A stretch of 52,950 nt of DNA from Chlorobiaceae bacterium. GTDB lineage: Bacteria > Bacteroidota > Chlorobiia > Chlorobiales > Chlorobiaceae. Shown one piece after another: positions 1-52,950 of this stretch. Position 1 is the first letter of the stretch. Each line of letters starts with the position of its first letter. Both the position numbers and the translations under genes were made by a program. The notes beneath the pieces are model-generated. The model searched no databases. It was not told the origin of the DNA and saw nothing but the letters and a program-made list of their open reading frames with translations. Location: the NCBI GenBank assembly GCA_013334435.1, contig JAAXXP010000006.1:1-52950 (forward strand), in the 5' to 3' direction.

Positions 1-1
1 T

Positions 2-127
2 GAAACAGGATTTGAGGAACTGCTGAATATTGATTGCACTCAGGCCGATCTTGAGGCAAGGAACATTCTGTTTATGAATGATGGGTGGGAGAGGTATTTC
101 GTGAAAATGCTGAGTCTGGTTGAGTGA
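2..127 (+). CDS. 3' end of an unidentified protein (partial)
   Basis: An open frame enters from the left edge and stops with TGA at 125-127, giving the last 41 residues of a protein whose start lies outside the window. The visible tail is acidic, contains no cysteine cluster or membrane segment, and ends in LSLVE. I do not recognise it. It shares the AT-rich composition and orientation of the RADAR genes 150 bases downstream, so it may belong to the same defence island, but nothing in the tail itself shows this. Reading frame continuity over only 41 codons is modest evidence. Confidence 0.5.
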   Translation, partial: ETGFEELLNIDCTQADLEARNILFMNDGWERYFVKMLSLVE

Positions 128-241
128 AGTTTATAGGCTTTGCTTTGTGGATACATGTTATACGGAATTAATCACTATGCATCAGAAAGGTGTTATATTT
201 GTGATATATCAGTGAGAATGTGTTTTCATCAGTATTCTGAC

Positions 242-256
242 TTTTGATAATCAAAA
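242..256. promoter_or_regulatory. Perfect 15-base palindrome upstream of rdrA (candidate operator)
   Basis: TTTTGAT-A-ATCAAAA reads the same on both strands and ends 20 bases before the rdrA start codon. The 128-276 spacer around it is strongly AT-rich and holds no gene. The position, between any upstream promoter and the start codon, fits a repressor or activator site or a promoter-overlapping dyad. It has no GC stem or following T-run, so a terminator is unlikely. No regulator gene is visible next to it. Confidence 0.35.
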
Positions 257-276
257 CATAAAAAGGTTATTCCATT

Positions 277-2799
277 ATGCCCATCATTCACCTATCCGAT
301 ACCGATACGAAGGCTTTTGACGAAAATCACCTTATTCAGCAGGTGGCAAAGGAAAAGTTTGAAAAGCTTGTACAAGGGTTCATAAAATCGCTTTCTGATA
401 AGGCAAATGATGAGAATTACAGGTCTCATTCATTTCGCACAGAGACTTCACGAGTTCATAATACAATTCTGATCAATGGTAAGCGTGGTATGGGAAAGAC
501 CTCGTTTATTCTGAGCATCCTTGACCAAAAAAATCAAAAAGCATCTTGGCTTGACGAAGTCTGCAATTTGCGTATCATTGATCCGACCATGATTGAATCA
601 AAAGAGCATATTTTTCTGAACATCATTGTCCGGATTAAAAAGAAGATCGAAGAGTATCGGAATAGTAATTGTTACAAAAGTGACAATTGTTTTCAAGAAT
701 GGAAAGATTCACTCAAAAAGCTGGCTGGTGGTCTCTGTGTTCTCGATGGTGTTGGTAGTGACCCTCTGAAAAATGACCTTTGGGATTCCCCTGAACTGAT
801 TCTTGAGAAGGGATTGGTCAATTCAAAACAAGGGTCGGAACTCGAGCAGAACTTCCACTTATTTCTTGATGCGAGCTTGGTATTGCTTGAAAAAAAAGTG
901 TTTTTACTTGTGCTTGATGATATTGACACCTCCCTTAAGGAAGGCAAGGCTATTCTTGAAATATTGCGCAAGTATCTTACCTCAAGAAAGTTGATCATCG
1001 TCATGCTGGGCGATATCGATCTTTATGCCACTATTGTGCGGCAACTTCAGTGGGAAAAGATGGATCCAAACGAGGCGCTTCTCAAGTATGAAAAAGATGG
1101 TTCAGAAATAAAAGGATTTTATCGTTCACAGATCGAGCATCTTGAGGAACAATACCTCACCAAACTCCTGAAGCCGGAAAACAGAATAAAGCTTCAAGCC
1201 ATTCAGGAGATGAAAAAGCATTTGACGGTGCAATGTGATAAGGAAGACGAGCAGTCGTTGACTGATGTTGTTGCTCGCCTTATAGAAACTGTTTTTCTTA
1301 CAAAGCCCCAGGCTCAATATGCGAAACTGTATGAGCAGACATTGCTTGCTCAGTCCACCCGATCGGTAGTCCAGGTACTGAGAGGCGCTCGTGATAGTGG
1401 AATAATCTGCCCGAAAGAGAGTGACAAGAATCAGCTTTCTCCTAACGCTTTTGTAGAGGTGCTGCGACAGCTCTTTTTTACAACTCTAAAAAAGAATCTC
1501 GAGCCATTTGATTTGCTGTATACCACAAAAGACCGGAGCCTGCTGAATCGGGTTGCAGTGTATATGCTGAAACAGGCAATCAGTCGCGACTCACATATGA
1601 AGCTGCTGCCGGAATACCGTGATGATGAAAAAAATATTACCATGCTTTTTCTCAACGCAGAAATCAATGCTCAACTGACACCTCAGCACTATCTTTCCTA
1701 TATGATTAAGGTTGGATATGCGCTTGAAAGATTTGGTGATGCTGAAAAGCAACAGGGGTTTTTTGATCATGTTGGCCTTGATAGTGATATATCAAATGCG
1801 AACATTGCTAGGCGTTTGCTATCAACTATCAAAATAGATTTTAATAGCCCAAAAAGTGTGTTTTTTGGTAATTTTTTTCTTTCAGGGAAAGGAGGTCTTG
1901 AAAAGAGTAAACTGGCTCTTTTTATGAGTTATGTGATATCTCCTAAGAAAAAAAGTTATATGTATATATCTTTCCTTAATCTTCTTGGAATATTAGCTGA
2001 TATTTCAATGTCGATAAAAGTTTCTGCCGATGGAGAACTCGATACAGAGTGTCAGAAAATATTGGAAAGTTGCAGGCTTATTCGAGGTATACATAGTTAC
2101 AATATTGATGCTATTGGGGGCTCGTTTAATGATGGTGTCGATAAGTATTATGATATGCCCGAATTTGATATAGATGCTGGGCTTATTAAGGATATATGTA
2201 TATGGGGTGGTAATGTTTTAAAGATTAATCAAATGCTTTCGATGGCGGATTTGGCTAATATATGGGTTCGTTTTTCTTATAGTTTAAATGAAATTGATAG
2301 TCGGTCCGAAAATAGCAGAAAAGATTATGCAGAGATGCTTGAGCTCTATGTTGCTGCTTTTCTTAATGCGGTTTATGTTTGTTGTGAAGAGAAAAGGGGA
2401 AAACAAATAGATATAACAAATCCATCAACCTCTCCGAATCACTTTTACAATAAATTGGTTAAGTATCATCCGGATGAGAAAGAATGGACTTTTTTCGATT
2501 ATCTATTAGTCTGTCCTGTTTTTAATAGGGGAAATGATTATAAGAGTCCAGGAAAATATTATGATTCTTTATTGCGTGAATTGAAAAAAATAATACGTAT
2601 GGATGAGAATAAGAAAAAAACAGGCCGGAGGGTGAAAATAGATTTTAGTGTATTGTTGGAAGATGTCCAGATAAATCTCATACGCAAAATCGCTGGATTT
2701 AAAAATATGTCAAACGATGAGATAAGAAAAGAGCTGCAAAAAGACTACAAAAACGTTAAGAGTAATATCGATTCACTGATCGAGAAGGCAAAAGGCTAG
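277..2799 (+). CDS. rdrA: RdrA-like P-loop ATPase of a RADAR antiphage system
   Basis: A protein of 840 residues. The Walker A motif GKRGMGKTS is at about residues 68-76, the Walker B motif LLVLDDID at about 210-217, and a sensor-like strand IVMLGDIDLY at about 241-250. This is the nucleotide-binding layout of the large STAND/AAA-like ATPases to which RdrA belongs. The remaining 550 or so residues are helical-looking with no motif I can name. In RADAR, RdrA forms a ring-shaped ATPase that works with the deaminase RdrB after phage infection. The call rests mainly on the gene pair: the stop codon is 2 bases before an RdrB-like deaminase start, on the same strand, and both lengths fit. The ATG start has only a weak AAGG ribosome-binding sequence at 261-265. 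Composition is AT-rich and more so in the last third (19 of 60 bases G+C in 2161-2220), consistent with transfer. A different ATPase/deaminase defence pair is the alternative. Confidence 0.85.
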   Translation: MPIIHLSDTDTKAFDENHLIQQVAKEKFEKLVQGFIKSLSDKANDENYRSHSFRTETSRVHNTILINGKRGMGKTSFILSILDQKNQKASWLDEVCNLRIIDPTMIESKEHIFLNIIVRIKKKIEEYRNSNCYKSDNCFQEWKDSLKKLAGGLCVLDGVGSDPLKNDLWDSPELILEKGLVNSKQGSELEQNFHLFLDASLVLLEKKVFLLVLDDIDTSLKEGKAILEILRKYLTSRKLIIVMLGDIDLYATIVRQLQWEKMDPNEALLKYEKDGSEIKGFYRSQIEHLEEQYLTKLLKPENRIKLQAIQEMKKHLTVQCDKEDEQSLTDVVARLIETVFLTKPQAQYAKLYEQTLLAQSTRSVVQVLRGARDSGIICPKESDKNQLSPNAFVEVLRQLFFTTLKKNLEPFDLLYTTKDRSLLNRVAVYMLKQAISRDSHMKLLPEYRDDEKNITMLFLNAEINAQLTPQHYLSYMIKVGYALERFGDAEKQQGFFDHVGLDSDISNANIARRLLSTIKIDFNSPKSVFFGNFFLSGKGGLEKSKLALFMSYVISPKKKSYMYISFLNLLGILADISMSIKVSADGELDTECQKILESCRLIRGIHSYNIDAIGGSFNDGVDKYYDMPEFDIDAGLIKDICIWGGNVLKINQMLSMADLANIWVRFSYSLNEIDSRSENSRKDYAEMLELYVAAFLNAVYVCCEEKRGKQIDITNPSTSPNHFYNKLVKYHPDEKEWTFFDYLLVCPVFNRGNDYKSPGKYYDSLLRELKKIIRMDENKKKTGRRVKIDFSVLLEDVQINLIRKIAGFKNMSNDEIRKELQKDYKNVKSNIDSLIEKAKG

Positions 2800-2801
2800 T
2801 T

Positions 2802-5105
2802 ATGAGGATCCTGATTGCCACAGCCTTTCTCGATTCTCATAAGATACTCGAGTATTATTATGATAATGGTGCTGCCGATTTTCAAAAGCTTCAGAGGCTT
2901 CATTTTGCAGAACTCTATGCGCGAGCTCCTTACAAGCCAGATCATTTCATAATCAGTGAACGGCAGGCTTTCTTTGAGGGTAAAAACAGTCTCGGAACAT
3001 CCCTTACAGGCGCTCTGGAGGCTCTGGCTGACATGTTGTACTTTCGAGGGCGTCAGCTCTATGTGAAAACTGATCGTTTCGATGAGTGGCAGGGGGCGAT
3101 TCTGAGCGCTTCTCCTTTATTGGTGATAGCATTCAGGATTTATCTTGCATCCAGTAAGGATCCGCTTCTCAATGCGGTTGAGCTTATCCGTATGCATCTG
3201 AATCGCACCTGCCTGCCATCTGTCTATGAGCCTCATCTCGAAAATGTTTGCCAGAAACCGGGGCTCACAGAATGCCACATGCATCTGAATGGTACGGTTG
3301 AGCCCGATATCGTCTGGCAGGATGCGTTGCAGCAACCTGTAAAGTTCTATCGGTATCTTCGCGATTCTTTCCGGAAAAGCGAAGTTGAAGAACAGTATCT
3401 GCAACTTGGACGGATTGAACCGCAGGATTTGTACCGGCTTTTGCAGATTGCCGTCAAACTGAGGGATTGCCTGATCGGAGTTCTTGTGGGTCGGCATGGT
3501 TTCGATGAGTGTAGCTCCCGTGAAAAGCTTATGGAAAATCCTTTGCGTTATGCTTCCACAGTACATCCGATGAATATTATAGCTCCGGAGTTGAAATTGA
3601 ACCCGATTCAGTATGAGGCGCTGTTTCTCCTTCGTGCATTTTCGTATCTGGACAAGGATCATGATGTCCGGTTCGCAGCTCGATTACACTACTATCTTCT
3701 GATTAGCTCTTTTTTTCAGAAGCTGCTTGTGCAGCAGAAACGACAGGTCGGATTCGATCAGTTTCAGAAGATTACACTCAATCAACTCAGAGAACATACC
3801 GAAAAGCAGTACTCCGCCCGTTTTCAACAGCTTCAGGGTATGCATGGCAACCATCTCGCTATCCTCGAAGGACGTTTTGCACCAAAAGACTCACGGCAAA
3901 AGCTGGAGTGGCTTATGATGGCCATAAAAAAAGGCTATAAAACAGAGGGGGAGAAGCCTTTTGAGCTGAAACTGGTCCCCCATTTTCTCAAAGAGAAGGA
4001 TGTACGCAAGCCTAAAGAGATTCTGACGTTCAGAGACCTTGGGCTCAGATTGAAAAATATCCGTCGATCAGAAGTTTTACTCGATGCTTTGCGTCGGGGG
4101 GCAAGTGATGCCGCCCGGTTTGCACAACAGTATATCGTGGGGTTTGACGCTGCTGCCAATGAATTGCATGCTTCACCAGAGGTGTTTGCACCAGTGTTCC
4201 GCAAACTGGCATTCATGGGATATGCTAACTTCACCTACCATGCGGGTGAAGATTTTGTGCATCTGCTTTCCGGAATGCGAGCGGTATATGAAGCGGTTGA
4301 ATTTCTGGAGATGATGCCGGGTAATCGTATCGGTCATGCGACAGTACTTGGGATCGAGCCGAAACTGTGGTTCAAGAGAATCGGGAAATCCATACACATC
4401 AAAAAGGGTGAATGGCTAGACAATCTGATTTTTACGTATCAATTTTGCTCTGATGATGGTGGGTTGTCTCACATCTGCCGCAAGCTGGAACAGCCGATTT
4501 TCAAGTATTTCAGTGAAGTGTACCAGACCAGTGAATTTCTGCCGGTTCAAACACTGATCGAAGCATGGCTGAGTCGTAAATATGATCCCTTTATCGCGTT
4601 AAAGTGGCGAGAGCCAGGTGTTTTCGACAGCTTTGCACGGCAAGAACTCGAAAAATTTCGCTCAACCAGTCCAAAAGCGCAGGATATCTACAGGAAATAT
4701 CATTCAAGAGATACCATTCGGGAAAGCAATAAACTCATACAGATCGCTTCTGAAGAACTTGTTTTGCATGACGAACTTCGCTTGATACAGTGCCGGATGA
4801 TAGAGTTTCTGAATAAAAAACAGATTGCTATCGAGATGCCGCCATCGAGCAATGTCCGTATCAGTCACTACAAGAGCTATGATGAGCATCATATGCTCCG
4901 CTGGCTCGGATTGACCCATCCTGACGATCCTAAACCTGTTATTGTTCCGGGAAGTGATGACACGGGTATTTTTATGACCAACCTGAGAAACGAGTATGCC
5001 CACATTCAGCGAGTGCTCGAATCAAAAACCGACAAAGACAAAGCAGACAAGCTGATTGCCGATTTGGTCAGAAATAGCAATGTCTATTCTTTTAAAAGAT
5101 TATGA
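2802..5105 (+). CDS. rdrB: RdrB-like divergent adenosine deaminase of a RADAR system
   Basis: A protein of 767 residues, about twice the length of housekeeping adenosine deaminases and in the size class of RdrB. Deaminase motifs appear in the expected order: HMHLNGT with metal ligands H159 and H161, YHAGED with H480 and the catalytic E483, RIGHA with H512, and GSDD with D719 and D720. All are intact, so the enzyme looks active. The N-terminal 150 residues and the long insert between the first two motifs are specific to this large class. In characterised RADAR systems RdrB assembles into a large shell, and the complex deaminates adenosine in RNA or in the ATP pool during infection. Which substrate applies here cannot be read from the sequence. 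It is translated from the same operon as rdrA with a 2-base gap. Composition is close to 50% GC, intermediate between rdrA and the core genome. Confidence 0.88.
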   Translation: MRILIATAFLDSHKILEYYYDNGAADFQKLQRLHFAELYARAPYKPDHFIISERQAFFEGKNSLGTSLTGALEALADMLYFRGRQLYVKTDRFDEWQGAILSASPLLVIAFRIYLASSKDPLLNAVELIRMHLNRTCLPSVYEPHLENVCQKPGLTECHMHLNGTVEPDIVWQDALQQPVKFYRYLRDSFRKSEVEEQYLQLGRIEPQDLYRLLQIAVKLRDCLIGVLVGRHGFDECSSREKLMENPLRYASTVHPMNIIAPELKLNPIQYEALFLLRAFSYLDKDHDVRFAARLHYYLLISSFFQKLLVQQKRQVGFDQFQKITLNQLREHTEKQYSARFQQLQGMHGNHLAILEGRFAPKDSRQKLEWLMMAIKKGYKTEGEKPFELKLVPHFLKEKDVRKPKEILTFRDLGLRLKNIRRSEVLLDALRRGASDAARFAQQYIVGFDAAANELHASPEVFAPVFRKLAFMGYANFTYHAGEDFVHLLSGMRAVYEAVEFLEMMPGNRIGHATVLGIEPKLWFKRIGKSIHIKKGEWLDNLIFTYQFCSDDGGLSHICRKLEQPIFKYFSEVYQTSEFLPVQTLIEAWLSRKYDPFIALKWREPGVFDSFARQELEKFRSTSPKAQDIYRKYHSRDTIRESNKLIQIASEELVLHDELRLIQCRMIEFLNKKQIAIEMPPSSNVRISHYKSYDEHHMLRWLGLTHPDDPKPVIVPGSDDTGIFMTNLRNEYAHIQRVLESKTDKDKADKLIADLVRNSNVYSFKRL

Positions 5106-5231
5106 TATAATGATTAATAATTTGTTCTCTTGGAAGTCCATAGGGACGCTGTTGATTATCTCGAACAGGTTTGGATATTTCATATATTGCTGAAAAGCGG
5201 TTCCGCCAATAAAACAAAAACCCAACACCCC

Positions 5232-6197
5232 GTGCCGCGAGGAGCGAGACTTGACGCGCCGGGAACCCTGCATCATGTGATCATCAGGGGGATTGAAGAA
5301 GGGAGCATCGTCCGGGACGATACTGACCGGAAAGCCGTTCTGGACCGGATGGGATTACTTGCCAAAGGCTCGGGCACGAGCATCTGCGCCTTTGCGCTTA
5401 TGCCGAACCACGCGAATATCCTCCTGAAAAGCGGCCCGGACGGACTTTCCTCCTTCATGCGCCGTCTGCTTTCGGGGTACGCGCCGTACTTCAACCGGCG
5501 TCACCAGCGCGTCGGGCACCTTTTCCGGAACCGGTACCAGTCCATCGTCTGCGAGGAGGAGGCGTACTTCGATAAACTCGTGGCGTTCATCCACCTCAAA
5601 CCTTTGCGTGCCGGACTGGTCGAATCGCTCGATCAACTGGCGCTTTATCCGTGGAGCGGCCACGCGGTGCTCCTGGGCAGGGTGAAGTACGACTGGATGG
5701 ATCGCGACTATGTGCTGCGCTTTTTCGGCGGCAGTGCGGGAGCGGCAAGAACGGCGTATCCGGCATTTCTTGAAAAGGAGCTGGCCACAGACCGTGAACA
5801 GGAGCTGTCGGGAGGCGGCCTCGTGCGCTCTCAGGGCGGCTGGTCGAGGGTTCAGTCCATGCGGAAACGGGGCCGGAAAGTCCTCGGCGACGAGCGGATT
5901 CTCGGCGGTGAGGATTTCGTCAAAGGGATATTGAAGGAGGCGGCTGACGGGAAAGAGGTTCCGTTGTCGGAACACGAACGGCTGCAGTTGTTTGACAATG
6001 CTGCCGAACAGGCATGCGAAGCGGCAGGAGTAACCGTAACGTTCCTGCGCTCGGGGAGCAGGAGCGGCCAGCTGCCCTCTCTGCGGAAACAGCTTGCCAA
6101 AAAGGGCGCGTTCGAAATCGGCCTGCCTCTTGCCGAAATTGCACGGCGGCTCGGGGTGACGCCGAGCGCCGTCAGCTATATGCTGAAGCGGCAATGA
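5232..6197 (+). CDS. REP-associated tyrosine transposase-like protein (Y1/HUH), probably inactive
   Basis: About 321 residues from the GTG at 5232, chosen because family members usually begin MPRGARLDAPGTLHHV and the frame matches from VPRGARLD. An in-frame TTG at 5130 would add 34 unrelated residues. The core resembles Y1_Tnp/RAYT proteins: LHHVIIRG, ALMPNH, GHLFRNRYQSI with the candidate catalytic tyrosine, FIHLKPLRAGLV and YPWSGH. A C-terminal helix-turn-helix (LAEIARRLGVTPSAVSYML) follows. RAYTs are single-copy domesticated transposases that act on REP hairpins. Here the HUH pair reads H60-A-N62 instead of H-x-H (codon AAT at 5415-5417), and the usual YIHLNP is FIHLKP, so metal binding and activity are doubtful. 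No terminal repeats or target duplication are visible. It sits just after the AT-rich island, with core-like GC. Confidence 0.75.
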   Translation: MPRGARLDAPGTLHHVIIRGIEEGSIVRDDTDRKAVLDRMGLLAKGSGTSICAFALMPNHANILLKSGPDGLSSFMRRLLSGYAPYFNRRHQRVGHLFRNRYQSIVCEEEAYFDKLVAFIHLKPLRAGLVESLDQLALYPWSGHAVLLGRVKYDWMDRDYVLRFFGGSAGAARTAYPAFLEKELATDREQELSGGGLVRSQGGWSRVQSMRKRGRKVLGDERILGGEDFVKGILKEAADGKEVPLSEHERLQLFDNAAEQACEAAGVTVTFLRSGSRSGQLPSLRKQLAKKGAFEIGLPLAEIARRLGVTPSAVSYMLKRQ

Positions 6198-6302
6198 GGC
6201 CTGTTGTCCGAATTCCATGATTGCGATGGTTCTGTTTTGCACTGGTTCCCATGGATGAATTTCGTATCCGGATTTTCAACAACAGATCATTTCCCGCTGC
6301 GT

Positions 6303-6794
6303 ATGACACATCCATTCTGTACATCGGTTATCAGGCACCTCTCAACAAGCGCTGAACGCCTTGCGGTCTGCATCGATACGGTTGACGAGGATCGTCTGTG
6401 GGTTGATTTTGCCCCGAACCTCGCAAGCCCCGGAAACCTCGTGCTGCATCTTGCGGGCAATCTCGGCCAGTACGTGCTCCGGACGCTCGGAGGGAGCCCC
6501 AGCCTGCGTGACCGGGCCGGTGAGTTTTCAGACAAGCCATCAAAAGACCGGGACGCGCTCAAGGCCATGCTGCTGGAGCGCGTCGACCAGTGTATTGCGG
6601 TTATCGGCGGGCTTGGAGAGGAAGATCTGGAGCGGATATATGCCGTTCAGGGCAGCGAGCGGACGGGCTTCGACATTCTCCTGCAGGTCTCCGAACATTT
6701 CAGTTACCATACCGGCCAGTTCGCCTGGTTCTGCAAATACCTGTTCCACGGGGATATCGATTTTTACAGGGGCAGGGATCTCAACGTCCGGTAA
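6303..6794 (+). CDS. DinB-like metal-binding four-helix protein
   Basis: About 163 residues from the ATG at 6303, the length usual for the DinB/YfiT superfamily. Upstream in-frame starts (6204 TTG, 6255 ATG) would add a segment with no family resemblance. The three expected histidines are visible: LVLHLAGNLGQYV near residue 48, and EHFSYHTGQFAW near residues 134-139 in the typical HxxxHxGQ arrangement. Members are four-helix bundles that bind a divalent metal; some are thiol-dependent transferases and most have no known substrate. Its neighbours are a transposase-like gene and a GNAT acetyltransferase, which say little about its role. A short GGCGGA/TCCGCC hairpin follows the stop codon without a T-run. 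Confidence 0.7.
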   Translation: MTHPFCTSVIRHLSTSAERLAVCIDTVDEDRLWVDFAPNLASPGNLVLHLAGNLGQYVLRTLGGSPSLRDRAGEFSDKPSKDRDALKAMLLERVDQCIAVIGGLGEEDLERIYAVQGSERTGFDILLQVSEHFSYHTGQFAWFCKYLFHGDIDFYRGRDLNVR

Positions 6795-6878
6795 AGGGGG
6801 CGGATTATCCGCCTGAAATCCCGACAGACCGGCCTATATTATCTCTATTGCAGTGCATAACAGAACACAGGGATAACC

Positions 6879-7391
6879 ATGAATTCAGGAATAGCAATCA
6901 GGGACGAGCAACCCGGCGATGCAGCAGCGATAACCGATCTCACCATCGAGGCATTCAAAACGCTGGAAGTCAGCAACCACACGGAACAGTTCGTGATCGA
7001 GGCGCTGCGCGCCGCCGGAGCGCTCACGCTCTCCCTTGTTGCGGAGCTCGACGGTCGTGTGGTGGGCCATATCGCATTTTCGCCAGTGACCATGTCGGAC
7101 GGCACCACCGGCTGGTACGGCCTCGGGCCGGTATCGGTGTTTCCGGAGCTGCAGCGGCAGGGAATCGGCAAGGCCCTCATACAGGAGGGGCTTCAGCGCA
7201 TGAAAGCGCTGGGCGCCCGGGGCTGCTGCCTTGTGGGGCATCCGGAGTACTACCGGCAGTTCGGGTTCAGCAATTACGGGGGGCTTGCGATAGAGGGAGT
7301 GCCTTCGGAGGTGTTTTTCTCGCTTGCTTTCGATGGAGACACCCCTAACGGGAGCGCCATGTTTCATGATGCATTCATGGCGCGCGCCTGA
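6879..7391 (+). CDS. GNAT-family N-acetyltransferase, YhbS-like
   Basis: A protein of 170 residues with the GNAT fold: the N-terminal IRDEQPGDAAAITDLTIEAF segment, the VVGHIAFSPV strand, and the acetyl-CoA-binding motif A in LQRQGIGKALIQEGL at about 91-105. HPEYYRQFGF at about 127-136 is characteristic of the YhbS-like subgroup. The family acetylates small molecules, peptides or tRNA-linked substrates; the target here is unknown. An AGGGA ribosome-binding sequence precedes the ATG. The gene stands alone, with a possible TATATT -10 element about 45 bases upstream of the start. Confidence 0.8.
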   Translation: MNSGIAIRDEQPGDAAAITDLTIEAFKTLEVSNHTEQFVIEALRAAGALTLSLVAELDGRVVGHIAFSPVTMSDGTTGWYGLGPVSVFPELQRQGIGKALIQEGLQRMKALGARGCCLVGHPEYYRQFGFSNYGGLAIEGVPSEVFFSLAFDGDTPNGSAMFHDAFMARA

Positions 7392-7841
7392 GATGGTCAA
7401 TGCTATACTCGGGAGTTGATGAAAACAGGCGAACTCTCAACCTGCTTCGAGACAAACCGTGCGCTTCCGCCGAACCGGTCCTCCTGTTTTTCCGGCGTTT
7501 TTTTTGCGTGACCGGCTGGCGTAGAAAAGGCTTGTGAATTCGTTTCCTGTTTGCTAACATGTGAAAGACAAGTGTTTTGCTGGGTACAACCCCCAAACTC
7601 GGAAAAACATGCCCCCCATCCCGATGCAATGCTTCAGCATTGTCACGCAGACCTTTTTTCAGGGTTTCCTTTCCTCAAAATTCCGGATTTCAATCCGGAA
7701 TCCTCGCTTGTCTTTTGTTACCGCATTATACCCGGTTTGAACAGGAGAGGGGATGGCGTAAAACAGCCCCGTCGCCATGTTTGCGGCGAGGCCGGATCAA
7801 TCTCAGGTTTGTTTTTTCCAATCAAACAACAGGAGCAGACA
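7392..7841. other. 450-base intergenic region without a supportable gene
   Basis: Between the acetyltransferase and the small protein at 7842 I see no reading frame with recognisable protein character. Open frames here, on both strands, lack a ribosome-binding site and family-like sequence. The stretch contains T-rich runs near 7484-7508 and a short TCGCC/GGCGA hairpin near 7774-7792 in what would be the leader of the downstream gene. An AGGAG ribosome-binding site at 7831-7835 belongs to that gene. No CRISPR, tRNA or insertion-sequence end is evident. Confidence 0.5.
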
Positions 7842-8249
7842 ATGAGCAACTATCCTATCACCGACTTTCAGGGCGATTGCGGGGAGAGCTCGCAGCAAGG
7901 GCGGCCGAACAGTGTTGGGTCAGTCAAGGGCCTGCAATGCAACGAAGCTGCCAGTATTCAGGGAAACACGGATCTGAGTACCTGCATGCGCGCCAACAAT
8001 GGGGCTATGGTGTACGGCATAACCCTGACGGGTTCTCCCGGTATCTATGACTTCGTTGTCAATGTCGATGCACAGGGTCCTCACGGCTTCGGAAGCGGCA
8101 GCATGTATCTGGCATTTACCGATGAGTCGGGGGATACCTACTACCTGTCGATATACAGCAGCACCCGGTCGGTGCATACCGTTCGCTACAACAGCGAAAA
8201 GCCCGCCATCAAAAGGATATGGTGGAGCGACTACAGCTTCACCGTATAG
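7842..8249 (+). CDS. Small beta-rich protein of unknown function
   Basis: 135 residues from an ATG preceded by a good AGGAG ribosome-binding site at 7831-7835. There is no signal peptide, lipobox or membrane segment. The first 65 residues are rich in Ser, Asn, Gly and Gln and contain two cysteines (CGESS and LQCNEA) and a third at STCMR. The second half alternates hydrophobic and polar residues (IYDFVVNVDAQGPHG, YLAFTDESGDTYYLSIY, VHTVRYNS), ending in a Trp-Trp pair (IKRIWWSDYSF), which suggests a beta-sandwich. I do not recognise the family; a lectin-like or pore-forming-like sandwich is only a structural guess. A strong inverted repeat follows 10 bases after the stop codon. Confidence 0.6.
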   Translation: MSNYPITDFQGDCGESSQQGRPNSVGSVKGLQCNEAASIQGNTDLSTCMRANNGAMVYGITLTGSPGIYDFVVNVDAQGPHGFGSGSMYLAFTDESGDTYYLSIYSSTRSVHTVRYNSEKPAIKRIWWSDYSFTV

Positions 8250-8259
8250 TCCGCCTGCA

Positions 8260-8306
8260 GGAATGCCGGCCATGCAGCTTTATCGCGGAGCCATGGCGGG
8301 CATTCC
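8260..8306. repeat. Near-perfect 15-bp inverted repeat after the small unknown gene
   Basis: GGAATGCCGGCCATG at 8260-8274 pairs with CATGGCGGGCATTCC at 8292-8306 with a single G-G mismatch and a 17-base loop. It begins 10 bases after a stop codon, so it could stop transcription or protect the mRNA end, but there is no T-run after it. The rest of the 8250-8524 spacer shows no gene. Confidence 0.45.
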
Positions 8307-8524
8307 ATTAAAACGCATTTGCGCACGGAACGCGGTTCGGAGCGGCAAAGGAAACGGTGAATCCCGTGCATTAACAGGCAAGCGGCAACAACGGGTGCTG
8401 CAATCCGGTTAAATGTTGTTTTCCGGGCGTTATCTTTTCGTGCGATAGTGTATTTTGCGGAAAAACGATACGGCGTGTAAGCTCACGCGGTGCGGAGAGA
8501 GAGGCTTAACCACAGGGGAACGAT

Positions 8525-9409
8525 ATGATCGGCTTTTTCAGACGGGTTGTTGCGGTGTACGATTCTCTGGAGCATATCTGGGAGCACAAGCGAACCGAAC
8601 GCGCTGCCGCCAATCTCCTGATTGCGGCCTTTCTCGGTTCGCTTGCGCTGATCGAGCTGGCCCGTCAGGGGTGGCTGCCCGAAACCGTTGCCGTGCTGCT
8701 GCCCAAAAGCCATTTCTATGCCATCAACGTTGCATTTTCCATGCTGCTCGGGATCGAGGTTTTCGGACTGGTGTTCAGCCTGGCGAACTCGGTTTCCGTT
8801 TCGGTGGGCAAGCAGTTCGAAATCCTCTCGCTCATCCTGCTGCGCCACTCTTTCAAGGAGTTTATCTACTTCAACGAGCCGCTTGTCTGGGAGCAGGCGT
8901 CAAAGCCGGTGCTGCACATTCTCTCCAACGCCGGCGGGGGGCTCCTGATATTCTTTCTGCTCGGGATCTATTACCGGCTGCAGCGCCACCGCGTCATTAC
9001 GCAGACCGCCGTAGCCACCGCAGAGTTCATCGCCTCGAAGAAGATCGTGTCGCTGTTTCTGCTTCTGGTCGTCAGCTGCATAGGTGTGCTCCAGGGTTAT
9101 TATTTCCTGCAGGGCCAAACGGTTTACGATTTCTTCTCGATTTTCTACACCGTGCTTGTGTTCAGCGATGTACTGCTGGTGCTGATCTCCCTGCGCTACA
9201 GCTCAAGTTATCCCATCCTGTTCCGCAACTCCGGCTTTGCCGTCGCAACCGTGGTCATCAGGCTTGCCCTGACCGCTCCGCTGTATCTCAACGTCCTGCT
9301 TGGCGCAGGGGCCATGGTGTTCGCCATCGGCATTACCATAGCGTACAACCGGTTTGAAAAAACAGCACGGCAATCCGCCGGTACAGCGAAGAGTTCGTTG
9401 TCACACTGA
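8525..9409 (+). CDS. Conserved-looking polytopic membrane protein, function unknown
   Basis: 294 residues with about seven hydrophobic segments: near 30-45, 60-85, 135-150, 175-195, 203-222, 235-252 and 254-275. An N-terminal amphipathic stretch includes SLEHIWEHKRTERAAANLL. Charged patches such as LRHSFKEFIYFNEP lie between the helices, giving an inner-membrane topology. No transport, channel or enzymatic signature is evident to me. The ATG follows CAGGGGAACG, which contains a weak ribosome-binding sequence. It is convergent with the rlpA-like gene. It may be lineage-specific; I do not assign a role. Confidence 0.7.
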   Translation: MIGFFRRVVAVYDSLEHIWEHKRTERAAANLLIAAFLGSLALIELARQGWLPETVAVLLPKSHFYAINVAFSMLLGIEVFGLVFSLANSVSVSVGKQFEILSLILLRHSFKEFIYFNEPLVWEQASKPVLHILSNAGGGLLIFFLLGIYYRLQRHRVITQTAVATAEFIASKKIVSLFLLLVVSCIGVLQGYYFLQGQTVYDFFSIFYTVLVFSDVLLVLISLRYSSSYPILFRNSGFAVATVVIRLALTAPLYLNVLLGAGAMVFAIGITIAYNRFEKTARQSAGTAKSSLSH

Positions 9410-9510
9410 TAACAAGGTGGCTTGGAGTGGCGGACGAAGCGTCTCTGGCCGGGTCTCCGGTGCCGGCTGCTGTTTTCAATGCAATGAGGAGCGTATGCCC
9501 CTCCGGGAGT

Positions 9511-10020
9511 TCATTTCGAGAGCACTTCGAGCTTGACCTTTGCCGTGCCTTTGCCGAAGAATCCGAGCCGTTTGGCGGCTTCAGCGGAGAGGTCTATCAC
9601 CCTGTCGTCGACGAACGGACCCCGGTCGTTCACGCGCACGATGATCGACGAGTTGTTTTCGAGATTGGTGACGCGCACAATTGCCGGAAGCGGGAGGTAT
9701 TTATGGGCGGCGCTGGGTTTGTCGGGGCGGAAGATTTCGCCGTAGGCCGTCGGCTGGTTGTTGTGCTGATCGAGGGTTTCCTGGCCGTACCAGGATGCGA
9801 TGCCGATTTCCTGGTAGCCGCTGGTTTCCCTGTAATCCATCGGGACATAGCGTTTGCCGTCGATCACATAGGGCTTGTTCTTGAGTTTTCCCAGACGGTA
9901 AGCCTCTTCCGGTGAAAGCAGCCGTCCGCTTCCCGATGAAAAAGGACCCCGGCTTGTCGAGCAGGAGCTGAGCCCTACGGCAGCCGCCATGAGTGCCGTA
10001 AAAAGGATTTTGCGCATCAT
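9511..10020 (-). CDS. rlpA: RlpA-like septal ring lipoprotein (DPBB domain)
   Basis: 169 residues on the minus strand. A signal peptide ends in a lipobox (GLSSC, cysteine about 20), so the product is a lipoprotein. The double-psi beta-barrel follows: IGIASWYGQETLDQHNNQPTA (GxASWYG motif at about 74-80), then SIIVRVNDRGPFVDDRVIDLS and AAKRLGFFGKG. RlpA proteins are lytic transglycosylases or glycan-binding factors that act on denuded peptidoglycan at division sites. The SPOR domain found in many homologues is absent, so this is the short form. An AGAGGAG ribosome-binding site lies 8 bases before the first ATG. It is divergently transcribed from the downstream hydrolase, with a 141-base AT-rich intergenic region between them. 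Confidence 0.88.
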   Translation of the reverse strand: MMRKILFTALMAAAVGLSSCSTSRGPFSSGSGRLLSPEEAYRLGKLKNKPYVIDGKRYVPMDYRETSGYQEIGIASWYGQETLDQHNNQPTAYGEIFRPDKPSAAHKYLPLPAIVRVTNLENNSSIIVRVNDRGPFVDDRVIDLSAEAAKRLGFFGKGTAKVKLEVLSK

Positions 10021-10161
10021 TGATTCGTCTCCTCTTGCATGGGTTATTCTTAAATAATAGCTATTTCACAGGAAAATTCCCGCTCCGGGCGTATATTCTT
10101 CGTTCAATTAAAAAAGCACTTTGCTTGCACAGACCCTTTCTTCCGGCTTTTTTCCACTGTT

Positions 10162-10950
10162 ATGGCTGAACAACAGCATGCGAAAGCTCCTGTCGGCGTC
10201 CTGATCATCCACGGGTTCAGCGCAACGCCCGAGAGTGTCGCCATACTTGAAAAACCATTGCGGGCTCTCGGTCTGCCGGTAAGCCTGCCGCTTCTTTCCG
10301 GTCACGGAGCCTCTTCCCCCGAAGCGCTCAGGGGGGTGACCTTTCATGACTGGATTGCTGATGCCTGTCGGGCATTTCAGGCGCTTGCCGAAAAGGCCGA
10401 TAAAATCATCATCGTGGGTCACAGCATGGGCGGCCTGATTGCTCTCCGGCTTGCCGCTCAGTACGCCGGAACGGTTGATTCGCTTGTTCTTGCTGCTCCC
10501 GCCCTCAGGCTTGCCTCCCTGCTCGCCCCCGGAAGGCCTTTCCACTTTGCTGCGGCTCCGCTGGCCAGGGTGATAAAACGGTGGGATATCAAACCGGTTT
10601 TCACCGGACCCGACTATCTTGGCAGTGTCGCCCAGTATGCATGGGTGCCGACCGATGCCATACTCTCCCTGTTCGAACTGATCGGCGCGACACTGCCGCT
10701 GCTCGGGAGCGTTACCGTTCCGGTGATACTCCTGCAGAACCGGCGAGAGACAACGGTACGGTCGGAAAGCGTTGCAATGCTGTTCAATCGTATAGGCACC
10801 AGCCACGCAGAGCGATCGGTCATCTGGCTGGAGCGCTCTGAGCATCAGATATTCTGTGACTGCGAGCGCGAAGAGGCCCTCAGAGCCATTCTTGCCTTTG
10901 TTTCCGGCAGGCTGAAGCACGATTCGCCGCATGCCGGACGTATCAGTTAA
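10162..10950 (+). CDS. Alpha/beta hydrolase, carboxylesterase/monoacylglycerol lipase-like
   Basis: 262 residues, cytoplasmic, with the alpha/beta-hydrolase order: oxyanion loop LIIHGFSATPES at about 14-25, nucleophile elbow GHSMGG with Ser88, and a C-terminal histidine in RSEHQIF. It resembles small esterases of the Est30 type that act on short- to medium-chain esters. The position where those enzymes carry the acidic triad residue (after the LLQ strand) reads NRRETTV, with glutamate but no aspartate, so either Glu serves or the triad is unusual. The gene is 36 bases upstream of the PagL-like gene on the same strand and may be co-transcribed with it. The ATG start gives a normal family length. 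Confidence 0.8.
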   Translation: MAEQQHAKAPVGVLIIHGFSATPESVAILEKPLRALGLPVSLPLLSGHGASSPEALRGVTFHDWIADACRAFQALAEKADKIIIVGHSMGGLIALRLAAQYAGTVDSLVLAAPALRLASLLAPGRPFHFAAAPLARVIKRWDIKPVFTGPDYLGSVAQYAWVPTDAILSLFELIGATLPLLGSVTVPVILLQNRRETTVRSESVAMLFNRIGTSHAERSVIWLERSEHQIFCDCEREEALRAILAFVSGRLKHDSPHAGRIS

Positions 10951-10986
10951 CCGTCAACTACCCTAAACCCGAAAAAACGTTGTACC

Positions 10987-11604
10987 ATGAACTGCCGTAT
11001 CGCTTCTTTTTTCCCTCTTCTCCTGGTTTTTTTTCTTTCATCCGCAGCGGCCGTTCCGGCGTCCGCTTCAGCTGAAATAGTGCAGCATGAAGGGAAAAAC
11101 GGCCTCTGCCTCAATGAAATCGGTATTGGAACCGGTTATGCATGGGGCTCTCTGAAAGGTGAATCCGGGGACATATCCGTCTACCCGGCATTCGTGAGAC
11201 TTGGTTTCAGCGCCAACAGCCTGGTGGGCATAAAGAGCTCCCGGAATACCCTGCAGCTGACGATCGAGCCCTTTCTCAATGCCGTTTCCGGGCCTGAGGA
11301 TGGTGTCGAGGCAGGATGCGCCCTGGGTGTGCGCTACCTTCACGAAATCGCAAGCCCTCTGGCGCTCTATCTTGAGGCCAGCGTCGCGCCGATGTACTAC
11401 AGCATCGATACCGTGGAGCAGGGCGCGGCCGGATTCAATTTTCTCGACCAGTTCGGGGCCGGACTGCAGTACCGGGTTGCGCCGGCAATGGCGGTGTTCG
11501 GCGGGTACCGGTTCAGACATCTTTCCCATGCGGATCTTGCGGACCGTTCCAATGACGGGATCAACACCAATGCACTTGTCCTGGGTTTTTCGTGGCTTTA
11601 TTGA
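10987..11604 (+). CDS. PagL-like lipid A deacylase / acyloxyacyl hydrolase family protein
   Basis: 205 residues with an N-terminal signal peptide (hydrophobic to about residue 28) followed by alternating beta strands typical of an eight-stranded outer-membrane barrel, ending in an aromatic residue (FSWLY). Near the C-terminus GYRFRHLSHADL places H178 and S180 in the H-x-S spacing of the PagL active site, followed by NDGIN as in the family. The third catalytic residue (Glu in Pseudomonas PagL) is not obvious; Asn or Thr occupies that stretch. PagL removes a 3-O acyl chain from lipid A in the outer membrane. It may instead be a non-catalytic homologue. A 9-bp terminator hairpin follows at 11656. 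Confidence 0.7.
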   Translation: MNCRIASFFPLLLVFFLSSAAAVPASASAEIVQHEGKNGLCLNEIGIGTGYAWGSLKGESGDISVYPAFVRLGFSANSLVGIKSSRNTLQLTIEPFLNAVSGPEDGVEAGCALGVRYLHEIASPLALYLEASVAPMYYSIDTVEQGAAGFNFLDQFGAGLQYRVAPAMAVFGGYRFRHLSHADLADRSNDGINTNALVLGFSWLY

Positions 11605-11617
11605 CACTTGGCGTGTC

Positions 11618-11638
11618 GATGTAACCGATTCGTAACAG
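11618..11638 (+). promoter_or_regulatory. Pho-box-like tandem repeat upstream of alkaline phosphatase
   Basis: GTAAC at 11621-11625 recurs at 11632-11636, an 11-base period as used by PhoB/OmpR-class regulators that bind one face of the helix. The element matches another at 18461-18481 at 16 of 21 positions, sharing TGTAACC-N2-TT-N-GTAACA. A TATGTT sequence at 11649-11654, 12 bases downstream, could be the -10. It lies 73 bases before the start of an alkaline phosphatase gene, the classic phosphate-starvation target. The regulator is not in the window. Confidence 0.5.
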
Positions 11639-11655
11639 CGGGATTTCTTATGTTG

Positions 11656-11690
11656 AAAGGCGGCGTCAATGCCGCCTTTCTGCATCTTTT
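11656..11690 (+). terminator. Intrinsic terminator of the PagL-like gene
   Basis: AAAGGCGGC (11656-11664) and GCCGCCTTT (11671-11679) form a perfect 9-bp stem with a 6-base loop, followed by TTTT at 11687-11690. It lies 52 bases after the PagL-like stop codon. It also lies downstream of the putative Pho-box promoter, whose start site would fall inside the hairpin. Confidence 0.75.
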
Positions 11691-11710
11691 CAACCAATCA
11701 GGACACAACC

Positions 11711-13180
11711 ATGATTGCGCCGCGTCCCGGAACATCACCATCCGCGATTTTCCAGAAACTTCTGGTTCTGCTCATGCTGGTTCTGATTGGTTCGGGATCA
11801 GGATGTACAGGCAGCGCCGGGCTGGTGCATGTACCCGACAAGGGAGTTTATTCCGCCCGCCCGAAATACATTTTCCTCTTTATCGGCGACGGTATGGGCC
11901 TGGCGCAGGTAAAGCTCTCCGACGGGGTACTCGATCCGGACAAAGGCCTTGCCATGGGAGGCTTGCCGGTAACCGGCATTACCGCGACCCATGCCGAAAA
12001 TCGCTACATCACCGATTCCGGCGCTGCGGGAACGGCTCTTTCGACCGGATTCAAGACCTCCATCGGCACCATTTCGATGAGGAGCAACCACAGGGATACC
12101 CTGCGTACCGTCGCAGAGATGGCGAAACAGAAAGGCATGCGGGTGGGCATCCTGTCCAGCGTCGGTATCGACAATGCTACCCCGGCCTGTTTTTACGCCC
12201 ATAATGCCGGAAGAGGCAATTACCACGATATCGCCGTGCAGATGGCAACAAGCGGTTTCGATTATTTCGGGGGAGGCTATGCCGAGGGCGATTTTTTGCA
12301 TAACCGGCTCAGGGGCGGGGCGGCCAAACCGGACATTCCTTCGGTCATGAAAGCCGCCGGCTATCGGGTGACGACAGGCCGGGATGAGCTGCTCTCCGTG
12401 CTGCCGGGGACACCCTGCTGGGCATATACCGGTTTTGACGGCAAGGCGGCGATGAGCTATGCCATGGATCGACGGAAAGAGGATCTTTCTCTGGCCGAGT
12501 TTACCCGCCAGGGCATCAGGCTGCTCGACAACCCTGCCGGATTTTTCATGATGGTCGAGGGAGGAAAGATCGACTGGGCATGCCATGCCAACGACGCCGC
12601 CGCCGCTGCGCATGATGTTGCGGCTTTCGATGAGGCCATTGCCGAGGCGGTAGCTTTTTACCGGGTTCACCCGTCAGAGACCCTCATTGTGGTGACCGCC
12701 GATCATGAGTGCGGCGGTCTTTCGCTCGGCAACGCTTCCCAGGGTTACGAATCCCGGTTGCAGCTCCTGCGCCGTCAGAAGGTTTCGCGGCAGCGATTTT
12801 CCGAGATGGTTGCTTCATGGACGAAAACCCGAAGTGTCTCCTTTGCCATGGCGCTCGACAGCGTGAAGGTGTATTACGGTCTGGGCGACGCGGCTTCCGA
12901 TTCTGCACTGGCGATTTCTGTGCAGGAGCGGAAAATGCTCAGGGGCGCCTATCCTGCAACGCCTGAGGACTCCGGACCCGGAGCGGAGCGTTTTGCTTCG
13001 GCCGTTACCGGCATGCTGAATGCAAGGGCAGGCATCGGCTGGACAAGCAACGCCCATACGGCGGTTCCGGTTCCGGTTTTTGCGGCTGGGGCCGGTGCTG
13101 AAGCGTTCGGCGGCAGCTATGACAATACCGGCATTGCCGAAAAAATCATGCGTCTGGCTCGTTTCGGCGGAAGACCGTGA
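11711..13180 (+). CDS. Alkaline phosphatase, lipoprotein
   Basis: 489 residues from the ATG at 11711, preceded by CAGGA. An in-frame upstream start at 11669 lies inside the region following the terminator hairpin and is less likely. The N-terminus has a hydrophobic signal ending in a lipobox (GSGSGC, Cys32), so the enzyme is probably anchored in the periplasm or outer membrane. Alkaline phosphatase motifs are FIGDGMG (metal-binding Asp60), ITDSGAAGTAL with the phosphorylated Ser103, VEGGKIDWACHAND, TADHECGG and SNAHTAVPVPVFAAG near the C-terminus. These supply the zinc and magnesium ligands of the PhoA/alkaline phosphatase fold. It releases phosphate from organic esters outside the cytoplasm. 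The upstream Pho-box-like repeat suggests induction by phosphate limitation. Confidence 0.9.
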   Translation: MIAPRPGTSPSAIFQKLLVLLMLVLIGSGSGCTGSAGLVHVPDKGVYSARPKYIFLFIGDGMGLAQVKLSDGVLDPDKGLAMGGLPVTGITATHAENRYITDSGAAGTALSTGFKTSIGTISMRSNHRDTLRTVAEMAKQKGMRVGILSSVGIDNATPACFYAHNAGRGNYHDIAVQMATSGFDYFGGGYAEGDFLHNRLRGGAAKPDIPSVMKAAGYRVTTGRDELLSVLPGTPCWAYTGFDGKAAMSYAMDRRKEDLSLAEFTRQGIRLLDNPAGFFMMVEGGKIDWACHANDAAAAAHDVAAFDEAIAEAVAFYRVHPSETLIVVTADHECGGLSLGNASQGYESRLQLLRRQKVSRQRFSEMVASWTKTRSVSFAMALDSVKVYYGLGDAASDSALAISVQERKMLRGAYPATPEDSGPGAERFASAVTGMLNARAGIGWTSNAHTAVPVPVFAAGAGAEAFGGSYDNTGIAEKIMRLARFGGRP

Positions 13181-13352
13181 CGGGATATCCATGGCTGTTT
13201 TTGCGCCGGACGTTCGTTATATTTGCGGTTGTTGTTTCTTTTATCCGGCCCGGTCTTGATCATGAAATCATATGAGGGAGCTGTGACTGTCGGGAGTGTT
13301 TCGCCGCAGCGGCATTGCGCTGCAGGTTGTGGTGCTTCGGGAGATATCGCGT

Positions 13353-14009
13353 ATGCATGAAAAAGGCATGCGCGTTGTCGACCTGACGAGGTCGATCGGC
13401 CCCGGTATGTCATGCTATCCGGGGACTCCTCCGCCCGGCTCGGTTTCGCTCGCAACCATCGATGCCGACGGCTTCAACGAACAGCTGCTCACCTTTTCCT
13501 CCCACACCGGAACCCATGTCGATCTTCCCCTGCATATGTCCGACGGTGCGCCCTCTCTTGATGCTTTCGGTGCGGAGCGGTTCATTGGCCGCGGCGTGGC
13601 GCTCGATGTGGCATGCGCTTCCGGAGGCATCATTCCTCTTGCCCTTATTCAGCCCAGCCGCCCCCTGATCGAGGGTGCCGATTTCGTGCTGCTGCATTCC
13701 GGATGGGGGCGGTACTGGGGCACACAACGATACCTCTCCGGCTATCCCGTACTGAGCTCCGAGGCGGCTGCCTGGCTGGCCGGGTTTCAGCTGAAAGGGA
13801 TCGGGGTTGACATGGTTTCGGTCGATCCTTCCGATTCGGAGGAGTATCCCCTGCACAACCTGTTTCTTGCAAACGGGACGCTGATCGTCGAGAATCTGGT
13901 TTATCCGGACCGGAGGCTGCTGGGGACGGGTTTTCAGTTTTTCTGTCTGCCTCTGAAAATCGAAGGGGCTGAAGCCTCTCCAGTAAGGGCGGTAGCCTTA
14001 CTGGATTGA
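13353..14009 (+). CDS. Cyclase-family metal hydrolase (kynurenine formamidase-like)
   Basis: 218 residues from the ATG at 13353, with GGGAG 9 bases upstream. Earlier in-frame starts lack this support. The signature HTGTHVDLPLH (HxGTHxDxPxH) supplies the metal ligands of the PF04199 cyclase fold, and VDLTRSIGPGMSCYPGTPPP matches the family N-terminus. GVDMVSVDPSDSEEYPLHNLFL contains the second conserved region. Members hydrolyse amides or lactones, such as N-formylkynurenine, but no tryptophan-degradation genes are nearby, so the substrate is unknown. The last codons overlap a 9-bp hairpin. Confidence 0.8.
   Translation: MHEKGMRVVDLTRSIGPGMSCYPGTPPPGSVSLATIDADGFNEQLLTFSSHTGTHVDLPLHMSDGAPSLDAFGAERFIGRGVALDVACASGGIIPLALIQPSRPLIEGADFVLLHSGWGRYWGTQRYLSGYPVLSSEAAAWLAGFQLKGIGVDMVSVDPSDSEEYPLHNLFLANGTLIVENLVYPDRRLLGTGFQFFCLPLKIEGAEASPVRAVALLD
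13980..14004 (+). terminator. Hairpin overlapping the end of the cyclase gene
   Basis: CCAGTAAGG (13980-13988) and CCTTACTGG (13996-14004) form a perfect 9-bp stem with a 7-base loop. The hairpin lies within the last codons, ending 5 bases before the end of the stop codon. Only a loose T-rich stretch follows (ATTTTAGTTT), so termination is likely but not certain. It separates the cyclase from the sdhCAB operon. Confidence 0.45.
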
Positions 14010-14108
14010 TGAATGGATTTTAGTTTGCATTTCTAAAAAGATGGTATTACCTTACGCGGCAATGGATGTATTTTTGCGTTCTTTTCCAGTGCACTGAAAA
14101 ATCATAGT

Positions 14109-14771
14109 ATGAACAAGTTATTGTTGTTTTCGTCAATCACCAGAAAGGTGATGATGGCGCTTGCAGGGCTTTTTCTGGTAACTTTTCTTTGTGTTCATCT
14201 CGGCATCAATCTGATGCTGCTCAAAAATGACGGGGGCCGGGCTTTTTCCGAAGCGGCTGCCTTCATGGGTACGAATCCTCTCATAAGGGTTTCCGAGATT
14301 GTACTTTTCGGGGGATTTCTTCTCCATATCGCCTACGGAGTGCTGGTCTCCGTGCAGAACCGGGTTTCCCGGCCGGTCACGTATGCGATACCAAACAAGA
14401 CGGAAACATCTTTTCTGTCGAAGTACATGCTGCACAGCGGCATCATCGTCTTTGTCTTTCTCGCGCTGCACTTTGCCGATTACTACCTTGTCAAGATCGG
14501 GCTTGTCGCTCCTCCTGCCGGGATTTCCTCTCACGATTTCTACGCCATCACCGTTCACCTGTTCTCGAGTTTCTGGTACTCCCTGGTTTACATCGTCGGC
14601 TTCGCGTTTCTCGGCTTTCATCTCAACCACGCCATCCAGTCGGCTTTTCAGACCATGGGCTGGAACCACAGCAAGTACATGGACACCATCAAACTCTTCA
14701 GCACGGCATATTCCGTCCTGATCGCTGTCGGTTTCAGCGTGATCCCGATCTATTTCCTCTTTATAAAATAG
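14109..14771 (+). CDS. sdhC: Succinate dehydrogenase/fumarate reductase cytochrome b subunit
   Basis: 220 residues with five predicted membrane helices, the single large anchor typical of Bacteroidetes/Chlorobi-type complex II (one cytochrome b subunit, no separate SdhD). Histidines positioned in or at the ends of helices (VHLGINL near 31, LLHIAYG near 78, ALHFADYY near 122, FHLNHAIQSAF near 176-179) are candidate haem b ligands. The subunit anchors SdhA and SdhB to the membrane and passes electrons to or from the quinone pool. It is the first gene of an sdhCAB operon, 49 bases before sdhA. In green sulfur bacteria complex II works as fumarate reductase in the reductive TCA cycle; here this role is inferred from the genus assignment. 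Confidence 0.92.
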   Translation: MNKLLLFSSITRKVMMALAGLFLVTFLCVHLGINLMLLKNDGGRAFSEAAAFMGTNPLIRVSEIVLFGGFLLHIAYGVLVSVQNRVSRPVTYAIPNKTETSFLSKYMLHSGIIVFVFLALHFADYYLVKIGLVAPPAGISSHDFYAITVHLFSSFWYSLVYIVGFAFLGFHLNHAIQSAFQTMGWNHSKYMDTIKLFSTAYSVLIAVGFSVIPIYFLFIK

Positions 14772-14820
14772 GTTAACAATTGCTAATCCCTGCGATTTTC
14801 ACTGAAAAAAACCACGTTCA

Positions 14821-16761
<1,941 letters not shown>

Positions 16762-16772
16762 TAGTCAGGACT

Positions 16773-17546
16773 ATGAATTTCACGCTGAAGATCTGGCGAC
16801 AGAAAAATGCGTCAGCAAGAGGGGAGATCCTCACCTATTCGATCAGGGATATTTCGCCTGATATCTCTTTTTTCGAGATGCTTGATATTCTCAACCAGCA
16901 GCTGATCTCGAAAGGTGAAGATCCGGTTGCTTTCGACCACGACTGCCGGGAGGGCATCTGCGGCACCTGCAGTCTGTACATCAACGGACGCCCGCACGGG
17001 CCGGTCAGCGGCGTTACGACCTGCCAGCTCCATATGCGGGCGTTCGCCGACGGAGATGTCATCTATGTAGAGCCCTGGCGTGCGAAGGCTTTTCCTGTCA
17101 TAAGGGATCTTGTGGTTGACAGAAGCGCTCTTGACCGGATCATCCAGGCCGGCGGGTATGTTTCTGTGAATTCGGGAGGCGTTCCTGACGCGAATACCAT
17201 TCCGGTTCCGAAACCGGAATCCGATGCGGCGTTCGATGCGGCAACCTGTATCGGTTGCGGCGCCTGCGTGGCCTCATGTCCCAACGCTGCTGCCATGCTG
17301 TTTGTCGGAGCGAAGGTCTCGCATCTTGCCCTGCTCCCGCAGGGAAGGGTGGAAGCGGTTCAGCGGGTGCAGAAGATGGTTGCACGGATGGACGAGCTGG
17401 GCTTCGGCAACTGCAGCAATACCTATGCCTGCGAAGCGGAGTGCCCGAAGCAGATTTCCGTTTCCAGCATCGCCCGCATGAACCGTGAGTTCCTTTCGGC
17501 AAAACTGTTTTCCGAAAAGGAAAAGGTGATCAGCGATTCGATCTGA
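16773..17546 (+). CDS. sdhB: Succinate dehydrogenase/fumarate reductase iron-sulfur subunit
   Basis: 257 residues with the three cluster motifs in order. The [2Fe-2S] ligands are C58, C63 and C66 in CREGICGTC plus C84. The second motif is [13 protein letters not shown], for the [4Fe-4S] cluster, and the third is [12 protein letters not shown], supplying the remaining ligands. The subunit wires electrons between the flavin in SdhA and the haem/quinone site in SdhC. It ends the sdhCAB operon and is followed 10 bases later by an intrinsic terminator. The C-terminal half resembles Bacteroidetes/Chlorobi homologues in its Asn/Pro-rich linker. Confidence 0.95.
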
Positions 17547-17555
17547 ATGCCTTTC

Positions 17556-17578
17556 GGGGGCCTGTCGGAGGCCCTTTT
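17556..17578 (+). terminator. Intrinsic terminator of sdhCAB
   Basis: GGGCC (17558-17562) and GGCCC (17570-17574) form a 5-bp GC stem, extendable by two G-T pairs, with a 7-base loop and TTTT at 17575-17578. It lies between the convergent sdhB and FISUMP genes and ends at the latter's stop codon. Confidence 0.7.
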
Positions 17579-18255
17579 CAGTCTTTGACGCATCGGACGG
17601 CAAATCCCAGTCGTTTACGGGCTTCCCCCCGGCGCAGCGCGGCGTCGAAGTAACCGATAGCGTACCCCCACGCCCGTTCAGGGGCGGATTCCGTCGAGGA
17701 CCAGAGTCGGCTGTATTCGCCAGCGAGCACAAAGGCTCCGTCGGTGTCGCGGCGCGCACCTGCCGGAAGAATGTCGAGCCCGCTTTTTTCCGCCCTGTCG
17801 TCCGCTTCTTTCCAGAGCTTCGTTGCCTTGAGCGCTCCGCCGGCATGATCCTGGCCGCCAAGAGTTTCGCCCAGGGCTTTCCAGTCCGCATCCGTTGCCA
17901 CATGCCATCCCCGGGGAGCAAGTCCCCTCGGATCGTTGACGGCATACCAGTTGTAGAGCCGGCCGTAGAGTTTTCCCTTTGCATCATCGTTTTCATACCG
18001 GCACCATGCGCCGGTTTTCAGTTTCGCCCACTCTTCAGGATCCCTGACTTCCGGAATGGGGTCGCCGTTACGGTAACGGGATACATCGAGATTCTCCGCA
18101 GTCCACACCCGATTTCCGATAGTAACGGTGCGGTAGCTTCTTCCTTCGCAATCGGTTACCGGTTCGCTTTCTTTTCCGGCGCAGGCGGTCACAAGCAGGA
18201 GGAGGAGAAGAAGAAGGGGACGCATGACTTTGCCGGGGGGCGTACTGTTTTTCAT
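17578..18255 (-). CDS. FISUMP-domain lipoprotein
   Basis: 225 residues on the minus strand from the first ATG, or 215 from the ATG at 18225. Either start gives a leucine-rich signal peptide with a lipobox (LVTAC). The mature part is one FISUMP domain (Fibrobacter succinogenes major paralogous domain): GRSYRTVTIGNRVWTAENLD, GRLYNWYAV, GLAPRGWHVATDADWKAL, GLDILPAGARR, WSSTESAPERAWGYAIGY and GFAVRCVKD are all hallmark segments. The domain occurs in surface lipoproteins of Fibrobacteres, Bacteroidetes and Chlorobi; its molecular role is not established. The gene is alone on its strand and converges on sdhCAB. Confidence 0.88.
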   Translation of the reverse strand: MKNSTPPGKVMRPLLLLLLLLVTACAGKESEPVTDCEGRSYRTVTIGNRVWTAENLDVSRYRNGDPIPEVRDPEEWAKLKTGAWCRYENDDAKGKLYGRLYNWYAVNDPRGLAPRGWHVATDADWKALGETLGGQDHAGGALKATKLWKEADDRAEKSGLDILPAGARRDTDGAFVLAGEYSRLWSSTESAPERAWGYAIGYFDAALRRGEARKRLGFAVRCVKD

Positions 18256-18631
18256 TGCGGAAGAAGATGGTGATCTGGTTCATGAACTGATGCGGCATCA
18301 GCTTGTAAAATAGTGAGGAAAACGGTTTTTTCAAGTATGATGCCGGTTGGCCGCCGTTGCGGGGAGGATAGGGTGAACCTTTACCTAAGCGCTGCAGTTA
18401 AAAGCTTTAAAGAGATCAGCGTTTCCTGTTTGCCGGTGCGTTTTTTTTACGACGGGAAAAGTTGTAACCTCTTTGTAACAATGCTGGTTTGGAAATTGGC
18501 ATTGAATGTTGTAGTTGATAACCGAAACAAAAAACTCAAGGTTGCATTAAGGAATCTTTACGAGCATGAACACTCCTCCGCAGGGGCTTTTGCATCGGTA
18601 ACGGCGGGCTCGAAGGTTCAAACCTCCATGT
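18256..18631. other. 376-base intergenic region with a regulatory-looking repeat
   Basis: The spacer separates the divergent FISUMP and CNNM genes. No reading frame in it has protein character; the open frame across it only overlaps the CNNM gene in another phase. It contains a T-run at 18441-18448 and a tandem TTGTAAC element described separately. Confidence 0.5.
18461..18481 (+). promoter_or_regulatory. Pho-box-like tandem TTGTAAC repeat
   Basis: TTGTAAC at 18462-18468 is repeated exactly at 18473-18479, an 11-base period. It matches the element upstream of the alkaline phosphatase gene (11618-11638) at 16 of 21 positions. It lies 150 bases before the CNNM/CorC start codon. I see no good -10 sequence at the expected distance, so which promoter it serves is uncertain. 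Confidence 0.45.
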
Positions 18632-19951
18632 ATGGAAATATTTTTTCTTCTATTTCTCATTCTTGTCAACGGCATGTTCGCCATGTCGGAGATTGCGCTG
18701 ATAACGGCGAAACGTTCAAAGCTTCAGAAGCTGTCCGGAGAGGGCGATAAAGCTGCGGAAGTTGCCGTCAGGCTGGGACAGGAGCCGACACGGTTCCTTT
18801 CAACCATACAGATCGGCATAACCTCGATCGGCATCCTGAACGGCATTGTCGGCCAAGGGGCGTTTGCCCAGCCATTTTCCCTCTGGCTGCAGTCCTTCGG
18901 GATGGACAGAGAGCAGAGCGGCATACTGGCGACAGCCTTGGTGGTCATTTCCATCACCTATGTCACCATTGTCATCGGCGAGCTGGTCCCCAAGCGTCTT
19001 GGCCAGTTCAACCCCGAAGGGGTCGCCAGGCTCGTTTCCCGGCCCATGCTTGCCCTTGCGGCCATAACCCGGCCGTTCGTCCGTCTGCTTTCGGCTTCCA
19101 CCGATACGATACTGCGTCTGTTGGGAAAAGACCCCCAGTCGGCTCCAAGCGTAACGGAGGAGGAGATCCACGCCATGCTCGAAGAGGGTTCGGAAGCGGG
19201 GGTCATCGAGCAGCAGGAGCATGAAATGGTGCGCAACGTTTTCAGGCTTGACGACCGTCAGCTTGGGACCCTTATGGTGCCGAGGGCGGATATCGTCTAT
19301 CTTGATGTTGCCCTGCCTCTGGAAGAGAATATCGACCGGGTGACCGGTTCGGAACACTCCCGTTTTCCGGTCTGTCAGGGTGGACTGCAGTCGTTGCTCG
19401 GCGTGGTTAACGCAAAACAGCTCCTGGCGCAGACGCTTAAAGGGGGGCTTACCGATTTCAGCGCACAGCTTCAGCCATGTGTCTACGTGCCTGAAACCCT
19501 TACGGGCATGGAGCTGCTCGAGCATTTCAGATTATCGGGCACCCAGATGGTGTTTGTTGTCGACGAGTACGGTGAAATTCAGGGGCTGGTGACCATGCAG
19601 GATCTGCTGGAAGCCGTAACCGGCGAGTTTGTGCCCCGCAATCTCGAAGATTCCTGGGCTCTGCAGCGGGATGATGGTTCCTGGCTGCTCGACGGCATGA
19701 TTCCGGTCCCTGAACTGAAAGATACCCTTGACCTGAAAAGCGTGCCTGAAGAGGATAAAGGGCTCTATCATACGCTGAGCGGGCTCCTGATGTGGCTTCT
19801 TGGCAGAATGCCGGTCACCGGTGATGTCATGGAGTGGGAAGGGTGGCGTCTGGAGGTTGTCGATCTCGACGGCAAGCGGATCGACAAGGTGCTGGCCTCT
19901 CCGGTTTCGGAAGATCCTGCCGGTCAGACTGTCCGCAAGGCGGAAGGCTAG
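18632..19951 (+). CDS. CNNM/CorC-HlyC family membrane protein with CBS domains
   Basis: 439 residues. The first 190 or so form the CNNM (DUF21) membrane domain with about four helices, beginning MEIFFLLFLILVNGMFAMSE and including the conserved IGITSIGILNGIVGQ and VIGELVPKRLG segments. Two CBS domains follow (about 200-325; VPRADIVYLD and VFVVDEYGEIQGLVTMQDLLEAVTGE), then a CorC_HlyC C-terminal domain. The family is linked to magnesium/cobalt transport or ion resistance; the older name hemolysin is misleading. The ATG at 18632 keeps the first helix intact but has no clear ribosome-binding site. A Pho-box-like repeat lies upstream. The next gene is 188 bases away, with a weak GGGCA/TGCCC hairpin and TTTT near 20087-20111. 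Confidence 0.88.
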   Translation: MEIFFLLFLILVNGMFAMSEIALITAKRSKLQKLSGEGDKAAEVAVRLGQEPTRFLSTIQIGITSIGILNGIVGQGAFAQPFSLWLQSFGMDREQSGILATALVVISITYVTIVIGELVPKRLGQFNPEGVARLVSRPMLALAAITRPFVRLLSASTDTILRLLGKDPQSAPSVTEEEIHAMLEEGSEAGVIEQQEHEMVRNVFRLDDRQLGTLMVPRADIVYLDVALPLEENIDRVTGSEHSRFPVCQGGLQSLLGVVNAKQLLAQTLKGGLTDFSAQLQPCVYVPETLTGMELLEHFRLSGTQMVFVVDEYGEIQGLVTMQDLLEAVTGEFVPRNLEDSWALQRDDGSWLLDGMIPVPELKDTLDLKSVPEEDKGLYHTLSGLLMWLLGRMPVTGDVMEWEGWRLEVVDLDGKRIDKVLASPVSEDPAGQTVRKAEG

Positions 19952-20139
19952 GCCTGCGTTCCATGGTGTTTCCTGTTGCCGCGCAATTGCTTACATTAAA
20001 AGGATGAGGTCAATCACCCGTCTCCATTTTTCTCATGGCCGATGAAGGTTCAGCCACCGTTGCCATATCGGAAGAAAAAAAATAACGGGCATTCCCTCTC
20101 ATTGCCCTTTTCGCAGCCCAACAAGCAGGAGTTTCCCTC

Positions 20140-20526
20140 ATGAGTACCATGCAGCACCATCCGGACTGTCTTTTCTGCAGAATCGTCCAGGGCGAGATAC
20201 CGGCAACGGTTGTCTACCGTAACGAACATGTTCTGGCCTTTCGGGATATAACTCCGGCGGCGCCGCAGCATGTATTGATTATTCCGGTAAAGCATATCGC
20301 GTCGTTGAGCGACCTGAGGCCAGAAGATCTCGACATTGCCGGTCATATCCTGCTTGCAGCGCAAGTCGTCGCAGAAAAGGCGGGTGTGCTCTCTTCCGGT
20401 TATCGCCTGGTTTTCAACAGCGGCCCGGATGCCCTGCAGAGCGTGTTTCATATCCACGGCCATCTTATCGGAGGCAAACAGATGGGCTGGCCGCCGTTTC
20501 CCGGAGAGGCCGCACAACACGGCTGA
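20140..20526 (+). CDS. HIT-family nucleotide hydrolase (HinT-like)
   Basis: 128 residues beginning with CLFCRIVQGEIPATVVY, the zinc-binding start of HINT proteins, and carrying the histidine triad in HIHGHLIGG at about 107-115. APQHVLIIPVKHI is the other conserved segment. HINT enzymes hydrolyse adenosine 5'-phosphoramidates and related acyl-AMP compounds in the cytoplasm. A GGAG ribosome-binding sequence precedes the ATG. It lies 41 bases upstream of acnA and may share its transcript, though the functions are not obviously linked. Confidence 0.92.
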   Translation: MSTMQHHPDCLFCRIVQGEIPATVVYRNEHVLAFRDITPAAPQHVLIIPVKHIASLSDLRPEDLDIAGHILLAAQVVAEKAGVLSSGYRLVFNSGPDALQSVFHIHGHLIGGKQMGWPPFPGEAAQHG

Positions 20527-20567
20527 ATGTCTTTTGCCGCAGCAATCTTTCAGGAGCTGGAGATACC

Positions 20568-23306
20568 ATGATGACTATCGATCCTAAGGATACCTTGCGC
20601 ACCGTTCAGACCCTTCAGGGGCCTGTTTCCTGCCATTCACTGCCGGTACTTGCCGAAAACGGATTTTCAGGCGTGCCTCATCTGCCGAAATCAATTAAAA
20701 TCCTGCTCGAGTCCGCGCTCAGGAACTGCGACAGCTATGCGGTTACCTTTGAAGACATCCACGCTCTTGCCTCTTGGGAGCCATCGAGGGCTGGTGCGTC
20801 CGATATCGCTTTCCGGCCGTCCAGAGTGGTGCTTCAGGACTTTACCGGCGTTCCTTCGATCGTCGATCTTGCCGCTCTTCGTGAAGCCTGTTTACGGCTA
20901 GGCGGCGATCCGGAACGGGTCAATCCCCTTGTTCCCTGCGATCTTGTGATCGATCACTCGCTTCAGGTGGATGTTGCGGCATCGCCGGACGCTCTTCGCC
21001 GCAATCTTGAAATGGAGTTTTCCAGGAACCGGGAGCGCTATGCGTTTCTGAAGTGGGGGCAGAAAGCGTTCAGAAACTTCAGGGTGGTTCCCCCCGGTAC
21101 CGGTATCGTGCACCAGGTCAACCTCGAATATCTTTCCGGGGTGGTCACCCTCGATGGCGGTATGGCCTATCCCGACTCGCTGGTCGGTACCGACAGCCAC
21201 ACCACCATGATCAACGCTCTGGGTGTCGCCGGATGGGGTGTGGGCGGCATCGAGGCCGAAGCGGTCATGCTGGGCCAGCCTCTTTCCATTTCCCTGCCCC
21301 GGGTTACCGGAGTCCGCCTCCATTCGGCTTTGCCGGAAGGGGTGACGGCGACCGATCTTGTGCTTTCCGTTACCGAAACGCTCCGTCGTGTCGGCGTCGT
21401 CAACGACTTTGTCGAGTTTTTCGGGCCCGGTCTTGACGGGCTTTCCCTTCCCGACCGGGCAACCATAGCCAATATGGCTCCCGAATACGGTGCAACCATG
21501 GGATACTTTCCTGTCGATGCGCTTACGCTCGACTATCTCAAGATGACCGGCCGCAAGGACCGGTGCGATCTTGTCGAGCGGTACAGCAAAGAGCAGGGAC
21601 TCTGGAGGGAACCGGGAAGCGATCCGGTTTTTTCAAGGGTTTTCGAACTCGACCTTTCGCTTGTCGAGCCTTCGATTGCCGGTCCCAAACGTCCTCAGGA
21701 CCGCATTCCGCTGGCTTTTGCCGGCGCAGAGTGGCGGATGGACATGAAGAGGGTCTACGGCAGGGAGAACAGCGCAGGCAACGGAAGCCAGATGGAGTAT
21801 GAAGGCAGCCTTTCCCCGGCACTCCCGCCCCGACTTTCCGGAGCAGATGCGCCTGAACCGGCGCTTCTTCCCGGACACGGCGCGGTGGTTATTGCCGCCA
21901 TCACCTCGTGTACCAACACGAGCAATCCTTTCGTCATGATTGCGGCCGGTCTTCTTGCCCGTGCGGCCAGAGAGCGGGGCCTTGCCCCCAAGGCGTGGGT
22001 TAAAACCTCTCTTGCGCCCGGTTCGCGGGTGGTTACCGATTATCTCGAAGCTTCAGGACTTGCCCGCGATCTCGATGCGCTCGGGTTTTCCACGGTCGGT
22101 TACGGCTGCACCACCTGTATCGGCAATTCCGGCCCTCTGGGTGACGATATTTCCGAAGCGATAACCCGTGATGATATCATTGTCTGCTCGGTTCTTTCGG
22201 GGAACAGGAATTTTGAGGGACGCATCCATCCCCTGGTGAAGGCGAACTACCTGGCCAGCCCTCCGCTGGTCGTTGCCTACGCGCTGTGCGGGACGATCGC
22301 TATCGATATCCGGACGGAGCCGCTTGCCTTCGACAGCCAGGGGGCTCCGGTTTATCTCAGGGATATCTGGCCTTCGGACGATACGATTCGTCAGGTCATT
22401 GCCGGATCGGTAACGACGGAGCAGTTCGGCCTGCGTTACGGTGATGTGTTTCGGGGGACCGAAGAGTGGCAGGGGATCGACTTCCCCGACGGGAATCTCT
22501 ATGCATGGGATCCGGCGTCGTCATATATCCGGAAGCCCCCTTTTTTCGAGGGCATCAGCGCGGTGCCGGCTCCTCTGGAACCGGTACAGGGAGCGCGCGC
22601 TCTTGCGGTGTTCGGCGATTCGGTCACGACCGATCACATCAGCCCTGCCGGAAACATCCGCCCGGCACAGCCCGCCGGGCGCTATCTTCTGAGTCTCGGC
22701 ATTGCCCGGGAGGATTTCAACAGTTTCGGTTCCCGCAGGGGGAACCACGAGGTGATGATAAGGGGGACCTTCGACAATCTGCGGATACGCAACAGGCTTG
22801 CTCCCGGAACCGAAGGCGGTTTTACGACCTGGTTTTCCGGAGACGGCAACGGCGCCGAAGTGATGAGCATCTACGATGCCGCCATGCGCTACCGCAGCGA
22901 GGGGACTTCGCTGGTTATTCTCGCAGGCAGGGACTACGGCATGGGCAGCAGCCGCGACTGGGCGGCCAAAGGCACCCTGCTTCTGGGAGTACGGGCCGTG
23001 ATCGCCGTGAGCTTCGAGCGCATTCATCGCTCGAACCTTGTCGGAATGGGCGTGCTTCCCCTCGAGTTTGCCGATGCGGAGAGCGCCGAATCCCTCGGTC
23101 TGGACGGATCGGAGCTTTTCGACATTCCCGTTGAGGAGTGCCTGCTGCCGGGCGCGGAACTTACGGTTGCCGCCCGTTCGGGGCTTACCGGGCAGGTCCG
23201 GCGTTTCCGGGTGATTTCACGGATCGGCACCAGGGTGGAGGCCGACTATTACCGCAATGGAGGTATTCTGCAGAGCGTGCTTCGCCGCCTGGCTTCCGGG
23301 ATGTGA
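20568..23306 (+). CDS. acnA: Aconitate hydratase A
   Basis: 912 residues, full AcnA/IRP1 length. GTDSHTTMINALGVAGWGVGG is the substrate/cofactor region. The [4Fe-4S] ligands are visible as C448 in SCTNTS and C514/C517 in YGCTTCIGNSG. The swivel domain carries GDSVTTDHISPAG and AGRDYGMGSSRDWAAKG. The enzyme interconverts citrate and isocitrate via cis-aconitate. With the nearby sdhCAB it supplies two TCA-cycle steps; in green sulfur bacteria the cycle runs reductively for CO2 fixation. A GGAG ribosome-binding sequence precedes the ATG, and a second ATG immediately follows. No unusual residues were seen. Confidence 0.96.
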   Translation: MMTIDPKDTLRTVQTLQGPVSCHSLPVLAENGFSGVPHLPKSIKILLESALRNCDSYAVTFEDIHALASWEPSRAGASDIAFRPSRVVLQDFTGVPSIVDLAALREACLRLGGDPERVNPLVPCDLVIDHSLQVDVAASPDALRRNLEMEFSRNRERYAFLKWGQKAFRNFRVVPPGTGIVHQVNLEYLSGVVTLDGGMAYPDSLVGTDSHTTMINALGVAGWGVGGIEAEAVMLGQPLSISLPRVTGVRLHSALPEGVTATDLVLSVTETLRRVGVVNDFVEFFGPGLDGLSLPDRATIANMAPEYGATMGYFPVDALTLDYLKMTGRKDRCDLVERYSKEQGLWREPGSDPVFSRVFELDLSLVEPSIAGPKRPQDRIPLAFAGAEWRMDMKRVYGRENSAGNGSQMEYEGSLSPALPPRLSGADAPEPALLPGHGAVVIAAITSCTNTSNPFVMIAAGLLARAARERGLAPKAWVKTSLAPGSRVVTDYLEASGLARDLDALGFSTVGYGCTTCIGNSGPLGDDISEAITRDDIIVCSVLSGNRNFEGRIHPLVKANYLASPPLVVAYALCGTIAIDIRTEPLAFDSQGAPVYLRDIWPSDDTIRQVIAGSVTTEQFGLRYGDVFRGTEEWQGIDFPDGNLYAWDPASSYIRKPPFFEGISAVPAPLEPVQGARALAVFGDSVTTDHISPAGNIRPAQPAGRYLLSLGIAREDFNSFGSRRGNHEVMIRGTFDNLRIRNRLAPGTEGGFTTWFSGDGNGAEVMSIYDAAMRYRSEGTSLVILAGRDYGMGSSRDWAAKGTLLLGVRAVIAVSFERIHRSNLVGMGVLPLEFADAESAESLGLDGSELFDIPVEECLLPGAELTVAARSGLTGQVRRFRVISRIGTRVEADYYRNGGILQSVLRRLASGM

Positions 23307-23359
23307 TTTTTTCCGGTGAAAGAAAAAAAGTGAAAAGAATTTTTATGGTTCCGTTGCAG

Positions 23360-23386
23360 TTATTTACATTCAATCCAGTTAAATAA
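23360..23386. promoter_or_regulatory. Inverted repeat upstream of feoAB (candidate iron-regulator site)
   Basis: TTATTTA (23360-23366) and TAAATAA (23380-23386) form a 7-bp dyad with a 13-base spacer, 26 bases before the feoA start. Location upstream of an iron(II) uptake operon suggests a metalloregulator site, but it does not match the classical Fur box and AT-rich dyads arise easily by chance. Confidence 0.25.
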
Positions 23387-23412
23387 ATTGTCATGCTGTT
23401 GCGCGGAGAAGA

Positions 23413-23712
23413 ATGTATATGAAAATGTCGGAGCTGAAGATCGGAGACAAGGCTGAAGTGACTGCAGTAAAGGCGGAACAGGCTGTTCGCCGCCGGATTC
23501 TCGATATGGGGCTGATAAAGGGGACCCGGTTCAAGGTGCTCAGGGTCGCTCCGCTTGGCGACCCCATGGAGATTTTTTTCAAGGGAATGTACCTGAGCCT
23601 GAGAAAGAGCGAAGCTGAAGGCATTTCGGTTCACAGGATCGGCCATGCAGGCGACGGGGTGCCGATGTCGGGTGATAGAGAGGGCCGCTCCTGCTGCGGG
23701 GAAGCCCTGTGA
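23413..23712 (+). CDS. feoA: Ferrous iron transport protein A
   Basis: 99 residues with the small SH3-like FeoA fold: MSELKIGDKAEVTAVKAE, RRRILDMGLIKGTRFKVLRVAPLGDPMEI and YLSLRKSEAEGISV match the family throughout. FeoA is a cytosolic partner of the FeoB iron(II) transporter. Three ATG codons occur in the first five positions; GGAG at 23405-23408 fits the first or second. The C-terminal extension after the domain ends SCCGEAL. The stop overlaps the feoB GTG start (GTGA), indicating translational coupling. Confidence 0.92.
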   Translation: MYMKMSELKIGDKAEVTAVKAEQAVRRRILDMGLIKGTRFKVLRVAPLGDPMEIFFKGMYLSLRKSEAEGISVHRIGHAGDGVPMSGDREGRSCCGEAL

Positions 23713-25847
23713 CCGAAAGAAAAGAGATCAGCGTCGCCCTTGCCGGCAATCCGAACTGCGGGAAATCGTCACTCTTCAACGTGCTGACCGGTTCTCACCA
23801 GAAAGTCGGCAACTTTTCCGGCGTCACCATCGAAAAACACGAAGGCTATCTCGACTACGGAGCCTATCGAATCCGGTTTGTAGATCTGCCGGGCACCTAC
23901 TCGCTTACGCCATACTCTCCCGAAGAGATCGTTACCCGCAACTATCTGATCGATGAACGGCCTGATGTGGTGGTCAATGTGCTCGAAGGCCCGAATCTTG
24001 AACGGAACCTCCTGCTTACCACCCAGCTCATGGAGATGAATATCGCTTTCCTTGCCGCCCTCAACATGATCGACGAGGTGGAAGAGAAGGGTATTTCGAT
24101 TGATGTCAAGCAGCTTCAGCGCCTGCTCGGCTGCCACATCGTACCGACCTCGGCAAAGAAGAAGAGCGGTATCGATCCGCTGCTTGCCCATATTGTCCGG
24201 GTCTATGAAAAAGATATCGAGATCCGCAAAAACAAACTCTCTTTCCGGCCGGAAATCGAAGATGCGGTTGAAGCGATTGCCGGATTGCTGAAGCGCGAGA
24301 AGGATCTCGAAGCGGCCGATACCCGCTGGCTTGCCATCAAGCTGCTCGAAAGCGACCGTGAAGTCTATCATCAGGTTCAGCAGTATCCGGTTTGGGTCAA
24401 GGTCGAGCTTGCCCTGCAGGGGGCGATGAGGGAGGCCGCGAAGCTGTATGATTCGGATCCGGAGATGCTCATTACCGAAGACCGCCACGCTTTTATCCGC
24501 GGGGCCATGAAGGAGTGTGTGCGTTTTCCGGAGGAGCGCAAATCCACGGTAACCGACTATATCGATATGGTCGTGCTGAACCGGGTGCTGGGTCTGCCGG
24601 TTTTCCTTTTTGTGGTCTGGGCGATTTTCCAGATCACCTTCACGCTCGGCTCCCCGCTCATGGACATGCTGGAATCCCTGTTCGAGGCCCTTTCCGGTGC
24701 CGTGGAGCCGCTGCTCGTCAACAGTACGCTTCGATCCATCGTCATTGACGGCATCATTGCCGGGGTTGGAGGGGTGCTTGTCTTTCTGCCCAACATCGTC
24801 CTGCTTTTCATCGGCCTCTCCTTTCTTGAAGCTTCAGGCTATATGGCAAGGGCGGCATTCGTCATCGACAAGGTCATGCACCGGTTCGGGTTGCACGGCA
24901 AGTCGTTCATTCCCATGATCACCGGTTTCGGCTGTTCGATTCCTGCAATCATGGCCACCCGGACGCTCAAAAGCCCTACCGACCGCCTTGCAACGATTCT
25001 GATCATTCCCTTTATGAGCTGCGGCGCGAAACTTCCGGTCTATGTGCTGCTTGCCGGCGCATTTTTTCCACCGGATGTTGCTGCCAATGTGATGTTTGCC
25101 GTCTATCTGCTCGGTGTCGTCGTTGCTCTCCTGAGCGCGAAAATGCTGAAATCGACCGTGCTGAAATGTGAATCCGAGCCTTTTGTGATGGAGCTTCCAC
25201 CCTACCGGTGGCCGACCCTGCACTCGGTTCTTTTTCAGGCGAAAATCAAGGCGATGATGTATGTAAAGAAGGCAGGCACCCTGATTCTTGCCGCGGTCCT
25301 GATCATCTGGGCGGTCAGCAACTACCCGCACAGCCAGGAGATCGACAGATGGGCCGCTTCGGAGGCCGGCCGCATCGAGGAGAGCGCCATGAGTGCGCCG
25401 GAAAAGAAAGCCGCAACCGAATCGCTCCACTACCGGGCGCAGTCGCTTCAGCTCCAGCACTCCTTTGCGGGGAGGATGGGTAAGGTGATCGAGCCGGTCA
25501 TCAAGCCGATCGGCTTCGACTGGAGAATCGGTATCGCGCTCGTGACGGGGCTTGCCGCAAAGGAGGTGGTCGTTTCAACCATGGGCACCATCTATGCGCT
25601 TGGCCAGACCGACGAATCTTCGGCAGAGCTGGCCACGATACTGAAAAACGATCCATCCTTCAGCAGGGCCACCGCACTCAGCCTGATGGTGTTTGTGCTG
25701 CTCTACATCCCCTGCGTTGCGGCTGTCGGCGTCATGAAGAAAGAGATCGGCGAGTGGCGGCCGGTGCTGCTTTATTCCGCCTATGTGCTTGTTCTGGCAT
25801 GGCTGCTCTCCTTCGTTACCTACAGGCTTGCTCTTCTCATGCTGTGA
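23709..25847 (+). CDS. feoB: Ferrous iron transport protein B
   Basis: 712 residues. The N-terminal G-protein domain shows G1 GNPNCGKS at 13-20, the switch region NFSGVTIEKHEG, G3 DLPGTYSLTPYSPEE and a G4-like NMID in place of NKxD, which is common in FeoB. The membrane domain from about residue 285 carries two Gate segments, including IPMITGFGCSIPAIMATRT and FIPFMSCGAKLPVY with cysteines near the pore, and ALVTGLAAKEVVVSTMGTIY near the C-terminus. FeoB imports Fe2+ across the inner membrane in a GTP-dependent way. The start is GTG with GGGGAAG upstream. The 3' end overlaps the convergent topA gene by 11 bases with no terminator visible between them. Confidence 0.95.
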   Translation: MTERKEISVALAGNPNCGKSSLFNVLTGSHQKVGNFSGVTIEKHEGYLDYGAYRIRFVDLPGTYSLTPYSPEEIVTRNYLIDERPDVVVNVLEGPNLERNLLLTTQLMEMNIAFLAALNMIDEVEEKGISIDVKQLQRLLGCHIVPTSAKKKSGIDPLLAHIVRVYEKDIEIRKNKLSFRPEIEDAVEAIAGLLKREKDLEAADTRWLAIKLLESDREVYHQVQQYPVWVKVELALQGAMREAAKLYDSDPEMLITEDRHAFIRGAMKECVRFPEERKSTVTDYIDMVVLNRVLGLPVFLFVVWAIFQITFTLGSPLMDMLESLFEALSGAVEPLLVNSTLRSIVIDGIIAGVGGVLVFLPNIVLLFIGLSFLEASGYMARAAFVIDKVMHRFGLHGKSFIPMITGFGCSIPAIMATRTLKSPTDRLATILIIPFMSCGAKLPVYVLLAGAFFPPDVAANVMFAVYLLGVVVALLSAKMLKSTVLKCESEPFVMELPPYRWPTLHSVLFQAKIKAMMYVKKAGTLILAAVLIIWAVSNYPHSQEIDRWAASEAGRIEESAMSAPEKKAATESLHYRAQSLQLQHSFAGRMGKVIEPVIKPIGFDWRIGIALVTGLAAKEVVVSTMGTIYALGQTDESSAELATILKNDPSFSRATALSLMVFVLLYIPCVAAVGVMKKEIGEWRPVLLYSAYVLVLAWLLSFVTYRLALLML

Positions 25848-28233
25848 CGCCGACGCTCTCCTCCGCTGCAGGGGTTACAAGACCGGCTTCCTCCGCACGC
25901 GTGATGATGTCTTCTACCGGGATGTTCATGGGCGCAGTCCGTCCGTCGGTCATGGTCAGCACGACATCCGGATGGGCTTTACGGTGCTCTGTCATGGCGG
26001 CCTCCCACTTCTCCTGAACTGCGGGATCAAGGGAGTTCCATGCCAGACGACCCCGGCATTTGGGAAATTTCGAGCATCCGAGCCAGAGGCCCCGTTTTCC
26101 GCTTCTCAGATAAAGCGGCGCACCGCATTTCGGACAGGAGAGGTCGGTCTGAAGCGGAGGGGTTTTCATCGGTTCGATATGGCGCTGCTTGCTGAGATTG
26201 AGCAGGGTGTTGCATTTTGGATAGCCGGAACAGGCAAGGAAGGGGCCGAGCCGCCCGTCGCGCAGGAGCATCTGACCGTCGCTGCAGGAGGGGCACTTGA
26301 TGCCGGTCTCCTTCGGTTTCGGTTTTGTCGAGCTGATCGGCTTGATGTTCTTGCATTTGGGATAGCGCGAGCAGCCCAGAAATTTTCCGCTGGCCGTCCA
26401 CTTGATGATCATGCGGCCCTCACCGCACTTGTCGCAGGTTTCCGCATTCGTGTTCTGCGGAATGAGCGGATCGTTTTTTCTCTGGCTGAGGGCGGTTTCC
26501 AGAGGACGGTAGAAGCTGTCGAGCACCTGTTCATATTCATCGTCTCCAGCAGCCACCTTGTCCAGTTCGTCCTCCATGAACGCGGTGAAGCGGATATTGA
26601 AGATGTCCGGGAAATTGGCCACAAGTATCTGCGATACATCCCTGCCCAGCTCTGTCGGGGCGATTTTCTTTTTCTGCAGCTCCACATAGCGCCGGTCCTG
26701 CAGGGTGGAAAAAATCGATGCGTAGGTCGAAGGGCGTCCGATACCGTAGTTGTCGAGATCTTTCACCAGGGTAGCCTCGCTGTATCGCGCTGGAGGGCGG
26801 GTAAAACTCTGTTTCTGGTCCACTTCGGCAAGGTTCAGGCTATCCTTTTCGGCAAGCGTCTCGGGAAGTTTGACGGTCTGCTCCTTTTCGACATCATCTC
26901 TGGTCGACGTTCGGGCTTCGTAATCGAGCTCCTGCTGGTCGTCGTACACCCGCATGAATCCGGGGAAAAGCACGCGACTGCCGTTAGCGCGGAACACAAA
27001 CCGGCGTTCGTGATCCTCGACGTCGACCTTCGTCTGCTCGATTTTTGCCGGAGCCATCATGGCTGCCAGAAACCGCTTCCAGATGAGCTCGTAGAGCCGG
27101 TACTGATCGCCGCTGAGAAAGGGTTTCATCGCGTCAGGCTTTCTCATGATCGAGGTCGGCCTGATGGCTTCGTGAGCATCCTGAGCGTTTTTCGAAGACT
27201 TCGCCGAACCGCCGTAACCGGTATATTCCGGACCGAACACGGTGCGGATATAGTTATGGGCTTCCGAAACGGCTTCGGAGCCGATGCGGGTCGAATCGGT
27301 ACGCATGTAGGTAATCAGGCCGGTCGCGCCTTCGCTTCCGAGATCGATGCCTTCATAAAGCTGCTGGGCCAGGCGCATGGTTTTCTGTGAACCGAATCCG
27401 AGCTGGTTCGATGCGGCCTGCTGGAGAAGCGATGTGGTAAAGGGCAGCGGGGCTTTGCGCTGCTGGTTCTTGGCGGTAATGTCGCTGACGGCGAACAGGC
27501 GGTTTCTGACAAGGGCAGCAGCGGCTTCGGACTGTTCCTGACTGGAGAGTTCGGGTTTGCTGCCGTCAACCCTGACCAGTTTGGCCCTGAACATTTCCCC
27601 CTTCGGGGTCGCAAAGTCGGCTGAAACCGTCCAGTACTCCTGAATTTCGAACCGCCTGATCTCCTCTTCCCTCTCGCAGATAAGCCTGAGGGCAACCGAT
27701 TGCACCCTGCCGGCAGAAAGTCCCCGAAGCACGACATTCCACAGGAACGGGCTGATCTTGTAGCCGACGATCTTGTCCAGACCCTGGCGGGTCTGCTGGG
27801 AGCGCACCAGTCGGTAGTCGATCTGGCGGGGTTCGTTTATGGCGGCCAGAATGGCGTTTTTCGTGATTTCGTTGAACAGCACCCGGAATACCGGTTTCCG
27901 GGCGGCCTCGATTTCGTTCGAAATATGCCAGGCAATTGCCTCTCCCTCACGGTCAGGGTCAGTTGCGATCAGCACCGAGTCGGCTTCTCCGGCAAGTTTT
28001 TTCAGCTGCCGTACAACTTTTTCTTTTCCGGCTATGATCTCATAGCGTGGTTCGTAGTGATGGTCGAAATCAAGTCCGATCTCCCGTTTCGGCAGATCCT
28101 TGATGTGACCCACCGACGCGAAAACCGTATAGCGATCACCCAGATACTTGTTGATGGTTTTTGCCTTTGACGGGGACTCGACGACTATAAGGGTTCTGTT
28201 TCTGGCCGAAAGTGCTTCAGATTTTGATGCCAT
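25837..28233 (-). CDS. topA: DNA topoisomerase I
   Basis: 798 residues on the minus strand. The Toprim domain opens with LIVVESPSKAKTINKYLG (Glu19) and has TDPDREGEA with Asp92 and Asp94 for magnesium. The catalytic tyrosine is Tyr309 in ITYMRTDSTRIG. GLSAGRVQSVALRLI is the conserved DNA-gate segment. Three C-terminal C4 zinc ribbons follow (CDKCGEG...CSRYPKC, CPSCSDG...CSGYPKC, CPKCGAP...CSKFPKC). The enzyme relaxes negative supercoils through a 5'-phosphotyrosine intermediate. It converges on feoB with an 11-base overlap and is divergent from the amidase gene across 227 bases. Confidence 0.96.
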   Translation of the reverse strand: MASKSEALSARNRTLIVVESPSKAKTINKYLGDRYTVFASVGHIKDLPKREIGLDFDHHYEPRYEIIAGKEKVVRQLKKLAGEADSVLIATDPDREGEAIAWHISNEIEAARKPVFRVLFNEITKNAILAAINEPRQIDYRLVRSQQTRQGLDKIVGYKISPFLWNVVLRGLSAGRVQSVALRLICEREEEIRRFEIQEYWTVSADFATPKGEMFRAKLVRVDGSKPELSSQEQSEAAAALVRNRLFAVSDITAKNQQRKAPLPFTTSLLQQAASNQLGFGSQKTMRLAQQLYEGIDLGSEGATGLITYMRTDSTRIGSEAVSEAHNYIRTVFGPEYTGYGGSAKSSKNAQDAHEAIRPTSIMRKPDAMKPFLSGDQYRLYELIWKRFLAAMMAPAKIEQTKVDVEDHERRFVFRANGSRVLFPGFMRVYDDQQELDYEARTSTRDDVEKEQTVKLPETLAEKDSLNLAEVDQKQSFTRPPARYSEATLVKDLDNYGIGRPSTYASIFSTLQDRRYVELQKKKIAPTELGRDVSQILVANFPDIFNIRFTAFMEDELDKVAAGDDEYEQVLDSFYRPLETALSQRKNDPLIPQNTNAETCDKCGEGRMIIKWTASGKFLGCSRYPKCKNIKPISSTKPKPKETGIKCPSCSDGQMLLRDGRLGPFLACSGYPKCNTLLNLSKQRHIEPMKTPPLQTDLSCPKCGAPLYLRSGKRGLWLGCSKFPKCRGRLAWNSLDPAVQEKWEAAMTEHRKAHPDVVLTMTDGRTAPMNIPVEDIITRAEEAGLVTPAAEESVGVTA

Positions 28234-28460
28234 TGAAGGATCCCTGCAGTAAGGATGTTATCATGAAGGCGCCGCGTACCGACAAAGTCGGGGCAGTACC
28301 CTGGAAAATTGAAAAAAGATAGGTGTTGCCTGCCAAAAAACAAATTTCCGGGGAGCCGGACAGGATACTCCGGAAACACGATACGGGGACAATATCGGAA
28401 AGAATGCAATTATATGTTATTATTATTTCATTCCCATCCAGCCAACAAGCTCAGATACTC

Positions 28461-30188
28461 ATGATACCATTTTCTTTGAGAACCATGGCCCGTATTGCAG
28501 CTCTCCTTATGATGATTGCGGCTTTTTTTCCCTTCGGGGCAGAGGGAGCCTCATCCTTTTCCCGCTCGGAGGAGACCACGGTGCCGCTAAGGGTTACCAG
28601 CGGCAGTGAGCAGGGTTATACGATCAAGGTTCTTGCCATCAGGACAGACACAGCCCTGCTGATCGATCTCGAATCGTTTGCCCGGGCCCTCCGGCTCAGC
28701 TTCCGGCAGGAGTCGGGCGTCATGCTTCTGGAGGAAACCGACAACGCTCCCGGAAGCAGTTGCCAGCTGAGAAGCGACAACAATTTCGCCTTGATCGTGC
28801 CCAGGGATTCCCAGCGCATGAAACGGGTCGTGCAGCTGCAGTCCGCACCGCTTGTGATGGACGGCAGGCTTTTTCTTCCCGTGCGGCATGCCTGCCGGCT
28901 TTTTACGCTCTGGCTCGACAAGGATATCGTTTACGATTACTCTTCCGGCATCATGACGGCCTGGCTTTCGGGAACAAGGCTTGGTGACTCCGTCGGCTAT
29001 GTTGGGGTAACCAGGCCGGGGGAGACGGTCGCCGATATTGACGGGCGTAAAATTCCCTCCGAACCGGGCACCGTCATCAAGGGGGTCAATGTCGAAAACA
29101 AGGCTAACGGAGCGGTTATCATTTTCAGTGCAGCGGGAAAAACGGTCACAACCGCACTGACGAAGCCCGATGAAACCGGTCGGGCATACCTCACCTTTCA
29201 GAACGCATCGTGTAATGCCGATGCCCTGACCAAGCTGTTCAGCGGCGGCCTCGTCAAGTCGGTAACGCCCGCCGGCTCAATGGATGGGGGGCTTCGCTTT
29301 GCACTCGGTCTCGACAATCAGGGGTACAGGATCAAAACGGTCGATTTTCAGCGCGACGAGAAAAATAACCGCTATCTGGTCTATGTCATGAGCGAAGCGG
29401 ATGTCAAGGGCATCCGGCAGAAAGAAAAAGAGCAGCAGATCGCTAAAGTTCTCAGCACCGATATCGAGAAATGGAAGCTCAACACCATCGTACTCGATGC
29501 AGGCCACGGAGGACACGATCCCGGAGCGATAGGGGGCCGGGGTACCAGAGAGAAGGATGTCGTGCTCAATATCGTACGGGATCTCGGAACCCTGATCACC
29601 CAGAAGTGGCCGGATGTCAGGGTTATCTACACCAGAAAGGACGACAGGTTCATTCCTCTTCATGAACGGGGAAAAATAGCCAACAGGAACGGCGGCAAGC
29701 TTTTTGTCAGTCTGCACTGCAACGCCAACAACAAGAGGACGGTGAAAGGCTCGGAAGTCTATATTCTCGGACCCCATAAAAGCAAGGATGCGCTTTCGGT
29801 CGCCATGCTGGAAAACTCGGTCATCACCAAAGAGGTCGATTACAAGGAGCGGTACAAGGGATTTACCGCCGAGTACCTCATCATGAGCAGTATGGCGCAG
29901 AGCGCCTTCGCGAAGCAGTCGACCGATCTGGCTCTGGAAGTGCAGAACCGGATCGACCGTCCGAACAGCACCAATGGCAGAGGGGTTCGCCAGGCCGGTT
30001 TTATGGTGCTCTGGACCCCCTCGATGCCGAGCATCCTCATCGAGTCTGGTTATCTTTCCAATCCTGAAGAGGAAAAAATCCTGAGGGACCGTCAGGAGCA
30101 GACCAAAATCGCCTACAGGATTTTCATGGGGCTGGAGAACTACCGCAAGGATTACGAGCGCGCCCGGCTTGCCACAATGGGCTTGTAG
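28461..30188 (+). CDS. Secreted N-acetylmuramoyl-L-alanine amidase (AMIN + Amidase_3)
   Basis: About 575 residues from the ATG at 28461, which leaves a clean signal peptide (MIPFSLRTMARIAALLMMIA, cleavage near GAEGA). Upstream in-frame starts would bury this signal. After an AMIN-like/copper-amine-oxidase-like N-terminal region and a middle beta-rich segment comes the catalytic Amidase_3 domain from about residue 385: VLDAGHGGHDPGA (Zn His), GTREKDVVLN (Zn Glu), VSLHCNAN (Zn His) and SILIESGYLSN (catalytic Glu). It cleaves the peptide from muramic acid in periplasmic peptidoglycan, as AmiC-type enzymes do at division. A 9-bp terminator follows 13 bases after the stop codon. Confidence 0.9.
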   Translation: MIPFSLRTMARIAALLMMIAAFFPFGAEGASSFSRSEETTVPLRVTSGSEQGYTIKVLAIRTDTALLIDLESFARALRLSFRQESGVMLLEETDNAPGSSCQLRSDNNFALIVPRDSQRMKRVVQLQSAPLVMDGRLFLPVRHACRLFTLWLDKDIVYDYSSGIMTAWLSGTRLGDSVGYVGVTRPGETVADIDGRKIPSEPGTVIKGVNVENKANGAVIIFSAAGKTVTTALTKPDETGRAYLTFQNASCNADALTKLFSGGLVKSVTPAGSMDGGLRFALGLDNQGYRIKTVDFQRDEKNNRYLVYVMSEADVKGIRQKEKEQQIAKVLSTDIEKWKLNTIVLDAGHGGHDPGAIGGRGTREKDVVLNIVRDLGTLITQKWPDVRVIYTRKDDRFIPLHERGKIANRNGGKLFVSLHCNANNKRTVKGSEVYILGPHKSKDALSVAMLENSVITKEVDYKERYKGFTAEYLIMSSMAQSAFAKQSTDLALEVQNRIDRPNSTNGRGVRQAGFMVLWTPSMPSILIESGYLSNPEEEKILRDRQEQTKIAYRIFMGLENYRKDYERARLATMGL

Positions 30189-30201
30189 CGGAGCAGGTAC
30201 A

Positions 30202-30228
30202 AAAAGTCGCATCTTTCCGGCGGCTTTT
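30202..30228 (+). terminator. Intrinsic terminator of the amidase gene
   Basis: AAAAGTCGC (30202-30210) pairs with GCGGCTTTT (30220-30228), a 9-bp stem with one G-T pair and a 9-base loop; the right arm ends in TTTT. It separates the amidase from the biotin operon, whose operator starts 13 bases later. Confidence 0.7.
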
Positions 30229-30240
30229 CCTGTTGGATAG

Positions 30241-30272
30241 TTGTCAACCATAGTCTAAATTCAGGTTGACAA
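30241..30272. promoter_or_regulatory. BirA operator of the biotin operon
   Basis: TTGTCAACC (30241-30249), a 14-base spacer, then GGTTGACAA (30264-30272): a perfect 9-bp dyad. It matches the BirA operator architecture known from many bacteria (TTGTAAACC with 14-16 bases to GGTTTACAA) except for one symmetric substitution. The right arm contains TTGACA (30266-30271), a consensus -35, so bound BirA-biotinyl-AMP would block the promoter. It lies 42 bases before the birA start codon. Confidence 0.9.
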
Positions 30273-30314
30273 TATGGCCATCGGGTACTTCAACATGCAT
30301 TTGTGCTCCTTTTC

Positions 30315-31307
30315 ATGAACGATTTCACCTTCAGGATTCTTTCCCGTCTGCATACGGCCCGGACCTACCTTTCGGGCGAGGATCTCTCCGGGGAGTTCGG
30401 GATCACGAGAAGCGCAGTCTGGAAACATATCAGCCGGCTCAGGGATGCTGGCTGCCGCATCGAGGCGCTAACCGGTTCGGGATACCGGTTGATCTCCCTT
30501 TCGGGCGCTCCTGTCGGAAAAGAGGTTGCTCTTTTCCTTACGACCAGAACTGCCGGCCGCATGTTTCATTATCATAAGGAGACCGCTTCAACCAATCTTC
30601 TGGCAAAAAAGCTTGCAGCCGAGGGCGCTCCCGAAGGGACGGTGGTTGCCGCCGACACCCAGAGCGCAGGCAGGGGCCGTCTGGGGAGGAACTGGGTCTC
30701 TCCTGCCGGCAGGAATCTTTATTTTTCCCTTATTCTTCGTCCTTCGGTCTCCTCGCTGCGTATTCCCCAGATAACCCTGCTTGCCGCCGCCGCCATTCAC
30801 CGGGCGCTCAGTGAAACTTTTTCCTCCATCAATGCCGCAATCAAATGGCCTAACGACATTCTCTCCGGCGGCAGGAAACTCTGCGGCGTACTCTGCGAAA
30901 TGCAGTCGGAGCCTGGCCTGACGCATTTCGTCGTAGTCGGTATCGGCATCAACGTCAATCAGGAAGCATTCCCCGATGAGCTCCGGGAGAAAGCGACCTC
31001 GCTGCTGCTTGAAACAGGATCCAGTGTCAGCCGCTCCGAACTTCTGGCGGGAGTGCTGAACCGGTTCGAGGAGCTCTATCTGCAATGGCAGGAGGAGGAT
31101 GATCTCGGTTTTATTCTTCCCTATCTCGAACGGTACTCGCTGCTTCAGGGAATGGACGTGATTGTCGATCAGTTCTCCCGGGAGATTACCGGAACGGTTC
31201 GCGGCATTGCCCTGGGAGGGGAACTTGTGCTCGATACCGGAGACGGCGGGCTGCTGAACATTTCGTCCGGAGAGGCTTCGCTCCGGAAAACCTATACCAA
31301 TTCATGA
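30315..31307 (+). CDS. birA: Biotin-protein ligase and biotin operon repressor BirA
   Basis: 330 residues from the ATG at 30315. The N-terminal winged helix-turn-helix ([25 protein letters not shown], about 18-42) makes it the bifunctional, DNA-binding type. The ligase core has the biotinyl-AMP loop in [22 protein letters not shown] at about 118-139, KWPNDIL at about 176-182, and [11 protein letters not shown]-terminal SH3-like domain ends the protein. It activates biotin with ATP, transfers it to the acetyl-CoA carboxylase carrier protein, and represses biotin synthesis when biotinyl-AMP accumulates. As the first gene behind the BirA operator, it should repress itself along with bioBFGCDA. 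The next gene starts 13 bases downstream. Confidence 0.95.
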
Positions 31308-31320
31308 ACATCCACCACCT

Positions 31321-32334
31321 ATGACCGACGTTATCCATAAGGCTGTTGCCGATGCATACAGGGTTTTCGATACCGGGGAACCGCTTGGGCGGGAAATGGC
31401 CCTGCAGCTGGCCGGGCTGCCCGGCGATGCCGTGCTTGATCTCGCCTCCCTTGCGCACAAGGTGAGGCTCCGTTACGCTCCGGATGCCTTGTCGGTGCAC
31501 GCCTGTTCCATCATGAACGCCAAATCGGGAGAGTGCGGCGAGAACTGCCGTTTCTGCGCCCAGTCACGCCACAACAGCGCGAAAATCGAGGTATACAGCC
31601 TGACCGATGAGGATGCTGTCCTGCGGCAGGCCTCTGAAACATTAGCCCAGGGTATCGGACATTTCGGCATTGTAACCAGCGGATACGGCTACCTGAAGAT
31701 AACCCCGGAGTTCCGCCGGATTCTCGGCATGATCGACCGGCTGCACCGTGAACTTCCGGAGCTGAACGTCTGCGCCTCGATCGGCGTACTCAGCGAGGAG
31801 ACGGCCGCTGCGCTTGCCGGGCACGGTATTGCGCACTACAACATCAATATTCAGGTCGCGCCGTCGAGGTACGGCGCCCTCATTGCCGATACCCACACGG
31901 TGGACGAGCGGATCGAAACGGTGCGGCTGCTGCGCAGGTACGGCATTTCGGTCTGTTGCGGAGGTATTCTCGGTGTCGGGGAGAGCATGACTGAGCGTAT
32001 TGAAATGATTTTTGCGCTCTCCGAACTCGATGTTTCGGTTATTCCGCTTAACGTCCTGGTGCCGATCGAGGGCACGCCGCTTGAAGGAAGCCGTCCGTCC
32101 CTTCTTGCCGATATCGTCAAGACCTTTGCGATCTGCCGGCTGGTGCACCCCCGAAAGATCATCAAGTTCGCTGCGGGAAGGGAGAGCATAATGAAGGATT
32201 TTCAGGGCCTGCTGATGCTTTCGGGTGCAAACGGCCTGCTTACCGGGGGCTATCTCACCACACGCGGCAGGGATACTTCCGCCGACAGGGATCTGTGCGG
32301 TCATCTTGAAAGTTTCAGCAGGGAGGCGCTGTAA
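31321..32334 (+). CDS. bioB: Biotin synthase
   Basis: 337 residues. The radical-SAM motif CxxxCxxC is C72, C76 and C79 in [26 protein letters not shown] differs slightly from the usual YNHNLDTS segment, but the remaining conserved segments, including [13 protein letters not shown]-type [16 protein letters not shown] and KFAAGRES, are present. The last residues include [13 protein letters not shown], the BioB [2Fe-2S]-adjacent signature. BioB inserts sulfur into dethiobiotin, the final step of biotin synthesis. The gene is in the birA-led operon, 2 bases before bioF. The departure YNINIQ is worth noting but lies in a region tolerant to change in divergent BioB proteins. Confidence 0.93.
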
Positions 32335-32336
32335 TC

Positions 32337-33506
32337 ATGGAGTTTCATTCCTTTATCCGCAGCAGGCTCGATTCGCTTCGTCGTGATAACCGTCTCCGAA
32401 CGCTTCCCGATATCGGGGAGAGGTGCGGGAAGTACATCAACGTGGCGGGAGAGTCCCGCCTCAACCTTTCGTCGAACGACTATCTCGGCCTCGCCGAAGA
32501 CCGTTTTCTCCGCCAGGCATACAGCGAGGCCTGCAGGGACGGGGATGGGTATGCCATGACCAGTTCCTCTTCCCGCCTCCTGACGGGGAACCATCACTGG
32601 TACGGTCAGCTCGAACGGGAGCTTGAACGGCTCTACGGGAGCGAAGCCGCCCTTGTCTTCAACAGCGGCTATCACGCAAATGTAGGTATCCTTCCGGCCC
32701 TCGCCGGACGCGGCGACCTGATTCTTTCGGACAGGTTCAATCATGCGAGCATTATCGACGGTACCGGTATTTCCGGAGCGGCGCACCAGCGTTACCGTCA
32801 TAACGACATGGGTAATCTCGAAGAGCTGCTTGCCGGAGCGAAGGGGAGTTACCGGCACCTTTTCATCGTTACCGAATCGGTGTTCAGCATGGATGGTGAT
32901 CTCGCCGACCTCAGGAAGCTCGTGGAGCTGAAAAAGCGCTACGGAGCGGTACTCATAGTCGATGAAGCCCATGGCGCCGGCGTGTTCGGTGATCGGGGAC
33001 TTGGCCTGTGCGAGGCAACAGGGACCGTTGCCGACATCGACATCATCATCGGCACCTTCGGGAAAGCTTTCGCATCGACAGGGGCTTACGCCGTGATGGA
33101 TGCCGTTCTTCGCGATTATCTCGTCAATGCCATGCGCTCGTTCATTTTTACGACGGCACTGCCTCCTGCGGTACTTGCCTGGAGCCTCATGACCCTTCGA
33201 AGGCAGGCTGATATGCAGATCGAGCGGGTCCATCTGCTGCGGCTTGCCGCCATGCTGCGCGGGAGGCTTGTTGATGCGGGATTCGAGGTGCCGGGGGAGA
33301 GCCATATCGTGCCGGTAATAACCGGCAGTAACGAAAGCGCGGTCAGCCTCGCAGAAAAGCTGCGCGGTGCGGGTGTGCTTGGAATGGCTGTCCGGCCTCC
33401 GAGCGTGCCGGAAAACCGCGCAAGAATAAGGCTCTCCCTCAGGGCGAATCTGCAGTGGGACGATATCGAGTATATTCCCGATCTCATCAGGGCTTGGGCT
33501 TCATGA
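32337..33506 (+). CDS. bioF: 8-amino-7-oxononanoate synthase
   Basis: 389 residues of the alpha-oxoamine synthase family. LSSNDYLGLAEDRFL, GSSSRLLTGNHHWYGQLE-like (SSSSRLLTGNHHWYGQLE), NSGYHANVG and VDEAHGAGVFGDRGLGLCE (with the PLP-binding Asp) are typical. The PLP lysine is K243 in GTFGKAFASTGAY. It condenses pimeloyl-ACP (or -CoA) with alanine to KAPA, the first ring-forming step of biotin synthesis. The ATG is 2 bases after the bioB stop, and the stop overlaps bioG by an ATGA. Confidence 0.94.
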   Translation: MEFHSFIRSRLDSLRRDNRLRTLPDIGERCGKYINVAGESRLNLSSNDYLGLAEDRFLRQAYSEACRDGDGYAMTSSSSRLLTGNHHWYGQLERELERLYGSEAALVFNSGYHANVGILPALAGRGDLILSDRFNHASIIDGTGISGAAHQRYRHNDMGNLEELLAGAKGSYRHLFIVTESVFSMDGDLADLRKLVELKKRYGAVLIVDEAHGAGVFGDRGLGLCEATGTVADIDIIIGTFGKAFASTGAYAVMDAVLRDYLVNAMRSFIFTTALPPAVLAWSLMTLRRQADMQIERVHLLRLAAMLRGRLVDAGFEVPGESHIVPVITGSNESAVSLAEKLRGAGVLGMAVRPPSVPENRARIRLSLRANLQWDDIEYIPDLIRAWAS

Positions 33507-34186
33507 TTACCGAATGGATCGTCCGGCAGGGAGCCGACGAGGTGGTGCTCTTCTTCTCCGGCTGGGGGATGGACCGGCGGATTGCCGACCATCTATCGGG
33601 GCAGCCTGCCTCCGGTCCTGCATATGACGTTGTGTCGTTCCATGATTATCGCACAGGGCAGATCGATGCGTCGGCTTACGATGGGCTCTGTTCCTACCGC
33701 AAGCGTACCGTTGTAGCCTGGTCTTTCGGCGTCTGGTCGGCGGTTCACGCGAAGCTTCCGCCAGTATCGCACGCCGTGGCCGTGAACGGCACGCTTTCGC
33801 CCGTAGACAGTGAGGAAGGTATCGACCCCGAGGTGTTTCAGGCCACGCTCGATACCTACAGCGACGCAAACCGGCTTCGGTTCAACCGCAGGATGTGCGG
33901 TGGCGGAGATGCCCTGGAGCACTTTCTTTCGGTTCAGCCCGAAAGGATATCGTCATGCCAGAGGGAGGAACTGGCCTGGCTCTCCGGAAGGCTGCAAGGC
34001 GACGCCGGACCGGAAGGGTTCCGCTACGACCATGTCATCATAGGCGGCCGGGATATGATTTTTCCCGCTTCCCGCCAGTTCGCCGCATGGAGGGGCTACC
34101 CGCAGACGGTCATCACCGATATGCCGCACTACCCGTTTTTTCATCTTTCCGGCCTTGAGGAGGTGCTCGAATGCAGCAGGGCATAG
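33503..34186 (+). CDS. bioG: Pimeloyl-ACP methyl ester esterase BioG (DUF452)
   Basis: 227 residues from the ATG that overlaps the bioF stop (ATGA). VVLFFSGWGMDRRIADHL at the start and VVAWSFGVWSA, with the nucleophile serine, are the DUF452/BioG signature; MPHYPFF near the C-terminus carries the probable catalytic histidine, and GGRDMIFP the acidic residue. BioG is the alternative to BioH: it cleaves the methyl ester of pimeloyl-ACP made by BioC, freeing pimeloyl-ACP for BioF. It overlaps bioC by 16 bases; in Bacteroides the two are known as a single fused protein, which supports the assignment. Confidence 0.88.
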   Translation: MITEWIVRQGADEVVLFFSGWGMDRRIADHLSGQPASGPAYDVVSFHDYRTGQIDASAYDGLCSYRKRTVVAWSFGVWSAVHAKLPPVSHAVAVNGTLSPVDSEEGIDPEVFQATLDTYSDANRLRFNRRMCGGGDALEHFLSVQPERISSCQREELAWLSGRLQGDAGPEGFRYDHVIIGGRDMIFPASRQFAAWRGYPQTVITDMPHYPFFHLSGLEEVLECSRA

Positions 34187-34953
34187 ACAAGCAGCTTGTC
34201 CGCGAGCGCTTCGCAAAAGCTCTTGGTTCATACCGGGAGCATGCCGTCGTGCAGCAGGAGATGGCCCTGGTGCTGGCCGAAATGATCTGCGCCGCCACTT
34301 CCGGATGCAGGTTGGAAAGGGTACTCGAAGTCGGTGCGGGCACGGGGGCGCTGACGGCGGCGCTGCTCGACCGCTGCCGGGTTGAAACCTATGTTGCCAA
34401 CGATCTTGTAGAAGAGAGCCACCGGTATATCGCCGTCGAAGCCCTGCGCCACCGGCCGGTTCACCTTGCCTTTCTTGCCGGCGATATCGAGAGCATCGAA
34501 GCGCTTCCGGACGGGCTTGATCTTGTAGCCTCGAACGCCACCGTACAGTGGCTGTCGGACCTTGAAGGCTTTTTCCGGAAGATGTCCAGCTGCCTGAAAC
34601 CCGGCGGCATACTCGCCTTCAGCACCTTCAGTCCGCGCAACATGCATGAGATCGCCTCTATCGAACATGCCGGACTGAGTTATCCGGGGCTTGCCGATAT
34701 TGAAGCCCTTGCCGGGAGCTGTTTTGAACTGATCGCATCAAAGGAGGAGCTGAAGAGGATAGCATTCGACTCTCCGGGAGAGGTGCTTCGCCACATCCGC
34801 AAAACAGGGGTCAACGGGCTGGTGCGGCGATCCTGGACGAAAGGGAGTTATCTGCGGTTTCTGCACGATTATCGGGAGGCCTACTCCTGCGATGAAGGGG
34901 TATACCTGACCTACCGACCGCTGTACTGCTGTTTCAGAAAGCGTTCATCATGA
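34171..34953 (+). CDS. bioC: Malonyl-ACP O-methyltransferase
   Basis: 260 residues. The N-terminal KQLVRERFAKALGSYREHAVVQ and the SAM-binding motif VLEVGAGTGALTAALL at about 50-65 match BioC, and DLVASNATVQWLSDLEGFFRKM is its hallmark motif II. It methylates malonyl-ACP to start pimeloyl synthesis through the fatty-acid pathway. The ATG at 34171 lies within the end of bioG (16-base overlap), and the 3' end overlaps bioD by ATGA, so translation of bioG, bioC and bioD is coupled. Confidence 0.93.
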   Translation: MQQGIDKQLVRERFAKALGSYREHAVVQQEMALVLAEMICAATSGCRLERVLEVGAGTGALTAALLDRCRVETYVANDLVEESHRYIAVEALRHRPVHLAFLAGDIESIEALPDGLDLVASNATVQWLSDLEGFFRKMSSCLKPGGILAFSTFSPRNMHEIASIEHAGLSYPGLADIEALAGSCFELIASKEELKRIAFDSPGEVLRHIRKTGVNGLVRRSWTKGSYLRFLHDYREAYSCDEGVYLTYRPLYCCFRKRSS

Positions 34954-35639
34954 GAGGAGCTGTTACCGTGATTTCCGGAATCGATACCGGAACAGGCAAA
35001 ACCGTTGCCACCGGCCTGCTCGCCAGAGCAGTGCTTGATCGGGGGGTATCGGTCATAACCCAGAAAATTGTCCAGACGGGCTGCCCTGGCAGGATTGCCG
35101 AAGACATTCTCGAACACCGGCGTCTCATGGGCTGCGAACTTACCGAAGAGGACCTGCAGGGGGTTACCTCTCCCTGCGTGTTCGCCTACCCGGCCTCGCC
35201 GCATCTGGCGGCCAGGCTTGAAAACCGGCCCGTCGACGTCATGGCCATAAGGCGTTCGACCTTCAGGCTGCAGCATCGCTACACCACCGTCCTGCTCGAA
35301 GGAGCCGGAGGGCTTCTGGTTCCCCTGAGTTCCGATCTGCTGCTGGCCGACTATATCCGGGATGCCGGTTATCCTCTCCTGCTGGTCTCCTCTTCCCGGC
35401 TTGGCAGCATCAACCACACGCTCCTGGCCGTCGAGGCGTGCATGAAACGCGGCATCCATCTTCAGGGCATCGTTTTCAACCGGTTTCAGGAAACCGACCG
35501 CCTTATCGCCGACGATGCTATCGGGACAATCCGTCATTTCCTGAAACGATACGGCCTGTCGGCTCCGGTTGTAACTCTTGACGAAAACGGCCTTGAAAAG
35601 CATGCTCCGGAACTTCTGGGGTTGCTGTCGGGGGAATAA
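34950..35639 (+). CDS. bioD: ATP-dependent dethiobiotin synthetase
   Basis: 229 residues with the BioD P-loop variant GIDTGTGKT at 10-18, the magnesium/DAPA-binding KIVQTG, and [12 protein letters not shown] at about 112-123. It uses ATP and CO2 to close the ureido ring of 7,8-diaminopelargonic acid. The start overlaps bioC by 4 bases (ATGA); the stop is 19 bases before bioA. Length is normal for BioD. Confidence 0.94.
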
Positions 35640-35658
35640 AGCGCACAGAAAAACAAGT

Positions 35659-36972
35659 ATGAACGGTATCGATTCCGGTTTCGACCGCAGCCACATCTGG
35701 CATCCCTACACTTCGATTACCAATCCGCTTCCGGTCTATGCCGTCAAAGGAGCCCGGGGCGTGTATATCGAGCTGGAAGACGGAAGAAAGCTCATCGACG
35801 GCATGTCCTCCTGGTGGGCGGCGGTTCACGGCTATAACCATCCGGAACTTAACCGGGCCGTGCGCGAACAGCTCGAGAGCATGAGCCATGTCATGTTTGG
35901 CGGGTTCACCCATGAACCGGCGGTCACTCTGGCGCGACAGCTTGTCGCGCTCGTTCCCCGGCCACTCGACCGGGTTTTTTTCTCCGATTCGGGCTCGGTT
36001 TCCGTGGAGGTCGCCCTGAAAATGGCGCTGCAGTACTGGGAGGCAAGGGGGAATCACCGGAAGAAACGGATGCTGACCGTACGATCGGGCTATCACGGCG
36101 ACACCTTCGGAGCCATGTCGGTATGCGATCCGGATACCGGCATGCACCGTCTTTTCAGGGGGTTTCTTCCCGAGCAGTATTTCGCCGAAGCTCCGCGCTG
36201 CGGTTTTCACGATACATGGAGCGAGGCGTATATCGAAGACATGCGCCGCAATATCGAGAGCCACGCCGACGATCTCGCCGCAGTGATCATCGAACCGGTG
36301 GTTCAGGGTGCGGGCGGCATGCGGTTCTACTCTCCGCACTATCTGCAGCGGCTTCGCGAACTGTGCGATCGTTACGGGGTTCTTCTGATTTTCGATGAAA
36401 TCGCGACAGGCTTCGGGCGTACAGGAAAACTTTTCGCTCTTGAACATGCCGGGGTTGTGCCCGATATTCTGTGTGTCGGCAAAGCCCTGACGGGCGGTTA
36501 CATGACCCTTGCCGCTACCCTTGCGACAGCGCAGGTCGCCGAAACGGTCTGTTCAGGCGATCCGGGGGTGTTCATGCACGGGCCGACCTTCATGGCCAAT
36601 CCGCTTGCCTGTGCGGTTGCCGGTGCAAGTATCCGGCTGCTTCTCGACTCAGGCTGGCAGGAAGCGGTTTGCCGCATCGAACGGCAGCTTGAAAGCGGCC
36701 TCGAATCCTGCAGGGCGAATGCCGGGGTTGCCGATGTCCGTGTGCTCGGCGCAATCGGGGTTGTCGAACTGCAGCGTCCGGTAGATATGGGTTCAATCCA
36801 GAGGATGTTTGTCGAAAGGGGGGTCTGGGTAAGGCCGTTCGGCCGGCTGGTCTATCTTATGCCGCCGTTCATTATCAGCCCGGCCGAACTCGACATATTG
36901 ACCTCCGCCGTGTGCGATGTTGTGCGGGAATGTTCTGCGGAAGCCGTTGATTTATTTCCGCCGGAGATGTAA
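35659..36972 (+). CDS. bioA: Adenosylmethionine-8-amino-7-oxononanoate aminotransferase
   Basis: 437 residues from the ATG at 35659; an in-frame upstream ATG at 35578 would overlap bioD and add a non-homologous stretch. HIWHPYTS at the start is the BioA signature, followed by [36 protein letters not shown] and [15 protein letters not shown] (PLP Asp). The PLP lysine is K275 in [10 protein letters not shown]. It transfers the amino group of SAM to KAPA, giving DAPA. It is the last biotin gene of the operon; the next gene begins 44 bases later. Confidence 0.95.
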
Positions 36973-37016
36973 ACTGTCACAATACGCTCGATTCAGTAAC
37001 GCCAGAAGTAAACGAA

Positions 37017-38723
37017 ATGACCAATTCCAGGCCATGGGTTCATCATTACGACAAGGGGGTACCCCATACGCTCGAGCCGTATCCGGAGCATACGCTTGTC
37101 GATGTTGTACGCAGAACGGCATCCGAACGTCCCGATCATCCCGCACTGTTCTTCAAGGGAAACACCCTCTCCTTCCGGGAACTCGAAGCCGAGAGCAATG
37201 CGCTGGCCGCAGCACTCACGGAGCTCGGCGTTTCTCCCGGCAATCGGGTGGCGCTGCTCATGCCGAACTCTCCGCAGATGCTCGTCAGCGAGCTTGCCGC
37301 ATGGAAATCAGGCGCGATCGTCGTGCCTCTGAACCCGCTCTACACCGAAAAGGAACTGGTCTACGCGTTCAACGAGTGCGGGGCTGAAACCGTTATCGTG
37401 CTCTCCTCGTTCTACGGCAAAATCAAGGAGGTTCAGCCCGAGACCCGTCTCCGGAGGGTGATCGTCACCAATATCAAGGAGTACCTGCCTCCCCTGAAAA
37501 AGGTGCTGTTCACCCTGCTGAAGGAAAAAAAAGACGGTCACCGTATTCTGCCGCAGCAGGGCGATCTCCAGCTGCAGGACCTTATACGCCGCCACGCCTC
37601 CGCCGAAGTCAGGCCGATGCCTGTCGGCCATGACGCTCCGGCTCTCTTTCTTTTTTCCGGCGGGACGACCGGAAATCCGAAATGTGCGGTCAGCACCCAC
37701 CGGAGTCTGGTTATTACCGGTATGCAGATCGCCTCATGGTTCAGCGTTATCCTGGAAAAAGGAAAAGATGTCATTATTCTCAACATGCCGATGTTTCACG
37801 TTTACGGGCAGGCAGGCATTCTGACGGCAGCCCTGACGGGGGGGTATCCGCTTGTCATGGTGCCCAACCCGCGGGACATCGACGATCTTCTGCACATCAT
37901 CAGAACCCTGAAGCCGGCGGTGCTTCCCGGTGTTCCTACGCTTTTCAGCGCCCTGCTCAATCATCCCGGAGTGAGAAAAGACAGCAGGATCATGAGATCT
38001 CTCAAACTCAGCGTATCGGGGGCGGCTCCGCTCATGCAGGAGACCAAACGGAGTTTCGAGGAGCTGACGGGCGGCAGAATCATCGACGCTTACAGCCTCA
38101 CCGAAACAACCCTTGCCTCAACCTTCACCCCGATACTCGGAACCTACAAGCCAGGCTCGGTGGGCATTCCTCTTCCCGACGTCGATGTGCGCATCGTCGA
38201 TCAGGAGAATGGACAGGATGAACTTGCGCCCCTGGAGGTCGGAGAGGTGATCATGTGGGCTCCGCAGCTCATGCGGGAGTACTGGCAGAATCCTGTCGAA
38301 ACATCGCTGGTGCTCAGGAACGGCTGGCTCTATACCGGCGATCTCGGCTATCTCGATGAGGACGGTTATCTCTTTATCGTCGACAGGAAAAAAGACGTCA
38401 TCAAGCCCGGAGGATTCCAGGTATGGCCGCGCGATGTCGAAGAGGTCATAGCCCGTCACCCTGCCGTGCAGGAGGTGAGCGTTGCCGGGGTTCCCGACCC
38501 CTACAAGGTCGAGGCCGTAAAAGCCTGGATCGTACTGCGTTCAGGGGAAACGCTTACGGCAGGCGATCTCTGCGATTTCTGCCGTCGGGATCTTGCCGCC
38601 TACAAGATTCCCCGGCATGTGGAGTTCACCGAATCGCTTCCCAAATCGACGGTCGGCAAGGTGCTCCGCCGCAAGCTTATTGAAGAACACTGCACGAGGG
38701 AAGCAGGGACGACAGGGAAGTGA
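37017..38723 (+). CDS. AMP-forming acyl-CoA ligase (long-chain fatty acid-CoA ligase-like)
   Basis: 568 residues of the ANL superfamily. The AMP-binding P-loop LFSGGTTGNPK is at about 208-218, VSGAAPLMQETKRSFEELTGG and YSLTE carry adenylate contacts, YTGDLGYLDEDGYLFIVDRKKD is the hinge region, and KSTVGKVLRR at the C-terminus holds the catalytic lysine. Family members activate carboxylates as acyl-AMP and then acyl-CoA; the closest class by eye is fatty acid-CoA ligase. It is 44 bases after bioA on the same strand, so co-transcription is possible, but a biotin role is not implied by its sequence. It overlaps the next gene by 4 bases (GTGA). Confidence 0.85.
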   Translation: MTNSRPWVHHYDKGVPHTLEPYPEHTLVDVVRRTASERPDHPALFFKGNTLSFRELEAESNALAAALTELGVSPGNRVALLMPNSPQMLVSELAAWKSGAIVVPLNPLYTEKELVYAFNECGAETVIVLSSFYGKIKEVQPETRLRRVIVTNIKEYLPPLKKVLFTLLKEKKDGHRILPQQGDLQLQDLIRRHASAEVRPMPVGHDAPALFLFSGGTTGNPKCAVSTHRSLVITGMQIASWFSVILEKGKDVIILNMPMFHVYGQAGILTAALTGGYPLVMVPNPRDIDDLLHIIRTLKPAVLPGVPTLFSALLNHPGVRKDSRIMRSLKLSVSGAAPLMQETKRSFEELTGGRIIDAYSLTETTLASTFTPILGTYKPGSVGIPLPDVDVRIVDQENGQDELAPLEVGEVIMWAPQLMREYWQNPVETSLVLRNGWLYTGDLGYLDEDGYLFIVDRKKDVIKPGGFQVWPRDVEEVIARHPAVQEVSVAGVPDPYKVEAVKAWIVLRSGETLTAGDLCDFCRRDLAAYKIPRHVEFTESLPKSTVGKVLRRKLIEEHCTREAGTTGK

Positions 38724-39931
38724 TCCTCTCCGAACTGCACCGGCTGCTTCTGCCGGAAAATCTCGACCTGCTCGAAAAGCACGGTTCAGACGATCCGGCG
38801 GCTTTTGCCCTGCGCTTTCAGGGGTGCTCCGACATTCCCGCAAGGGCAATCGCTGAACAGCTGGCCTGTCGCCGCAAGGCGGTGAAAAAACTGCCGGTAC
38901 TTTCCCGTTTTCCTTTACTCTACACGACCCTTTCCCTCGAACAGGCTTCAGGCGAGGCAAGTGCGGCCTACAAGGCTTCGCTTGTGCATGGTGAGCGCCT
39001 CATCGATCTGACGGGCGGGCTCGGTATCGATACCATGTTTTTTGCCCGGGTTTTCAGGGAGGTCGTCTATTGCGAGCGGGATCCCCTGCTTGCGGAACTT
39101 GCTGCCCATAACTTTCGTCAGATCGGGATTTCCGGCGTTGATACCAGCTGCGGCGACAGTCTTGCCATCCTTGATTCGTTTCCTGACGGTTTTTTCGACT
39201 GTATTTTCGTCGATCCCGCCCGCAGGGAGGGCGGCCGCCGTTCCGTTGGACTTTCGGCGGCAAGTCCCGATGTCCCCGCCGTTCATGACTTCCTGCTCCG
39301 CAAGGCGTCGAGAGTGATGATCAAGGCCTCTCCGGCGGTCGAGCTGAGCAGGCTGCGTGAGGAGCTGCCGGCACTGTCGGAAATCCGTGTGGTTTCAGTT
39401 GGCGGAGAGTGCAGGGAGGTGCTGCTGCTGCTCGATCGAAACAGACCGAAAGATCATGCTGTAGAACGGGTTGCCGTGCTGCTTGAGCAGGATGGGTCGA
39501 TCCTGCGCGAAATCAAGGGGACCGGAGGGGAGCAGAGAGGGCCTGCCGTGCCTGTTCAGGCCTGTTTCTACGAACCTGATGCGGCAATCATCAAGGCCGG
39601 TCTTACGAAAAAACTCGCTCTTGATCTCGGGTTGGCTTTCGTCAACGGAAGCGTCGATTTTCTTGCCGCTGAGGGGTTTATAGCCGATTTTCCCGGACGC
39701 GCATTCCGCGTTGTGGCTGTCGAGCGATACAAGCCGAAAAGCTTTCGGGATTTTCTCAGGCGGCATGGAATTACCGCCGCGGCAGTTCAGCGGCGGGATT
39801 TTCCGCTCCAGCCGGAAGAGATACGCAGCAAGTTCAGGCTCAGGGAGAGCGACCGTTGCTATCTCTTTTTTACAAGGGACCGGGATGGCGAACCGATATG
39901 CGTGTATGCCGTCAAAGCTGCTGCAGTCTGA
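38720..39931 (+). CDS. SAM-dependent methyltransferase with THUMP-like domain (PG_1098-type)
   Basis: 403 residues starting with GTG overlapping the ligase stop codon. The Rossmann core has LIDLTGGLGIDTMFFA at about 94-109, VYCERDPLLAELAAHNF (acidic residue contacting SAM) and CIFVDPARREGGRR, resembling the DPPx motif of nucleic-acid base methyltransferases. A helical N-terminal region precedes it, and the C-terminal 90 residues form the THUMP-like part. Homologues in Bacteroidetes/Chlorobi are annotated as probable RNA methyltransferases; the target base is unknown. The 3' end overlaps the convergent ppx gene by 20 bases. Confidence 0.8.
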   Translation: MILSELHRLLLPENLDLLEKHGSDDPAAFALRFQGCSDIPARAIAEQLACRRKAVKKLPVLSRFPLLYTTLSLEQASGEASAAYKASLVHGERLIDLTGGLGIDTMFFARVFREVVYCERDPLLAELAAHNFRQIGISGVDTSCGDSLAILDSFPDGFFDCIFVDPARREGGRRSVGLSAASPDVPAVHDFLLRKASRVMIKASPAVELSRLREELPALSEIRVVSVGGECREVLLLLDRNRPKDHAVERVAVLLEQDGSILREIKGTGGEQRGPAVPVQACFYEPDAAIIKAGLTKKLALDLGLAFVNGSVDFLAAEGFIADFPGRAFRVVAVERYKPKSFRDFLRRHGITAAAVQRRDFPLQPEEIRSKFRLRESDRCYLFFTRDRDGEPICVYAVKAAAV

Positions 39932-40844
39932 GCAGTTCCTGTTGTGCAAGACCGAAACGCAGCCCCTGGATGCTGACCCGCAGTTCCGCGACGCCGAGAA
40001 GCCGCATGAACTGGTGCAGGATCAGGGTTCCCATGGTAATGACATCGGCCCGGCCATCAGGTATTCCCAGTGCAAGGATCTCTTCCAGAGCGCTGTTTCG
40101 GAGCTGTTCGAGCAGGCGGTGAACCTCGCCGTAGTCGAGGGGGTAGTTCTGCACCTTCCGGGCATCGAAATGCTTCAGTCCCTGGCTGACCTGCGCAATG
40201 GTGGTCAGGGTTCCTGCAACGCCGTAAACCGATTCTCTCGATGCGAAAAAAGGGAGGATCGATGCTCCCAGCACCCGGTCGATCTCCTCTCGTGCGGCCT
40301 CAAACTCCTCTGCGGAAGGGGGGAGCGAACTGAAGAACCGCTCGGTAAGCCTTACCGAACCGATATCCATGCTGATGCTCTTTTCGACTCCTTCGGGCGA
40401 GCCCATGGAAATTTCCGTGCTGCCGCCTCCGATGTCGATTACCGCGAGGGTTTCCGGCAGATCGTTCAGGCCGGCTACCGCCCCGAAAAAGGTGAGTTCA
40501 GCCTCTTCGGTGCCGGAAATGCAGGTGATGGCAATGCCTGTTTGCATCCTCACAGCAGCGATAACCTCCTCGCGGTTTGCCGCATCGCGCAATGCGCTGG
40601 TTCCTCCCGCAATGATGGTTTCAGAGCCATGCTCTTCGGAAAGTGTCCGGTACTCATGCATGCAGGCAAGCAGGCGGGATAGTGCTTCGCTGCCGATCAG
40701 CTTCCGTTCGTCAACCTGCTGGCCCAGACGCACGATGGTCTGCCGGTGCAGCACAGGGATGATTGCTCCGCTTTCCGGCTCAAGGTCGGCGATCAGGAGA
40801 AGGGCGGTATTGGTGCCGATATCGATGCATGAAACCCGTTTCAT
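39912..40844 (-). CDS. ppx: Ppx/GppA family phosphatase
   Basis: 310 residues on the minus strand, the short two-domain form without the C-terminal HD region. Acetate/sugar-kinase-like ATPase motifs are visible: CIDIGTNTALLLIADL near the start, GGTSALRDAANR at about 84-95, TLAVIDIGGGSTEISMG at about 134-150, and GVAGTLTTIAQV. The family hydrolyses polyphosphate or (p)ppGpp; substrate choice cannot be decided here. It lies 12 bases downstream of prmA on the same strand and overlaps the convergent methyltransferase by 20 bases. Confidence 0.9.
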   Translation of the reverse strand: MKRVSCIDIGTNTALLLIADLEPESGAIIPVLHRQTIVRLGQQVDERKLIGSEALSRLLACMHEYRTLSEEHGSETIIAGGTSALRDAANREEVIAAVRMQTGIAITCISGTEEAELTFFGAVAGLNDLPETLAVIDIGGGSTEISMGSPEGVEKSISMDIGSVRLTERFFSSLPPSAEEFEAAREEIDRVLGASILPFFASRESVYGVAGTLTTIAQVSQGLKHFDARKVQNYPLDYGEVHRLLEQLRNSALEEILALGIPDGRADVITMGTLILHQFMRLLGVAELRVSIQGLRFGLAQQELLRLQQL

Positions 40845-40856
40845 GGTATCCGTGTC

Positions 40857-41780
40857 TCAGTGTTTTTCAGGGGTTTCCGCATGCACCAGGCTTGAGAGCC
40901 ACTCATCCTCGTAGATGGTTTTTACTCTGGTGTAGCCGAGACGTTTCAGCAGTTTTTTCAGCCATGGCTCATCGTACACGAGTATTCCCGACAGCAGAAC
41001 CTCAGCCTGCGGAGCGTAGTTCCGGATAACCGGCAGAATCCGGTCGATCACATTCTTGTTGATGTTCGCCAGAATCAGGTCGTACCCCTCCCGCAGGTTC
41101 GCCACCAGTTCCTCCTCTGCATCGATCAGCTCGATCCGGATATCCGGCGCATGGTTCTCTTCGGCATTCTCCACTGCATTTTCAGCTGCCCAGGCGTTGT
41201 TGTCGAAGGCCAGAATCGGCAGACGGTTGCCGAGCTTGCGGGCAGCGATGGCCAGTACCCCGGTTCCTGTTCCGATGTCCATGATTTTGCGATCCTGCAG
41301 GTCAAGCTCCTCCATTTGCCGCAGCATGAGGCGCGTGGTTGCATGGTAACCGGTACCGAACGACATTTTCGGATTTATCTCTATGACGATCTGCCCCGGT
41401 TTCGGAGTGATCTCCTTGTTTTTCTGCACGATCAGGAAGCGGTCGGAAATTTCGATCGGCTGCAGGTGCGCCTCCCACTCTGCGTTCCAGTTCCGGTCCG
41501 CCATGAAGCTGGCCTTGCAGGGGGGGACGCTGCCGAAGGTCTCTTCAAGCAGGGCGTGTACAGCCTGCTCTTTGGCTTCGTTCCATTCGGATTCCGGAAG
41601 GTAGGCGAGCAGCCTGTCGTCCTCTTCGAGAAAGTACTCGATGCCCTCCTGCGACAGGATGGCGATATAGGGTTCGAAAAGCGAAGGCGGTATCGTTATC
41701 GACAGTTCGATATGGTTTTTTGTTCCTGACGGCTGCATAGGAGATAGAGCGTGAAACGGGTTTGCTGCAAGAGTCTTCAT
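40857..41780 (-). CDS. prmA: Ribosomal protein L11 methyltransferase
   Basis: 307 residues on the minus strand from the ATG at 41780; an in-frame ATG at 41738 (MQPSGTKNHIELSI) is an alternative, and neither has a clear ribosome-binding site. A TATATT sequence lies just before the first ATG. KMSFGTGYHATTRLMLRQME, IMDIGTGTGVLAIAARKLG and LILANINKNVID are the PrmA core motifs. It trimethylates several residues of ribosomal protein L11. It is 12 bases upstream of ppx and 62 bases downstream of the NlpC/P60 gene on the same strand. Confidence 0.92.
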   Translation of the reverse strand: MKTLAANPFHALSPMQPSGTKNHIELSITIPPSLFEPYIAILSQEGIEYFLEEDDRLLAYLPESEWNEAKEQAVHALLEETFGSVPPCKASFMADRNWNAEWEAHLQPIEISDRFLIVQKNKEITPKPGQIVIEINPKMSFGTGYHATTRLMLRQMEELDLQDRKIMDIGTGTGVLAIAARKLGNRLPILAFDNNAWAAENAVENAEENHAPDIRIELIDAEEELVANLREGYDLILANINKNVIDRILPVIRNYAPQAEVLLSGILVYDEPWLKKLLKRLGYTRVKTIYEDEWLSSLVHAETPEKH

Positions 41781-41842
41781 GGGGTCAATATAGGGAAATT
41801 CCCCTTGGAATGCCGCTCTGCTCCCGATCCGACGGGAGGCTT

Positions 41843-42466
41843 TCAGTTTCTGCTGACGACGCGGGCAGCGCAGGCGTATCGCCTGTCGTAATACCGGGAG
41901 TCGAGCCTGTCGATCCGTACGCCGCTGCTTGTCGATACATGGGCGAAACGGTTGTCGCCCATGTAAATGCCGACATGATCGATGGTTTTTCCTCCGTTGC
42001 TGAAAAAAACAAGGTCGCCCTGCATGAGTTTTTTCCGGGGAACAACCCTGCCGAGGGAGGCCATATCGGAAGATGTTCTCGGCATCTTGAGCTGAAAGGA
42101 CTCCTCATAAAGATATTGGACGAATCCCGAGCAGTCGAAGCCGTCAGTTGCAGTGCCTCCCCAGCGGTAAGCGGTTCCCATCCGATCCTTTACGGCGGTG
42201 AAAAGCTGCTCGATCGACTCGCCGGAAACTTTCACCGGGAGCTCCACCGTAACCGGAAGGGGGCTCCCCGGTACGATACGCGAGATATGTGTTTTTCTCT
42301 TTTTTAAACTATATTTGCAGTCCGGATCGTAGCGTGAACCGGTTGAGATGCTGCTGCAACCCGGGAGGCCGGAAAGCATGGCGGAAATGAGCAGCGCCGA
42401 CACCGCCCGTCCGGATACGACTGATTTGCCGGCAAAAAAAGAGAGCCAACCGCTACCTGTTCTCAT
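41843..42466 (-). CDS. NlpC/P60 cell-wall peptidase, lipoprotein
   Basis: About 207 residues from the ATG at 42466, chosen because it leaves a signal peptide ending in a lipobox (LSGLPGC). A more distal start at 42553 would bury it. The catalytic NlpC/P60 domain has TDGFDCSGFVQYLY with the cysteine nucleophile, IDHVGIYMGDNRFAHV with the histidines, and RRYACAARV near the end. Such enzymes cleave the D-gamma-glutamyl-meso-diaminopimelate bond in peptidoglycan stems. It is divergent from lysC. Confidence 0.9.
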   Translation of the reverse strand: MRTGSGWLSFFAGKSVVSGRAVSALLISAMLSGLPGCSSISTGSRYDPDCKYSLKKRKTHISRIVPGSPLPVTVELPVKVSGESIEQLFTAVKDRMGTAYRWGGTATDGFDCSGFVQYLYEESFQLKMPRTSSDMASLGRVVPRKKLMQGDLVFFSNGGKTIDHVGIYMGDNRFAHVSTSSGVRIDRLDSRYYDRRYACAARVVSRN

Positions 42467-42585
42467 GGGGAAAAGCGTTTGCAGTTTTCTGGGGGAGGCA
42501 GAAGATTCTGCCCTCCGGCTGACCTGTATACAAGATAAGCGAAACTCTTGCAATTAGACAATCTGAAACCTTACCGGTTGCTTTT

Positions 42586-44001
42586 ATGGCGGTTATGAAA
42601 TTCGGCGGAACCTCGGTAGGTACCGCCCGGGCAATGCAGCAGGCAATCGATCTTGTTGTCCGTGAAAAAAAGAACGGGACGCCGCTGGTGGTGCTCAGCG
42701 CCTGCAGCGGCATCACCAACAAGCTTGTCCGTCTTGCCGATTCCGCAGGACTCGGCTCGCTCGATGATGCCCTGGCGCTTGCCGGGGAGGTTCGCCTTCA
42801 CCACACCGGGCTCATAGATGAACTGGTAAAATCTCCGGAGCTGAAAGAGCAGCTTTTCGCCAGAGTCGAAGAGTATGTGGCACGGCTCGAAATGCTGGCC
42901 AGAGGCATCGATATCGTCGGGGAGCTTACCGAACGTTCCAGAGACTCGATCTGTTCCTTCGGTGAACTGCTCTCGACCACGGTTTTTGCTGCGGTCATCA
43001 GGGAGCAGGGCCATGATGCAGAATGGGTCGATGTCCGCAAGGTGATGATTACCGATGACCATCACGGCTTTGCCCGTCCGATCGGCGAAATCTGCCGGGA
43101 GCGGACAGACTCCGTCATCAGGCCGCTGCTTGATGCGGGAACCATTGTCATTACCCAGGGCTATATCGGCGAAACGCTCCAGGGCCGGACAACGACGCTC
43201 GGCCGGGGAGGATCCGATTTATCCGCAGCGCTTTTCGGCGCCTGGCTCGACGATAATGCCATACAGATTTGGACCGATGTTGACGGTGTCATGACCTGTG
43301 ATCCACGGCTTGTTCCCGAAGCGCGCAGCATCAGGATCATGACCTTCAGCGAAGCGGCGGAACTCGCCTATCTCGGCGCGAAAGTGCTGCATCCCGATAC
43401 CATCGCTCCCGCCGTCGAGAAGAATATTCCGGTCTGGGTGCTCAATACCTGGCATCCCGATGCGAAAGGCACGCTCATTACCAACGACCCGGAACGGCTT
43501 TCGGGCATGAGCTACGGAGGCCTTGTCAAATCCATTGCGGTCAAGAAAGGGCAGTGCATCATCAATGTCCGCTCAAATCGAATGCTGGGGCGCTACGGCT
43601 TCATGGGCGAGCTTTTCGGCGCCTTTTCGCGTCACGGTGTCTCCATTGAAATGATCTCCTCAAGCGAGGTTTCGATTTCGGTGACCGTGGACGACAAGAG
43701 CTTCAGCGATGAGCTGCTCCAGGAACTCGGTGCTCTCGGACAGGTAGATATCGAACACCGCGTGGCTACCGTCAGTGTCGTGGGCGATAACCTCAGGCTG
43801 TCGAAAGGGGTGGCCGGAAGGATTTTCAGTTCGCTCCGGGATGTCAATCTCCGGATGATTTCGCAGGGGGCCTCAGAAATCAATGTCGGATTTGTTGTTG
43901 AAGAGAAGGACGTCGAAACGGCGGTCAATGCGCTGCATCACGAGTTCTTTTCGGGAGAGGAGACTGCCGGCATCTTTGAAAAGCCGGCAGGAAACCCTTA
44001 A
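42586..44001 (+). CDS. lysC: Aspartate kinase
   Basis: 471 residues, monofunctional with two ACT domains. [13 protein letters not shown] at about 5-17 is the kinase signature; [18 protein letters not shown] and [16 protein letters not shown] follow. The ACT regions begin near [19 protein letters not shown] and near [19 protein letters not shown], typical of lysine/threonine-regulated aspartokinases. It phosphorylates aspartate, the entry step to lysine, threonine, methionine and diaminopimelate. A perfect 8-bp hairpin (CTGCCGGC/GCCGGCAG, 43964-43971 and 43983-43990) lies just before the stop codon, without a T-run. purM follows on the same strand. Confidence 0.94.
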
Positions 44002-44042
44002 GTCTCCATCGCCGTTTAATGTATAAAACAGATTACGTTATC

Positions 44043-45032
44043 ATGGATTATAAAAAAGCCGGAGTCGATATCAGTGCGGGTGAAGAGTTCGTGCGCCTCA
44101 TCAAACCCCAGGTTCGGCGGACCTTCACGCAGAACGTCATAACCGATATCGGCGCGTTCGGAGGTTTTTTCCTTCCGGATTTTTCCGGATACCGTAAACC
44201 GGTGCTTGTCAGCAGCATCGACGGTGTCGGCACCAAGCTCAAGATAGCTATCGAGCTCGGCATCTACGATACTGTCGGATCGTGTCTTGTCAACCACTGT
44301 GTGAACGATATTGCGGTCTGCGGAGCCAAACCGCTTTTTTTTCTCGACTACTATGCCTGCGGAAAACTGACTCCGGCCATTGCGGCCGGGGTTGTCAGCG
44401 GAATGGTGACCGCCTGCCGGGAGAACGGCTGTGCGCTTATCGGCGGCGAAACCGCTGAAATGCCGGGAGTCTATGACGAAGCTGATTTCGATCTGGCCGG
44501 TTCGATTGTCGGCGTCGTCGATCACGAAAAAATAGTGAACGGCGCTTCGATCGAGGCGGGCGACGTACTGATCGGCCTCTCCTCCACCGGCCTGCACACG
44601 AACGGCTACTCGCTTGCGCGGAAAGTGCTCGAGGGCAGGATGCAGGAGCGTTTCGACGGGCTTGCAGGATCGGTGGGCGAAGAGCTGCTCAAGGTGCACC
44701 GCAGCTACCTTTCGGTTATCGGGCCGCTCTCGGGCTCTCCTGACGTCAGGGGACTGTCGCATATTACCGGCGGCGGGCTCACCGGCAATACCATGCGCAT
44801 CATCCCTAAAGGCCTGGCCCTGTCTGTCGACTGGAATTCATGGCCTGAACCTGCAATTTTCGACATCATCCGTAAAGCAGGCGATGTTCCCGAAGAGGAC
44901 ATGCGTCGAACCTTCAATCTGGGTATCGGCCTCGTGATGGTGATTCGCCGGGAAGCAGCCCCTGATATGATGGAGTATTTGAAATCCATCGGAGAAATTG
45001 CATACATTATAGGTTCCGTTACCAGCGCCTGA
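44043..45032 (+). CDS. purM: Phosphoribosylformylglycinamidine cyclo-ligase
   Basis: 329 residues from the ATG at 44043 ([13 protein letters not shown]), which gives the usual PurM start; an in-frame ATG at 44019 overlaps a TATAAA sequence (44021-44026) that may be a -10 element. [38 protein letters not shown] and [13 protein letters not shown] are the ATP- and magnesium-binding motifs, and [12 protein letters not shown] is conserved near the C-terminus. It closes the imidazole ring in purine synthesis. The neighbours lysC and plsY are unrelated pathways. Confidence 0.94.
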
Positions 45033-45074
45033 TTTTTCCACGGTTTTCCGCAATAAACGCAATCATCAACATCT

Positions 45075-45782
45075 ATGCTGACGTTAGTTGCCATTATAGC
45101 AGTAAGCTACATCATCGGGTCGATTCCCACCAGCATCATGGCGGGAAAAATGATCAAGGGTATCGATATCCGCCAGTTCGGCAGCGGCAATGCCGGCGGC
45201 ACCAATGCGTTCCGGGTGCTCGGATGGAAAACCGGTCTTGCGGTCACGCTGATCGATATTTTCAAAGGCGTTGTTGCCGCCGTGTCGGTGGTCGCGTTTT
45301 TCCGCCACCATCCGATCGATGTCTTTCCGGATATGAACGAGGTCGCCCTGCGTCTGGTCGCCGGTATGAGCGCGGTTATCGGTCATGTGTTTACGGTTTT
45401 TGCCGGGTTCAAGGGCGGCAAGGGGGTCAGTACCGCCGCCGGGATGCTTATCGGCATCGCACCGGTCAGCATGCTCATGGTTATCGGCGTTTTTCTGCTT
45501 ACCATCTATCTTTCGCGCTACGTTTCGGTTGCCTCGATGCTCGCCGCCGTTGCCTTTCCCCTCATTATCGCCATCCGGAAGTACATTTTCGAACTCGGCA
45601 CGGGTCTGGATTACTACATCAGGCTGTTCGGCGAACAGCTCTCTTTCCATGACAGTCTCGACTATCATCTCCTGATTTTCGGCCTCATCGTCGCACTCGG
45701 CATTCTCTATACCCATCGGGCCAATATCAGACGGCTGCTTTCCGGCACGGAGAACCGGGTAACCTTCGGAAAGCATTCGTGA
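45075..45782 (+). CDS. plsY: Glycerol-3-phosphate acyltransferase PlsY
   Basis: 235 residues, polytopic, with the three PlsY motifs: [11 protein letters not shown] (about 15-25), [19 protein letters not shown] (SGNxGxTN signature) and [13 protein letters not shown]. It transfers an acyl group from acyl-phosphate to glycerol-3-phosphate at the inner membrane, the first step of phospholipid synthesis. The stop overlaps the gpsA GTG start by 4 bases, coupling supply of glycerol-3-phosphate with its acylation. The protein is longer than the approximately 200-residue E. coli form because of the 150-175 segment ([17 protein letters not shown]). Confidence 0.94.
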
Positions 45783-46801
45783 GCCGCCCGTCCGCTCCGC
45801 TGCACATTGCCGTTCTGGGTGCAGGAAGCTGGGGTACCACACTTGCCGTTCTTCTTGCCTCAAAAGGCTATCGGGTAAATCTCTGGGCTCATCGTCCCGA
45901 GTTTGCCGCCCAGCTTGCCGCTGAACGCCAAAACATCCGTTATCTCAACGGTGTTCATTTTCCCGATACCCTGCAGGTTTTCACCTCTCTGCACGAGGCG
46001 ATCGCTCCGTCAGATATCGTGGTGACGGCGGTTCCCTCCCAGGCTTTGCGTGAAACCGCCGAACAGTTCCGCGATCTTCCGGTCGAGGGAAAAATCATCG
46101 TCAATGTTGCCAAGGGCATCGAACTGAAAACCGGCAAGCGCATGTCGGAAGTGCTGCTTGAAGCCATTGCGGGGCTCCTGCCGTCCCAGGTTGCCGCCCT
46201 CTACGGACCGAGTCATGCCGAAGAGGTTTCAAAAGAGCAGCCGACCACGGTTGTTGCCTCCTCGCCCTCGGTTGAAACCGCGAAGAGGGTTCAGGAGATT
46301 TTTCACACCAGCATGTTCCGGGTCTATACCAATACCGATATCATCGGCGTAGAGATTGCCGGTTCCGTGAAAAATATCATTGCCATTGCGGCAGGTATTT
46401 CCGACGGTATCGGTTTTGGCGACAACGCAAAAGCCGCCATCATAACCCGGGGCCTTGCCGAGATGTCGCGCCTTGCCGTGAGCCTTGGCGGTGACCCGAT
46501 GACGGTATCCGGGCTTTCGGGGATAGGCGATCTTGTGGTTACCTGCCTGAGCAGGCACAGCCGGAACCGGTATGTCGGTGAAGAGATAGGGCGAGGCCGT
46601 TCGCTTGAGGATGTGGTGAGCCACATGAACATGGTTGCCGAAGGCGTACTCACCTCGAAAGCCGTTTATGAGCTCAGCAGGGCGAAAGGTGTGGAAATGC
46701 CCATAACCCAGGCGGTCTATGAAATGCTTTTCGAAGGGAAGCCGGTTCAGCAGGCAACCCTTGAACTCATGACCCGCGAACCGAAAGGGGAAGTGTACTG
46801 A
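45779..46801 (+). CDS. gpsA: NAD(P)H-dependent glycerol-3-phosphate dehydrogenase
   Basis: 340 residues starting with GTG inside the plsY stop. The nucleotide-binding motif [16 protein letters not shown] is at about 11-26; [16 protein letters not shown] and [26 protein letters not shown], with the catalytic lysine, are conserved. [21 protein letters not shown] matches the family. It reduces dihydroxyacetone phosphate to sn-glycerol-3-phosphate for phospholipids. It ends 12 bases before the convergent sixA-like gene. Confidence 0.95.
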
Positions 46802-46813
46802 GCGGAACCTTCT

Positions 46814-47308
46814 TCACTCGTGCTTTTTCGGATAGTCGTACCATATCTTCATTCCCGAGCGCTCCCCGGCTTCAGCCCACGATCCGCAGCTGAGATCGAT
46901 GCGGATTACTCCGCAGGTAACCATGTTGTCGAGCCGTTCTCCCGTAAGGAAATTCGAAAAGTCAGTCATGACGGGATTGTGTCCGAAAAGCATCGCGGAA
47001 TCGCAGCGGTCGGGGAGGGATCGCACTATCTGCAGGAGAGCATCGCGGCCCCCGGTATAGATCTCCATCTTCTGCACGATTTCGCTCTCCGGATAGCCGA
47101 GAATTCCGGCAACGATTCCTGCTGTCGTGATTGCCCGGTTTGCCGGGCTTGACACCACCATCGATGGCCTCACCATCTTTTCTTTCATTCGGGCGGCCAT
47201 GAGCGGGGCCGATGCCATCCCGCGGTCATTGAGAGGGCGCTCGAAATCGCTCTGAAGGGAGTTGTCCCAGCTCGATTTCGCATGGCGGACCAGATAGAGT
47301 GTTTTCAT
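46814..47308 (-). CDS. sixA: SixA-like histidine phosphatase
   Basis: 164 residues from the ATG at 47308, which shares one base with the nagZ stop (TAATG); a TTG nine bases earlier would add three residues. LVRHAKSSWDN carries the catalytic RHG-type histidine, VVSSPANRAITTAGIVA the phosphate pocket, and LFGHNPVMTDF the second histidine. SixA dephosphorylates histidine phosphotransfer domains; other members have small-molecule substrates. It is the last gene of the clpB-half/nagZ/sixA set, and none of the three pathways is obviously shared. Confidence 0.88.
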   Translation of the reverse strand: MKTLYLVRHAKSSWDNSLQSDFERPLNDRGMASAPLMAARMKEKMVRPSMVVSSPANRAITTAGIVAGILGYPESEIVQKMEIYTGGRDALLQIVRSLPDRCDSAMLFGHNPVMTDFSNFLTGERLDNMVTCGVIRIDLSCGSWAEAGERSGMKIWYDYPKKHE

Positions 47309-48432
47309 TATTTGCAATGGTAGAGGTAACGTTCCTTGAGCGCCATGATTCTCCGGTAGGAACGGTCGATGCGGGATTTGTCGAGGGTGCCGTTTTTTAC
47401 CAGCTTATGGATTATTTTCGTGGCTTTTTCAGTGATATCAGGGTCATAGGCGGTGTTGTTGCCGAAGAGCAGGATATCCACTCCCGCGTCGAGAGCGAGC
47501 CGGATGGCCTCTTCAAGTCCGTAATGGTCGGAAATGGCTTTCATCTGCATGTCGTCGCTGACGATTACCCCCCTGAAGCCGAGTTTATTGCGCAAAATGC
47601 CGTCCAGCACCTTTTTTGAAAGAGTCGCAGGGTAGAGACTGTCGAGCTTTGCGTTGAAGACATGCGCGGTCATCACGGCATCGTTGTACCCCGCGGCGAT
47701 CATGGTCCGGTAGGGGTCGAGCTCCTCTTGTTTCCAGCTTTCGGTAACATCGGTAAAGTCCTTGTGCGTATCGGTCGATGAACTGCCATGTCCGGGAAAG
47801 TGCTTCAGGGTGGGTATCACACCCTCCTGACGCAATGCGTTGGCCGTCAGCGTGGCGTGCCGGGTGACGATTTTCGGATCGGCCGAAAAACTCCGACCGA
47901 GTTTTCCGATAACCGGGTTGTCCGGGTTGACGTTCAGGTCGACGACCGGTGCGAGATTCATCGGAATATGCATTTTTTTCAGAGTCGCAGCGGTTCCGAG
48001 TGCCGCACGGGTGGTGCTGTCGCGATTGTCGAGGGCTCCGAGATGTGCAGCCGAAACGCTCGGGGGAAACCCTTTCGAGCTTTTCAGCCGGTTCACCTTT
48101 CCGCCTTCCTGATCGATGGCGATGAGCAGGGGGATTTCCGAAAGACCCGTCAGTTCAAGCGTGAGTTTCGAGAGCTGCTCCGGGCTGCTGATGTTCCGTA
48201 CCGGGGATTTCGTCGGCACATCGTAGTCGAAGAGCACCACCCCTCCGATATGGCGTTTCCGGATATCGACGGCGATTCCGGGGGCATCGGTGATCGAGAG
48301 CCCCCGGAAACCGATCATGAGCATCTGCCCGATCTTGACCGCCAAGCTGTCGGGTTGCTGGGCAGCACCTGCAGGCAGCGGAGCGAGCTGCAGCAAAAGG
48401 AGCAGCGCTGCGACGAGCGTTTTTTTTATCAT
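47308..48432 (-). CDS. nagZ: Exported family 3 glycoside hydrolase, NagZ-like
   Basis: 374 residues on the minus strand. A signal peptide ([20 protein letters not shown], cleavage near AGAA) shows export, unlike the cytoplasmic NagZ of enterobacteria. The GH3 domain has [42 protein letters not shown] (NagZ motif KHFPGHG with the loop His/Asp acid-base) and [13 protein letters not shown] with the nucleophile Asp. It releases N-acetylglucosamine from peptidoglycan fragments, here in the periplasm. The start overlaps the stop of the clpB-half gene (ATGA), and its stop overlaps sixA. Confidence 0.9.
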
Positions 48433-49757
48433 GCCTCCCCCGCCGCTTTTGTGACGGCAATTTCTCCACCGGAGATAGCCACCCTTACGAGATCGTTCTC
48501 CTGAACCGCGCCCGACAGAATGAGCTCCGAGAGCCTGTTGGTTATCCTTCGCTGCATGACCCGTTTCAGGGGCCGGGCGCCGAAAGCCGGGTCGAAGCCC
48601 TCGCGGGCGAGCCAGTCGAGGGCTTCCGGGGTGATCTCCAGGGTAATATGCTGGCGCATGGCTGTTGCCCTGATTCGGTCGAACTGCACTTCGACGATCT
48701 GGCGCAGATCCTCTCTGGAAAGCGGCGTAAAGAGAATGATCTCGTCGATCCTGTTGAGAAACTCCGGGCGCACCTGCTGCTTGAGCATCTGGAAGAGTTT
48801 TTCCTGCAGTCCCGAAAGCACGGCGTCTCGGTTCATGCCGTCCATTTTCTCCATCTCCGACTGGATCATCTGGGCTCCGATGTTGCTGGTCATGATGATG
48901 ATGGTGTTCTTGAAGTTCACCGTGTGCCCCTTGCTGTCGGTAAGCCGACCGTCGTCAAGAATCTGCAGCAGGATGTTGAACACATCGGGGTGGGCTTTCT
49001 CGATTTCGTCGAGCAACACAACCGAAAAGGGTTTTCGCCGGACGGCCTCGGTCAGCTGCCCACCCTCTTCATAGCCCACGTATCCGGGAGGCGCTCCCAC
49101 CAGACGACTGACATTGTGCGACTCCATATATTCGCTCATGTCGATGCGGATCAGCGCATCCTCGTCGTCGAACAGATAATCGGCCAGCGTCCGGGCCAGC
49201 TCGGTTTTGCCGACACCCGTCGGTCCGAGAAAAATGAACGATCCTATCGGTTTTTTTTCGTCGCCCATGCCCGCCCGGGACCTCTTGACCGCCTCGCTGA
49301 CCGCGCTGACCGCCTCGTCCTGTCCGATGACGCGCTTGTGCAGTTCATCCTCTATGCCGAGCAGCTTCTGCCGTTCGGACTGCAGCATCTTGCTGACCGG
49401 TATGCCGGTCCAGCGGGAGACGATGTCGGCTATGTCCTCGGCATCGATCTCCTCTTTCATGATCAGGTCCCCGGAAGCCTGCTTTTCCTCTATTTTCTCC
49501 CGGTTTTCTGCAATCTGGCGTTCGATGCGCGCAATGCTGCCGTAGCGGATTTCCGCCACCTTGCCGTAGTCTCCCTGCCGTTCATACTCCTCGGCCTGGA
49601 GCCGGAGCTGCTCAAGTTCCGACTTAAGGTCCCTGGACGCCTTGATCAGCTCCTTCTCGGTGTCCCACTGGGCCTTGATCGAGGTCTGTTCCTCAACAAG
49701 GCTCGCAAGCTGCTTCTCGATCTCTTTCAGACGCTGCCTGGTATCAACTGTGCTCAT
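48429..49757 (-). CDS. clpB: C-terminal half of ClpB (partial middle domain plus second AAA+ module)
   Basis: 442 residues, half the usual length of about 860. It starts in the coiled-coil middle domain ([18 protein letters not shown]) and lacks the N-terminal and first AAA+ domains. The second AAA+ module is complete: [13 protein letters not shown] (Walker A), [15 protein letters not shown] (pore loop), [14 protein letters not shown] (Walker B), [19 protein letters not shown] and [13 protein letters not shown]. ClpB disaggregates proteins with DnaK. There is no room for the missing half upstream: kdsA starts 175 bases away on the other strand. The frame is open and GC-rich, so this looks like a functioning split gene rather than a recent truncation; I recall ClpB also being annotated as two half-length proteins in Chlorobaculum tepidum. 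The partner half should lie elsewhere. Confidence 0.93.
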
Positions 49758-49786
49758 GGATTCAGTCGTTTTTGATTACGGGTGGC

Positions 49787-49843
49787 GCCGCTTGCCTGCT
49801 GCGCCGGAAGCCGGATTTTCTCCGACCGTAACAGGCAAGCGGC
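49787..49843. repeat. 12-bp inverted repeat in the clpB-half leader
   Basis: GCCGCTTGCCTG (49787-49798) and CAGGCAAGCGGC (49832-49843) form a perfect 12-bp dyad separated by 33 bases. It begins 30 bases before the clpB-half start, in its leader on the minus strand. It could form a hairpin in the mRNA or bind a regulator; it is not a CIRCE element. Confidence 0.4.
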
Positions 49844-49932
49844 TGTTCCCTTAAGATAGGTACCTGTAATAACGAATAATGTTGTAAATTTAAGGTCTGA
49901 GTAAAAAAAAGGACAATTCGCTCTTTTCTTAT

Positions 49933-50796
49933 ATGGTAACTCGTAATAAAATAACCGGTAACAGCGTGCAAAAGTTCTCCATCGGTTCTATTGAAATTCC
50001 TTCGGACGGCTCTCTTTTCTTTATTGCCGGCCCCTGTATCATTGAAAGTCGCGCCATGGCCTTTGCTGTAGCCGAAGAGTTGCAGCGTATAGGCAGCCGG
50101 GAGGGGGTGACCTTTATCTTCAAGGGTTCATACCGCAAGGCGAACCGCTCTTCCGTTTCATCGTTTACCGGTATCGGCGACCGCGAAGCGCTCGAGACGC
50201 TTGCCGCAGTCCGGGAGCAGTTCGGCATGCCGGTGCTGACCGATGTGCATGAGAGTGCGGAGGTCGAACTTGCCGCACCCTATGTTGATGTGCTGCAGAT
50301 TCCTGCGTTTCTTTCGCGTCAGACGGAACTGCTGGTGGCTGCAGGCAAGAGCGGCCGGGCCGTCAACATCAAGAAGGGACAGTTCATGGCTCCCGAGGAT
50401 ATGGCCCATGCCGCCGCAAAGGTTGCCGGCACCGGAAACCGGAGCATCATGCTGACGGAACGGGGCACCAGTTTCGGCTATCACAACCTTGTGGTCGATT
50501 TTCGGGGAATTCCGCAGATGGCCGATACCGGCTATCCGGTGATTTACGACGCGACCCACAGTCTGCAGCTTCCCGGTGCAGGCAACGGGGTTTCGGGGGG
50601 AGAACGCCAGTATCTGCTTCCACTTGCGCGGGCGGCAGTTGCTGCGGGTGTCAACGGGCTTTTTTTCGAGGTGCATCCCGATCCGCCTTCGGCACTCTCC
50701 GATGCGGCAACCCAGATAGCCCTTTGCGATTTTTCCGCTGTTATCAAAGAGCTGCGTCAGCTTTCGGGCTGCATGCAGTCGATTCATTCACGTTAA
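49933..50796 (+). CDS. kdsA: 3-deoxy-8-phosphooctulonate synthase (KDO-8-P synthase)
   Basis: 287 residues with [13 protein letters not shown] (about 29-41), [54 protein letters not shown] and [13 protein letters not shown], the phosphoenolpyruvate- and arabinose-5-phosphate-binding segments of KdsA. LTDVHES carries the conserved aspartate. It condenses phosphoenolpyruvate with arabinose-5-phosphate for KDO, the inner sugar of lipopolysaccharide, confirming a Gram-negative envelope. The ATG at 49933 has no close ribosome-binding site. The KdsC-like gene follows after 12 bases, the expected neighbour. Confidence 0.95.
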
Positions 50797-50808
50797 ACAG
50801 GAACCCTC

Positions 50809-51372
50809 TTGTCAGGTTTTCAGTACTTCGGGATGGAGCCCTCTCTGGCCGATCCATCCTCCAGAATCCAGCAGGTCCTTCAGGGCGTAAGGGCCATCGT
50901 GTTTCCGGTAGACGGCGTGCTCAACGGGCCGCGTATGACCTTCGACAGCAAGGGAGGCGAGATTATCTCAATCTCCAACCGCGACGCATCGGCCCTTAAG
51001 GAGGCGATTCGCCAGGGTATTCTGGTTGCGGTCGTCTCCGATCGCGATGCAGGGTGTTTCCGTCCTGTGCTCGAGTCACTCGGAATTACCGCGCTCTATC
51101 TGAATGCCTCCAGTCTGCTTGGGGCTTATGAGATTTTCCGGAAGGAGTGCTCGCTTCAGGACGAGGAGTGCGCCTATATCGGCGACGATATTGCCGATGT
51201 GCCGGTGCTCGAGAAAGCGGGATTTCCCGTTACTCCGATAGACGGAGCCGACTATCTGAGAAACCGTGTGGGTTACATCTCGGCCTACGAAGGCGGAAAA
51301 GGGTGTATCCGGGAGATAGTCGAGATGGTGCTGCAGCAGCAGGGGAAGTGGTTGTTCGCTGAATCGTCCTGA
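50809..51372 (+). CDS. KdsC-like HAD protein lacking the catalytic aspartate
   Basis: 187 residues from a TTG with AGGA 7 bases upstream; an ATG at 50833 is the alternative. Position after kdsA and sequence throughout (VDGVLNGPRMTFDSKGGEI, RDASALKEAIRQGI, LYLNASSLLGAYEIF, YIGDDIADVPVLEKAG) identify a KDO-8-phosphate phosphatase homologue. However, HAD motif I, normally DVDGVL, reads P33-V-D35-G-V-L (CCG at 50905-50907): the Asp that forms the phospho-intermediate is proline. Motif IV (GDDIAD) is intact. I infer a protein with no phosphatase activity, perhaps a structural or regulatory partner of KdsA, with dephosphorylation done by another enzyme. The frame is otherwise undamaged. Confidence 0.85.
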   Translation: MSGFQYFGMEPSLADPSSRIQQVLQGVRAIVFPVDGVLNGPRMTFDSKGGEIISISNRDASALKEAIRQGILVAVVSDRDAGCFRPVLESLGITALYLNASSLLGAYEIFRKECSLQDEECAYIGDDIADVPVLEKAGFPVTPIDGADYLRNRVGYISAYEGGKGCIREIVEMVLQQQGKWLFAESS

Positions 51373-51518
51373 GCAGGGGCGGGCAAACGTGCTTTTGATG
51401 GAAAAAATGGACGAAGTGTTTTACTTTTAGTACGTTCTGTTTGCAGATTCGGGGCCAAATAGTACCATTGTTTTATAACGTGGCAGGGCTCTGCGCGCGC
51501 AAAACATGAGAGCGATGT

Positions 51519-51532
51519 CAGGTAGTGACCTG
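51519..51532. promoter_or_regulatory. Short inverted repeat upstream of the efflux operon
   Basis: CAGGT-AGTG-ACCTG (51519-51532) is a perfect 5-bp dyad with a 4-base centre, 39 bases before the chosen start of the membrane-fusion gene. HlyD/ABC efflux sets of this type are often controlled by TetR-family repressors, but no such gene is visible and a dyad this short can be coincidental. Confidence 0.2.
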
Positions 51533-51570
51533 CCGGACTGTTGAATCGTCGATTCTTACCGGGGATTGCC

Positions 51571-52566
51571 GTGTTTGCAAAGTTCAGTACCAGAAAAGCG
51601 TTTAAAACCGTCATGCTTTCTGTCGTCCTGCTCGGTTTGTCGCTTTTCTTATGGTATGCATTGAGGCAGCCCGCTCTTCCGGAAGGGGTTGTTTCCGGGA
51701 ACGGCCGGATAGAGGCCACAGAGTACGATATTGCCGCCAAGCAGGCGGGCCGGCTGGATTCTGTTTTTGTCAATGAGGGGGATATGGTTGTCGCCGGCCG
51801 GACTCTGGCTCGGATGAACGAGGACGATCTCGTTGCCTCGCTCGACGAATGCGAGGCGCAGATTCGTCTTGCGCGCAATGAAAAGCTTCGCGCATCTGCC
51901 ATGGCGGCACAGCAGGCCGGCGAAAGTTCTCTCGCGGATAAGGATTATGCCCGCTACCGGAAATTGTTCGATCAGGATGTGATCTCGCGTCAGGAACTTG
52001 ATCATGCCCTGACCAAAAGGGAGGGGTTGAATTCGGCCGTTTCGGCTACGCAGGCCCAGGTGGCAGAAGCTGGTTCCGCAATCGAAGCGGTTATCGCAAA
52101 ATCCCGGATAATCAGGAACAATATCGAAGACTGCCGACTCAAAGCCCCTGTAGACGGAAGGGTGCTTTACCGGCTCGCCGAACCCGGCGAGGTGCTGCCT
52201 GCCGGAGGAAGGGTTCTCACGGTACTTGATCTTTCCGATGCGTACATGACGATATTTCTTCCTTCAGAAATGGCAGGCAGGCTGGTTATTGGTTCGGAAG
52301 CCCGCATCGTGCTCGACGCCTTTCCTCGGATGGTTATCCCCGCCAGCGTGTCATTTGTTTCTTCAAGGGCGCAGTTCACTCCAAAAGAGGTGGAGACCAG
52401 CTCCGAGCGGGAGATGCTCATGTTCCGCATCAAGCTGAAAATCGATCCCGAGCTGCTCAGGACGCGATTGAAAGACATCAAAACAGGGCTTACGGGTGTC
52501 GGTTACGTTCGCCTCTCTTCCTCCGTTGCATGGCCGGAAGCCCTTCAGCCCCGGATTTCGCGATGA
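51571..52566 (+). CDS. HlyD-family membrane fusion protein (YbhG-like)
   Basis: 331 residues from the GTG at 51571, with GGGGA 5 bases upstream; an in-frame TTG at 51541 adds ten residues. One N-terminal membrane anchor ([18 protein letters not shown]) precedes the lipoyl/barrel half-motifs [27 protein letters not shown] and [26 protein letters not shown], with an alpha-helical hairpin between them (about 95-190). It spans the periplasm linking an inner-membrane ABC exporter to an outer-membrane channel. Its stop overlaps the ABC ATPase start (ATGA). Confidence 0.85.
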
Positions 52567-52950
52567 ACATCGAAGCCGGTCATACGGTACGCCTTCAGTC
52601 GCTTTCACACGCTTACGGTCAGATCGCCGCGCTTGACGGCATTGACCTGGATATTCCTGCGGGCTGCATGGCTGGGTTCATCGGGCCGGACGGTGTAGGA
52701 AAGTCGACGCTTCTTGGCGTCGTTTCGGGAGCCATCGCCGTTCAGTCCGGCCAGGTTTCTGTTCTGGGCGGTGATATGCGTGATGCGGATTTCAGGCGCC
52801 GAGCAGCATCCCGTATTGCCTACATGCCGCAGGGGCTCGGAAAAAACCTCTATCTGACGCTCTCGGTTTTTGAGAACGTTGATTTTTTCGGACGCCTGTT
52901 CGGTATTCCGGAAGTTGCAAGGAAAGTCCGGATAGGCGAAGTGTTGCAGA
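52563..52950 (+). CDS. ABC transporter ATP-binding protein (partial, runs off right end)
   Basis: The first 129 residues of an ABC ATPase starting with ATG inside the stop of the membrane-fusion gene. Walker A is [11 protein letters not shown] at about 45-55, and the Q-loop [12 protein letters not shown] is at about 90-101. The ABC signature and Walker B lie beyond the window. The order membrane fusion protein then ATPase matches ybhG-ybhF of multidrug/cation efflux systems, where the ATPase is often a tandem double domain; that cannot be checked here. Confidence 0.85.

What the first reader, a model, noticed from the sequence alone, without database searches (positions are those of the whole stretch)
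277..5105. RADAR antiphage system in a probable green sulfur bacterium
The sequence shows a P-loop ATPase of 840 residues followed 2 bases later by a 767-residue adenosine deaminase with H159xH161, H480AGE483, H512 and D719D720 intact. Established knowledge: the RdrA ATPase plus RdrB deaminase pair is the RADAR defence system. Inference: this locus is a complete, active RADAR system in an anaerobic phototroph lineage, carried by an AT-rich island next to a GC-rich core.
Basis: partly seen in the sequence, partly recalled or inferred. Interest (0 to 1): 0.85.

Follow-up and report, generated by a model that had tools for sequence, protein, structure and literature searches.

The report
RADAR antiphage system in Chlorobium
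A green sulfur bacterium carries an intact, horizontally acquired copy of a known two-gene phage defence (RADAR: an ATPase ring plus an ATP-deaminating enzyme), a new host record for a known system rather than a new system.

Summary
rdrA (277-2799, 840 aa) and rdrB (2802-5105, 767 aa) are intact, 2 bases apart, with every named catalytic residue. Both match RADAR profiles far beyond chance. The RdrB model superposes over its full length on E. coli RdrB (8fnv/8hr7, TM about 0.84), and the RdrA model, including its C-terminal half, on E. coli RdrA (8hr8/8fnt, TM about 0.69). The scores lie below NCBI's equivalog cut-offs, but the copy nearly identical to the experimentally proven E. coli RADAR scores even lower, so that does not exclude membership. 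The host is a green sulfur bacterium (FMO protein present). Within its genus only 2 of 65 genomes carry the pair. Trees of both proteins group it not with Bacteroidota but with Campylobacterota copies and two small MAG contigs, so it was acquired horizontally. The right edge of the foreign segment lies just after rdrB; the left edge is cut off by the contig end. 74 of the 79 best relatives have rdrA next to rdrB. Residues at the two mapped E. coli assembly interfaces are not conserved. Activity, assembly and trigger are untested. Verdict: a genuine RADAR system, new member of a known kind, modest interest.

The parts
277..2799 (+). rdrA: 840-aa ATPase, N-terminal AAA+ domain (about residues 1-373) and helical C-terminal half
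   Evidence: NCBIfam NF041743 E 4.8e-42; PADLOC RdrA E 5.1e-28; PDB 8fnt 3.3e-29; AlphaFold2 model vs 8hr8 TM 0.68-0.70
493..501 (+). Walker A G73-K74-T75
   Evidence: aligned with E. coli RdrA G81-K82-T83; G and K invariant in 22 RdrAs, third position T or S
916..921 (+). Walker B D214-D215
   Evidence: aligned with E. coli RdrA D221-D222, invariant
1012..1014 (+). sensor 1 D246
   Evidence: aligned with E. coli RdrA D253, invariant
1360..1362 (+). sensor 2 R362
   Evidence: invariant in 16 aligned RdrAs; aligned with E. coli R377
2802..5105 (+). rdrB: 767-aa adenosine-deaminase-fold enzyme
   Evidence: NCBIfam NF041744 E 1.6e-44; PADLOC RdrB E 8.5e-27; PDB 8fnv/8fnw 5.9e-76; AlphaFold2 model (pLDDT 93) vs 8hr7/8fnv TM 0.83-0.85
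3276..3284 (+). zinc ligands H159-x-H161
   Evidence: aligned with E. coli RdrB H152, H154
4239..4250 (+). H480-A-G-E483: zinc ligand and catalytic Glu
   Evidence: aligned with E. coli RdrB H498, E501
4335..4337 (+). zinc ligand H512
   Evidence: aligned with E. coli RdrB H530
4956..4961 (+). D719-D720
   Evidence: both invariant among 17 RdrBs; D719 invariant and D720 at least 90% among 42
5106..5175 (.). right edge of the foreign segment: homology to the RADAR-free relative G001 begins at 5176
   Evidence: blastn against L127

Best explanation
This is a complete two-gene RADAR antiphage operon acquired by a Chlorobium lineage through horizontal transfer. By homology with E. coli RADAR, RdrA forms an AAA+ ring that docks on an RdrB shell. 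After phage infection the complex deaminates adenine nucleotides (ATP/dATP to ITP/dITP, with a debated contribution of RNA editing), so the infected cell stops making phage. Shown here: gene pair, catalytic residues, fold and family membership, patchy distribution, horizontal history. Inferred: assembly, nucleotide substrate, triggering by phage, and that it works in this host.
For: Profiles. Solved-structure sequence matches. Full-length fold matches of both models to RADAR structures. Catalytic residues invariant across 16-42 relatives. 74 of 79 related rdrB loci have an rdrA-like gene directly upstream. A plasmid copy nearly identical to the structurally solved E. coli RdrB (1675 bits to 8fnw) lies in the same large RdrB branch and scores lower on the NCBIfam models than the window proteins. 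rdrA and rdrB trees agree on the placement. Mechanism of E. coli RADAR: PMC9994260.
Against: NCBIfam scores (144 and 153 bits) are far below the equivalog cut-offs (600, 800). The E. coli interface residues (RdrA K150, E151, R162; RdrB E595-E597) are not conserved here (F139, Q140, G151; S577, E578, F579; only the second Glu is kept), though they also vary among the other relatives. No expression or phage data.
Confidence: 0.93

Rival explanations
1. The deaminase is a housekeeping adenosine/AMP deaminase that happens to lie beside an unrelated ORC/Cdc6-like ATPase.
For: Pfam A_deaminase (2.6e-13) and a weak ORC/Cdc6 family hit (TIGR02928, 2e-05).
Against: The RdrB model wins by about 30 orders of magnitude. 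Fold match to housekeeping deaminases has TM by query about 0.3 against 0.84 for RdrB. RdrA structures beat ORC/Cdc6 by over 20 orders. Pair conserved in 74 of 79 relatives.
Confidence: 0.01
2. It is a degenerate or silenced RADAR remnant that no longer defends.
For: Contig edge hides the left flank; interface residues known from E. coli are not kept. Some relatives have broken copies (L041 rdrA split, L085 rdrB without rdrA).
Against: Both frames open at full length; every catalytic residue kept; the sister copy in G015 differs at 24% (RdrB) and 38% (RdrA) of residues yet is open and intact, which indicates purifying selection.
Confidence: 0.06
3. It is a RADAR system but works by A-to-I editing of RNA rather than by deaminating mononucleotides.
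For: RADAR was first described as an RNA editor; structures of RdrA in an 'RNA-loading state' are deposited (introduction of PMC9994260).
Against: PMC9994260 found little editing and strong ATP/dATP to ITP/dITP conversion, with an active site like mononucleotide deaminases; the model here has the same deaminase fold.
Confidence: 0.12

Closest known systems
E. coli P0304799.3 RADAR (RdrA 8fnt, RdrB 8fnv, complex 8fnw; also 8hr7)
   Same: Gene order and tight spacing, catalytic residues, full-length folds; same large RdrB branch (29% identity RdrB, 23% RdrA)
   Different: Shorter proteins here (840/767 vs about 945/799 aa); interface residues not conserved
Citrobacter-type RADAR annotated by NCBI as rdrA/rdrB (e.g. 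E. coli AR_0128)
   Same: Same two-gene plan and active sites
   Different: Only about 16-20% identical; separate deep branch in both trees
RADAR loci of Campylobacterota (Sulfurimonas, Sulfuricurvum, Helicobacteraceae MAGs)
   Same: Nearest larger group in both trees; about 48-51% RdrB and 34-48% RdrA identity; no shared accessory gene
   Different: Different phylum and genomic context
Cad1 (CARF-adenosine deaminase of type III CRISPR)
   Same: Deaminase fold converting ATP to ITP
   Different: Only the deaminase part matches (PADLOC 4.9e-10; fold TM about 0.3); partner here is RdrA, not a CRISPR signal

Membership tests
RADAR | Tandem rdrA-rdrB gene pair | tested here: met
   277-2799 and 2802-5105, same strand, 2 bases apart; 74 of 79 relatives the same
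RADAR | RdrA profile match and intact AAA+ motifs | tested here: met
   NF041743 4.8e-42; Walker A, Walker B, sensor 1 and sensor 2 residues conserved
RADAR | RdrA helical C-terminal domain | tested here: met
   full-length fold match to 8hr8/8fnt, TM 0.66-0.70, pLDDT 82; no profile hit in this half
RADAR | RdrB profile match with His tetrad and catalytic Glu | tested here: met
   NF041744 1.6e-44; H159, H161, H480, H512, E483
RADAR | RdrB-specific insertions around the deaminase core | tested here: met
   whole-chain match to 8fnv/8hr7 at TM 0.83-0.85 over about 830 columns, against about 0.3 for plain deaminases; the three insertions were not delimited one by one
RADAR (NCBIfam equivalog) | Score above the curated equivalog cut-off | tested here: not met
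   144/600 and 153/800 bits; control: the near-identical copy of the proven E. coli RADAR scores 128 and 115, so this cut-off describes one branch, not the system
RADAR | RdrA crown and RdrB shell interface residues known from E. coli | tested here: inconclusive
   not conserved here, nor in most other relatives
RADAR | Heptamer/dodecamer assembly, ATP to ITP conversion, phage protection | not testable with these tools
   needs biochemistry and phage assays
Cad1 / CARF-ADA | CARF domain fused to the deaminase | tested here: not met
   best PADLOC stretch covers only part of the deaminase (435-532; profile 408-496) and no CARF family appears in Pfam

The most novel reading that the evidence does not exclude
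A subclade of RADAR shared by Chlorobium, Campylobacterota and a Methyloprofundus MAG, with compact proteins and re-wired RdrA-RdrB contacts, exchanged between phyla of sulfidic habitats and possibly assembling or triggering differently from the E. coli complex.
Probability: 0.3. Interest if true: 0.4.

Novelty: new member of a known kind. Interest (0 to 1): 0.25.

Why it matters
It documents a RADAR system in green sulfur bacteria, and a clear case of one being shared between Chlorobium and Campylobacterota (habitat sharing inferred from the genera). It also shows a practical gap: the NCBI equivalog models name only one branch of RADAR, so the branch holding the structurally solved E. coli system, with several hundred species-level relatives of its RdrB, can go unnamed. 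The compact, divergent pair could help separate what the assembly truly needs from what is particular to E. coli.

Tried and rejected
A single-sequence query against genome and viral contigs found nothing; an alignment query worked. Phage records: no match. Third accessory gene (as SLATT in Aureibacter, L007): none shared in the closest clade, and no PADLOC hit among six downstream ORFs tested. Upstream 127-base gene tail: no convincing match. Left edge of the foreign segment: G001's left flank is not found in the window's genome. Repeats around the operon: only chance-like short pairs. Promoter/terminator scan: near shuffle background. Housekeeping deaminase and Cad1 considered and rejected on fold and profiles.

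Full report
Observation. The two ORFs are present exactly as described: 277-2799 (840 aa) and 2802-5105 (767 aa), both on the + strand and 2 bases apart. The window starts at base 1 of its contig. The genome has the FMO antenna protein, so the host is a green sulfur bacterium; by kinship the surrounding genomes form one large genus, consistent with Chlorobium (genus name inferred).

Identity. RdrA and RdrB are the best families in PADLOC and NCBIfam. Against solved structures RdrB matches E. coli RdrB at 5.9e-76 and RdrA matches E. coli RdrA at 3.3e-29, the latter essentially only in the AAA+ half. That is the pattern reported for RADAR proteins in general, where identity between systems is 22-28% and confined to the ATPase domain and the C-terminal deaminase part (PMC9994260). 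Predicted structures, made from window and related-locus sequences only, remove the doubt about the divergent parts. The RdrB model (pLDDT 93) matches 8hr7/8fnv over the whole chain, TM 0.83-0.85. The RdrA model (pLDDT 82) matches 8hr8/8fnt at TM 0.66-0.70, including its helical C-terminal half.

The one failed test and its control. Both proteins score well below NCBI's equivalog cut-offs (144 of 600 and 153 of 800 bits). A Pantoea plasmid RdrB is almost identical to the solved E. coli RdrB (1675 bits to 8fnw over all 799 residues). That pair scores 128 and 115 bits, less than the window pair, while the E. coli AR_0128 pair passes with 690 and 901 bits. The cut-offs describe one branch of RADAR, so failing them does not exclude membership.

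Catalytic anatomy. RdrB: zinc ligands H159, H161, H480, H512 and catalytic E483 align with E. coli H152, H154, H498, H530, E501 in all 22 aligned proteins. D719 is invariant, and D720 at least 90% conserved, in 42 relatives. RdrA: G73-K74 (Walker A), D214-D215 (Walker B) and D246 (sensor 1) are invariant in 22 proteins, with T75 replaced by Ser in two; R362 (sensor 2) is invariant in 16 and in an overlapping-purpose set of 41. In contrast, residues whose mutation weakens or abolishes E. coli defence at the RdrA-RdrB interface (K150, E151, R162) and at the RdrB three-fold interface (E595-E597) are not kept (F139, Q140, G151; S577, E578, F579), nor are they kept in most other relatives. Assembly by different contacts is therefore likely, but untested.

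Relatives and history. An alignment query of one-genome-per-species data found 431 stretches encoding relatives of RdrB. Of the best 79 loci, 74 have an rdrA-like gene directly upstream; of the five without, four have rdrB near the start of the contig and one (L085) lacks it although the upstream DNA is there. Within the genus, 2 of 65 genomes carry the pair; in an even sample of the phylum 9 of 394 carry an RdrB relative. The RdrB tree places the two Chlorobium copies with a 'Neomarinimicrobiota' MAG contig, a Methyloprofundus MAG contig and seven Campylobacterota loci (SH-aLRT 99), away from the Bacteroidota copies. The RdrA tree agrees on the nearest kin. This indicates horizontal transfer, plausibly among organisms that share sulfidic habitats (inference from the genus names). 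The two nearest MAG contigs are only 5 kb long and hold little but the operon, so their assignment to a host is unsure.

Genomic setting. GC is 38% for rdrA and 46% for rdrB, against 57% downstream. Relative G001 lacks RADAR and aligns with the window from base 5176 onward (94% identity), so the right edge of the foreign segment lies within 71 bases of the end of rdrB, at the start of a REP-associated tyrosine transposase frame (5130-6197). G001's left flank was not found in the window's genome, and the contig begins 276 bases before rdrA, so the left edge and any upstream partner are unknown. In G015 the operon has different neighbours, among them a fragment of a related transposase gene.

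Mechanism. By homology with E. coli RADAR: RdrA ring docked on an RdrB shell, deamination of ATP and dATP to ITP and dITP after infection, growth of phage limited (PMC9994260). Shown here: parts, folds, active sites, conservation, distribution. Inferred: assembly, substrate, trigger, activity in this host.

Verdict. Ordinary in kind, genuine, and a new host group as far as the accessible text shows: the phylum list of the 270-genome survey is in a figure and table that could not be read, and its main text does not mention Chlorobi. New member of a known kind; interest 0.25.

Noticed in passing
window 5130-6197: REP-associated tyrosine transposase with a C-terminal helix-turn-helix; 42 of 65 genus genomes match the 5106-8500 segment, most hits being to this gene and often several per genome, so it looks like an amplified family in Chlorobium. 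A fragment also lies beside the RADAR operon of G015.
   Followed up: partly
window 5176-9368: This stretch is 87-94% identical to G001, whereas 10000-20000 is only 80-83% identical: possible recent exchange or a slower region.
   Followed up: no
window 6204-6794: DUF1572/DinB-like gene present here but absent from the matching place in G001, where only about 60 bases separate the flanks.
   Followed up: partly
window 2-127: C-terminal 41 residues of an unknown gene cut by the contig start; no convincing relative found.
   Followed up: partly
window 15531-15610 (-): ARAGORN calls a tRNA-Arg inside the open frame of a succinate dehydrogenase/fumarate reductase flavoprotein; probably a false call.
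   Followed up: no
L041 4348-6849; L025 8683-11099; L085 9881-11860: Apparently broken RADAR copies: rdrA split into two frames (L041, L025) and a shortened rdrB without rdrA (L085).
   Followed up: no
L110-L113: IMG/VR contigs carry RADAR pairs of the E. coli/Serratia branch, suggesting carriage by prophages or satellites.
   Followed up: no
L005, L028, L029: RADAR copies (nearly) identical to the structurally solved E. coli system are still annotated as hypothetical protein, adenosine deaminase or archaeal ATPase.
   Followed up: yes
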